Source: Akkermansiaceae bacterium (GTDB lineage: Bacteria; Verrucomicrobiota; Verrucomicrobiia; Verrucomicrobiales; Akkermansiaceae). Taken from it: a stretch of 44,096 nucleotides of DNA. The position numbers and the translations under genes are program-made. Under the pieces are notes generated by a model. That model was given only the letters and a program-made list of their open reading frames with translations, was not told where the DNA came from and made no database searches. Positions 1 to 44,096 of the stretch are shown one piece after another. The stretch covers positions 1-44,096 of the forward strand of contig CAIKDP010000058.1 in the NCBI GenBank assembly GCA_903826205.1, written 5' to 3'. The first letter of the stretch is position 1, and each line of letters starts with the position of its first letter.

Positions 1-921
1 GCCTATTCCGGAACCACCCCGGGAATCACCGCCACGGTATACACTTGCGGCTACGGCAACCCCGCGGACTTTCCACTGGCCGTGCGCGGCAACATCGCGC
101 TGATCCAACGCGGGCCCGCAGGCAATGCCTTAACCTTCGCCACCAAACTGGCCAATGCGATGACTGCCGGTGCCAGGGCCGCCATCATCTATAACAATGA
201 CCCCGTAGCCATCACCGCGAATTTGGGCACTCTCGCCAACTGGATTCCAGCCCACATGATTTCCCAGACCGACGGCCAGGCGTTGCTCAGCGTGCTTCCC
301 GCCACCGTCACGCTCAGCAGCACCGCCACGCCCTCCACGATCTACGCCTACGAAAGCGGCACCTCCATGGCCACCCCGTATGTGGCCGCAGCCGTCGCCT
401 TTGCGGCCCTCAATTTCCCGAGTGAAACCGCGGCCCAGCGCGTCGCCCGCATTGTCAACCATGCCACGCCGGTGGGCTATCTGACAGGCAAGGTGCTCAG
501 CGGCGGCCGGCTCAATCTTCTCGGCATCGTCGACACCGATGCCGATGGTCTGCCCGACTGGTGGGAAACCGCCCAGTTGGGCGGGCTTGGTGCCAATCCC
601 GCCGCGGACGCGGATGGCGACGGCTTCACCAATCTCCAGGAATACCTGACGGGCACCCAACCTAACAACCCGTTCAGCAGGCTGGCCATATCCCAAACCC
701 AGATCGTCGCCAACGGCAGCAATCTGGATTTTCTCATCACGTTTCCCACGGCCAGCGGCGTGACCTATCGGGTCGAGTGCAGTGACACGCTCGCGGCGGG
801 CTCGTGGGTTGCGCTGGGCAACGACATCAGCGGCACCGGCAACCCGGTCGCCGTCACCGATGCCAACGCCGTCGCTTTGCATGCGGGACGATTTTACCGG
901 GTGCGGATTGTGGCACCGTGA
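1..921 (+). CDS. secreted subtilisin-like serine protease, C-terminal part (5' end outside window)
   Basis: The frame is open from base 1, so the start, signal peptide and the catalytic Asp and His lie upstream. The fragment (306 aa) begins in a PA (protease-associated) domain, seen as VRGNIALIQRG followed by FATKLANAMTAGARAAIIYN. It then has the subtilase serine motif GTSMATP near fragment residue 120, with the nucleophile Ser. After the peptidase domain comes a DTDADGLPDWW / DADGDGFTNLQEY segment, a calcium-binding thrombospondin-3/EF-hand-like linker. Last is a small beta domain (YRVECSDTLAAGSW) that ends in FYRVRIVAP. This tail resembles the ends of three other secreted proteins in the window. 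The product is most likely an extracellular or surface S8 peptidase. The stop is 18 bases before recO, which has its own Shine-Dalgarno sequence. Confidence 0.88.
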   Translation, partial: AYSGTTPGITATVYTCGYGNPADFPLAVRGNIALIQRGPAGNALTFATKLANAMTAGARAAIIYNNDPVAITANLGTLANWIPAHMISQTDGQALLSVLPATVTLSSTATPSTIYAYESGTSMATPYVAAAVAFAALNFPSETAAQRVARIVNHATPVGYLTGKVLSGGRLNLLGIVDTDADGLPDWWETAQLGGLGANPAADADGDGFTNLQEYLTGTQPNNPFSRLAISQTQIVANGSNLDFLITFPTASGVTYRVECSDTLAAGSWVALGNDISGTGNPVAVTDANAVALHAGRFYRVRIVAP

Positions 922-939
922 GTCTGGCGGAGGAATTGC

Positions 940-1545
940 GTGGAATTTTCCCCAGATCCTGCGGATACTGCCGCAGTGCAAACCACCCTGGCCATTCTTG
1001 TCCGGCTCACCCGCCTGACCGATACCAGCCTCATCGTCCACTGGTTCACCCGCGATCACGGGTTGATCAAGACGGTGGCCAAGGGGGCACGCCGGCCACA
1101 AAGCCTGTTTGCCGGCAAGCTCGACCTGTTTTTCGGCGGTGAGATCGGCTTCGTGCACGCCCGCCGCGGCGAGTTGCACATCCTGCAGGAAGTGGCCATC
1201 AGCGATTGGCGCGACGGCCTGCGCTGCCAGTACAGCGCCACCTTGTTAGCCGCCTACTTTGGCCAACTCCTCGAACTCGCGGTGGAACCCGAACATCCCG
1301 AACCGGAACTCTACGCCCTGTTGCAACGGGCACTCGACCATGTGGCCGCCGCCACCGCCAGCCTGCGCGCGCTGCGCCACTTCGAGGCCGAACTAGCCCG
1401 CTTGCTCGGTGTGGCCCATGATCCGCGCCCGGCCGACCTCTGCCTGCAAGACGCCTTGGGACCCCTCCCCGCGACCCGCCGGGTGCTCATCGAGCAACTT
1501 TCCGCAGCCGATCGTTTTTCCTCGTCAAGGCCTCAAGCGCCCTGA
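940..1545 (+). CDS. recO: DNA repair protein RecO
   Basis: RecO anneals single strands and helps load RecA with RecR in the RecF pathway of recombinational repair. The N-terminal OB fold is recognisable: ILVRLTRLTDTSLIVHWFT, then HGLIKTVAKGARRP and GKLDLFFGGEIGF, the typical RecO order. The helical C-terminal region follows (LELAVEPEHPEPELYALL, HFEAELARLLG). The length of 201 aa is a little short for RecO, and I do not see the zinc-binding cysteines found in some homologues. The start is GTG at 940, chosen because GGCGGAGG (927-934) lies about six bases upstream. The stop is one base before the next gene's ATG, so recO and the TPR gene are probably co-transcribed. Confidence 0.85.
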   Translation: MEFSPDPADTAAVQTTLAILVRLTRLTDTSLIVHWFTRDHGLIKTVAKGARRPQSLFAGKLDLFFGGEIGFVHARRGELHILQEVAISDWRDGLRCQYSATLLAAYFGQLLELAVEPEHPEPELYALLQRALDHVAAATASLRALRHFEAELARLLGVAHDPRPADLCLQDALGPLPATRRVLIEQLSAADRFSSSRPQAP

Positions 1546-1546
1546 T

Positions 1547-2467
1547 ATGACTCTTGCAGACCTCACCCAAATGGACTCGCCCACCGCCACGCTCATCACC
1601 ATCCTTCGCGAACGACTCGAACACCTGCGTGACGCCGGCGACCTTCAGGAAGCACTCCATGCGGCCAGCGCCACCGTGGAAAAAACCCAACAAACCCTCG
1701 GCTCGGATATCGATAGCATCGATGCCTTTGCCACGGCCCTGGAAATCCGCGGCGACATTCTGCGCGAACTCAACAAACCGGAGGCCGCCCGCGAGGACTA
1801 CCGTCAGGCCATCGACCAGCTCGACTCACGCCCGGATCGCCTGGACCAAATCGGTCGCTTGCACGCCGGACTGGGCGCGGCCCACGATGCCCTTGGGGAG
1901 ACCGCGCGCACGGAGGCCCACTGGCGGGAAGCCATCAGCTATTTCGAGCGCCACGAACCGCCCTTGCTGTTGGATGTGGCAGCCCTTTCCAACAATCTTG
2001 GGTTTCTGGCCAAAGCCGCCCAGAACCTCGATGCCGCGGAATCCTACTTCCTCAAGGCCCTGGAAATCCTCCATGCCCAACTCGGTATCGAGCATGAGGA
2101 AACCGCCGCGGTCTCCAACAATCTGGGCGCGCTCTACCTCGCCGCCAAATATTACGAGCAGGCACGCGAAATGCACATGATGGCGCTCGAAACCCGCCGC
2201 AATCTGTTTGGCGAAGAGCATCCGGATACGGCACAGTCCCACAACAACCTCGCCCTGGCCATGCTGGAAACCGGCGATCGCTCATGGGCACGCCGCCACT
2301 TTGAAAAAGCCCTCACCGGCTTTGAAGCCCTCGGTTCGAATTACGCCAATGATCTGGAAGCGGTGGCCTCCAACTATTGCGACTTCCTGCGCGAGGAAGG
2401 CGAAGCCACCCAGGCCGACCGCATCACCGAGCGCGTGCAGGCGGTGCTGGGGTCGAACCGCGGCTAG
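1547..2467 (+). CDS. tetratricopeptide repeat protein (kinesin-light-chain type)
   Basis: A 306-aa soluble protein with no signal peptide. Several TPR units are visible, for example SNNLGFLAKAAQNLDAAESY, SNNLGALYLAAKYYEQAREM and HNNLALAMLETGDRSWARRH. The 42-residue spacing and the NNLG/NNLA starts are typical of kinesin-light-chain-like TPRs, which are protein-binding scaffolds. The partner cannot be told from sequence. The reading frame is open further upstream inside recO, but ATG 1547 follows the recO stop by one base and gives the N-terminus MTLADLTQMDSP; ATG 1571 is an alternative. It converges with ispF, with only five bases between the two stop codons. Confidence 0.8.
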   Translation: MTLADLTQMDSPTATLITILRERLEHLRDAGDLQEALHAASATVEKTQQTLGSDIDSIDAFATALEIRGDILRELNKPEAAREDYRQAIDQLDSRPDRLDQIGRLHAGLGAAHDALGETARTEAHWREAISYFERHEPPLLLDVAALSNNLGFLAKAAQNLDAAESYFLKALEILHAQLGIEHEETAAVSNNLGALYLAAKYYEQAREMHMMALETRRNLFGEEHPDTAQSHNNLALAMLETGDRSWARRHFEKALTGFEALGSNYANDLEAVASNYCDFLREEGEATQADRITERVQAVLGSNRG

Positions 2468-2472
2468 GATTG

Positions 2473-2955
2473 TTAGAACGGGCAATCGCTGAGTTCCACC
2501 TGCGCCACGGCGAGGGCCGCGATGCCTTCCATGCGGCCGATAAAGCCCATGGTTTCGTTAGTGGTGGCCTTGATGCCGACCCGCGCCGGGGCAATTCCCA
2601 AGGCGTGGCCGATGTTCGAGCGCATGGCATCGCGATGAGGCAGGATTTTCGGGGTCTCGGCAATCAGGGTGGCATCCACATTGATGATGCCATAACCACC
2701 CTTCGTGGCGAGTTCGCGACATTTTTCCAGAATCTTCAGCGAGCAGATGTCCTTGCAGGACGGATCACCCGGTGGGAAATAATGCCCGATGTCCGGCTCA
2801 CCCAGCGCGCCAAGCAGCGCGTCCGCAATGGCGTGACACAGCACGTCTGCGTCGGAATGCCCCGCCAGACCGTGGCTGTGCGGAATGGCCACCCCGCCCA
2901 AGACCAATGGCCGGTTTTCCACAAATTGATGCACGTCGTAGCCGATGCCGGTCAT
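2473..2955 (-). CDS. ispF: 2-C-methyl-D-erythritol 2,4-cyclodiphosphate synthase
   Basis: IspF cyclises CDP-methylerythritol 2-phosphate to methylerythritol cyclodiphosphate in the MEP route to isoprenoids. The 160-aa length is standard. The N-terminal signature GYDVHQF supplies metal ligands Asp7 and His9, and the third ligand is His41 in LCHAIADALLG after HSDAD. Later family motifs are DIGHYFPPGDP and the C-terminal KATTNETMGFIGRMEGIAA. The stop codon TAA is itself part of a TCTAACA heptamer (2471-2477). It is the last gene of the minus-strand block and lies 22 bases after the inositol-monophosphatase gene, across a tandem heptad repeat. No clear Shine-Dalgarno sequence is seen. Confidence 0.95.
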   Translation of the reverse strand: MTGIGYDVHQFVENRPLVLGGVAIPHSHGLAGHSDADVLCHAIADALLGALGEPDIGHYFPPGDPSCKDICSLKILEKCRELATKGGYGIINVDATLIAETPKILPHRDAMRSNIGHALGIAPARVGIKATTNETMGFIGRMEGIAALAVAQVELSDCPF

Positions 2956-2960
2956 GGGAT

Positions 2961-2983
2961 AAGTTAGAGGTTAGATGTTAGAG
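2961..2983 (-). repeat. three tandem TCTAACN heptads
   Basis: On the minus strand the short gap before ispF reads TCTAACA, TCTAACC and TCTAACT in direct succession (GTTAG at 2963, 2970 and 2977 on the plus strand, exactly 7 bp apart). The stop codon TAA of the upstream inositol-monophosphatase gene is inside the first unit. The unit is the same heptamer that is scattered singly through the window. Confidence 0.9.
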
Positions 2984-3745
2984 AATTTCCGCAACGGGGA
3001 TTTTGCCGTTGGAGGCGACGATGGACCAGGCATCGGCGTGACCGGGCACGGCGGTTAGATCCACCTTGCCGCCGGCGGTTTCCACCAGCAGTTGACCGGC
3101 GGCAATGTCCCACAGGGAGATGCGGGATTCGATATAAGCGTCCAGGCGACCGCAGGCGATGTAGGCCATGCCAAGCGCGGCGGACCCCATCATGCGCATT
3201 TTGCGGGCTCGCAGCGAGGCCTTGCGGAAGCGTTCGATGCCGGTGTGCAAAGCCGCCTCATCCTTGCCGCAACCGACAAAGAGGATCGACTCGGCAAAGT
3301 CCGCGCGCTGGCTCGTTTGGATAGGCCGGCCATTGAGCCGCGCCGGTTCCCCTTTGGCGACCGTCCAGGTCTCCCCCACCATCGGATCATGGATCACTCC
3401 GACCACGATCTCTCCGGCCACCCGCAGCGCGATGGACACGCAAAAATGCGGGATGCCATAGAAGAAGTTCACCGTGCCATCGATAGGATCGACGATCCAC
3501 TGGCGCGGTGCCGCCTGATTGCCGGCGATGCCCTCCTCACCGTAGAGAGCATCATCGGGCCGCGCACCTAACAAAACAGCGGTGATCAGGTCCTGTGATT
3601 GTTTGTCGAGTGCGAGTTTGATGTCGTGATGGGTTGCTTCATCGACGACGGCCTCGCCGCCAAAGTTATCACGCAAGAGTTTTCCCGCGGCGAGCGCGGC
3701 GTGGGTAGCAAGTTCAAGGTCGGTCATGGGAGAGTCATTGGTCAT
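2978..3745 (-). CDS. inositol monophosphatase family protein (SuhB-like)
   Basis: A member of the Mg-dependent, Li-sensitive phosphatase fold that hydrolyses inositol phosphates or related sugar or nucleotide phosphates. The metal-binding motifs are intact: GEEG (residues 69-72), WIVDPIDGTVNF (83-94) and WDIAAGQLLVETAGG near the C-terminus. The length of 255 aa is normal. Exact substrate cannot be told; SuhB, CysQ-like and histidinol-phosphatase-like members share these motifs. The longest start is ATG 3745, but its first six residues (MTNDSP) are encoded by GGTCATN repeat units. ATG 3727 (MTDLELATHAALAAG) matches the usual family start better, so the true start may be there. It lies just after coaB in the same direction. 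Confidence 0.88.
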   Translation of the reverse strand: MTNDSPMTDLELATHAALAAGKLLRDNFGGEAVVDEATHHDIKLALDKQSQDLITAVLLGARPDDALYGEEGIAGNQAAPRQWIVDPIDGTVNFFYGIPHFCVSIALRVAGEIVVGVIHDPMVGETWTVAKGEPARLNGRPIQTSQRADFAESILFVGCGKDEAALHTGIERFRKASLRARKMRMMGSAALGMAYIACGRLDAYIESRISLWDIAAGQLLVETAGGKVDLTAVPGHADAWSIVASNGKIPVAEIL

Positions 3746-3812
3746 GGGTCATGGGTCATTGGGGAAGATGAATAAGTGCCAGCTCTTGGTCTTTACTAAT
3801 GACCGATGACTG
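3722..3812. repeat. GGTCATN heptad repeats forming an inverted repeat
   Basis: The plus strand has a run of GGTCATN-type heptads at 3722-3760 (GGTCATG, AGTCATT, GGTCATG, GGTCATG, GGTCATT, with a short interruption). The opposite orientation follows at 3798-3812 (AATGACC, GATGACT, G). TCATGGGTCATT (3749-3760) pairs with AATGACCGATGA (3798-3809) with one mismatch, around a 37-base loop. The left arm covers the start of the inositol-monophosphatase gene. The right arm codes for the last residues of CoaB (GHQSSVISKDQ region). Short tandem heptads of this type are known from cyanobacteria (STRR). Confidence 0.75.
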
Positions 3813-4448
3813 ATGCCCCTTATGCAACTCGACAATGGCGGTGACAAGGTGATGGGCGAGGGCGTGTTTGGAGTTGGCGGGCAGAGCCTCGTGGTGGTCG
3901 GGATAAACGAGGAGAACTTCGTTACGGTCGGAATCAAATCCGAATGCGGGTTTTGAAACGTCGTTGGCTATGATCAGATTGCAGCCCTTGCGGGTGAGTT
4001 TGTCGCGGGCATTGGCTTCCAGATTCTCGGTTTCCGCGGCAAAGCCAACCAGCGTGCCGGCAAACCCAAACTCCAACCGGGCGGCACCCAGGATATCCGG
4101 CGTGCGGACCAGTTCGAGCGTCAATGTCGCGCCGGATTTCTTGATTTTGTGAGCGGCCACGTGGGCCGGTGTGTAGTCGGCCACGGCGGCGGCGAAAACG
4201 GCGATGTCGACTCCGCCAATGCTGTTAGCCACGGCGGCGTGCATCTCGGCGGCGGTTTCGATAGGAATGAAGTCCACGTGATCCGGCACATCCAACGTCG
4301 TGGGCCCGGAGATGAGCAACACCGAGTGACCCGCGTGGATGAAGGCATGGGCCATGGCATAGCCCATCTTGCCCGACGAACGATTCGTCAGATAGCGGAC
4401 CGGGTCAAGCGGTTCGCGGGTGGGGCCGGCGGTGATGAGGACATGCAC
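3756..4448 (-). CDS. coaB: phosphopantothenate--cysteine ligase (CoaB domain only)
   Basis: CoaB joins cysteine to 4'-phosphopantothenate with a nucleotide cofactor, the second step from pantothenate towards coenzyme A. Family motifs are clear: LITAGPTREPLDPVRYLTN, SSGKMGYAMA, AAVADYTP with KIKK, VGFAAETEN and LIIANDVSK. Most bacteria fuse this to the CoaC decarboxylase; here only the ligase half is present (230 aa), and no CoaC domain is found in the window. The start is GTG 4448 (VHVLITAGP), 16 bases after the rnc stop; the open frame runs further into rnc but has no better start. The last 20 or so residues come from a short inverted heptad repeat and look like a replaced or extended tail. 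Confidence 0.88.
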   Translation of the reverse strand: MHVLITAGPTREPLDPVRYLTNRSSGKMGYAMAHAFIHAGHSVLLISGPTTLDVPDHVDFIPIETAAEMHAAVANSIGGVDIAVFAAAVADYTPAHVAAHKIKKSGATLTLELVRTPDILGAARLEFGFAGTLVGFAAETENLEANARDKLTRKGCNLIIANDVSKPAFGFDSDRNEVLLVYPDHHEALPANSKHALAHHLVTAIVELHKGHQSSVISKDQELALIHLPQ

Positions 4449-4464
4449 CCGGCCAGTGTGCGGG

Positions 4465-5190
4465 TCAATCGGCCACTGGCAAGTGACAAGTGCCGGGATT
4501 TTGCGCCGGCTTCTCCCACACGCGGGCCCGCAAGGCTTCAGCGGCCGATCTGGCTTCGGCGTCTTTTTTGCTTCTGCCCTTGCCGGTGGCCAGGACCTGA
4601 TGGCGCCAGGACACTTCGGCGAGAAAGACGCGGCGGTGATCCGGACCGCTCTCGCCAAGGATCCGGTAGGACGGGGCTTGCGGGTGCAATGCCTGCAGGC
4701 ACTCCTGGAGTTCACCTTTCGGGTTGCGTTCCTCCGGACTGGCGGCCATCCCGCCGATTTCCGACTCAAACAAGCGCAGCACCAACTCCCGCGCCGGTGC
4801 AGGCCCGGCATCGAGATACACGGCCCCGATCAAGGACTCAAAAGCATCGGCCAGTGTCGACGGTCGGCGGCGACCGCCGGATGCCTCCTCCCCTTTTCCC
4901 AGCAGTACATAAGTGCCCAGATCAATGGCCATGGCAAACCGTGCCAGTGCCCGCCGTGAAACCACCCGCGCCCGCAATTTGGTGAGTCGTCCTTCAGTGA
5001 AATCCGGAAACATCCGGTACAATTGCTCGGTCACGATCAATTGCAGCACCGCATCGCCGAGAAACTCCAGACGCTGGTTGTCGAAGTGCGGGCTCGCCGA
5101 TTCGTAGGCCAGACTGGGATGAGTCAATGCCTCTGCGAGGAGCAGGGAATTGCGGAATTTGTAATGGATCCGGGTCTCGAGTGTCTGCAT
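4465..5190 (-). CDS. rnc: ribonuclease III
   Basis: RNase III cleaves double-stranded RNA, including the rRNA precursor, in the cytoplasm. The signature NQRLEFLGDAVL lies near residue 40, with the second acidic cluster in STLADAFESLIGAVYLDAG. A C-terminal double-stranded-RNA-binding domain follows: NPKGELQECLQAL, then PSYRILGESGP, and GRSKKDAEARSAAEAL. The length of 241 aa is typical. The start ATG 5190 (MQTLETRIHYKF) is chosen because the longer open frame runs into tRNA-His; no strong Shine-Dalgarno sequence is visible next to it. It lies 62 bases after tRNA-His and 16 bases before coaB, so the tRNA, rnc, coaB and the two downstream genes could share a transcript. Confidence 0.93.
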   Translation of the reverse strand: MQTLETRIHYKFRNSLLLAEALTHPSLAYESASPHFDNQRLEFLGDAVLQLIVTEQLYRMFPDFTEGRLTKLRARVVSRRALARFAMAIDLGTYVLLGKGEEASGGRRRPSTLADAFESLIGAVYLDAGPAPARELVLRLFESEIGGMAASPEERNPKGELQECLQALHPQAPSYRILGESGPDHRRVFLAEVSWRHQVLATGKGRSKKDAEARSAAEALRARVWEKPAQNPGTCHLPVAD

Positions 5191-5252
5191 CGGGGCGGGC
5201 GCTTGATTGCCTTCTCCCTCGTCCGAATCCCTGCGGATTCCAATGAGAAAGA

Positions 5253-5328
5253 TGGGGTGGACGACGGGATTCGAACCCGCGACATCCGGAATCACAATCC
5301 GGGGCTCTACCGCTGAGCTACGACCACC
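5253..5328 (-). tRNA. tRNA-His (anticodon GTG)
   Basis: The minus strand folds as a full cloverleaf of 76 nt. It has the extra G at position -1 typical of tRNA-His, D arm GCTC/GAGC, anticodon stem CCGGA/TCCGG around loop TTGTGAT (anticodon GTG), T arm GCGGG/CCCGT with loop TTCGAAT, discriminator C and an encoded CCA. The acceptor stem GTGGTCG/CGTCCAC has one U-U mismatch at positions 5 and 68; all other pairs are Watson-Crick. Confidence 0.96.
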
Positions 5329-5346
5329 ATTTCAGGGGGGACGCGC

Positions 5347-5374
5347 AAGCTAAGGGATCCGCGCCCGCTTGCAA
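5347..5374 (-). promoter_or_regulatory. possible sigma-70-type promoter for tRNA-His
   Basis: Minus strand: TTGCAA (-35 like, 5374-5369), a 16-base spacer, then TAGCTT (-10 like, 5352-5347). This would start RNA about ten bases before the tRNA. It is the only such pair in the short gap between engB and the tRNA, but both boxes are only partial matches. Confidence 0.4.
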
Positions 5375-5378
5375 AGCG

Positions 5379-5399
5379 AAAAATTCCTTAAATGAGGAA
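5379..5399 (-). terminator. weak Rho-independent terminator after engB
   Basis: Minus strand: TTCCT, a six-base loop (CATTTA), AGGAA, then TTTTT. It begins about nine bases after the engB stop. The stem is short and AT-rich, so termination strength is doubtful. Confidence 0.4.
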
Positions 5400-5407
5400 G
5401 AAAGTTA

Positions 5408-6001
5408 TCACGGGAGCAAGACCCGTTCGATGGTCTTGAGAATGGCGATGCGTCCGCTGCCGGATTTCGACGATGACACAATCACCTCCGGCGCTTCCGT
5501 GCGCCATTGGCAGACTTGTTGTTGGAACAAGTCGATGTTCGTCTGCACCTTGGCGGCGGCCAGCTTGTCCGCCTTGGTGAACACCAACACAAAGGCCACC
5601 CCGCAGCTTTCCAACCACTGGACAAAGTCCAAGTCAATGCGCTGGGGGGGCAAGCGCGAGTCAATCAGCACAAACACACACGCCAAATTCTCCCGTTGCT
5701 CGAGATACCCCTTGATCAGCAAACTGAAATCAAACTTCTGGTGCTTCGTCACCTTCGCATAGCCATAGCCCGGCAAGTCCACCAAGCTCCACGCCTCGTT
5801 CATGACAAAGAAGTTGATCAATTGGGTCTTGCCCGGCTCCGCGGACACTTTGGCCAGGCTCGCCTTGCCGGCGAGCATGTTGATCATCGACGACTTGCCC
5901 ACATTGGAGCGGCCGACAAACGCGAACTCCCGCCAGGCCCATGCCGGACAGGCCCGGATATCCGCCGCACTGAGGTGAAATTTGGCCGATTTGATTTTCA
6001 T
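5408..6001 (-). CDS. engB: ribosome biogenesis GTP-binding protein YsxC/EngB
   Basis: A TRAFAC-class GTPase needed for assembly of the large ribosomal subunit. Nucleotide-binding motifs are intact: G1 GRSNVGKSS (residues 30-38), G2 region PGKTQLINFF, G3 DLPGYGYAKV, G4 TKADK and a G5-like SSSK. The length is 197 aa. ATG 6001 (MKIKSAKFHLSAADI) is preferred to ATG 6019, since MKIKSA is the usual family N-terminus. It is transcribed divergently from the RelE-like gene at 6160. The 158-base gap between them has AT-rich patches where promoters could lie, but none is clear. Confidence 0.93.
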   Translation of the reverse strand: MKIKSAKFHLSAADIRACPAWAWREFAFVGRSNVGKSSMINMLAGKASLAKVSAEPGKTQLINFFVMNEAWSLVDLPGYGYAKVTKHQKFDFSLLIKGYLEQRENLACVFVLIDSRLPPQRIDLDFVQWLESCGVAFVLVFTKADKLAAAKVQTNIDLFQQQVCQWRTEAPEVIVSSSKSGSGRIAILKTIERVLLP

Positions 6002-6159
6002 GAGTTCACAAAAGGCCACCGCTTGGGCTCTCCACCAAACAACTGGAAACCCACAGGAATTCCAACTGGAAAATGCAAATCGTCGGAATTCGCTCCCAGT
6101 CGGCGGGAATTTTTGGTTTTCGGCTTTGCAGAAAGGCCACTCCTTTGTAGAGTTGGCCG

Positions 6160-6522
6160 GTGTTCCAAATCGTATTCAATGAAATCAGTGCCGCGGAAAT
6201 TTCCCGCTTGGACACGCTCGAGCAACTCGATTTGCTCGATTCCTTCAGGGTTTCCGAGACGGATCTGGATAATCTGGATGGCGAACGCTTTGGCAAAATC
6301 GTGCGCGACGGCAAGGTGCTGTATCGCTTCAGGGCCAAGGATTACCGGTTTTACTTTGAGGTGAAGGAAAGCTCGGTGGTCGTCCACCGCCTGCTGCACC
6401 GCGGCACGTTCTCGGATTTTCTATTCCGCTCGAAAATGCCCATGGCGGAAGACGAGGCACTGGCCGAATCCAAACACTTCTGGAAACTCATCGATGAGGG
6501 CCGCAATGCCCGGCGCCTGTGA
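6160..6522 (+). CDS. small RelE/ParE-like protein
   Basis: A 120-aa protein. The middle (GKVLYRFRAKDYRFYFEVKESSVVVHRLLHRGTF) has the alternating strand pattern and basic/aromatic residues seen in RelE-superfamily toxins and in proteins annotated as cytotoxic translational repressors. The first half (ISRLDTLEQLDLLDSF, then DLDNLDGERFG) looks helical, as in that fold. I cannot identify catalytic residues with certainty. GTG 6160 is the start used here (MFQIVFNEISAAE), with no strong Shine-Dalgarno sequence. No antitoxin-like gene precedes or follows it. It could be an orphan toxin homologue or a housekeeping relative. The next gene starts 46 bases downstream. Confidence 0.55.
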   Translation: MFQIVFNEISAAEISRLDTLEQLDLLDSFRVSETDLDNLDGERFGKIVRDGKVLYRFRAKDYRFYFEVKESSVVVHRLLHRGTFSDFLFRSKMPMAEDEALAESKHFWKLIDEGRNARRL

Positions 6523-6568
6523 TGACCGACAAACCCGCACCCCTTACCAACCTGTATTCATACTTCTG

Positions 6569-7264
6569 ATGAAATGGCTTATCTATCTGATTCTTGCGGG
6601 CGTCGTGGCTGGCAGTTTTTTGTACTACAAACACGCGACTGACGAGCAAGCCAGGATCAGACAAGAGATCGCGGAACTCCAGCTCATCGACGACCGCGAC
6701 GATGACACCGTGCAACAGATCGCCAAGTTGAAGAACGAAGCAGAGAGCAGGGCCTCAGGCCGGACTCTGGGCGGGATTCTGCTGACCTTCATGGGGGCCG
6801 GTCTGGTGGGTATTGTGTTTGTGACGCGCGTGCTGCCATCGATCGCCCACTACTTTGCCCACGCGGTGTATGACAGCGGGGAGTTGCTGGAGAAAGATGT
6901 GATGCACGATGCCCGCTCGCTGGTGGCCCAAGGGAATTATGAGCAGGCCATCGAGGCGTTCAAGACGGCCGCCACCAACGACCCGCTCAACCGCTTGCCG
7001 TGGGTGGAAATCGCCCGCATCCAACGCAGCAATCTGCAAGACCCGGAGGCCGCCATCCTCACCCTCCGCACCGCACTGGAAGGCCAGGAATGGCAGGTCA
7101 GTGACGCGGCCTACCTGCTCTTCCGCTTGGCCGAGCTTTATGATGACGACCGCCAGGACCGGACCAGCGCAGCCGCCATCATGCAGCAAGTGATCGATGA
7201 GTTCCCGGAAACCCGGCATTCGGCCAACGCCCGCCATCGACTTCACGAATGGGGACTTGCTTGA
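6569..7264 (+). CDS. membrane-anchored tetratricopeptide protein
   Basis: A 231-aa protein starting at ATG 6569 (MKWLIYLILAGVVAGSFLYY); the frame is open upstream but the hydrophobic N-terminus marks the likely start. It has one membrane helix at residues 3-20, a charged, possibly coiled segment (ARIRQEIAELQLIDDRDDDT), and a second membrane helix near residues 70-90 (GGILLTFMGAGLVGIVFVT). A cytoplasmic or periplasmic TPR region follows (YEQAIEAFKTAATNDPLNRL, EAAILTLRTAL, SAAAIMQQVIDEFPETRHSA). The last TPR with EFPETRHS resembles BamD/YbgF-type repeats. The function is unknown. It ends three bases before comEC, so the two are likely co-expressed. Confidence 0.7.
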   Translation: MKWLIYLILAGVVAGSFLYYKHATDEQARIRQEIAELQLIDDRDDDTVQQIAKLKNEAESRASGRTLGGILLTFMGAGLVGIVFVTRVLPSIAHYFAHAVYDSGELLEKDVMHDARSLVAQGNYEQAIEAFKTAATNDPLNRLPWVEIARIQRSNLQDPEAAILTLRTALEGQEWQVSDAAYLLFRLAELYDDDRQDRTSAAAIMQQVIDEFPETRHSANARHRLHEWGLA

Positions 7265-7267
7265 AAC

Positions 7268-9514
7268 ATGCGTGCGAGACTGACCGCGTTTTTTGGACAC
7301 CATCCCTGGTTCGGGGCCGCGCTGACCATTGCCGGCTGCATCCTGCCGGCTGACCGGTCCCTTGCGGCGGGGGCCTTGGTGGTGCTTGGCTTCGGTGCTC
7401 TCGGCGTGTGTTTCGGAAACTGGCGGCGCGGCTTGACCTGGGCGCTGTGCGGAACCTTGGCGACAGGCGTTTTCACATGGCGCAACCACCAGCGCGAACA
7501 CGCCAACCGCGAATTGCTGCAAATCGGTGGCGGACAGGTTGAGGGCTGGGCTTTGAAAGATGGTAAAGGCGACAACGGGTCATGGGTCGGCCCGGTGCGC
7601 CTCGCCAGTGGCCCGCATGCCGGTGCCATCGTCTGGTGGGAAGGCCGGGGCGTCACTCCCGTCGCGGGATCGTGGGTGCAGGCACGCGGAAATTTCCAGG
7701 CCCTGCCGATCCGGCGCAATCCGGGGGAATTTGATCAGGGCGGCTGGCTCCGCCGCCAAGGGGTGGCCGCCGTGTTTCACTCGGCGTGGAGTGCTGGCCG
7801 GGTGGAAACCGGCCGCTTGGCGGCGTTTGGTGCCAGTGTGCGGCAGGAATTCCGCACGGCGGTGACGGCGGGCCTACCGGAGGATTCGCAAGCGGCCAGG
7901 GTCATCCGCGCGGTGGTCGTCGGCGACATCCCTCCGGATGCCGATGAGTTGATCGCGGCCTTCCGCAACAGCGGCACCCTGCATATCTTTTCCGTTAGCG
8001 GCATGCACGTGGCGATGGTGGCCAGCATCGGCTGGTTGTTGTTGCGCTGGGCCGGGGTGTCGCGCCGCTGGGCGGTCTTCGCGTTGTTGCCGCTCATTTT
8101 CGGCTACTCTTGGATTTCAGGCAACAGTCCGCCCGCCCTGCGCTCGGCCTGGATGGCCGCAGTGTTTTTGGGAGCCTTTATTTTCCGGCGGCGGCCGGAC
8201 TTGCTCAACGCCCTCGGTCTGGTGTTGTTCATCGCGCTCATGTGGGACGGCAATTTGCTGTTTCAACCGGGCGTCCAACTCTCCTACGGTGTGGTCGCCG
8301 CCATCGCCTTGGGCACCAACTGGGCGTCCCGCTACTTTTCCTGGATCGACCCGCCGCCGCTCTATCTGCCCACGCGCAGGCTCACCCGATGGCAAAACCT
8401 GTGGCTCAAGGGTCGTAGAAAACTGGCCCTGGCCCTCGCTGTGTCGCTGGCCGCCTTGATTGGCTCCACGCCCCTCACAGCCTATCACTTTGGCCTGATC
8501 ACACCGGTGGCGATGGTGGGCACGCTGGCCCTTTCGCCCTTGGTGTTTGTGTTGCTGGCGGCGGCTTTGCTTGCGGCCGCAGTGCATCCATGGGCACCCG
8601 GTGCCGCTTGCCGGCTCAACCAAGCCAATGCCGTGGTGGCCAATGCCTGTGTCAGCACCGCGACCACGCTGGCCGCCATCCCCGGTGGCAACCTCAACCT
8701 CCGTGGACAAAAACAACCGTTCCTACTGGTTTACAATCTCGACCACGGCGCGGCAGCCACGTGTTTTTCGGCAGGTCACGAGGGTGCCCTCTTGTTCGAT
8801 TGCGGCGACCGCTACGGCTTCAAGCGTCGCTTGCTGCCATCCCTGCGCCAACTCGGCGTCGCCCCGGACTCGGTGATTCTATCCCATCCGGATGCCAGCC
8901 ACCTCGGCGGCGGCTCCCAAGTCTGGTCGGCCTTGCCCATCCAACAAGCGCTCCTCCCGGTGGCACAGGCGCGCAGCCCGGCCTATCAAGCGTGGCTCAA
9001 GCAAGCTCCCGCCGCCGGCATCCGCACCTTGCAAGCCACAGCTCACAACTCCCTGCCCATGCCGGATGGCGCCCGCCTCGAAATCCTCCACGCCCCCGCC
9101 GCCGACGATCCGCTCACCCTCGCCGATGACCGCGTCAGCATCTTCCGGCTCCACTGGCACGGTTGGAAAATCCTCTTCACCAGTGATGCCGGCGTGCGCA
9201 CCGAGAGAATATTGTTAGATCAAGCGCGCGACCTCAGTGCGGATGTCATCATCGCCGGCCGCCACAGCCGCGACCCCTCGCTCAGCGATGAGTTTCTTGA
9301 GCGGGTGCATCCCGCGGCCATCATCGCCTCCAACGAGGCTTTTCCCAGCGAGCAGCGCCTGCCCCCCCAACAAGCCGCTTTCTGGGTGTCCACTGGCATC
9401 CGCGTCTTCGACCAGGCGCAGACCGGCGGGGTCACCCTGGCCATCGACAAGACCGGCGACCTGTTGTTAGAAGGCTTTGTGGACCATTCCGCGTTGCGCC
9501 TCAAACGCCGCTGA
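7268..9514 (+). CDS. comEC: ComEC/Rec2-family DNA uptake channel
   Basis: ComEC carries transforming single-stranded DNA across the inner membrane. This 748-aa protein has all three usual parts. An N-terminal hydrophobic and DUF4131 region spans roughly residues 10-170. The competence channel domain (about 210-480) includes SGTLHIFSVSGMHVAMVA and many membrane helices. A C-terminal metallo-beta-lactamase-like domain contains SHPDASHLGGG, which fits HxDxxHxGG exactly, followed by ILFTSDAG and a GRHSRD segment where GHHGS is more usual. ATG 7268 lies three bases after the previous stop. The 3' end overlaps trmB on the other strand by 14 bases. No other competence gene (pilQ, comEA, dprA) is in the window. 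Confidence 0.9.
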   Translation: MRARLTAFFGHHPWFGAALTIAGCILPADRSLAAGALVVLGFGALGVCFGNWRRGLTWALCGTLATGVFTWRNHQREHANRELLQIGGGQVEGWALKDGKGDNGSWVGPVRLASGPHAGAIVWWEGRGVTPVAGSWVQARGNFQALPIRRNPGEFDQGGWLRRQGVAAVFHSAWSAGRVETGRLAAFGASVRQEFRTAVTAGLPEDSQAARVIRAVVVGDIPPDADELIAAFRNSGTLHIFSVSGMHVAMVASIGWLLLRWAGVSRRWAVFALLPLIFGYSWISGNSPPALRSAWMAAVFLGAFIFRRRPDLLNALGLVLFIALMWDGNLLFQPGVQLSYGVVAAIALGTNWASRYFSWIDPPPLYLPTRRLTRWQNLWLKGRRKLALALAVSLAALIGSTPLTAYHFGLITPVAMVGTLALSPLVFVLLAAALLAAAVHPWAPGAACRLNQANAVVANACVSTATTLAAIPGGNLNLRGQKQPFLLVYNLDHGAAATCFSAGHEGALLFDCGDRYGFKRRLLPSLRQLGVAPDSVILSHPDASHLGGGSQVWSALPIQQALLPVAQARSPAYQAWLKQAPAAGIRTLQATAHNSLPMPDGARLEILHAPAADDPLTLADDRVSIFRLHWHGWKILFTSDAGVRTERILLDQARDLSADVIIAGRHSRDPSLSDEFLERVHPAAIIASNEAFPSEQRLPPQQAAFWVSTGIRVFDQAQTGGVTLAIDKTGDLLLEGFVDHSALRLKRR

Positions 9515-10175
9515 GCGGCTTGCGGCAGCGCAGCCGCCACATTGCCTTCCCCTCGCCTTCCCACTGCCGCTGGAAATCCGTCTTCGGGTAGAAAAACGTC
9601 TCCTCGCTCCATTCCTGCCCTTCCCACCCGCCGCACGCCGCCACCTTTTCCCCGGCCCACCGGAAGTATTCCTCGTGATCGGTCATGAATAAAAATTCGC
9701 CACCCGGCTCTAACACCCGCCACACCGCCTCGAGAAACTCCACCTGCACCACCCGCCGCCGGTGGTGCCGCACCTTCGGCCACGGGTCCGGGCACAGCAG
9801 GTGCAACCGCGAGACGCTCGCCTCCGGCAACAACCACTCGACTGTATAGCGACTTTCCAGCCGCAGCACCCTGCCGTTGGCCAGCTGGTTCCGGGTCAGC
9901 TTCCGGCACACCTTGCGCGCCCTGCCTAACAAACGCTCCACCCCGATGAAATCCCGCTCCGGATGCCGCCGCGCCATTTCTATCAAAAACGACCCGTCGC
10001 CGCAGCCCAGATCCACCTCCAGCGGACGCCCGTCGCGGCAAATCTCGCCGCGCCCCAGGCGCTGGAAATAATTCGCCGGGACCAACTCCCCTGCCATTGC
10101 CGGCCGGGTCAGCACATTATGGGGCTGCGTCGCGTTCACCGGCCCATTCACAACCTGCCCGCCGCCATTCCTCAA
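9501..10175 (-). CDS. trmB: tRNA (guanine-N7-)-methyltransferase
   Basis: TrmB makes m7G46 in tRNA using S-adenosylmethionine. The SAM-binding motif EVDLGCGDGSFLIEMARRHP and the family motif CPDPWPKVRHHRRRVV are both clear, as are GEFLFMTDHEEYF and the C-terminal TDFQRQWEGEGK. The longest frame (224 aa) starts at TTG 10175 inside an inverted-repeat element, so the true start is uncertain: GTG 10151 or ATG 10097 (MAGELVPANYFQ) are alternatives, and the SAM motif lies downstream of all of them. It converges on comEC with a 14-base overlap of coding ends. Confidence 0.88.
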   Translation of the reverse strand: MRNGGGQVVNGPVNATQPHNVLTRPAMAGELVPANYFQRLGRGEICRDGRPLEVDLGCGDGSFLIEMARRHPERDFIGVERLLGRARKVCRKLTRNQLANGRVLRLESRYTVEWLLPEASVSRLHLLCPDPWPKVRHHRRRVVQVEFLEAVWRVLEPGGEFLFMTDHEEYFRWAGEKVAACGGWEGQEWSEETFFYPKTDFQRQWEGEGKAMWRLRCRKPLSGV

Positions 10176-10253
10176 TCAAAATCCGCAGCCGGAGTGCTTT
10201 CTGCGGGACCGAGCCTCCCGGCGTAGTCGCTTTCGCGACATGACAATGAGGAA
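10168..10253. repeat. nested inverted-repeat element (REP/BIME-like)
   Basis: Outer arms TTCCTCA (10168-10174) and TGAGGAA (10247-10253) enclose two hairpins: CCGCAG/CTGCGG around 12 bases (10183-10206) and GTCGC-tttc-GCGAC (about 10225-10238). The element sits between the trmB start and the DUF1080 gene and supplies the only TTG start of the long trmB frame. Its shape suggests a repeated extragenic palindrome, but no second copy is in the window. Confidence 0.55.
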
Positions 10254-10296
10254 ATTTTAGCTTGTGCCTTGTCAGTGGATCAAGCAAGGTCGAGTC

Positions 10297-11082
10297 ATGA
10301 ATCCCATGGAAAATCAAGGATCCCTTACTCTGCGGTGTGTCAAATTCCTGTCCCTCTTCGGACTAGGCCTCGGCCTGGCTGCGCATGCGGCCGAATTGCT
10401 GCCACCGGTTGCCGTCCCCCCGGAACCATCCGGCATGACGCTGCTCTTCAACGGCAAGGACCTCAGCGGCTGGGACGGCGATCCCCGCCTCTGGTCGGTC
10501 AAGGATGGCGCCATCCACGGCGAGACCACCCGCGAGGTCGCCGCCCAGGGCAACACCTTCCTCATCCTCAAAGACCAGAACCATGGCGATTTCGACCTGC
10601 GCCTCAGCTTCCGTTGCAGCACATCTAACAACTCCGGCATTCAATACCGCTCCAAACACATCACCGAGGGCAACCTCGCCAATGCCTGGGTGGTCCGCGG
10701 CTACCAGCATGAAATCCGCAACCAGAACAAGCTGCCCAGCGTCGCCGGATTCATCTATGACGAAGGTGGCAAGCGCGCACGGATGTGCTTTGTCGGTGAC
10801 AAGGCGACTTGGGAAGACGGTAAGAAATCCCTCATCGGCACCCTCATCGATGCCGCGGGTTTCGAAAGGCTCTTCAAACTCGATGACTGGAACGACGTTG
10901 TCATCATCGCCCGCGACAGACACATCCAGCATTATCTCAATGGCACCCTGATTCTCGATTTCACCGACAACGACCCGCAGCTTGCGCTCAAGGACGGCAT
11001 CATCGCCCTGCAACTCCATGCCGGCAACCCGATGTGGGCCGAGTACAAGAACCTCCGCATCAAAGACCTCGCCAAGGAATAG
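10297..11082 (+). CDS. secreted DUF1080 protein (3-keto-disaccharide hydrolase-like)
   Basis: A 261-aa protein with a signal peptide (VKFLSLFGLGLGLAAHAAE). The body begins with LLFNGKDLSGWDG and continues with WSVKDGAIHGE, NHGDFDLRLSFRCS, NSGIQYRS and a final GNPMWAEYKNLRIKDL, the standard course of the DUF1080 jelly-roll domain. Some members hydrolyse 3-keto-glycosides; others have no known activity, so the substrate is inferred only. ATG 10297 is chosen with AAGG at 10286-10289. It lies 13 bases before the beta-helix/HYR gene and is probably co-transcribed with it. In this phylum such genes are common near glycoside hydrolases and sulfatases. Confidence 0.85.
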   Translation: MNPMENQGSLTLRCVKFLSLFGLGLGLAAHAAELLPPVAVPPEPSGMTLLFNGKDLSGWDGDPRLWSVKDGAIHGETTREVAAQGNTFLILKDQNHGDFDLRLSFRCSTSNNSGIQYRSKHITEGNLANAWVVRGYQHEIRNQNKLPSVAGFIYDEGGKRARMCFVGDKATWEDGKKSLIGTLIDAAGFERLFKLDDWNDVVIIARDRHIQHYLNGTLILDFTDNDPQLALKDGIIALQLHAGNPMWAEYKNLRIKDLAKE

Positions 11083-11095
11083 CCCGACCACCGCC

Positions 11096-14047
11096 ATGAA
11101 AGGTCTCTCCAGACTCCTGCTCGCAATCCTGTTCGCCACCGGCCTCGCGACTCTAACGGCGAGGGCGGTGGAATGCACCTGGAACGGTTCCGCCAGCAAT
11201 ATCTGGAGCAACGCCGGCAACTGGACCCCACATGTCCCTGCCGCTGGCGACACCGCAACCATCCCTGCCGGCAATTATGCCGTGGTCATCGACAGTGCCG
11301 TCTCCGTCAGCGGACTGAACATCGGCGACTATTTGCACGCAACCGGTGATGCGTCCCTAACCGTCGCCGCCACTGGCACACTCAACCTCACAGGCGACAT
11401 GTATCTGTACGGTCCGCTGACCAATGCAGGGACCTTGAACTGGCAGAATGGCGGGATTTATACATTCAATAACGCCTATTACGGATGGGTCAGCTCGATC
11501 ACCAACGCCGCTGGCGGAGTTTTCAACATCAACTGCGACGACCAGTCACTGGCAAACAGTGAAGGCAGCGCACAGTTCCACAATCCAGGGACTTTGCGCA
11601 AGAACGCGGGGACGGGCACCACCTACTTCAATATCTTTCTCGACAACACCGGCACGGTGGCGGTCGATAGCGGAACGCTCCAGTTGAGCGAAGGCGGTGG
11701 CAAACTGGGCGGATCATTCACGACGGCAGCCGGCGCCGCGCTCTATCTGGTGAGCGGCAATTTCGAGCTTTCCAATTGCCCCAGCTTCGAGGGCGACGGG
11801 CAGGTCGGCGTCAATGGCGACCTGATGCTCATCGGCGCGTTCTCAGGATCACTCAGTATTATGAGTGGCTCCTTGGTGTCAGGCTCCTCCCTGACTGTGG
11901 CCAGCGGCGGCACGCTGAACATATTGAGCACCATGACCCTGTATGGTGACGTGACCATCGCTTCAGGTGGCAAGCTCGATATCACGGCCACCATGAATCT
12001 GCGCGGTCCCCTCACCAACACGGGAACGGTTGCCTGGCATGACGGCGACATCCATGTGGATCATGATGACATCAACGGCTACAGCGGCGAGATCATCAAT
12101 ACTAACAACGGGCTGTTTGACATCCAGTGCGACATGATCATGACATTCGGATATGATTCCCCGCAATTCCACAACGCGGGCACCCTGCGCAAACACGCGA
12201 GTGACGGCAGCACGCAGATCAACGTCATATTCGACAACACAGGCACAGTGGAGGTTCAAAGCGGCACGCTCACACTCAATGCCGGCATCACCCAACACTC
12301 CGGGACGACCCTCGCCGGAGGCAGTTGGAGCCTGTCTAACGGAGCCATCCTCGATTTCACACTGGGTGACGACATCACCGTCAACCAAGCCATGGTCACC
12401 CTCAATGGCAACACCTGCGGCTTTCCCCGATTCACAAGCACACTCACAGACAACCAGGGCGGCCTCACCCTCACCAATGGCCGCACTCTCAGCACTCCCG
12501 GCGCCTTGGCGAATTCCGGCGCCTTGCGCGCCGAGGGGGCCACCACCTCGCTCACCGTGGCCGGTGCCTACTCGCAAACCGCCGGCAGCACGACTTTGGT
12601 GGATGGAGCCGGCCTCACGGCCACGAGTATTGCCATGCCTGGTGGCACCCTCGCCGGCACCGGCACGCTCCACGGTCCCCTGGTCACCACCGCCGCCACC
12701 ATCACCCCGGGCCTGTCCGCCGGCACCCTCACCGTTACCGGCAACACCACGCTCGGCGCAGCAAATCACCTCAATATGGAACTCGGCGGAATCACTCCCG
12801 GCACGCAACACGACCAACTGCTGGCGAACAGCAATCTAACAGTCGGGGGCGGGCTGGGCATCACCTTCGTCGGCGGTTTCGAAAACTCGCCGGCATATGG
12901 CACCCCCATCACCCTCGCTGTCGCGGGCGGCGCCATCACCGGCAGTTTTTCTAACATTCAAAGCGGCGGCCGTCTCACCACCGCCAACGGCCTACATTCG
13001 TTCGCGGTGTACTACGGTGCAGGCAGTCCCCACGGTGCTGACAAAATCGTGCTGGCCGACTTTTCTGATAACGTCGCGCCGGTGTTGAGCCTGCCTTCTA
13101 ACATAACAAAGGAGGCTGTGGGAGCTTCGGGCACCGTGGTGGACTTCACGGTGAGTGCCACCGACGCGGTGCAGGGGTCGGTTACGCCGCTTGTCACGCC
13201 GCCGAGCGGCAGCATTTTTCCGCAGCCCGGCAATCCACAGTTTCCGCTCGGCACCACCACGGTTCAGGTGAGCGCGCAGGATGCGGGTGGCAACCTGGCC
13301 AACGGCAGTTTCAACGTGACAGTGGTGGATACCACCGCGCCGTCATGGATGACCTTTCCCGCAGATATCGCCACCGAGGCCAACGTAACCGGCGGCGCGC
13401 TCGTCAATTTCTCCGCGAGCGCGGCGGACATCGTGGACAGCATCCCGCAAGTCGTGTTGGCCCCGGCGAGCGGCAGCCTATTTCCGGTCGGCATCACCAC
13501 GGTCGTGGCCACCGCCACGGATAACTCCGGCAACAAGCGCACCGGCACTTTCAAAGTGACAGTGCGGGACACCATCCCTCCCGTTCTGGCTCCGCATGCC
13601 AACATGATCGTGGCGGCCTCGGGCGCGTTTGGCGCGCTTGTCAATTTCACCCTCAGCGCCACCGATGTGGCCGGTGCCACCGTCACATCCACGCCGGCGA
13701 GCGGCAGCACATTCCCGTTAGGGGTGACCACGGTGAATATGACAGCCAGGGACGCGGGCGGCAACGCCGTTTCCGACAGCTTCACAGTGACGGTGGTGGG
13801 AATACGGACATGGAGCGTGGCCCGGGCAGGGCCGTCGAGAAACGCCAGCATTTCAGGCACCGTCCGTGGCGGACCCAATGGCACCGTCACCTTGCAAGCC
13901 TCCTCGGACCTCGGACTGTCCGATCCCTGGGAGGACATCGGTGAGACAATCGGGCTCGATGCCACCGGCAATGCCACCTTCGGCCCGGTCAGCGATCCTA
14001 ACAGCTCCGGATTCACCGGGGACTTTTTCCGCGTGCGACTGCCGTGA
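11096..14047 (+). CDS. secreted beta-helix protein with three HYR domains
   Basis: A 983-aa protein with signal peptide MKGLSRLLLAILFATGLATL-TARA. It opens with the WNGSASNIWSNAGNW motif common at the start of verrucomicrobial secreted repeat proteins. Residues of about 50-650 are degenerate beta-solenoid repeats (GTLNLTGDMYLYGPLTNAGT, TLNILSTMTLYGDVT and a similar later copy). Three HYR (immunoglobulin-like) domains follow at about 658-905, each with APxxxxP...A(S/A)GxxVxF and a TTxVxxxAxDxxGN ending. The last 80 residues form a small beta domain ending in FFRVRLP, like other secreted proteins here. It probably acts as an adhesin or matrix protein; no catalytic site is seen. The start is ATG 11096, not the longer upstream frame, which lies inside the previous gene. 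Confidence 0.8.
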   Translation: MKGLSRLLLAILFATGLATLTARAVECTWNGSASNIWSNAGNWTPHVPAAGDTATIPAGNYAVVIDSAVSVSGLNIGDYLHATGDASLTVAATGTLNLTGDMYLYGPLTNAGTLNWQNGGIYTFNNAYYGWVSSITNAAGGVFNINCDDQSLANSEGSAQFHNPGTLRKNAGTGTTYFNIFLDNTGTVAVDSGTLQLSEGGGKLGGSFTTAAGAALYLVSGNFELSNCPSFEGDGQVGVNGDLMLIGAFSGSLSIMSGSLVSGSSLTVASGGTLNILSTMTLYGDVTIASGGKLDITATMNLRGPLTNTGTVAWHDGDIHVDHDDINGYSGEIINTNNGLFDIQCDMIMTFGYDSPQFHNAGTLRKHASDGSTQINVIFDNTGTVEVQSGTLTLNAGITQHSGTTLAGGSWSLSNGAILDFTLGDDITVNQAMVTLNGNTCGFPRFTSTLTDNQGGLTLTNGRTLSTPGALANSGALRAEGATTSLTVAGAYSQTAGSTTLVDGAGLTATSIAMPGGTLAGTGTLHGPLVTTAATITPGLSAGTLTVTGNTTLGAANHLNMELGGITPGTQHDQLLANSNLTVGGGLGITFVGGFENSPAYGTPITLAVAGGAITGSFSNIQSGGRLTTANGLHSFAVYYGAGSPHGADKIVLADFSDNVAPVLSLPSNITKEAVGASGTVVDFTVSATDAVQGSVTPLVTPPSGSIFPQPGNPQFPLGTTTVQVSAQDAGGNLANGSFNVTVVDTTAPSWMTFPADIATEANVTGGALVNFSASAADIVDSIPQVVLAPASGSLFPVGITTVVATATDNSGNKRTGTFKVTVRDTIPPVLAPHANMIVAASGAFGALVNFTLSATDVAGATVTSTPASGSTFPLGVTTVNMTARDAGGNAVSDSFTVTVVGIRTWSVARAGPSRNASISGTVRGGPNGTVTLQASSDLGLSDPWEDIGETIGLDATGNATFGPVSDPNSSGFTGDFFRVRLP

Positions 14048-14197
14048 GCGGGGAGCGGCATGCCCGCACTCCATACTTTGGCGGATTCCCCGACGCCTTG
14101 CACCTTCGGCGGGCTATTGACCTTGACCTGGCAGGCAATCTTCCTGAAATAGCCGTGTGCAAGGGCCAGCGCCGGCTCAATTAAAGTGATCCACACC
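14048..14197. other. intergenic gap before the rhamnosidase gene
   Basis: A hairpin GCGGG/CCCGC (14048-14067, ten-base loop) lies right after the stop of the HYR gene. It has no T tract, so it is at best a Rho-independent terminator remnant. TTGACC occurs near 14118 as a possible -35 box, but I see no convincing -10 box. Confidence 0.3.
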
Positions 14198-17100
14198 ATG
14201 CGAGAACACCGCCATCTCCCTATCAGACAGTCACACGACAATGCCGTGCCGGCAGCCCCCCGCGTGTGGAAGGCTTTTGCTGTCAGCTTGTGCCTCATGA
14301 CGTTTGGCACGAGCCATGGAGTGGCGGATGTCACACCGGCACCAGAAGCGGTTCTAACACTTGAAGCCCCCCCCGCGATACAGGAGCCATACGCACCCTT
14401 GCATGGCGGCAGCTTCGACGGCCCGCGGGTCAAGGAATCGCCGGACCCGCTGGTGCACTATCGCTGGAAGCAGACCCAAACCACCGATGCCTTCCAAATC
14501 TACTTTCTCAAGCCGGTTGCCGCGCTGGCGGAGGGGACGGAGGCCTTCGACAATCTCGCGTCAGCAACCCGTGGGAAGACCCACATCACGGTTAAAGCCG
14601 CGGGCTCGATCCGTGTCGACTTTGGAGTGGAAAGTGCCGCCTGGGTGGAGTTCGACAGTCCTGACTGCCCCGGTGATGTGGAGATGGGCATCAGCGAACA
14701 CAATGAACCGGGACTCAACAAATCCAGGGCGCCGGTCAAACACGGCACCACCTATCGGTTGGAACTCAACCCCGAACTTTACGACGGCGTGCGCTTCGCC
14801 TGGATCAAGGTCAAAGCGCCGGCCAAACCCTGGCACATCACCGCGATCCGGGCCGTGTGCCAGGTCAAGCCGACGAATTACGCGGGCAGCTTCTCATGCA
14901 GCGATCCCCTGCTGACGAAAGTCTGGTACATGTCCGCCTATGGCGTGAAAGCCTCGCTGTGCAAGGATTACTTCGGCTCCATTCTGATGGACCGGGGGGA
15001 TCGCATGTCATGGACGGGTGACGCCCACACGACGCAGGCCGCGGCATTGGTCGCCTTCGGCAATTTCGATTTCATCAAGCAGAATATCGACAACACGTCA
15101 GGCCAAAGCAACGGCATCCGAAGCTATTCGCTCTATTGGGTGCTCAGTTTGTTGGACTACTACCGCTACACCGGCGATACGGCGACGCTTGAAAAGTATA
15201 TCACGAATGCCTGCGCGAAACTCGATGACGCCCATGCCGTCTTCGGGCAAAATCCCAAACTCAAATTCTACGGCTGGGATGAACGGCTCTGCGCCGGCTT
15301 TGAAATCTGGTTCAAGTCCAGTCAGGAAGCCCAGAATGCCTACAAGATGCTTTCGATCCGGGCTTGGAACGATTTCGCCGCGGTCATGGGTCAAGCCGGC
15401 CGCGCGGACCTGCGGGACAAGTACGCCGGCTATGTTAGGGAAAAGATGGCGGAACTCCGGCGAAGCAGCACATGGTCCGCTGATTTCGGCCTGCATGCCG
15501 CTGCGGATGCCATCAACACCGGTAACTTGAACGACACGGAAAAGGCTGCGCTGTTTGAGAAATGGTTCCTCGACCGGGTCAACCGCGTATCACTCTCGCC
15601 CTTCAACCAGTATTTCATCATTCAGGCCATGGCGCGCATGGGCAAACATGATGATGCGCTTAGCTCGATCCGCGATATGTGGGGCGGCATGGTCAGGTAT
15701 GGAGCGACCACCACCTTCGAGGTCTATCGCCCGTCATGGAACGAGGTGGTGGCACCGAGTGCCGCCGTGCCTAACTCGCAAAGCGGGATCGTCAGCCTGT
15801 GCCATCCGTGGGGGGCGGGTGTCGTCAAATGGCTCAACGAGGAGGTGCTCGGCATCGTGCCCACGCAAGCGGGCTTCAAGACCTTTGACATCCTGCCCCA
15901 TCCCGGCAGGACATTGACTCAAATATCCGGAGAAACCCCCACACCGCACGGCAATATCCGCGCGAGCTTCGATCTAACAACCGGAGCATGTTCCGTCACG
16001 ATACCCCCGGGAACCGTCGGCCGCATCGGCATTCCCAAAGCCGGGAAGGCGATTGACAGAATCACCATCAATGGCAACCTGGCGTGGCTTGGTTCCTTTA
16101 AAGCGGCAGACGGCATCGTATCCGCCACCCAGGATGCGGACTTTGTGTACTTCACTGCGGTGCAACCGGGCACCTATGCCATGGCCGTCACTTATAGCGG
16201 CAAGACACCGGCCTACATTGAACCGGAAATAAAGTATGCCGCGGAGGCACTCCAACTGGACACCACCACCGGTGGCGACTGGGGTGGCACCTATGGCAAT
16301 GAGGGCCATGTCCTGTGCAACTACCATGGCGACGGCCGCGATGAGAAGGCGCTGCCCGCGTATGTGACCTCGCTGGAATACTTCAGGGCCTTCCCGAAAA
16401 ACGGCGTGCCCGACCCGACGCTGTGGGCCACCGGCACATCTGACAAGCGTGCGCTGGCACCCAATGTCCGCAACAGCCCCGCCCGCAACGCCACCTGCTA
16501 TTCCAACAATGACCAAACGATGACCGTCACCATCGGCATCGATGGCACCCGGGACTACCAAGTGGCCTTGTATTTTGTGGATTGGGCTAACAAGGGATGC
16601 CGCATGGCGGTGGAGATGTTTGATGCCAACACCCTGAACCTGATCGCGCCGGTCAGGATCGTCAATAATCCCTCCGGCGGCGCCTATCTGGTGTACAGGT
16701 ACAACCGGTCCGCAAAGTTCAGAATCAACAAGGTCCGCGGTGACATCATCTCACTGAGCGGGATTTTCTTTGATTCAGGAAAACCCGCCACTGTGATCAA
16801 GGACTATGGACTCAAGGAATATGTGCATGTTTCCAAGGACCTGCCGCATTCCGAGCCCAAGCCATGGAAACTGGTGTGCACCCTGCCCTACAACTGCCAT
16901 TTCCAACCGTCGCTTGAAATCGAGGCCCCCGCCGGCCGGGAGATCCGCTTCAATTCCAGCAATCCGCTGGTTCAATATCTAACACCCACGGAATCGCTGA
17001 CCACCACGGCAGGTTCCCAAACCCACGAGGCGAAAAACTGGATCAGCGGCGAGGGCGCGGTTTACACCATTCCCGAGGGCGTCACAGTGAAAGCCGTGAA

Positions 17101-18892
17101 GTATCGGGAAACCGGCTACGACACGGCGTTTGCCGGCTCGTTTGAATGCAACGACAACGATTACAACATCCTTTGGAACAAGGCGGCGCGAACCGCCTAC
17201 CTCTGCATGCGCGAGCATTTTTACGACTGCCCGGACCGCGAGCGTGTCGGCTTCTGGGGTGATGGCACGCCGGAGATGAACCAATGTTTCTATGTCTTTG
17301 ATTCCCGCGCCCATCGTCTGGCCAAGGATCTGGTGCTGCGCAAACTGGAGCCCAAGTTCTATCCGGGCCAACACCTCGAGTTTTTGGGCGACTATGGCCT
17401 GTGGTTCTACTATCTGCAGACCGGCGATCTCGAATCGATGCGCGCAATCTATGAGCCGACCAAGACGTTCTTGTTCGAAACCTATCAATTCGGCAACCCG
17501 CGCACCTGGTTCGATTGGGGCAAGGAAGTCAAGGACACCGCCGTCACCGAAACCTGCTTCCATTACATTTGCCTCGGCACCTTGAAGAAAATCGCCCTGG
17601 TGACCGGCCATGAGGCGGACGTTGCGGCCATTGATGCCAGGCTCGAGAAAATCAAGGGCAGCTTCGACAGCCAATACTGGAAGGGCGGCTGCTACATGTC
17701 GTCGCAGGTGACCGAACCCGATGACCGGGCCAACGCCATGGCGGTCAATGCCGGCCTTGCGGACCGCGCGAAGTGGCCCGCTATCTACGACAATGTTCTG
17801 ACAAAGAAAACCTATGCAAGTTGCTTCTTCGACCGCTGGGTCTTCGAGGCGCTCTGCACCATGGGCAAACAGGAGTATGCCATGCTGCGCATGTATGACC
17901 GCTACAAGACCATGATTCCCGCCAGCTTCACCACCCTGTGGGAGCATTACGACCGCTGGTGGGCGTCGCGCATCGATGCCTTCGACGAAGGCTCCTCGCT
18001 CAATCACGGGTGGAATCCACCGGCCATCCTCCTCTCCCAAACCATCGCCGGTGTCTCCCCGACCGCCCCCGGCTGGAACATCTATCAGGTCATGCCCAAA
18101 GAGGCGTTTCTAACATCCATCAAGGTGGTGGTGCCAACCATCAAGGGCAACATCGCGGTGGGTTTGAACAAGACCGCCGCTGAGTATGCGCTCACCCTCA
18201 CCTCGCCTGCGGACACCACCGCCATCGTCGGCATCCCCAAAGGCGCGTTCACCAAGCTCAATTCCATCACGCTCAATGGCAGCACGATCTGGGACGGCAT
18301 TACCAGGGGAACCGTGGATGGCGTCACCTGGGACGGCGAGGATGCCGACTACGTGAAATTCAAGGCCGCCCCCGGCACTTGGAAATTTGCCGGCCACGGC
18401 ACGCTGCCGCTCACCTCGCCCAAGCCGCTGCCGCCGCCTCCGACCAATGACACACCTCTCGATAAAAAGGCGTGGACCGCTTCAGCCTCCGTCGCGGATG
18501 GCATATTCCCCTTCAGCGGGGGCAAGATTCCGGTCGATGTGTCGGCCGCCAATGCCCTTGATGACGACCATTGGACCGGATGGCGCGACATGACCCAAAC
18601 CCAGTATCCGGGACAATGGTTCCAGCTGGACATGCAGCAGGTTCAGACGTTTGACAAGATCGTGTTAGACAACACCTGGGCGCTGTGGGACTCGCCGGAC
18701 AAGTATGCCGTTGCGGTATCCGCCGATGGCATTCACTGGGGACCGCCGATCGCCACCGGTTCCGGGCAACTCGGCATCACCACAATCACCTTCCCTACAC
18801 AGACCGCCCGCCACATCCGGATCACCCAAACCGGCCAGAATCCCAAGTATCATTGGTCGATTTATGAATTGGATGTCTTGCGCACCCATTAG
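14198..18892 (+). CDS. double GH78 alpha-L-rhamnosidase with C-terminal F5/8 type C domain
   Basis: A very large secreted enzyme (1564 aa). An N-terminal hydrophobic segment (VWKAFAVSLCLMTFGTSHG) looks like a signal peptide. Two GH78-like modules are fused. Module 1 (about residues 70-680) has the (alpha/alpha)6 landmark MDRGDRMSWTGDAHTTQ and later TTTFEVYRPSWNE. A beta-rich insert (about 685-870; GGDWGGTYGNEGHVLCNYHG) separates it from module 2 (about 885-1400), which has DCPDRERVGFWGDG (D1010, E1015, D1022) and TTLWEHYDRWW, matching the known GH78 acidic residues. In module 1 the general-acid Glu is replaced by Asp268 and the first Asp is missing. The last 150 residues are a discoidin-like carbohydrate-binding domain (WFQLDMQQVQTFDKIVLDN). 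ATG 14198 is preferred to GTG 14186. Confidence 0.85.
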   Translation: MREHRHLPIRQSHDNAVPAAPRVWKAFAVSLCLMTFGTSHGVADVTPAPEAVLTLEAPPAIQEPYAPLHGGSFDGPRVKESPDPLVHYRWKQTQTTDAFQIYFLKPVAALAEGTEAFDNLASATRGKTHITVKAAGSIRVDFGVESAAWVEFDSPDCPGDVEMGISEHNEPGLNKSRAPVKHGTTYRLELNPELYDGVRFAWIKVKAPAKPWHITAIRAVCQVKPTNYAGSFSCSDPLLTKVWYMSAYGVKASLCKDYFGSILMDRGDRMSWTGDAHTTQAAALVAFGNFDFIKQNIDNTSGQSNGIRSYSLYWVLSLLDYYRYTGDTATLEKYITNACAKLDDAHAVFGQNPKLKFYGWDERLCAGFEIWFKSSQEAQNAYKMLSIRAWNDFAAVMGQAGRADLRDKYAGYVREKMAELRRSSTWSADFGLHAAADAINTGNLNDTEKAALFEKWFLDRVNRVSLSPFNQYFIIQAMARMGKHDDALSSIRDMWGGMVRYGATTTFEVYRPSWNEVVAPSAAVPNSQSGIVSLCHPWGAGVVKWLNEEVLGIVPTQAGFKTFDILPHPGRTLTQISGETPTPHGNIRASFDLTTGACSVTIPPGTVGRIGIPKAGKAIDRITINGNLAWLGSFKAADGIVSATQDADFVYFTAVQPGTYAMAVTYSGKTPAYIEPEIKYAAEALQLDTTTGGDWGGTYGNEGHVLCNYHGDGRDEKALPAYVTSLEYFRAFPKNGVPDPTLWATGTSDKRALAPNVRNSPARNATCYSNNDQTMTVTIGIDGTRDYQVALYFVDWANKGCRMAVEMFDANTLNLIAPVRIVNNPSGGAYLVYRYNRSAKFRINKVRGDIISLSGIFFDSGKPATVIKDYGLKEYVHVSKDLPHSEPKPWKLVCTLPYNCHFQPSLEIEAPAGREIRFNSSNPLVQYLTPTESLTTTAGSQTHEAKNWISGEGAVYTIPEGVTVKAVKYRETGYDTAFAGSFECNDNDYNILWNKAARTAYLCMREHFYDCPDRERVGFWGDGTPEMNQCFYVFDSRAHRLAKDLVLRKLEPKFYPGQHLEFLGDYGLWFYYLQTGDLESMRAIYEPTKTFLFETYQFGNPRTWFDWGKEVKDTAVTETCFHYICLGTLKKIALVTGHEADVAAIDARLEKIKGSFDSQYWKGGCYMSSQVTEPDDRANAMAVNAGLADRAKWPAIYDNVLTKKTYASCFFDRWVFEALCTMGKQEYAMLRMYDRYKTMIPASFTTLWEHYDRWWASRIDAFDEGSSLNHGWNPPAILLSQTIAGVSPTAPGWNIYQVMPKEAFLTSIKVVVPTIKGNIAVGLNKTAAEYALTLTSPADTTAIVGIPKGAFTKLNSITLNGSTIWDGITRGTVDGVTWDGEDADYVKFKAAPGTWKFAGHGTLPLTSPKPLPPPPTNDTPLDKKAWTASASVADGIFPFSGGKIPVDVSAANALDDDHWTGWRDMTQTQYPGQWFQLDMQQVQTFDKIVLDNTWALWDSPDKYAVAVSADGIHWGPPIATGSGQLGITTITFPTQTARHIRITQTGQNPKYHWSIYELDVLRTH

Positions 18893-18894
18893 TC

Positions 18895-18940
18895 AGGAGC
18901 GACGACATTCCTGGCGTCGTGCGCAAGACTCGCCCATGCC
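18895..18940 (+). repeat. REP-like palindrome, copy 1
   Basis: Begins AGGAGCGACGACATTCCTG. GACGACA (18901-18907), loop TTCC and TGGCGTC (18912-18918) form a hairpin with one mismatch. It matches copy 2 (19032-19077) over 46 bp with five differences. Confidence 0.75.
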
Positions 18941-18980
18941 CGGAGCCATTGGCACGCATCCATGGGTCCAACTTCCGCCA

Positions 18981-19004
18981 CCACCACAGGAATGTGGTGG
19001 CTCC
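18981..19004 (-). repeat. REP-like palindrome, inverted variant
   Basis: CCACCACA, loop GGAA, TGTGGTGG: a perfect 8-bp stem followed by CTCC. Read on the minus strand it is the same design as the neighbours (GGAGC or GGAGCC, stem, TTCC loop), but the stem bases differ in matched pairs. Confidence 0.75.
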
Positions 19005-19031
19005 TTAGCACGCACCATGAGGGGCCAGTTG

Positions 19032-19077
19032 AGGAGCGACGACATTCCTGTCGTCATGCGCAAGGCCTGCCCATGCC
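19032..19077 (+). repeat. REP-like palindrome, copy 2
   Basis: A direct repeat of copy 1. GACGACA (19038-19044), loop TTCC and TGTCGTC (19049-19055) form a perfect hairpin. The shared 3' flank reads TGCGCAAG, then GCCCATGCC. Confidence 0.8.
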
Positions 19078-19163
19078 ATCTTTTGGCATAGTCAACCACG
19101 AAACAAATCTGGCTATTCATGCGTAGTGACCCATTGTCCCCTGGCCCTGAACCATCGACGAAC

Positions 19164-21254
19164 ATGTTAAAGCCAACCTTATTGATGACTGCCATTTGCA
19201 TCGGCGCGTGGTCCGCGCTGAGCGGTCCCGCCACCGCAGCACCGAACGATCCAGCCGAAATCCTCAAGCAGGCGGGCAAAGGTCCGCTCAAGGTCTTCAT
19301 TCTCGCCGGCCAGTCTAACATGCAAGGCCAGGGCACCCTGGAGGCCAAGGACGATGCCGGCAAGGAAAAGAAAGGCACCCTGCGTTCCCTGTTGTCCGAT
19401 CCTGCCAAGGCACCTTTGATCCAACACTTGGTGAATGCCAATGGCGAGTGGGCGGAAGTGCGCGACGATGTGTGGGTTTATGACATCGGCGAATTTGGCA
19501 CGCTCCACGGGCCGCTTTCGTTCGGTTACGGATGGAACCTCGGGGACATGAGCTGGAAGGGGCGTAACACCATGTTTTTCGGGCCTGAAGTGGCCTTCGG
19601 CCACCTCATGGGCGAGCATTTCACTGAACAGGTGCTCATCATCAAGACCGCCTGGGGCGGCAAAAGCCTGGATGTGGATTTCCGGCCGCCCAGTTCCGGG
19701 GGCACGGTCGGACCGTTCTACACCGAAATGATGGGCACCATCAACAAGGTGCTCGGCGACATCAAGGCACAGTTTCCAGGCTATGCCGGCGGCGGCTATG
19801 AACTGTCCGGCTTCGTTTGGTGGCACGGGTGGAATGACTTTTGCGATGCCAAGGCAACGGCAGCCTACGAGAATAATCTAACCAATCTGATCAAGGATGT
19901 GCGCAGCGACCTCAAGGCACCGCAACTGCCGGTGGTGATCGGGGAATTCGCCGGCCCCTGGCTCAAGGACATACCGGAAGCGGCGTTGACGGTTAGAAAA
20001 GCGCAGGCCGATGTGGCGGCAAAACCCGAGTTCAAGGATACCGTGAAGTTTGTCAAGACAACGGGATTTCTGCGAGAAGAGAAGGAATCCCCAAGCGGCG
20101 CGGGTCACCATGAATATCAGAATGGCGAGACGTATTTCCTCATCGGCGATGCCTTCGGCAAAGCCATGATGCCCCTGCTGGTACCGGGCAAGCCGACCCT
20201 CACCTTGCTCGCGCCGCTGGACTATCAAGTCGTGCAACGCTCCAGCAAGACCAAGGGCAAGCTCACCGTGAGCGGCAGATTGGACCCCGCCAGTGCCATA
20301 ACGAGCGTGCTTGGGGCGAGGTTCGTCACCGGCGACAAGCCGGGCCCATGGCAAAAGCTCACGCCCACCTTCAAGGATGCGGAGTTTCAAGCCACGATGG
20401 ATGCCCCTGCCGGCGGTTGGTATCGCTTGGAAGTGCGGGCCGTGGCTCCTGACAAAACGCTCATGGATGCCGCCGTCGAACATGTGGGTGTCGGTGAGGT
20501 GTTTGTGGTTGCCGGCCAGTCCAACTCCGCCAACCACGGCGAGGAAAAACAATCCTCCAAAACCGGCAAAGTCACCACTTTCGATGGCAAACGCTGGCGA
20601 ATCTCTAACGACCCACAAGCCGGCGCCAGCGGCGACGGTGGCAGCTTTTTGCCGCCGTTTGGCGATGCCATGGCACAACGGCTCAACGTGCCGATTGGCC
20701 TGATCGCCTGCGGGATCGGCGCCACCAGCGTGCGTGAGTGGTTGCCGGAAGGCAGCAAATTCCCGAATCCTCCCACCATCGAGGCCAACGTCAACAAGCT
20801 GCCAAGCGGCGAGTGGAAGAGCAAGGGCGCTGCCTATCCGTCGTTTGTCGCCCGCATGAAACAACTCGGACCTAACGGGTTCCGAGCGGTCCTCTGGCAC
20901 CAGGGCGAAAGCGACGCCAACCAGGCCGACGCAACCCGCACCCTCACCGGCAAGCTCTATCGCCAGTATCTGGAACAGCTCATCGTCGAGTCGCGCCGCG
21001 AGATCGGTTGGAACGCGCCATGGATGGTGGCGCAAGTGAGCTACCATGGCCCGGGCGATGAAGGGTCGCCAGACATCCGCGCCGCACAGGCGTCACTGTG
21101 GAAGGCCGGCATCGCCCTCGAAGGCCCTGACTCCGACGCCCTCAAAGGCAGCCTGCGTGACTCCGGCGGCAAGGGCGTGCATTTCAGCGGCCCCGGCCTG
21201 CGCGAACTCGCCGCGCGCTGGGTGGCAAAGCTCGCGCCCAAGCTTGAAAAATAA
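19164..21254 (+). CDS. secreted sialate O-acetylesterase-like protein with two SGNH modules
   Basis: A 696-aa protein with signal peptide MLKPTLLMTAICIGAWSALS-GPATAA. Two SGNH/SASA carbohydrate-esterase modules are fused. The first has FILAGQSNMQGQG (catalytic Ser near residue 51) and later FVWWHGWNDF. The second has VVAGQSNSANHGE (Ser near residue 453) and AVLWHQGESDAN. A beta-rich linker of about 100 residues joins them. Family members remove acetyl groups from sialic acids, xylan or other glycans; the real substrate is unknown. The start is ATG 19164, chosen for the signal peptide over ATG 19119. It follows the GH78 gene after a 271-base gap full of REP-like hairpins, so it may have its own promoter. 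Converges with the EamA gene, five bases between stops. Confidence 0.85.
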   Translation: MLKPTLLMTAICIGAWSALSGPATAAPNDPAEILKQAGKGPLKVFILAGQSNMQGQGTLEAKDDAGKEKKGTLRSLLSDPAKAPLIQHLVNANGEWAEVRDDVWVYDIGEFGTLHGPLSFGYGWNLGDMSWKGRNTMFFGPEVAFGHLMGEHFTEQVLIIKTAWGGKSLDVDFRPPSSGGTVGPFYTEMMGTINKVLGDIKAQFPGYAGGGYELSGFVWWHGWNDFCDAKATAAYENNLTNLIKDVRSDLKAPQLPVVIGEFAGPWLKDIPEAALTVRKAQADVAAKPEFKDTVKFVKTTGFLREEKESPSGAGHHEYQNGETYFLIGDAFGKAMMPLLVPGKPTLTLLAPLDYQVVQRSSKTKGKLTVSGRLDPASAITSVLGARFVTGDKPGPWQKLTPTFKDAEFQATMDAPAGGWYRLEVRAVAPDKTLMDAAVEHVGVGEVFVVAGQSNSANHGEEKQSSKTGKVTTFDGKRWRISNDPQAGASGDGGSFLPPFGDAMAQRLNVPIGLIACGIGATSVREWLPEGSKFPNPPTIEANVNKLPSGEWKSKGAAYPSFVARMKQLGPNGFRAVLWHQGESDANQADATRTLTGKLYRQYLEQLIVESRREIGWNAPWMVAQVSYHGPGDEGSPDIRAAQASLWKAGIALEGPDSDALKGSLRDSGGKGVHFSGPGLRELAARWVAKLAPKLEK

Positions 21255-21259
21255 CCGGC

Positions 21260-22165
21260 TCAGCGCACCAGCGTCAAACCCACCACGCCCCCCACTGCCA
21301 AGGCCCCGCCGAGCAAGGTGCGCAGGGTGATCTTGTCACCTTCGAGGAAATGCGCCAAAGGCATGACGACCAATGGCGTGGTCGCCACGATCGGCAGTAC
21401 AATGCCGGTGGGGGCCGCCGACAGGGCCCATTGATAGCAAGTCACGCCAAACGCCGGCCCGCACAGGCCGTTGGCGATGACCAGCGGCCAGGCGCGCGAC
21501 CAATTGGCGGGACGCGCGTCAGGCCCGGGCCGATGCGCCAATTTCAGATAGAGCAAGAACAGTCCTGAAACCAACAACCCGCCGAGCAACCGTTGATAGG
21601 CGGCATTGACGCCGCCGCCCGCGCCGCTGATCGCAAAATCCTGCGCCGCAGCCACCGCATAGGCCTTGCGGCTCAGCACCGCGCCCCACGCCTGGCATGC
21701 GGCGGCAAGCACGCCGAACAAGCCGCCCACCATCAGGCCACCGCTGGGACCGGCATCTTCCCGGCCGGGCATCAACGCGACACCGACACCTGACAAAATA
21801 ACGGCACCGAACAACGCCTGTCCGGCACTTGGCACTGTTCCTAACCAAATCCATTCAGTGAGCGCGGCAATCGGTGCCGCCAGGCATTGCACCAGCACCA
21901 TCGTGCGCCGCGTGCCAATCCGCGGATAGGCTTGAAACAACGCGAGATCCCCCACGCCAAACCCGATACAGCCGCTCACAAACAACAGCGTGAACGCCGG
22001 CCCGCTCACCCCAAAACCATACAGGTGCGCGTAAGTGCCAAGCACCGCAGCCGCCAGAATGAGCCGCACCAGATTGGCCAGCGAACCGGGAAGATGATTC
22101 GACAAGCGCCGTCCGCTCAAGGCGGAAAACGAAAACAACAACGTGGTCAATAGGGCGGCAAACAT
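21260..22165 (-). CDS. EamA-family (drug/metabolite) permease
   Basis: A 301-aa inner-membrane protein with about ten hydrophobic helices in two repeated halves, typical of the DMT/EamA superfamily. Visible landmarks are FVSGCIGFGVGDLALFQAYP, RTMVLVQCLAAPIAALTEWI with WLGTVPSAGQALFGAVIL in the first half, and ALSAAPTGIVLPIVATTPLV with GGALAVGGVVGL at the end of the second. Members export or import small metabolites; the substrate cannot be predicted. ATG 22165 starts right at the first helix. It is transcribed divergently from the four-helix-bundle gene, across a 126-base gap. Confidence 0.85.
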   Translation of the reverse strand: MFAALLTTLLFSFSALSGRRLSNHLPGSLANLVRLILAAAVLGTYAHLYGFGVSGPAFTLLFVSGCIGFGVGDLALFQAYPRIGTRRTMVLVQCLAAPIAALTEWIWLGTVPSAGQALFGAVILSGVGVALMPGREDAGPSGGLMVGGLFGVLAAACQAWGAVLSRKAYAVAAAQDFAISGAGGGVNAAYQRLLGGLLVSGLFLLYLKLAHRPGPDARPANWSRAWPLVIANGLCGPAFGVTCYQWALSAAPTGIVLPIVATTPLVVMPLAHFLEGDKITLRTLLGGALAVGGVVGLTLVR

Positions 22166-22227
22166 GCGGGCCGGCAGAGTGTGGCGAAGCCGCGCGCCAT
22201 GTCACGCCCGGATGCGCGGGGAAGACG

Positions 22228-22245
22228 GTCGGACAGGTCGGACGA
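22228..22245 (+). repeat. GTCGGACAG-type nonamers upstream of the four-helix-bundle gene
   Basis: GTCGGACAG followed directly by GTCGGACGA. The unit is one base away from the GTCAGACAR unit repeated at 23035-23088. Confidence 0.6.
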
Positions 22246-22291
22246 ATTTTCTTGGCATGCACGGCCTGTTGGGACTCTGATGGAATGAGTC

Positions 22292-23113
22292 ATGAACGAT
22301 CCGGACGGCGTCCTGCTGCCGCATGGCGGCTATGAACACCTGCGCAGCTATAAGGTGGCGGAGGCGGTTTATGATGCCACCGTGGTCTTCTGCGACCGCT
22401 TTATCGACAAGCGCTCGCGCACCCACGACCAGATGGTGCAGGCAGCACGCAGCGGGGTCCGCAACATCAGCGAGGGCAGTGGCGCGGCGGCTACCTCCCG
22501 CAAGACCGAAATCAAGCTCACCAACGTGGCCCGCGCGAGCCTGACCGATGAGCTCATCAAAGACTACAAGAGTTTCCTCATCCAACGCGGACTACGCGTC
22601 TGGCACAAGGATGCACCTGAATCGTTGGAGATGCGCGAACACCTGCAACGTGATGTGGCACCTGCGTTGCCACCAGCGCCGGATGGAACAGTGAATCTAA
22701 CATGTCTTGCCGGGCTCTCCGATTTTGTTGCAAGGGCCGCTCCGGAATTGGCAGCCAACGCCATGCTGTGCGCGGTGAATCAGGCCGCCTACCTGCTGCG
22801 CCGCCAAGTTGAAAGCCAGAGCCGCGACTTTGTGGAGCACGGCGGCTTCACCGAGCGACTCTATGCAGCCCGCGTGCATGCCAGAACCGCAAATGAGCCG
22901 GATGCTCCCGTGTGCCCGTCATGTGGCAAGCCCATGCGCAAACGCACTGCTGGCAAGGGACCGCACGCAGGACAGGCATTTTGGGGCTGCTCTGGTTATC
23001 CTGAGTGCAAGGGAATCCGCGGGATGGCGGAGGAGTCAGACAGGTCAGACAAGTCAGACAAGTCAGACAAGTCAGACAGGTCAGACTCTCGCAGTTCCAG
23101 TCCCGCATCATAA
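22292..23113 (+). CDS. four-helix-bundle protein fused to a topoisomerase-type zinc finger
   Basis: A 273-aa protein. Residues of about 10-195 resemble the four-helix-bundle family first seen in 23S rRNA intervening sequences: SYKVAEAVYDATVVFCDRFI, then DQMVQAARSGVRNISEGSGA and KTEIKLTNVARASLTDEL. Residues of about 208-243 form a C4 zinc finger like those at the end of topoisomerase I (CPSCGKPMRKR, then FWGCSGYPECKG). The combination matches proteins called four-helix-bundle suffix-domain proteins; function is not known, though nucleic-acid binding is plausible. The tail is a low-complexity SDKSDKSDRSD run coded by a tandem nonamer repeat, so the original C-terminus may have been overwritten. 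No ribosomal RNA gene is nearby. Confidence 0.75.
   Translation: MNDPDGVLLPHGGYEHLRSYKVAEAVYDATVVFCDRFIDKRSRTHDQMVQAARSGVRNISEGSGAAATSRKTEIKLTNVARASLTDELIKDYKSFLIQRGLRVWHKDAPESLEMREHLQRDVAPALPPAPDGTVNLTCLAGLSDFVARAAPELAANAMLCAVNQAAYLLRRQVESQSRDFVEHGGFTERLYAARVHARTANEPDAPVCPSCGKPMRKRTAGKGPHAGQAFWGCSGYPECKGIRGMAEESDRSDKSDKSDKSDRSDSRSSSPAS
23035..23088 (+). repeat. six tandem GTCAGACAR nonamers inside a coding 3' end
   Basis: Units start at 23035, 23044, 23053, 23062, 23071 and 23080, nearly identical (last base A or G; the final unit ends in TC). In frame they code for Ser-Asp-Lys/Arg. Confidence 0.9.
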
Positions 23114-23185
23114 AAAATCACTCAAGCCCGCCATCAATGATGTCAAGGTCACCTTCATCAAGACAGGCACCTGGCATGCACCTCA

Positions 23186-24049
23186 ATGATTCCGACCATG
23201 ACCCCAAAACTCCATCTCCTCAGTGCCGCGCTGCTCTACGCGCCGTTTGCCAGCCTGCACGGTGCCGAATCCGAGGTCTATAAAAAGTCCGACTCTCACG
23301 AGTTGAAGCTCTTCATCGAGAAACCGCCAGGCTGGAAAGCCAGCGACGCGCACCCGGCGATGGTGTTCTTCTTCGGCGGCGGCTGGGTGGGCGGCACGCC
23401 GGAACAATTCCTCAAGCAAAGCCAGTACCTCGCATCCCGCGGTATGGTCGGCATCCGGGTTGAGTATCGAACCCTTCCCAATGGCGACAAAGGCCCACCC
23501 GTCGTCTGCTGCGCCGATGCGAAGTCCGCCGTCAGGTTTGTTAGATCCCATGCGGCGGAGCTTGGCATCGACCCCCGGCGCATCGCGGCGGCGGGTGGCT
23601 CCGCAGGCGGGCATCTGGCGGCATTCGCGGCGCTGGTGACCGGACTCGACGACGCGCGGGACGACCTCAAGGTTTCGTGCAAGCCGGACGCGCTGGTGTT
23701 GTTCAACCCGGTGTTTGACAACGGCCCGGGGCAATGGGGCCACGAGCGGGTCGGTGCCCGCTACATGGAATTTTCGCCCGCGCAGCACGTGACCAAGGAC
23801 GCGCCCCCAACCGTCGTGTTTCTCGGCGACCAGGACAAGCTCATCCCGGTGAGCGTGCTGCGAAACTTCGAATCCGCCATGAAATCGGCGGGGGCCCGCT
23901 GCGAGGCCCATGTCTATCCAAATTGCGGGCATGGTTTCTTCAATCGAGACCCGCACTTCACCGCCACCTTGCTCGAGACCGACAAGTTCCTCGCCTCACT
24001 TGGCTGGCTGCAAGGGCCCCCGACGCTCAGTCCGCCCGCTGCAAAGTAG
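23186..24049 (+). CDS. secreted alpha/beta hydrolase (esterase/lipase family)
   Basis: A 287-aa protein with a probable signal peptide (LHLLSAALLYAPFASLHGAE). The oxyanion segment FFFGGGWVGG (61-70) precedes the nucleophile elbow GGSAGGH (Ser139). The acid is probably Asp in FLGDQDKLIP and the base His in NCGHGFFN. The order fits the alpha/beta-hydrolase-3 / BD-FAE-like esterases, which often act on acylated carbohydrates; the substrate is unproven. ATG 23186 is the longest start and ATG 23198 (MTPKLHLL) is an alternative; neither has a clear Shine-Dalgarno sequence. It follows the four-helix-bundle gene by 72 bases. Confidence 0.82.
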   Translation: MIPTMTPKLHLLSAALLYAPFASLHGAESEVYKKSDSHELKLFIEKPPGWKASDAHPAMVFFFGGGWVGGTPEQFLKQSQYLASRGMVGIRVEYRTLPNGDKGPPVVCCADAKSAVRFVRSHAAELGIDPRRIAAAGGSAGGHLAAFAALVTGLDDARDDLKVSCKPDALVLFNPVFDNGPGQWGHERVGARYMEFSPAQHVTKDAPPTVVFLGDQDKLIPVSVLRNFESAMKSAGARCEAHVYPNCGHGFFNRDPHFTATLLETDKFLASLGWLQGPPTLSPPAAK

Positions 24050-24055
24050 GATAAC

Positions 24056-24096
24056 GGGTGGTTTTCACCCTCACAGCCGGCCATCGGCCGCCTGTG
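24056..24096. terminator. two hairpins after the alpha/beta hydrolase gene
   Basis: GGGTG-gtttt-CACCC (24056-24070) is followed by CACAG-C-CGGCC-atc-GGCCG-C-CTGTG (24072-24096), a long stem with one C-C mismatch. It is followed by AAAA, not T, on the plus strand, so classical termination is not clear; it may be a REP-like element. Confidence 0.4.
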
Positions 24097-24349
24097 AAAA
24101 TAGGCCGGCACACCGGGGTTTACTGCTTGCCATACCGGCTGCATCGGGCCTAATTCCCACGACTTCAGCAACCCATCCAACGACTGGCCAGGCCACGCCG
24201 CGGCGAATCCCTTGATTCGCGCCCCTGTCTGTGCCTTTGCCCATGACCCAACAGCCCCACCCACCTCCTCTCTTCGGTTCAATGTTTATTAATTCATGTT
24301 TTCCCTCTCTTCGGATTCTCCCGCCTACGCCTTGCCGGCTCATCTCCCT
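24097..24349. other. leader region of the first PATR gene
   Basis: A noncoding stretch. An AT-rich patch, TTTATTAATTCATG (about 24285-24299), stands out and could hold a -10 box. ATG 24296 is in frame but is probably not the start, since the paralogue begins at the residue matching 24350. Confidence 0.35.
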
Positions 24350-27300
24350 ATGAAACCCACCTCCCCCCAGCGCCTCGTCCGCACCGGATCACGCCATCTC
24401 GCCCTCGCCCTTGTTTCACTGCTCGCCGCAGCCTCCGCGCAGGCCGCCATCCTCTATTGGGATGGCACCAGTCCGCTCGAAACCCCCGGTTTTGGCACGG
24501 CCAATGGGATATGGGGCAGCAACGCGTATTGGACAACCTCCACCAACGGCTCAAGCACACCCGGCACCACCGCCACGACCACCGCCGACACCCTGAACTT
24601 CGGCAACGCGAGCACCGGTCTCTTGGCCGGCACCATCACGGTTGGGACCGTCAGCGCTGGCGACCTCACCTTTGCAGCAGCCTCCGGCACCATTGTTCTC
24701 TCCGGTGGCACGATCACCCTGGCTGCCGCCGAAACCCTCACCGTCGACAACGCGACCGACACCATTGGTTCGATTCTGGCGGGCGCGGCCACCAGCCTCA
24801 CCAAACTCGGCTCCGGCACGCTGGTCCTCTCCGGGGCTAACACCTACACCGGCACCACCACTGTCAGCGCCGGCATTCTCAATATCCAGCATGCCACGGC
24901 CCTTGGCACGGCGGCGTCGGGCACCTCGGTGGCCACCGGCGCGGCCCTCCAAATCCAGAACGGAATCACCGTGGGAAATGAAGCCCTCACCCTTGGCGGC
25001 GACGGCATCGGTTCGACCGGCGCGCTACGCAACATCAGCGGCAACAACTTCTGGCAAGGAACCGTGACGCTGGCCGGGGCCACCACCCTCCAGTCGGATG
25101 CCGGCACCTTGACGTTTGACACGGCGGCAATATCCATCACCGGATCCAACAATCTCACCATTCAAGGTGCGGGCGGCGTGACCATTTCGGGCGGCACCAC
25201 GGGCATCGATATCGGCACCGGCAGCCTGACCAAGAACAATGCCGGCACCTTGACCTTGACCGGTCCGAGCAGTTACAGCGGAGCCACCCTCATCAACGGC
25301 GGCGTGGTCAACATCCGCAATGCCTACTCATTGGGCACAGCTGCCGGTGGTGTGACGGTGGCCGCTGGCGCGGCGTTGCAGATACAGGGCGGCATCACGG
25401 TCGGTGGCGAGGCCCTGTCCCTCAGCGGCACTGGCATCAGCAACGATGGCGCGCTGCGCAACATCAGCGGTGCCAATACTTGGCAAGGCGCCGTGACCTT
25501 GGCCGGAGCCACACGCATCAACTCGGACGCCGGAAGTTTGACCTTTGACACAGCGGCCAACAGCATCACGGGAACCCAGAATCTAACATTGGGAGGCGCG
25601 GCCGGCGGCAGTGTCAACGGCACCATCACCACCGGCACCGGCACCTTGACCAAGGATGGCGCGGGCACGTGGACGCTCGCCGGGGCCAACACATACTCCG
25701 GCCTCACCACCATCACCAACGGCACCTTGCTGTTCGGCAAGCGCGCAGCCCTTTACACCGACGCCGCGGTCAACTGGACGACAAGCAACCTCAGCGTGGC
25801 CTCCGCCTCCATTCTGGGCATTGGTCTTGGCGACCACGGGTCCGGGTATTTTGATGCCACCGACCTCGCCACACTGTTAGATGGCGCGCACCTCGGCGCC
25901 AGCACGGCAAGCACGGGGCTGAAGACTGGTTCCGTCCTCGGTCTGGACACGACCAACGCCACCTCAGGAACTTTCACCTATAACACCGCCATTGCCAACA
26001 CCGGCAATGCCTTGAACCTGGCCAAACTGGGTGCGGGCATCCTCACTCTCTCCGCAAGCAACACCTATACCGGCACCACCAACCTCAGCGTCGGCACCCT
26101 CAAAGCCGGAATCCTCGGCACGGCCACCGGCGGCGCGTTTGGCACCAACTCCGCCGTCACCATGGCGACCGGCACCACCCTGGACATCACCGACTTCAAC
26201 ACCTGGATCGGTTCGCTCACCGGCAACGGCAGCATCACACTCGGTGCGGCCATTCTCACCGTGGGCGGCAATAATACCAGCCCCGCTGCCTATGCGGGCG
26301 CCATCAACGGCGGTGGCGGCCTAACCAAAATCGGCTCCGGCACCCTCACCCTCTCCGGCACCAATGGTTACACCGGGGCCACCACCCTCAATGAAGGCAC
26401 CCTCAGCGTCAGCGCAACCGGCAACTTGGGCGGCACCAACTCGTTGGTCTTCGACGGCGGCACCTTGCAGGTCACCGGGACCTCGCTGACAACCTTTGGC
26501 ACGCACACCCCCACTTTCAATCCCGGCAAAACGGCGGTCTTCGATATCAGCACCTCCAACAACATATTCACCGCCAGCCAGATCCTCAATCAAGGCAGCG
26601 GTGGTCTAACCAAGTCAGGATCCGGCACGCTCAAACTTTCCGGCTCCAACACCTTCAACGGGCAACTGACCGTGCAAAATGGCACGCTTTCCGTTGCCAC
26701 GATCAACAACGACAGTACCGACGGACCGTTGGGCAACAATGCGCTTGCGGTGATTCTGGGCAATGCCGGATCGCAAAATGGCACCCTCCAATACACTGGC
26801 GGCGGCACTGCGGCCAGCACCAAGAAGTTCACTCTGGCCACCGGCGGCTCCGGCACCTTCCAAGTGGACACCGCCGGCACCATCCTCACCCTCAGCGGGG
26901 CGATCGACGGCAGCGGCAATCTGCTCAAATCCGGAGCCGGTAAGCTGATTTTATCCGGATCCATCAGCTATACAGGCACCACCACCGTCAACGCGGGCAG
27001 CATCGGCCTGGGCGCCTCCGATCTCATGCCTGCCACGACAAACCTGGTGGTCAGGGCCAACCCCGGCACGGTCGTCTTTGATCTGGGCGGCTTTAACCAG
27101 ACCGTCGCCAGCATCACCATGAGCGCGCAATCTGGTGGTGACTCGGCCTCTATCAATACCGGCACCGGGACTCTCACCGTCAACGGCAATATCAGCCTGC
27201 CGACGACCAACAACTTCTGGCCTACCATTACGAACACGATCAGTGGCAACCTGGCCTTGGGCGGCGGTACCCGGAGCATTGACACGGGCGGCAACTCGCC

Positions 27301-30300
27301 GTCCCAAATCACGGCCGTCATCTCCAACGGCGGCATCACCAAGCTGGGCAGCGCGTGGCTATTGCTCACCGGTGCCAACACCTACAACCTCGGCACCACA
27401 CTCAGTGCGGGTTATGTGTCAATGGGCATTGATCCTGTGGGGTCGGTCGGCTCAATCACCAACAGCGCGATCGGCACCGGCACCCTGACTTTCAATGGCG
27501 GCGGCATTTCTTCTAACAGCATCACGGCACGCACGATTCTCAATCCTATCACCTTCAGTGGCCCCGGTCTTTTCGGCGACGGCACCAACCTCGGGCAACT
27601 CACCTTCAGCGCCAACGCGGACCTCGGCGGCTCCGCCAGAACACTAACCGTAGCTGCCAACACCACGGCGCAACTCGACGGGATCATCAGCAACGGCGGG
27701 ATCGCCAAGAGTGGCACTGGCACCCTGCTGCTTGCCAACGCGACCAACAACTACGCCGGCGGCACCACAGTGAATACGGGCACCCTGAAATTGGGAGTCG
27801 CCAATGCGCTGCAGGGAGCGGTGACCCTGTTTGCCAATCCGGGCACCGTCACGCTCGATCTCAATGGGCTTAACACCACCATCAGCACGCTAAGCATCGG
27901 CGCCCAATCCGGAAGCGATGGCCCGGTGACGGTCAACACCGGCGCGGGGATTCTAACACTTGGCGGCGACTTTACGTTCACCGGGACCACCAACAACCCA
28001 GTAGGCGGCATTATCAACGGCAATCTTTCCCTCGGCAGCGCCACCCGGCAGTTCCTGATGAATGCCCACAGCACCAATGCGGCCAACGTCAATGGTGACA
28101 TCTACATCCCGGCAATCATCTCGGGCAACTCCGGCGTCGGTCTCACCGTCGGAGGCTCGTCAGCCACGGGCGTGCTCACTCTATCCGGTGCCAATACCTA
28201 CACCGGCAACACCACCCTGGCCAACGCCATCCTGCGGGTCGGCGGCGCGGAGAATGCCGGCGTGGCCGGACCGCTCGGCCATCCGGCCACACCCGCAGGC
28301 AGCATCATTTTCAACGGCGGCATTTTGCAATATTCGTCAGGCAACCAATTCGACTATTCGAGCCGCTTCAGCACCGCCGCCAGCCAGCAATACAAGGCCG
28401 ACACCAACGGCCAGAGCGTGATTTGGGCCAGCGGGCTGACCAGTTCCGCGGGCACTCTAACCAAGTCAGGCAACGGCACGCTGGAACTCTCCGGCACCAA
28501 CACCTATAGCGGCACGACCACCGTGAGCGCCGGCACGCTGGTGCTATCCGGCAACAACAGCGGCTCGATCAGTCTCGTGACCATCGCGCTTGGCGGCATC
28601 GGCCAGTTCAACTCCCTCAATTCCATTCCGGGCAGCGGAAGATCCGTGACGGACACCGGCACGCTGGTGTTTGGACCCGCCTTCGGGGTTGCCAATATCC
28701 CGGCCGGTTTGGCGCGTATCACCACCGGCTCAAGCGGCGTGATCGCCATCGACAACTACCTCGGCACCAATTTCGATTTGAATGCCGCCGGGCTAACAGC
28801 CGCATCGCTCGGATCGCTGGCCAGCGCCACCTATACCGGCACGCTCACACCCCAAGGCGGGGTCTATCGCCTGGGTGGCGGCGGCGGCACCATCACCCTG
28901 GGCAACGTCAACGCGTTGACCGGTGCCAACGCCGCGGTTATCAACAACAACGTGATCCTTGCCGCTCTCAACAACCATACCGGCACCACCACCATCAATG
29001 CCAGTGCCACCCTGACCCTGGGCACCGGGGTGACCGGCCAAAACGGGTCGGTCGGTGGCAATATCTCTAACAGCGGAACCCTGGTCATCAATGACTTTGA
29101 CGCCCAAACCTACGGCGGCGTCATCAGCGGCACCGGCCCGCTGACCAAAACCGCTGCCGGCGCGTTCACTTTCAGTAGCCCGCAGACCTACACCGGCACC
29201 ACCACCGTCAACGCCGGGACCTTGCTCCTCGCCGGTGGCAACCACACCCTGGCGGTCAACAAGGCCCTGGTGGTCAACACCGGCGGCACGCTCGACCTCG
29301 GATCCAACAACCAATACGTCGGCCAGTTCAGCGGCAGCGGCGGCGGCGTCACCGGCTCAGGATCCCTAACGACAAGCCTGACCGGTGCCGGCAGCTATGC
29401 CGGCTCGCTTGGTGGATCGGTCAATCTCGTCAAGGTGGGTACCCAGACGTTGACCTTGACCTCTGACAGCACCACCAGCGGCACGCTCAAGGTGCTCGGC
29501 GGCGGCTTGGCCCTCAAGGACAGCGGGGTGTTGTCCAACGCGACGGGTGCGCTCACGATCAACGGCGCAACCGTGACCATCGACAACACCGGCACGGCCG
29601 ACAACAGCAACCGCGTCAACGACAGCAAGAGTATTACCCTCAATGGTGGCACCCTCATCTTCAGCGGCCGAGCCTCAACCAACTCAGCGGAGACCCTTGG
29701 AGCGGTGACGGCCAATTCGGGGAGCTCGATCATGTCTGCCCTCATTGGCACCTCGGGAAGCGCCCAGTTGACCATGACCAGCCTGACCCGCACTCCCGGC
29801 GCTTCGATCTTTTTCAACCAAGGCATGACGAGTTTCGGGTCGGCTGGCAACTCCTCCCGCATCCTTGCCAACACCACCAACACCCAGCTCACCGGCAATA
29901 TGGCCCCGATCAACGGCGTCGTTCCGGGGGCTTTTTTCATGGTGAACACCGACAATTATTTCTTCGTGGACTACTCGCCGACCCTAGGCTTCAAGCAGTT
30001 GGCTAGCACCACTAACAACTTCATCACTGCCGGTGCCAGCGACAACGTTCGAGACGTGAGCGGCGTGGTTGGTGCCGACAAGACTATCAATTCCTTCGCA
30101 CAAGGAACCCTCACCTTTACCAACGGAACCTCGACCGGCGGCACGGACCTTCTGACGCTTGGCAGCGGCATGGCCATTCTAGCAACCAACACCTGGGGCA
30201 CCACGAGCGCACGCGGCAGGATCACTTCGGGAACGAATGAACTCTTCCTTTTCAAGAGAGACGCCAATGTGACGCCGGATCCGGTCGTCAATTCCGTGAT

Positions 30301-32761
30301 CGTGGACAAGAACGGAAGCACGGCGCTTAACCCTACGGACAAAGTCAGCCTCATCGTTCATGCCCAGCGGCAAGACCGAGGCTACTATTTGCATCTGACC
30401 GCCCCCAACCTCTATAGCGGAGGAACATTTGTTGATGTTGGTCCTTTGAACGTCGCCGCAGCAGGCCTCTCGCTCGACGCCACCAGTGCCGGCATCGTGA
30501 CGATTCCGGCCGGCGGTCTGACCCTCAATAACAATACATTGGTGGAAATGACCGGTTTCCAAGGCCAGATCGATCCGACCAACGCAGTGACCATCAACGG
30601 CGGCGGACAACTGCACCTGATGGGCACCAACACCCTGGCTGACATCACCTTCAACAGCAATGGCGGCACTGTCGTGCCGGCAGTCATCCCGTATAACACC
30701 ATTACCGCTGGGTCTAATAATAACCTGGCCAGTTACGGTACCAAGACCGGGACGCTGGTCATCACGGGCAACATCACCTCCACCCCGACCAACGTGGCGG
30801 TCACTCCGCTGATTGATTCCGGCACCCTCGACCTCAACGGCACGAGCACGCACGACATCAGGGTCAGTGCCCAGCCCGATGGCAACTTCGTCAACAACCT
30901 GACCCCGCTCAACGGATTGGCCATCAGCTCGGTGATCCAAAACGGCGGCTTTACCAAGAAGGGCGACGGCGTCCTCAACCTAACAGGATCAAACACCTTC
31001 ACCGGGGATCTGGCCGTGCAGGAAGGCGTGGTGAATGTCGCCACCTTCAATGAAACCAGCGCGTCGGGACCGCTCGGCAAGAGCACCAACGCAGTGGCCT
31101 TGGGCGGCAGCGGCGGCAAGACCGGTGCCATCGAATACAGCGGCGGCAGCTCCACCAGCACCCGCCTCTTCACCCTGGCTACCGGCGGCACGGGTGGCTT
31201 CCAAGTCGATGCGGCCGCGACCACTCTCACCCTCAGCGGACAGATCGACGGCAGTGGTGGTCTGGCCAAGACCGGCGCAGGCACACTTACTCTATCCAGC
31301 GCCAAGACATACAGCGGCAACACCACGGTCAAGGCCGGCACCCTCAAGCTTGACGGTGCCGGCAGCTTTGCCAATAGCCCGAGCATCATCGTCGGCGACA
31401 CAGCGGGCTCTGCAGCCGTGTTGGATGTCAGCACCAAGACCGGCGGCTTCACCGTCGGCAGCACCCAAACCCTGGGTGGCTGCGGCGTGATCAACGGCGC
31501 GGTCAATGTCAGCGGCGTGCTCTCGCCCGGGGCCTCCATCGAAACCCTGGCAAGCGGTGCCCTGACCCTCAATACCGGTTCGACCTTTGCCTATGAAATG
31601 AACTCCAGCGTGGCAGCCACCGTTGGGGCCGATTTGCTAAAAGCCGGCGGCGGCCTCAATCTGAATGGCACGGTCACCCTGAGTCTAACCGACATTGCCG
31701 CGACGCCCATCTCGTTTACCATCGGCACGACCTTCTCGTTGATCAACTACACCGGCGTGTGGAACAGCGGTCTTTTCACCATCGGGGGCGCTGCACGCAT
31801 TGACGAAGCGGAGTTCTTCGCCGGGAACAACACCTGGCAAATCGACTACAACGCGACCAGCGGCGGCAGCAACTTCAGCAGCGAACAGGTGCCCGGTCAT
31901 TTCGTCAACCTCACCGCCACGGGCGGTCTCGTCGATGCGCCCAAGATGGTGGTGCTGGATCCAAATCAGGTCAACATTCCCAACTCAGGAGCCCAAGCGT
32001 TCGGCACAGTGGCGGTCGGATCAAGCCTCAGCCTGACCTTGACCATCAAGAACACCGGCAAAGCCGATCTCACTCTGGACTCGATCTATCTGGACGGCAG
32101 CAACTCGTCCGAATTCACCGTGACCACCGCCCCGACCTCGCCGGTAGCCTGGGCCACAGGCGGCAATACCACCACCTTCACGGTGAAGTTCTCACCCACC
32201 GGCGCCGGGGCCCGCCAAGCCATCCTGCACATTCCCAACAACGACACCACCACCTTCGACATCAACCTCAGCGGCACCAGCACCAACCCCTATCAGGATT
32301 GGATCGACGGCTACACCGACCTCATGTTGGCCGACCGCGTCCCGGGTGCCGACCCGGACAAGGACGGATCCAACAACCTTGCCGAGTTCGCCTTCAATGG
32401 CGTGCCTAACAACCCTGCCAAAAAGGGCCTGTTCTTCACCCAGCTCAAGGACAACGGCGATGGCGACACCCTCAAGGAACTCACCTTCACCTGCGCGGTG
32501 CGCCGCTCGACCAGCGTCGCCTTCCCCGCCAGCGGCGTCCAGACCGCCACCATCGACGGGGTGACCTACACCATCGAGGCCAACCCCGTCCTGACCGGCA
32601 CCTGGTCGAGCGCCGTTTCCTACGCCGGCAAGTCCAACACCCCGCCTGCCGGCAGCAACCTGCCCGACCTAACCGGCACGGCCTGGGAATACTGCATCTT
32701 CTCCGCCTTCAACGGCCTCGGCGGCAAAGGCTTCATCCGCGCCAAAGTCGCGCTACCATAA
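24350..32761 (+). CDS. giant secreted PATR (autotransporter-associated beta-strand) repeat protein 1
   Basis: A 2803-aa protein. The signal peptide (LALALVSLLAAASAQA) follows MKPTSPQRLVRTGS, which is shared with the next gene and fixes the start at 24350. The body has about fifteen PATR repeats of the form LTKxGxGTLxLSGxNTYTGxTTVxxGTL, which build a long beta-solenoid. Near residue 2530-2645 is an immunoglobulin-like choice-of-anchor-D/Hydin-type domain (PNSGAQAFGTVAVGSS, NNDTTTFDINLSGT). A DPDKDGSNNLAEFAFNG calcium-binding linker follows, then a terminal beta module ending in GFIRAKVALP. There is no autotransporter beta-barrel and no PEP-CTERM tail, so the route to the surface is unclear. 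The role is probably adhesion or cell-surface structure. No strong Shine-Dalgarno sequence. Confidence 0.85.
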   Translation: MKPTSPQRLVRTGSRHLALALVSLLAAASAQAAILYWDGTSPLETPGFGTANGIWGSNAYWTTSTNGSSTPGTTATTTADTLNFGNASTGLLAGTITVGTVSAGDLTFAAASGTIVLSGGTITLAAAETLTVDNATDTIGSILAGAATSLTKLGSGTLVLSGANTYTGTTTVSAGILNIQHATALGTAASGTSVATGAALQIQNGITVGNEALTLGGDGIGSTGALRNISGNNFWQGTVTLAGATTLQSDAGTLTFDTAAISITGSNNLTIQGAGGVTISGGTTGIDIGTGSLTKNNAGTLTLTGPSSYSGATLINGGVVNIRNAYSLGTAAGGVTVAAGAALQIQGGITVGGEALSLSGTGISNDGALRNISGANTWQGAVTLAGATRINSDAGSLTFDTAANSITGTQNLTLGGAAGGSVNGTITTGTGTLTKDGAGTWTLAGANTYSGLTTITNGTLLFGKRAALYTDAAVNWTTSNLSVASASILGIGLGDHGSGYFDATDLATLLDGAHLGASTASTGLKTGSVLGLDTTNATSGTFTYNTAIANTGNALNLAKLGAGILTLSASNTYTGTTNLSVGTLKAGILGTATGGAFGTNSAVTMATGTTLDITDFNTWIGSLTGNGSITLGAAILTVGGNNTSPAAYAGAINGGGGLTKIGSGTLTLSGTNGYTGATTLNEGTLSVSATGNLGGTNSLVFDGGTLQVTGTSLTTFGTHTPTFNPGKTAVFDISTSNNIFTASQILNQGSGGLTKSGSGTLKLSGSNTFNGQLTVQNGTLSVATINNDSTDGPLGNNALAVILGNAGSQNGTLQYTGGGTAASTKKFTLATGGSGTFQVDTAGTILTLSGAIDGSGNLLKSGAGKLILSGSISYTGTTTVNAGSIGLGASDLMPATTNLVVRANPGTVVFDLGGFNQTVASITMSAQSGGDSASINTGTGTLTVNGNISLPTTNNFWPTITNTISGNLALGGGTRSIDTGGNSPSQITAVISNGGITKLGSAWLLLTGANTYNLGTTLSAGYVSMGIDPVGSVGSITNSAIGTGTLTFNGGGISSNSITARTILNPITFSGPGLFGDGTNLGQLTFSANADLGGSARTLTVAANTTAQLDGIISNGGIAKSGTGTLLLANATNNYAGGTTVNTGTLKLGVANALQGAVTLFANPGTVTLDLNGLNTTISTLSIGAQSGSDGPVTVNTGAGILTLGGDFTFTGTTNNPVGGIINGNLSLGSATRQFLMNAHSTNAANVNGDIYIPAIISGNSGVGLTVGGSSATGVLTLSGANTYTGNTTLANAILRVGGAENAGVAGPLGHPATPAGSIIFNGGILQYSSGNQFDYSSRFSTAASQQYKADTNGQSVIWASGLTSSAGTLTKSGNGTLELSGTNTYSGTTTVSAGTLVLSGNNSGSISLVTIALGGIGQFNSLNSIPGSGRSVTDTGTLVFGPAFGVANIPAGLARITTGSSGVIAIDNYLGTNFDLNAAGLTAASLGSLASATYTGTLTPQGGVYRLGGGGGTITLGNVNALTGANAAVINNNVILAALNNHTGTTTINASATLTLGTGVTGQNGSVGGNISNSGTLVINDFDAQTYGGVISGTGPLTKTAAGAFTFSSPQTYTGTTTVNAGTLLLAGGNHTLAVNKALVVNTGGTLDLGSNNQYVGQFSGSGGGVTGSGSLTTSLTGAGSYAGSLGGSVNLVKVGTQTLTLTSDSTTSGTLKVLGGGLALKDSGVLSNATGALTINGATVTIDNTGTADNSNRVNDSKSITLNGGTLIFSGRASTNSAETLGAVTANSGSSIMSALIGTSGSAQLTMTSLTRTPGASIFFNQGMTSFGSAGNSSRILANTTNTQLTGNMAPINGVVPGAFFMVNTDNYFFVDYSPTLGFKQLASTTNNFITAGASDNVRDVSGVVGADKTINSFAQGTLTFTNGTSTGGTDLLTLGSGMAILATNTWGTTSARGRITSGTNELFLFKRDANVTPDPVVNSVIVDKNGSTALNPTDKVSLIVHAQRQDRGYYLHLTAPNLYSGGTFVDVGPLNVAAAGLSLDATSAGIVTIPAGGLTLNNNTLVEMTGFQGQIDPTNAVTINGGGQLHLMGTNTLADITFNSNGGTVVPAVIPYNTITAGSNNNLASYGTKTGTLVITGNITSTPTNVAVTPLIDSGTLDLNGTSTHDIRVSAQPDGNFVNNLTPLNGLAISSVIQNGGFTKKGDGVLNLTGSNTFTGDLAVQEGVVNVATFNETSASGPLGKSTNAVALGGSGGKTGAIEYSGGSSTSTRLFTLATGGTGGFQVDAAATTLTLSGQIDGSGGLAKTGAGTLTLSSAKTYSGNTTVKAGTLKLDGAGSFANSPSIIVGDTAGSAAVLDVSTKTGGFTVGSTQTLGGCGVINGAVNVSGVLSPGASIETLASGALTLNTGSTFAYEMNSSVAATVGADLLKAGGGLNLNGTVTLSLTDIAATPISFTIGTTFSLINYTGVWNSGLFTIGGAARIDEAEFFAGNNTWQIDYNATSGGSNFSSEQVPGHFVNLTATGGLVDAPKMVVLDPNQVNIPNSGAQAFGTVAVGSSLSLTLTIKNTGKADLTLDSIYLDGSNSSEFTVTTAPTSPVAWATGGNTTTFTVKFSPTGAGARQAILHIPNNDTTTFDINLSGTSTNPYQDWIDGYTDLMLADRVPGADPDKDGSNNLAEFAFNGVPNNPAKKGLFFTQLKDNGDGDTLKELTFTCAVRRSTSVAFPASGVQTATIDGVTYTIEANPVLTGTWSSAVSYAGKSNTPPAGSNLPDLTGTAWEYCIFSAFNGLGGKGFIRAKVALP
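30910..32761 (+). repeat. 1.85-kb direct repeat, copy 1 (3' part of PATR gene 1)
   Basis: Matches 41460-43310 at an offset of about 10,550 bp. Identity is very high in 30910-31660 and in the last 350 bp, lower in the Hydin-like part between them. Confidence 0.85.
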
Positions 32762-32785
32762 AGCCAATGGAGAAGAGCATGACAA

Positions 32786-32799
32786 TCCAACATCCAACA
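32786..32799 (+). repeat. two TCCAACA heptads in the gap between the PATR genes
   Basis: TCCAACA occurs twice in succession, then TTCACC. The unit differs by one base from the dispersed TCTAACA. The whole gap (32762-32816) has no other visible signal. Confidence 0.6.
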
Positions 32800-32816
32800 T
32801 TCACCCCACTCCCACG

Positions 32817-35800
32817 ATGAAACCCACCTCCCCCCACCGCCTTGTCCGAACCGGTTCACACCGCCTCGCCCTCGCCCTTGTCTCACTGCTCGCCACAGCC
32901 TCCGCTCCGGCAGCTAACATTTATTGGGATGGCACCACCACCGACTGGACCACGATCGGCTCCTGGTCCACCGCGGTGGGTGCCGCCACACCTGATCCCG
33001 CGCTGGTTCCCGGTTCCGGCGATGTTGCGAATTTCTCTATCAACACTATCACCAACACCGCGCAAACCGTCAACCTCAACGCGGCCCAGTCGGTACTGGG
33101 CATGGTTTTCCTCGCCTCCAACACGGCACCCACTAATTTGTTAGGCGGCGGGACCAACCAAGCTCTCACGTTGGGCACCAGCGGCATCACGGTGAATGCC
33201 GCGGCGGGTGCGGTGACCATCGGCTCGGCCACAGACGGCCAAAATGTGGCGATTACCCTCGGCGGCGCACAGACATGGACGAACAATTCGGCCAACCTCT
33301 TCACCGTGGTCAATGCCGTGACTAATGGCACCAACACCCTCACCGTCGCAGGCACCGGCAATACTGTCATCAACGGCGCCATCGGCGCAGGCGCCGGTGG
33401 TCTCACCAAGTCCGGCACCGGCATTCTGACGCTGGCCGGCGCTAACACATTTTCAGGTGCCATTACGGTCGGCGGCGGCACATTGCAACTCGGCAGCAAC
33501 AGCGCCCTTAGTGGCAGCAACAGCGCCGCCGTAAACATCACCGGACAATCCACGTTCGACCTCAACGGCTATGACGCGACGGTCGGCCGGATCTTCTTTG
33601 CCTCAAGCAGTAGCGGGCAAACACAGACCCTGACCACCGGCGTGGGAACACTCACCCTCACCGGTGCCGCCGGCGGTAATGGCAATATCAGTCAGGATGT
33701 TAATTCAGCCGGGCCCAAGGTCATCAACGGCAATATCAATCTGGGGGGGGGCGCGCGCACCATCAATAGCCAGATTGGTACCTGGACCGTCAACGCCAGC
33801 TTCTCCAACGGCACTCTCAACCAGACCGGCGGCACCATCCTCTATACCAGCAGCGGCACGAATGCCACCAAGCTGACCGGCGGCACCTATCAAATGGGCA
33901 ACTCCAGCGCGCTTGGCACCGGCACACTCACCTTTGCCGGCGGCGGCATTTCCTCAAGCGACGCGACTGCCCGCACCATCAGCAACACGATCGTGTTTGG
34001 CAGTGGTTCCCTCGGCAACGCCACCAACAACGGAAAAATAACCTTCACCGGACCTATGTCATCCGGGGCAGGCAGCCTGACGCTCAACAGTGACGCACAG
34101 TTTGATGGAATCATCTCCGGCAGCGCCGGCTTTTATGTCGGTGGTTCGGCCACTCTAACCATCACCAACACCGCGAACAGTTTCACCGGTGGCTTCGGGA
34201 CCTCCGGCACCACCAACCAAACCGCCACCCTGCGCTTCGACCCCGGCAGCAAGCTGGTCGGCACGGCCGGGACCTTTCCCACGCTGAACCTCAATACGGG
34301 CACGGTGGACCTCAATGGCACCGACCAGACCGTGCATGGCATCTACTTCGGCGTGGCGAATGCCGGGACAACTGGCACGTTGATGACCGGCATGGGAACC
34401 TTGACCCTCTCCGGTTCCACCATCACCAACGGGCTGGACATCTCTCCGGACAGTGGCGCGGCCCACAACAAAATGATCAGCGGCAACCTGAATCTCGGCG
34501 GTGCCACCCGCTTGATTAGCGGCGGCGGCGGCTTGCTCACCCTTTCGGCGAATGTTTCCAATGGCAACGCCGACTTCAAGGGCGGCACCAACCTGCTCTC
34601 CGGCACCAACACCTATACCAATACCACGCTCACCGGCGGCACCGTCCGGGTGGGCGCGGTTAGCACCGGTTCGGTCGGCGCGATCACCAACGGCCCGCTT
34701 GGCACCGGCACCCTGACCTTCTCCGGTGGCGCGATTTCCTCGAAAGACACGACGCCGTACCCACTCCTCAATGCGGTCGCCTTCAATGGCAGCGCCAGCG
34801 CCACCATCGGCGATGCCACCAACAACGGAACGCTGACGTTTGGCGGCCCTGTGAACCTCGGCATCACCGCCCACACCCTAACCATCAACAGCCCCACGCA
34901 GATCGATGGGACCATCGCCGCCACCAGCGGCAGTTATACCAAGGCCGGTCCGGGGATCCTTGTTCTAACAAACGGGAGCAACGCCCAGACCGGCGGCACG
35001 ACGGTCACTGCCGGCACGCTGGCCCTCAGCGGTGCCGGAGTGTTCGGTGCCAGCAGCGGCAATCTCACCCTGAGTGGCGGCACCGTCGATTTGGGCGGCA
35101 CCACCGACCGGGTCGTCGGCGCGCTCAGCATCACGGCGGCCGCCGGCAGTGGCGACACGCTCAGGAACGGCGCCCTCAAAGGCAGCTCGTATGCCGCTTC
35201 CAACACCTCTGGCACCGCCATCGTCTCGGCCGCATTGTTAGCCAACGGAGCGGTCGGCTTCTCCTTGAACGGAGCGGGCGGCACGGTTGTTTTCTCCGGC
35301 CCCAACACCTATACCGGAACGACCCTTCTTAGCGCCGGCACCCTCAATCTTGGAATTGCTGAAACCCTTGGCACGTCAGGTCCAATGGGCAATACGGCAC
35401 TCGCCAGCACGATCAGCTTCGGGGGCGGCACGCTCCAATACTCGGCCGCCAACCAATACGATTACTCCAGCCGCTTCACGGCCAGCGGCAACAACGCCTA
35501 TAAGATCGATACCAACGGCCAGTCCGTATCCTTTGCCTCCGCCTTGCAGGCCGCCGGGACCAGCGGTCTGACTAAATCCGGGGCGGGCACGCTGACTCTC
35601 ACCGTGCCCAACACCTACACCGGTGCCACCACGATCACTGCAGGCACGTTGAGCGTGACCACCATCGGCGACGGCGGCGTGGCCGGCAACCTCGGCCAGG
35701 CCACCAGCGCCAACACCAATTGGGTCATCGGCTCCGGGACGCTGCAATACACCGGCGCCACCGCCAGCAGCAACCGCGGCTTCACGCTAAGTTCCGGCAC

Positions 35801-38800
35801 CACCGCCACCTTCGACATCACCAGCGGCACCACCAACCTGACAATCTCCGGCGCATCCGCCATATCGACCGGGGGCCTAACAAAGACGGGCGCTGGCACG
35901 CTGACACTTTCCGGACAGAACGTCTACACCGGTGCGACGACCGTCAATGCAGGCATCCTCAAGGCCGGGGTTGCCGGCACGGCGGGCGGCGGCGCGTTTG
36001 GTAACAACTCGGCCGTCACCCTGCTCGACGCGAGCGCCGTGGGCCTGGACATCACCGGTTTCAACACCTGGATCGGCTCTCTGGCAGGTGGCGGCGCAAG
36101 CGGCGGCAACGTCACCCTCGGAACATCCATGCTCACCGTTGGTGGCAACAACACCACCACCACCTACACGGGCAAGCTCAGCGGCATTGGCGGCAGCCTT
36201 GCCAAGACCGGCTCCGGCATGCTCACCCTCAGCGCCAGTAACGATTTCACCGGCGACCTCACCCTGAGTGCGGGCACCCTGAGCGGCGCAACGGACGCCA
36301 ACCTCGGCGCAGCCAACCGCTTGATTTTCGACGGTGGCACTTTGCAGGTCACCGGCACGGCTCTAACCACCTATGCCGCCGGCTTTATCGGCACCCATGC
36401 CGTCGTTTTGAATCCGGGAAAAACCGTCGGCCTCGATATCAACAGCGCAGCCAACACCTTCACCGTCAGCCAAGTCCTCAATCAGGGTAGCGGCGGTCTA
36501 ACAAAACTCGGCGCCGGCACGCTCACCCTGGGCGCAAGCAACACCTACACCGGAGCCACGGCATTGAGTGCCGGCAAAATCACAGTCGGGGTTCTTGGCA
36601 CGGCCAGCGATGGAGCGCTTGGCACCAACTCGGCTCTCACCATGGCCGGCACGACCCTCGACCTCAACAACTTCAATACCTGGGTCGGTTCGCTCACCGG
36701 CAGTGGTGCCATCACCCTGGGCAGCGCCACCCTCACCGTGGGCGGCGACAACAGCAGTCCCGCCACCTTCTCGGGCTCCATCAATGGCAGCGGCGGCCTC
36801 ACCAAGATCGGCTCCGGTACGCTCACGCTTTCCGGCACCAACGGCTACACCGGCGCCACCACCCTGAGCGCGGGCACCCTGAGCGTCAGCACTCTCGCCA
36901 ACTTGGGCAGTGCCACAAACCCGCTGGTTTTCGACGGCGGCAGCCTGCAGGTCGCAGGAGCAGCCCTGACCAACTTCGGCTCTCATCCGGTCACCTTCAA
37001 CGACAGCAAATCGGTGATCTTCGACATCGCCGCATCTAACACATTCACCGTCAGCCAACCTCTCAATCAAGGCAGCGGGGGTCTGACAAAATTGGGCCTT
37101 GGCACGCTTGTGCTCACCGTCACCAACCCATTCAGCGGCCAGTTGACCGTGCAAAACGGCACACTCTCGGTTGGCAATATCGACAGCAGTGGCCCCGATC
37201 CGGCACTCGGCAACGGTGCGTTGCCGGTCATCCTCGGCGGCAGCGGCACCACTGGCACCCTGCAATACACCGGCGGCACTGCCTCCAGCAACAAGCGCTT
37301 CACGCTGGCCACCGGTGGCACCGGCACCTTCCAAGTGGACACGGCCGCCACTGTGCTAAGCCTCGGCAATGCCATCGACGGCGGCGGCAACCTGCTCAAA
37401 ACCGGCGCCGGCACCCTGGTGCTTTTCAACTACAGCACCTATGGCGGCAACACCACCCTCGGTGTCAGCGGCAGTGGCGGTTATGGTGGCGTGCTGAAGC
37501 TGGGTGTGGCAGGCGCGTTGCCGGCAACCACCAATCTGTTCATTCATGCGGATTGCAACAGCGCCGGGCAAACCACGCTTAATCTCAATGACTTGAACCA
37601 AACGGTCAACAATATCACCCTTTACGCCAATGACGGGAATGGCAGTGCCGCATCCCCGACGTCCATCGCCGCAATCACCACCGGCAACGGTATCCTCACC
37701 GTCAACGGCAGCATCACCCTCGATTCCTTCAATGGCGGCGGTGGTCTCATCAGCGGCAGACTCGACCTCGGCGGCGGCGTGCGCTCCGTGATCGGCTTGA
37801 ACCAGTCCAGATGGCTGACCCTTTCGGCCCTTGTTGCCAATGGCGGACTCAACGTGACCAGCGGCAATGTCTATCTATCTAACACGAACAGCACTTTCAG
37901 CGGCGGCCTGACTGTCAGTGGCACTGGCAAGGTCTATGTGGGAGGTGCCAGTTCGGGCTCCCCGGGCTCGCCCGCCAGCGGCCCGCTGGGCACGGGCAGC
38001 ATCACCTTCAGCGGCGGCGGCATGAGTTCGGACACCGCCACCGCCCGCACCATCCTCAATCCGATATCCTTCACCGCCGACGCCACCTTCTGCGTCCCGG
38101 GCTACGGCGGCAACGGCAATTTGACCTTCAGCGCGACCGGCAGCACGAGTCTTGGCGGAGCAACACGCACGCTGTCCGTCAATCCGGGGTCTGTGGTGCA
38201 ACTCGACGGGGCCCTCGGCAATGGCGGCTTCAGCAGCAGCGGCGGCGGCACCCTCGTTCTAACCAACGGTTCCAACGCCTTCACCAGTGCGCTGACCGTG
38301 GGTAACGGCACCCTCAAGGCCGGTGCGCCCAATGTGCTCTCGGGCCAAGCTCTAACAGTAGGAACCGGCACGGCCGGCGATGTTGAAACCCTCGACATCC
38401 AAACCTACAACCAAACCATCGGCACCCTGAGCATCGGCACGCAGGGAACGGGCAGCGGATCGACCCAGGTGGCCTCGATCATCGGCTCGGGGGGCTTCCT
38501 GACCCTCGGCGGCACGCTTACCTCAACCAGTGGCAACCAGAACAAAGGCTCTCTCATCAGCGCCAATCTCGACCTCGGAACGGCGAATCTAACCAGCAGC
38601 GCCCGCATCATCACCGGCAGCAACAGTGGCGGCTCAAGCCGCATTTTCGACCTCGCCATCACTGGCAGCATCACCGGCAGCGGCGTGGGCCTGAACAAGC
38701 AGGGGGCGAGCGTGTTAGGGCTTTCCGGCCAGAATACCTATTCCGGCACCACCACCCTCACCCTTGGAACCATCAACCTCGGCAGCGCCGAAACCGTCGG

Positions 38801-41800
38801 TGTCTCAGGACCCCTCGGCAGCCCCGCAGGCAGCATCGTTTTCAATGGCGGCATCCTGCAATACTCGACCTCCAACCAATATGACTATTCGAGCCGCGTC
38901 AGCAATGCGGCGGGCCAGAAATTCAACATCGACACCAACGGCCAGAACGTGGTCTGGGCCACCGGTTTGGTGAGCACCGGCGGCACTCTGACAAAGACCG
39001 GAACCGGCATTCTAGAGCTCGCCGGCAACAACACTTATGGAGGCGCGACCTTGCTGAGCACCGGCACATTGGTGCTTTCCGGCAACAACAGCGGCTCGGT
39101 CAGCGCAGTGACAATATCCGCCAGCACCGTTGGCCAGTTCAACGCGCTGAACTCCATCCCAGGCACCGGCCGCTCGGTGACCAACTCTGGCACGCTCGTC
39201 TTCGGACCAAGCTTCGGGACCGGCAATATCAGCGCCGGCTTGTCACGCATCACCACCGGCTCGGCTGGCCTCATCGCCATCGACAACAACCCGAGCGCTA
39301 ATTTCGATCTGAACGCGGCTGGTCTGACATCCGCGTCGCTCGGGTCGCTCGCCAACGTGACCTACACCGGCACCCTGACCCCCCAGGGCGGGGTCTACCG
39401 CCTCGGTGGTGGCAGCGGCGTCCTCACCATGGGCAGCGTCAACAGCCTGACAGGGACCAACACCACAACAATCAACGGCAATGTCGTTCTCGCGGCACTC
39501 AACAACAACACCGGTGTTACCACGATCAATGCCGGCACCACCCTGACCTTGGGCGGCGGCACGGCCGGCCTCAACGGCTCGGTCGGTGGCAACATCACCA
39601 ACAACGGCTCCCTGATCCTCAATAACTTCGATGCCCAGGCGTTTGGCGGCGTAGTCAGCGGCACTGGACCACTTACGAAAAATGGCGCCGGCCCGTTCAC
39701 CTTCACCGCATTACAAACCTATACCGGCACAACCACGATCAACGCAGGCATTTTGGCCATCGGCATCAACCACGCATTGCCGGTCAACAGGACTCTGGCA
39801 ATAGCCGGCGGCGCGCTTGACCTCGGATCTAACAACCAATACATCGGCCAGTTCTCCGGCACCGGCGGCAGCGTCACCGGCAGTGGGTTGCTCACTGTCA
39901 ACCCAACCGCCGCGGCCACCTTTGCCGGATCAATCCAAGGGGCTGCCAATCTCGCCAAGATCGGGATTCAGACCCTGACCCTAACAGGCGCCAGCACCAC
40001 CACCGGAACCGTCAGCGTGATGGGTGGCGGACTGACGCTCAGCGGCGGCGGCACGCTGGCCGGCGCGACGGGCTCGATTGCCGTCAATGACTCTATCATG
40101 ACACTCGACAACGCGGGTGCTGCCAACGACAACGACCGCGTCAGCGATGGCAAGGTGGTCTCGCTGGAGGGTGGCACCCTTGTCTATAATGGCGCCAACA
40201 GCAACGCCTCGAGCGAGACCCTCGGCACTGTGACAGCCATCGCCGGCCTTTCAAGCATCTCGGCCACTCCGGGAACGGGTACTGCCAGCGCGGTGTTGAC
40301 TCTCACCAGCCTGACGCGCAGCGCTGGGGCCTTGCTTGCCCTCAGCGGCTCGAATCTCGGGACATCCGCCAATCCTTACGGGCGCATTCAGGTGGCTGGC
40401 GGTAGCGCGTCACTTGCGGGGGGGCTTACACCGGTTGGTGGTGTGGTCCCGGGGGTTTATGGCAGCGCTTTCACGAGTTTCGTCGGTTATACCGACGCCA
40501 CGGGCTTCGCAGCTCTGGGCACAGCGGGTTACGCCTGGCAAAATCCATACAGCAGTGGTGACCTGAGCGCGGCCCCGGCCAACGCCAACGTCACAGGCCT
40601 GACCTCAGGCAACGTCAAAGCGGGCGGGCAGACCATCAACAGCCTCAATTGCCTCAGCAGCAGCAGCAGCATCACATTCAATTCTATCACGCCGGGCACA
40701 CTGACCATTGCCAGCGGCATGCTGGCCGGCGGCGGGGATGGTGCCGGCATTGGTGCCAACGTGGGAACCACCACCGTGCGAGGTCAACTGACATCCGGCC
40801 TCAGCACGGGCGAGTTGTTCTATATGAAAGGCGACGGCGGCAGCGGCGGTGGCAACGCCGGTGATTCTAACATTCACTCGGTCATCGTGGACAACGGCAA
40901 CCCGCTGAGCGGCGGGACACGCGTCAAGCTCGTCGTGATATCAGGCACCGCCCCGGACCAACAGGGCATGAATCCGAGCATCTCGGCCCCCAACAGCTAT
41001 ACGGGCGGAACCTCCGTCACCGCCTCCGGCAGCGGCAGATACAGTGGAACTTACGGAGCCTATTTCAACCTCAACGCCACAACCTCGGGCATCGTGACGG
41101 TGCCGGCCGCCGCCGACCCGAACAACGGCTTGGTGATCAACAACAACGGAAATGTCAGAGAGTTGAACTTTGGAGGTCAAATTGCCCCAAGCAATATCGT
41201 GACCCTCAATGGCGGTGCCTGTCTGACCCTGACCGGCAGCAATACGCTGGCAGGGCTGGTCTTCAATAGCAACGGAGGTAAAAACACCCCATTGGTCACG
41301 CCCACCGGCACCCTGACAATCACCGGCAACATCTCCTCCACGCCAAGCAACATGGCCGTGACACCGACAATCGGCGCCGGCACCCTCGACCTGAACGCAA
41401 CCACGCATAACATCACGGTCTCCGCTTTGCCTGAAGGCAACTACGCCAGCGGCCCGCTCAACGGCTTGGCCATCAGCTCGGTGATCCAAAACGGCGGCTT
41501 TACCAAGAAGGGCGACGGCGTGCTCAACCTAACAGGAACCAACACCTTCAGCGGGGACTTGACCGTGCAACAAGGCGTGGTGAATGTCGCCACCATTAAT
41601 GAAACCAGCGCGTCCGGTCCGTTGGGCAAGAGCACCAATGCCGTGGTTCTGGGCGGCAGCGGCGGCAAGACCGGTGCCATCGAATACAGCGGCGGCAGCT
41701 CCACCAGCACCCGCCTCTTCACCTTGGCCACCGGCGGCACGGGTGGCTTCCAAGTCGATGCGGCCGCGACCACCCTCACCCTCAGCGGACAGATCGATGG

Positions 41801-43310
41801 CAGCGGCGGCCTGGTCAAGACCGGGGCGGGCACACTCACTCTATCCAGCGCCAAGACCTATGGCGGCAACACCACGGTCAATGCCGGAACCCTCAAACTT
41901 GATGGCGCCGGCAGTTTCGCGAATAGCCCGAACATCATCGTCGGCGACACGGCGGGCTCCGCGGCTGTGTTGGATGTCAGCAACAAAACCGGCGGCTTCA
42001 CCGTCGGCGGCACCCAAACCCTGGGTGGCTGCGGTGTGATCAACGGCGCGGTCAATGTCAGCGGTGTTCTCGCACCGGGTGCCTCCATCGAAACCCTGGC
42101 CAGCGGTGCCCTGACCCTCAACAACCTCGCCACGTTTGCCTATGAAGTGAACTCCAGCGTGGCGGCCACCGTTGGGGCCGACCTGCTAAAAGCCGGAGGC
42201 GCGCTGAGTCTGAATGGCACCGTCACCCTGAGCCTAACTGACATCGCCGCATTGCCCATCACGTTCGACACCGGTACGACCTTCTCATTGATCAACTACA
42301 CCGGCGCGTGGAACACGGGTCGCTTCAGCTACGGCAGCACCATCCTCGACGACGAGGCGCAGTTTATCGCCATGAACAACACCTGGAAAATCGACTACAA
42401 CGCAACCAGCGGCGGGAGTAACTTCAGCAGCGAACAGGTGGCCGGTAACTTCGTCAACCTCACCGCCATGGGCGGTCTCGTCGGCTCGCCCAAGATGGTG
42501 GTGCTGGATCCAAATCAGGCCAACATTCCCAACACCGGGTTGCAACCCTTCGGCACGGTGGCGATCGGTTCGAGCAACAGTCTGACCCTAACCATCAAGA
42601 ACACCGGCAACGCCGATCTCACCCTCGGCCCGATCACCCTGGACGGCGCCAACCCGGCCGAATTCACGGTAACGACCGCTCCGTCCGCTCCAGTGGGCTG
42701 GGCTGCAGACAGCAACACCACCACCTTCACGGTGAAGTTCACGCCAGGCACTGCCGGAGACCGCTATGCCATCCTGCATATTCCTAACAACGACAACAAC
42801 ACCTTCAATATCAGCCTCAGCGGGTCCGGCATCAACCCCTATCAGAATTGGATCGATGGCTACACCGACATCCCGCTGGCCGACCGCGATCCGCAAGACG
42901 ATCCCGACCACGACGGAGTCACCAACCTTGCCGAGTTCGCCTTCAATGGTGTGCCCAACGATCCCGCGAAGAAGGGCCGCTTCTTCACCCAGCTCAAGGA
43001 CAACGGTGATGGTGACACCCTCAAGGAACTCACCTTCACCTGCGCGGTGCGCCGCTCGACCAGCGTCGCCTTCCCCGCCAGCGGCGTGCAGACCGCCACC
43101 ATCGACGGGGTGACCTACACCATCGAAGCCAACCCCGTGCTGACCGGCACCTGGTCCAGCGCCGTTTCCTACGCCGGCAAGTCCAACACCCCGCCAGCCG
43201 GCAGCAACCTGCCCGACCTAACCGGCACGGCCTGGGAATACTGCATCTTCTCCGCCTTCAACGGTCTCGGCGGCAAAGGCTTCATCCGCGCCAAAGTCAC
43301 GCTGCCGTAG
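32817..43310 (+). CDS. giant secreted PATR repeat protein 2
   Basis: A 3497-aa paralogue of the previous gene, 55 bases downstream. N-terminus MKPTSPHRLVRTGSHRLALA and signal peptide ending ASAPAA are nearly the same. About twenty PATR repeats are visible (for example LTKIGSGTLTLSGTNGYTGA), so it gained some units or its neighbour lost them. The Hydin-like domain lies near residues 3220-3340, then DPDHDGVTNLAEFAFNG and a terminal module ending in GFIRAKVTLP. The N- and C-terminal parts are close to protein 1 while the middle is rearranged, as expected for repeat shuffling and gene conversion. No barrel domain, no catalytic motif. The two genes probably share a transcript; no terminator lies between them. 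Confidence 0.85.
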   Translation: MKPTSPHRLVRTGSHRLALALVSLLATASAPAANIYWDGTTTDWTTIGSWSTAVGAATPDPALVPGSGDVANFSINTITNTAQTVNLNAAQSVLGMVFLASNTAPTNLLGGGTNQALTLGTSGITVNAAAGAVTIGSATDGQNVAITLGGAQTWTNNSANLFTVVNAVTNGTNTLTVAGTGNTVINGAIGAGAGGLTKSGTGILTLAGANTFSGAITVGGGTLQLGSNSALSGSNSAAVNITGQSTFDLNGYDATVGRIFFASSSSGQTQTLTTGVGTLTLTGAAGGNGNISQDVNSAGPKVINGNINLGGGARTINSQIGTWTVNASFSNGTLNQTGGTILYTSSGTNATKLTGGTYQMGNSSALGTGTLTFAGGGISSSDATARTISNTIVFGSGSLGNATNNGKITFTGPMSSGAGSLTLNSDAQFDGIISGSAGFYVGGSATLTITNTANSFTGGFGTSGTTNQTATLRFDPGSKLVGTAGTFPTLNLNTGTVDLNGTDQTVHGIYFGVANAGTTGTLMTGMGTLTLSGSTITNGLDISPDSGAAHNKMISGNLNLGGATRLISGGGGLLTLSANVSNGNADFKGGTNLLSGTNTYTNTTLTGGTVRVGAVSTGSVGAITNGPLGTGTLTFSGGAISSKDTTPYPLLNAVAFNGSASATIGDATNNGTLTFGGPVNLGITAHTLTINSPTQIDGTIAATSGSYTKAGPGILVLTNGSNAQTGGTTVTAGTLALSGAGVFGASSGNLTLSGGTVDLGGTTDRVVGALSITAAAGSGDTLRNGALKGSSYAASNTSGTAIVSAALLANGAVGFSLNGAGGTVVFSGPNTYTGTTLLSAGTLNLGIAETLGTSGPMGNTALASTISFGGGTLQYSAANQYDYSSRFTASGNNAYKIDTNGQSVSFASALQAAGTSGLTKSGAGTLTLTVPNTYTGATTITAGTLSVTTIGDGGVAGNLGQATSANTNWVIGSGTLQYTGATASSNRGFTLSSGTTATFDITSGTTNLTISGASAISTGGLTKTGAGTLTLSGQNVYTGATTVNAGILKAGVAGTAGGGAFGNNSAVTLLDASAVGLDITGFNTWIGSLAGGGASGGNVTLGTSMLTVGGNNTTTTYTGKLSGIGGSLAKTGSGMLTLSASNDFTGDLTLSAGTLSGATDANLGAANRLIFDGGTLQVTGTALTTYAAGFIGTHAVVLNPGKTVGLDINSAANTFTVSQVLNQGSGGLTKLGAGTLTLGASNTYTGATALSAGKITVGVLGTASDGALGTNSALTMAGTTLDLNNFNTWVGSLTGSGAITLGSATLTVGGDNSSPATFSGSINGSGGLTKIGSGTLTLSGTNGYTGATTLSAGTLSVSTLANLGSATNPLVFDGGSLQVAGAALTNFGSHPVTFNDSKSVIFDIAASNTFTVSQPLNQGSGGLTKLGLGTLVLTVTNPFSGQLTVQNGTLSVGNIDSSGPDPALGNGALPVILGGSGTTGTLQYTGGTASSNKRFTLATGGTGTFQVDTAATVLSLGNAIDGGGNLLKTGAGTLVLFNYSTYGGNTTLGVSGSGGYGGVLKLGVAGALPATTNLFIHADCNSAGQTTLNLNDLNQTVNNITLYANDGNGSAASPTSIAAITTGNGILTVNGSITLDSFNGGGGLISGRLDLGGGVRSVIGLNQSRWLTLSALVANGGLNVTSGNVYLSNTNSTFSGGLTVSGTGKVYVGGASSGSPGSPASGPLGTGSITFSGGGMSSDTATARTILNPISFTADATFCVPGYGGNGNLTFSATGSTSLGGATRTLSVNPGSVVQLDGALGNGGFSSSGGGTLVLTNGSNAFTSALTVGNGTLKAGAPNVLSGQALTVGTGTAGDVETLDIQTYNQTIGTLSIGTQGTGSGSTQVASIIGSGGFLTLGGTLTSTSGNQNKGSLISANLDLGTANLTSSARIITGSNSGGSSRIFDLAITGSITGSGVGLNKQGASVLGLSGQNTYSGTTTLTLGTINLGSAETVGVSGPLGSPAGSIVFNGGILQYSTSNQYDYSSRVSNAAGQKFNIDTNGQNVVWATGLVSTGGTLTKTGTGILELAGNNTYGGATLLSTGTLVLSGNNSGSVSAVTISASTVGQFNALNSIPGTGRSVTNSGTLVFGPSFGTGNISAGLSRITTGSAGLIAIDNNPSANFDLNAAGLTSASLGSLANVTYTGTLTPQGGVYRLGGGSGVLTMGSVNSLTGTNTTTINGNVVLAALNNNTGVTTINAGTTLTLGGGTAGLNGSVGGNITNNGSLILNNFDAQAFGGVVSGTGPLTKNGAGPFTFTALQTYTGTTTINAGILAIGINHALPVNRTLAIAGGALDLGSNNQYIGQFSGTGGSVTGSGLLTVNPTAAATFAGSIQGAANLAKIGIQTLTLTGASTTTGTVSVMGGGLTLSGGGTLAGATGSIAVNDSIMTLDNAGAANDNDRVSDGKVVSLEGGTLVYNGANSNASSETLGTVTAIAGLSSISATPGTGTASAVLTLTSLTRSAGALLALSGSNLGTSANPYGRIQVAGGSASLAGGLTPVGGVVPGVYGSAFTSFVGYTDATGFAALGTAGYAWQNPYSSGDLSAAPANANVTGLTSGNVKAGGQTINSLNCLSSSSSITFNSITPGTLTIASGMLAGGGDGAGIGANVGTTTVRGQLTSGLSTGELFYMKGDGGSGGGNAGDSNIHSVIVDNGNPLSGGTRVKLVVISGTAPDQQGMNPSISAPNSYTGGTSVTASGSGRYSGTYGAYFNLNATTSGIVTVPAAADPNNGLVINNNGNVRELNFGGQIAPSNIVTLNGGACLTLTGSNTLAGLVFNSNGGKNTPLVTPTGTLTITGNISSTPSNMAVTPTIGAGTLDLNATTHNITVSALPEGNYASGPLNGLAISSVIQNGGFTKKGDGVLNLTGTNTFSGDLTVQQGVVNVATINETSASGPLGKSTNAVVLGGSGGKTGAIEYSGGSSTSTRLFTLATGGTGGFQVDAAATTLTLSGQIDGSGGLVKTGAGTLTLSSAKTYGGNTTVNAGTLKLDGAGSFANSPNIIVGDTAGSAAVLDVSNKTGGFTVGGTQTLGGCGVINGAVNVSGVLAPGASIETLASGALTLNNLATFAYEVNSSVAATVGADLLKAGGALSLNGTVTLSLTDIAALPITFDTGTTFSLINYTGAWNTGRFSYGSTILDDEAQFIAMNNTWKIDYNATSGGSNFSSEQVAGNFVNLTAMGGLVGSPKMVVLDPNQANIPNTGLQPFGTVAIGSSNSLTLTIKNTGNADLTLGPITLDGANPAEFTVTTAPSAPVGWAADSNTTTFTVKFTPGTAGDRYAILHIPNNDNNTFNISLSGSGINPYQNWIDGYTDIPLADRDPQDDPDHDGVTNLAEFAFNGVPNDPAKKGRFFTQLKDNGDGDTLKELTFTCAVRRSTSVAFPASGVQTATIDGVTYTIEANPVLTGTWSSAVSYAGKSNTPPAGSNLPDLTGTAWEYCIFSAFNGLGGKGFIRAKVTLP
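41460..43310 (+). repeat. 1.85-kb direct repeat, copy 2 (3' part of PATR gene 2)
   Basis: See the copy at 30910-32761. The final 350 bp differ at only about a dozen sites, mostly third codon positions. Confidence 0.85.
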
Positions 43311-43349
43311 GGTTGACACATTCCAACCCTTTCCAATTCATACCCAAGC

Positions 43350-43441
43350 ATGAAAACAACGCCCTCACTACTCGCCATCGCCATCGCCGCCGCTGCCCTA
43401 ACCCGACCTTCCGCAGCCGCGGAGTTCGCGTTGAAACCAGC
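43350..43441 (+). CDS. short signal-peptide ORF, possibly a truncated gene
   Basis: ATG 43350 opens a 30-codon frame: MKTTPSLLAIAIAAAALTRP, then SAAAEFALKP and a TGA stop. It looks like a complete Sec signal peptide with an AxA cleavage site and only a few mature residues. This is what remains when a secreted protein gene is cut by a stop or frameshift, though a real small peptide cannot be excluded. The following 100 bases show no clear continuation in another frame. Confidence 0.35.
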
Positions 43442-43543
43442 CGCGCCTTGAAGCTTATGGCAACAGCCAAACCGCTGGAGCCGGGCGGCGTGCCATCAGC
43501 CCATCATTCTCCACAAACTCCAAGTGAGGCAGGAAAACTATGG

Positions 43544-43960
43544 ATGATGCAGCCGGGTTTCATCTTCAGCCTCATGGTTCTGGCGATCACGACCGCAGGC
43601 GCGCGCGGCGCCGGGCCGGAGCGGATGCCGCTGGCGGGGCGCGCGGCGATGAAAGCGCGGTCGCCGGATTTGCTGGCGAGTTTTGAGGCGGCCCGGGAGA
43701 CGAATCTAACAGCCGAGGCACTGGTGCGGTTCGCGCCAGCTTGGGAACAGGCCGGCCGGGAACTGGTGGCGAAGCTGCCGAAGTTGGCAATGGTGCGGCG
43801 ACGCTCGCATGGGTTGCGTGGGACGAACGGGACGATGTTCGCCCAGCGCACCGACCGCGGGTCGTCGATCCTGGTGTGGGATCCGGCCCGACCAGAGGAA
43901 GCGCCCCAAGTGATTCTCGACACGGCGGACGGGTTCGTCTGGGACATCAGTCCGTCATGA
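43544..43960 (+). CDS. secreted protein, probably truncated (beta-propeller N-terminus-like)
   Basis: 138 aa from ATG 43544, with AGGA at 43531-43534. A signal peptide (FIFSLMVLAITTAGARGAG) is followed by a helical region (KARSPDLLASFEAARETNLT) and GLRGTNGTMFAQRTDRGSSI, then VILDTADGFVWDISPS and a TGA stop. The last part resembles by eye the start of the TolB-like propeller in large secreted verrucomicrobial and planctomycete proteins, where DISPS is normally followed by more blades. The early stop right at that point suggests a frameshift or deletion. The stop overlaps an ATG of the next frame (ATGA). Confidence 0.5.
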   Translation: MMQPGFIFSLMVLAITTAGARGAGPERMPLAGRAAMKARSPDLLASFEAARETNLTAEALVRFAPAWEQAGRELVAKLPKLAMVRRRSHGLRGTNGTMFAQRTDRGSSILVWDPARPEEAPQVILDTADGFVWDISPS

Positions 43961-44096
43961 GCCGGCCGCATACGATGGGCGGACGCGACCCGTGGCATTT
44001 CGTGCCGGACAATAAACGCGTCCCGCCGCAACCCGAACCATGGCTTGCGGAGCTTAACAAGACGTATACGCCGCAGTGCGGCGCGTGTCATCCACC
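43957..44096 (+). CDS. start of an ORF with a CxxCH haem-binding motif (cut by window end)
   Basis: An open frame beginning at the ATGA overlap with the previous stop and running off the window: MSRPHTMGGRDPWHFVPDNK, then a Pro-rich stretch and QCGACHP (CxxCH at 44077-44091). The motif is typical of c-type cytochromes. No signal peptide is present, which supports it being the continuation of the upstream secreted gene after a frameshift or deletion. Confidence 0.4.
   Translation, partial: MSRPHTMGGRDPWHFVPDNKRVPPQPEPWLAELNKTYTPQCGACHP

Follow-up and report, generated by a model that had tools for sequence, protein, structure and literature searches.

Many otherwise unrelated proteins of the Verrucomicrobiota end in the same folded module of ~140 residues, which is real and phylum-wide, and apparently undescribed. 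No model in Pfam or NCBIfam covers its beta domain, and no description of it was found in the open-access papers searched; the available portion of a paper on the Akkermansia outer membrane discusses PEP-CTERM and autotransporter proteins, and not an ending of this type (PMC4960237). We consider that the module probably serves as a C-terminal sorting or anchoring domain of Verrucomicrobiota, a reading to which we give a probability of roughly 55%. It is the most likely one given the terminal position of the module, its mixed cargo, its exchange with PEP-CTERM tails, and its choice-of-anchor D neighbors.

The module in the window and its source genome

The window, i.e., the whole 44,096-nucleotide stretch that was analyzed, is the entire contig C58 of a 5.57-Mb draft genome. 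The initial annotation named four proteins here (a subtilase, a HYR protein, and two PATR proteins), and all are present with the tails it described (Table 1). The subtilase, read from a frame at 1-918, is cut at its 5' end by the contig start, which leaves its N-terminus out of view. A profile (A1) was built from 18 tails of the source genome and run in six frames over the whole genome, where it gave 106 matches at E ≤ 1; for some 90 of these the E-value was under 1e-3.

The proposal that a common end domain is shared by all four proteins held for the subtilase and both PATR proteins, which a single profile recovers, but not for the HYR protein, where the match is weak. The HYR end gave no match in the whole-genome A1 search; a profile of the beta domain alone reached E 7.6e-5 in a one-sequence search, a value that is not significant genome-wide, with the match falling exactly at the C-terminus. 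Within the genome, this end has a single relative, located in a short segment of another module protein (C200, E 0.045), and the membership of the HYR end in the family, judged by sequence, is doubtful. A DxDxDG-type linker was expected in three of the four ends, and all but the HYR end do have such a loop. With the TSP3_bac model (PF18884), the subtilase loop scores 19.3 bits against a cut-off of 25, and the PATR loops are unmatched.

It was likewise correct that the PATR proteins carry neither a beta-barrel nor a PEP-CTERM tail: models of these kinds gave zero matches on either protein, including the PF03797 barrel model on their ends. The two PATR modules are paralogues with 92% identity, so that the window alone provides two or three independent cases, and the remaining evidence is drawn from the source genome and the phylum. 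Several secreted-type enzymes of the window (a rhamnosidase pair, a SASA esterase, and a 3-keto-disaccharide hydrolase) lack the module, which is thus not general to exported proteins.

Table 1. Proteins of the window with a C-terminal module (doubtful in the HYR protein) and the features of their ends.
Feature	Position	Strand	Evidence
Subtilase with PA domain, 3' part, terminal module	1..921	+	PF02225, PF00082
DxDxDG loops, subtilase	532-567 and 607-642	+	sequence
C-terminal module, subtilase, tail FYRVRIVAP	559..915	+	profile E 1.2e-10
HYR protein	10982-14047	+	ORF
HYR protein end, doubtful divergent beta domain, no loop, tail FFRVRLP	13793..14044	+	9.6 bits (beta-only profile)
PATR protein 1, 2821 aa, terminal-module carrier	24296..32761	+	ORF; choice_anch_D near end
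Choice-of-anchor D domain directly ahead of module, PATR 1	32000..32245	+	NF012200 72.2 bits, cut-off 45
C-terminal module, PATR 1 (helix, EF-hand-like loop, beta sandwich)	32285..32758	+	profile E 2.4e-45
EF-hand/TSP3-like loop, PATR 1, DPDKDGSNNLAE	32351..32386	+	sequence
Terminal strand GFIRAKVALP then stop, PATR 1	32729..32758	+	sequence
PATR protein 2, 3497 aa, terminal-module carrier	32817..43310	+	ORF; PATR and choice_anch_D matches
Choice-of-anchor D domain directly ahead of module, PATR 2	42549..42794	+	NF012200 71.9 bits
C-terminal module, PATR 2	42834..43307	+	profile E 3.6e-51; predicted structure pLDDT 89.5, pTM 0.82
EF-hand/TSP3-like loop, PATR 2, DPDHDGVTNLAE	42900..42935	+	sequence
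Terminal strand GFIRAKVTLP then stop, PATR 2	43278..43307	+	sequence; last strand, residues 158-164/166 in model

Anatomy, predicted fold, and described relatives

The module consists of a short helix in which one Trp hardly varies, an EF-hand/TSP3-like loop (D-x-D-x-D-G-x-x-N-x-x-E), and a seven-strand Ig-like sandwich with the pattern Y-x-(V/I)-E-x-S-x-x-L-x-x-W, whose last strand (F-x-R-(V/L/A)-x-V) lies just ahead of the stop. The AlphaFold2 model for 65 members from the source genome (pLDDT 89.5, pTM 0.82) has short helices flanking the loop. Its seven strands close with one that spans residues 158-164 of 166. For the Akkermansia members (eight sequences), the prediction (pLDDT 81, pTM 0.67) arranges the elements in much the same way, and the final strand covers residues 146-152 of 153. 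In these members most acidic ligands of the loop are gone (e.g., PDACPAGDGISN) while the tail RRFLRLKVTR is almost invariant, which indicates that the constant part of the module is the terminal strand, and not calcium binding. Conservation along the module is consistent with this: information content in the beta domain averages 1.05 bits for the terminal residues vs. 0.42, and identity among the Akkermansia paralogues reaches 99% over the last 10 columns, compared with 68% elsewhere.

As judged from the predicted structure, the Ig-like fold is generic. A VIA fold search returned mostly Ig and cytokine-receptor domains (best Z 5.7), Foldseek returned zero matches under E 0.06, and no T9SS domain was among the matches listed by the fold searches, an absence that carries no weight. 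A sequence search of solved structures retrieved mainly calmodulin EF-hands, at E of 0.19 or higher.

The C-terminal domain of the type IX secretion system (T9SS) is a small terminal beta-sandwich with a conserved last strand, found on unrelated Sec-exported proteins. The module resembles the type A domains (TIGR04183) in that it too is a small C-terminal beta-sandwich with a conserved last strand on many unrelated, putatively exported proteins, but differs in having a calcium-type loop ahead of the beta domain. None of the 65 module members matched the curated T9SS type A, B, or C models at E < 0.1; TIGR04183 recognizes six control type A domains taken from plasmids. Direct profile comparison of the module with these six real domains (hhalign probability 0.1 over 11 columns) speaks for rejecting the module as a T9SS type A domain.

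Two further models concern the loop. The loop is a TSP3/EF-hand-type repeat like that of TSP3_bac, but that model does not reach the beta domain, and matches 8 of the 65 members at E < 0.1. The Amuc_1099 family model (NF042425) gives a weak match in 24 of the 65, over the loop region in the one shown in detail, but the Amuc_1099 protein is a separate one (G000:C124, L064) that lacks the beta domain. Amuc_1099 was therefore rejected as a true relative of the module: the loop alone matches.

Terminal position, cargo, and exchange with other tails

After dereplication, 77 proteins of the source genome carry the module at E < 1e-4, and 66 of them end 0-6 residues past the match, with another four ending at 7-20. 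The remaining seven comprise five in which a local alignment apparently breaks off before the end of a module that reaches the stop codon, one Amuc_1099 protein (loop only), and one true internal copy. Among relatives, likewise dereplicated, 90 of 97 end 0-6 residues past the match, five at 7-20, and two elsewhere. A scan with the beta domain plus loop, which was not dereplicated, placed 164 copies at the terminus, four near it, and 12 internally. Of the internal copies, 11 are followed in tandem by a second one that is terminal, and the twelfth lies between PATR and GH95 in L197. In addition, the module precedes a TIGR02597-type domain (below the cut-off of that model) in L061, and perhaps in the same order in L158. 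The initial annotation had held that internal occurrence would refute its proposal; such occurrence is marginal, consisting of tandem copies before a terminal one and two or three true cases. A frame of a draft genome that joins a recombinase to the module (L176) was rejected as a carrier, as it looks chimeric, the recombinase breaking off into a PATR-like segment. The internal copies (about 11 tandem, L197, L061, and perhaps L158), the generic Ig-like fold, and the L176 frame are among the observations that count against sorting.

The module is joined to varied cargo. In 67 partner regions, 80 Pfam families were identified at E < 1e-5; PATR occurs in 23 of these regions, and the others are scattered (e.g., LamG, Ig types, subtilase, cyclophilin, CAP, RCC1, F5/8C). 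Carriers in Akkermansia include a GH18 protein and a sulfatase, both of which have BACON, accompanied by LamG in the former and by PA14 in the latter, as well as a protein with Chlam_PMP repeats. Signal-peptide-like starts were counted in 73 of 105 module ORFs compared with 94 of 206 control ORFs (p 7e-5), by a crude rule and with frame errors in both ORF sets.

The main rival explanation is a surface-binding domain with no part in sorting: after secretion by another route, the sandwich would bind exopolysaccharide, LPS, or peptidoglycan non-covalently and so retain the protein, in the manner of the binding modules found on the termini of extracellular enzymes. The predicted Ig-like fold and calcium-type loop would suit a binding module, avidity could account for the tandem copies seen in some proteins, and the cargo consists of enzymes and adhesin-like repeats. 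However, binding modules normally occur anywhere in the chain and alongside sorting tails, whereas this module is almost always last, no module protein that was examined had a PEP-CTERM tail after it, and conservation within the beta domain is highest in its carboxy-terminal strand. We regard surface attachment of this kind as rather improbable.

The source genome also encodes about a dozen PEP-CTERM tails, at loci separate from the module tails, and three autotransporter barrels. One PEP-CTERM PATR protein (C35) aligns with the module proteins C301, C72, C31, and C311, as well as with L177 of a relative, and all five alignments stop at residue 498-503, the start of IPEPGSLL. On the module side, they stop at most a few residues from where the module begins. 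In one example, residues 25-501 align with 1576-2054 (40% identity, 1.6e-53), and the module begins at 2052; in others the alignment end and module start are 6168 and 6164, or 1341 and 1339. Judged from these alignments, homologous PATR pre-tails in the source genome carry either the module or PEP-CTERM, switched at one residue. Any last domain would seem exchangeable with a tail, a consideration that weighs against sorting.

The module thus shares with PEP-CTERM/exosortase tails (TIGR02595, PF09721) the same terminal slot on homologous PATR proteins, but it is a folded domain of ~140 residues, where PEP-CTERM is a motif, a helix, and a basic cluster; it also occurs without exosortase. A barrel is the third kind of tail that follows PATR-type repeats in this genome, and the barrel proteins have repeat similarity to the module proteins that align with C35. 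PATR autotransporters of the T5SS type (PF12951 with PF03797) have related passenger repeats; unlike them, the module proteins have no beta-barrel, and the whole source genome has three barrels.

Choice-of-anchor D is an NCBI name that derives from the position of this domain ahead of differing sorting tails. Among the 13 source-genome proteins with the domain, the module forms the end of 10, and a divergent module that of one more (C411). Of the other two, C425 has a PEP-CTERM tail, with its anchor-D match ~490 residues ahead of the end, and C102 is cut by a contig end. The domain usually abuts the module, including in both window PATR proteins; most of its source-genome copies precede the module, but its model (NF012200) leaves the beta domain uncovered.

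These data bear on another rival, in which the module is an ordinary cap: gene fusion would have spread an Ig-like end domain among large secreted proteins, where it protects the C-terminus and has no role in location. The generic fold and the internal exceptions would be expected of such a cap, while the PEP-CTERM exchange at one residue, the choice-of-anchor D neighbors, and a last strand that is more conserved than the remainder of the sandwich argue against it, and we consider it distinctly unlikely.

Distribution across the phylum and candidate machinery

In a survey of 145 Verrucomicrobiota genomes (profile A2, E ≤ 1e-5), the module was found in 95. The largest number of scored copies per genome was at least 27. 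The carriers include an Akkermansia-like genus of the same family, which we infer to be Akkermansia from its Amuc_1099 matches and named loci; some of these genomes gave a single weak match. A subfamily profile (A3) had its closest matches in named genomes among Akkermansiaceae and other Verrucomicrobia, and the PATR module was unmatched in a plasmid collection. The expectation that a profile would find many C-terminal matches on unrelated proteins throughout the phylum was thus borne out, in 77 proteins of the source genome and 95 of the 145 genomes, nearly all terminal where examined.

Co-occurrence with a specific secretion gene had also been suggested as a check. Exosortase (PF09721) is present in 103 of the 145 genomes, in 84 of the 95 with the module (Fisher p 7e-10, ignoring relatedness and genome size), and in all 56 with five or more scored copies. 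In the 56 genomes, exosortase, a marker of exopolysaccharide-linked sorting, also lends some support to the surface-attachment alternative. An exosortase-dependent variant of PEP-CTERM would account for the co-occurrence, but we consider it very improbable: the module tails show no PEP-like motif, membrane helix, or basic cluster, and it is contradicted by G113. Eleven module-bearing genomes have no PF09721, and G113 is a complete, single-contig genome of the Akkermansia-like genus with three modules, one of which was checked and has an intact tail, and no exosortase. Exosortase is therefore not required, and it is ruled out as the reader of the module. SprA was matched in none of the 145 genomes, a search in which control genomes gave no match either.

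A secretin was found in 141 of the 145 genomes, including all 95 with the module, and the four genomes that have none, from one family, also have no module. This pattern would fit a folded C-terminal domain that serves recognition or stability in type II secretion and helps cargo into a secretin-based machine, an explanation that overlaps with the sorting reading, and one partner region resembles the GlyGly-CTERM family protein SVAGG. With secretins in nearly all genomes, however, the association weighs little and hangs on one family, and the secretins may be parts of pili; we judge this explanation to be unlikely. A secretin-based (type II-like) outlet for a sorting domain is possible, every module genome having a secretin, as do almost all others. 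Exosortase thus co-occurs with the module but is dispensable, and among the genes surveyed in the 145 genomes (exosortase, SprA, and secretin) no dedicated secretion gene was found.

Returning to the sorting or anchoring domain, the genomic context (PEP-CTERM exchange, choice-of-anchor D adjacency, and terminal position) lends good support to the suggestion of the initial annotation, with the function itself being what such context implies. Carriers would be exported by Sec via an N-terminal signal peptide, as the crude signal-peptide count suggests. The terminal Ig-like sandwich would then fold in the periplasm, where the calcium-type loop may stiffen its joint to the cargo. A putative outer-membrane apparatus would read the folded domain, chiefly the last strand F-x-R-(V/L/A)-x-V by the carboxy end, and the cargo would be passed to, or retained at, the cell surface. 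The module would thereby stand where sister proteins have PEP-CTERM or an autotransporter barrel. More tentatively, Verrucomicrobiota may possess an outer-membrane delivery system of their own, unrelated to T9SS or exosortase, that reads this folded domain and handles as many as about 75 cargo proteins in a single genome; glycan-active enzymes of Akkermansia would be among its cargo.

The carriers, the motif, and the candidate residues are now listed, and allow a concrete search for the matching machinery. If the sorting reading is true, it would explain how giant PATR proteins that have no barrel get to their place, and the module would provide a sequence signature for the surface or secreted proteome of the Verrucomicrobiota. 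Little is known of secretion in this phylum, to which relatives of Akkermansia muciniphila from the human gut belong.

PATR paralogues and neighbouring genes

The last ∼160 residues of the two giant PATR paralogues, which lie side by side, are 92% identical, and this sequence identity suggests that the 3' ends of the two genes recently underwent duplication or gene conversion. Elsewhere in the window, the double alpha-L-rhamnosidase protein lacks the C-terminal module, and other glycan genes adjoin the double-SASA gene. The N-terminal half of the zinc-ribbon protein is probably four-helix, and the ribbon is the protein's sole match in a Pfam search.

Coordinates of the genes discussed
Location	Position	Encoded features
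Window	14186-18892	1568-aa fusion of two alpha-L-rhamnosidase units; F5/8 type C domain as terminal part
Window	19119-21254	Two SASA (sialate O-acetylesterase) stretches in one protein
Window	22292-23113	N-terminal half, then Zn_ribbon_Top1 finger and SDKSDKSD repeat tail
Window	24296-32761	Giant PATR paralogue
Window	32817-43310	Giant PATR paralogue
L197	1-3579	PATR repeats, module, complete GH95 enzyme (single frame)
G000:C124	9813-10781	Amuc_1099-family pilus-system protein

Module architectures

The module at locus L197 is an internal copy, a rare arrangement. At L061 (frame +2, contig C103 of the source genome), it is followed by a TIGR02597-type domain of ∼320 residues terminating ...GVFMRMKNALP...; locus L158 perhaps has the same order, which is possibly a second recurrent architecture. 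The Amuc_1099-family protein (L064, L242) has a loop of the same DxDxDG type as that of the module.

Exosortase co-occurrence

Among the 145 Verrucomicrobiota genomes surveyed, exosortase is present in all of those with at least five module copies (56/56). This co-occurrence may reflect shared ancestry and envelope complexity.
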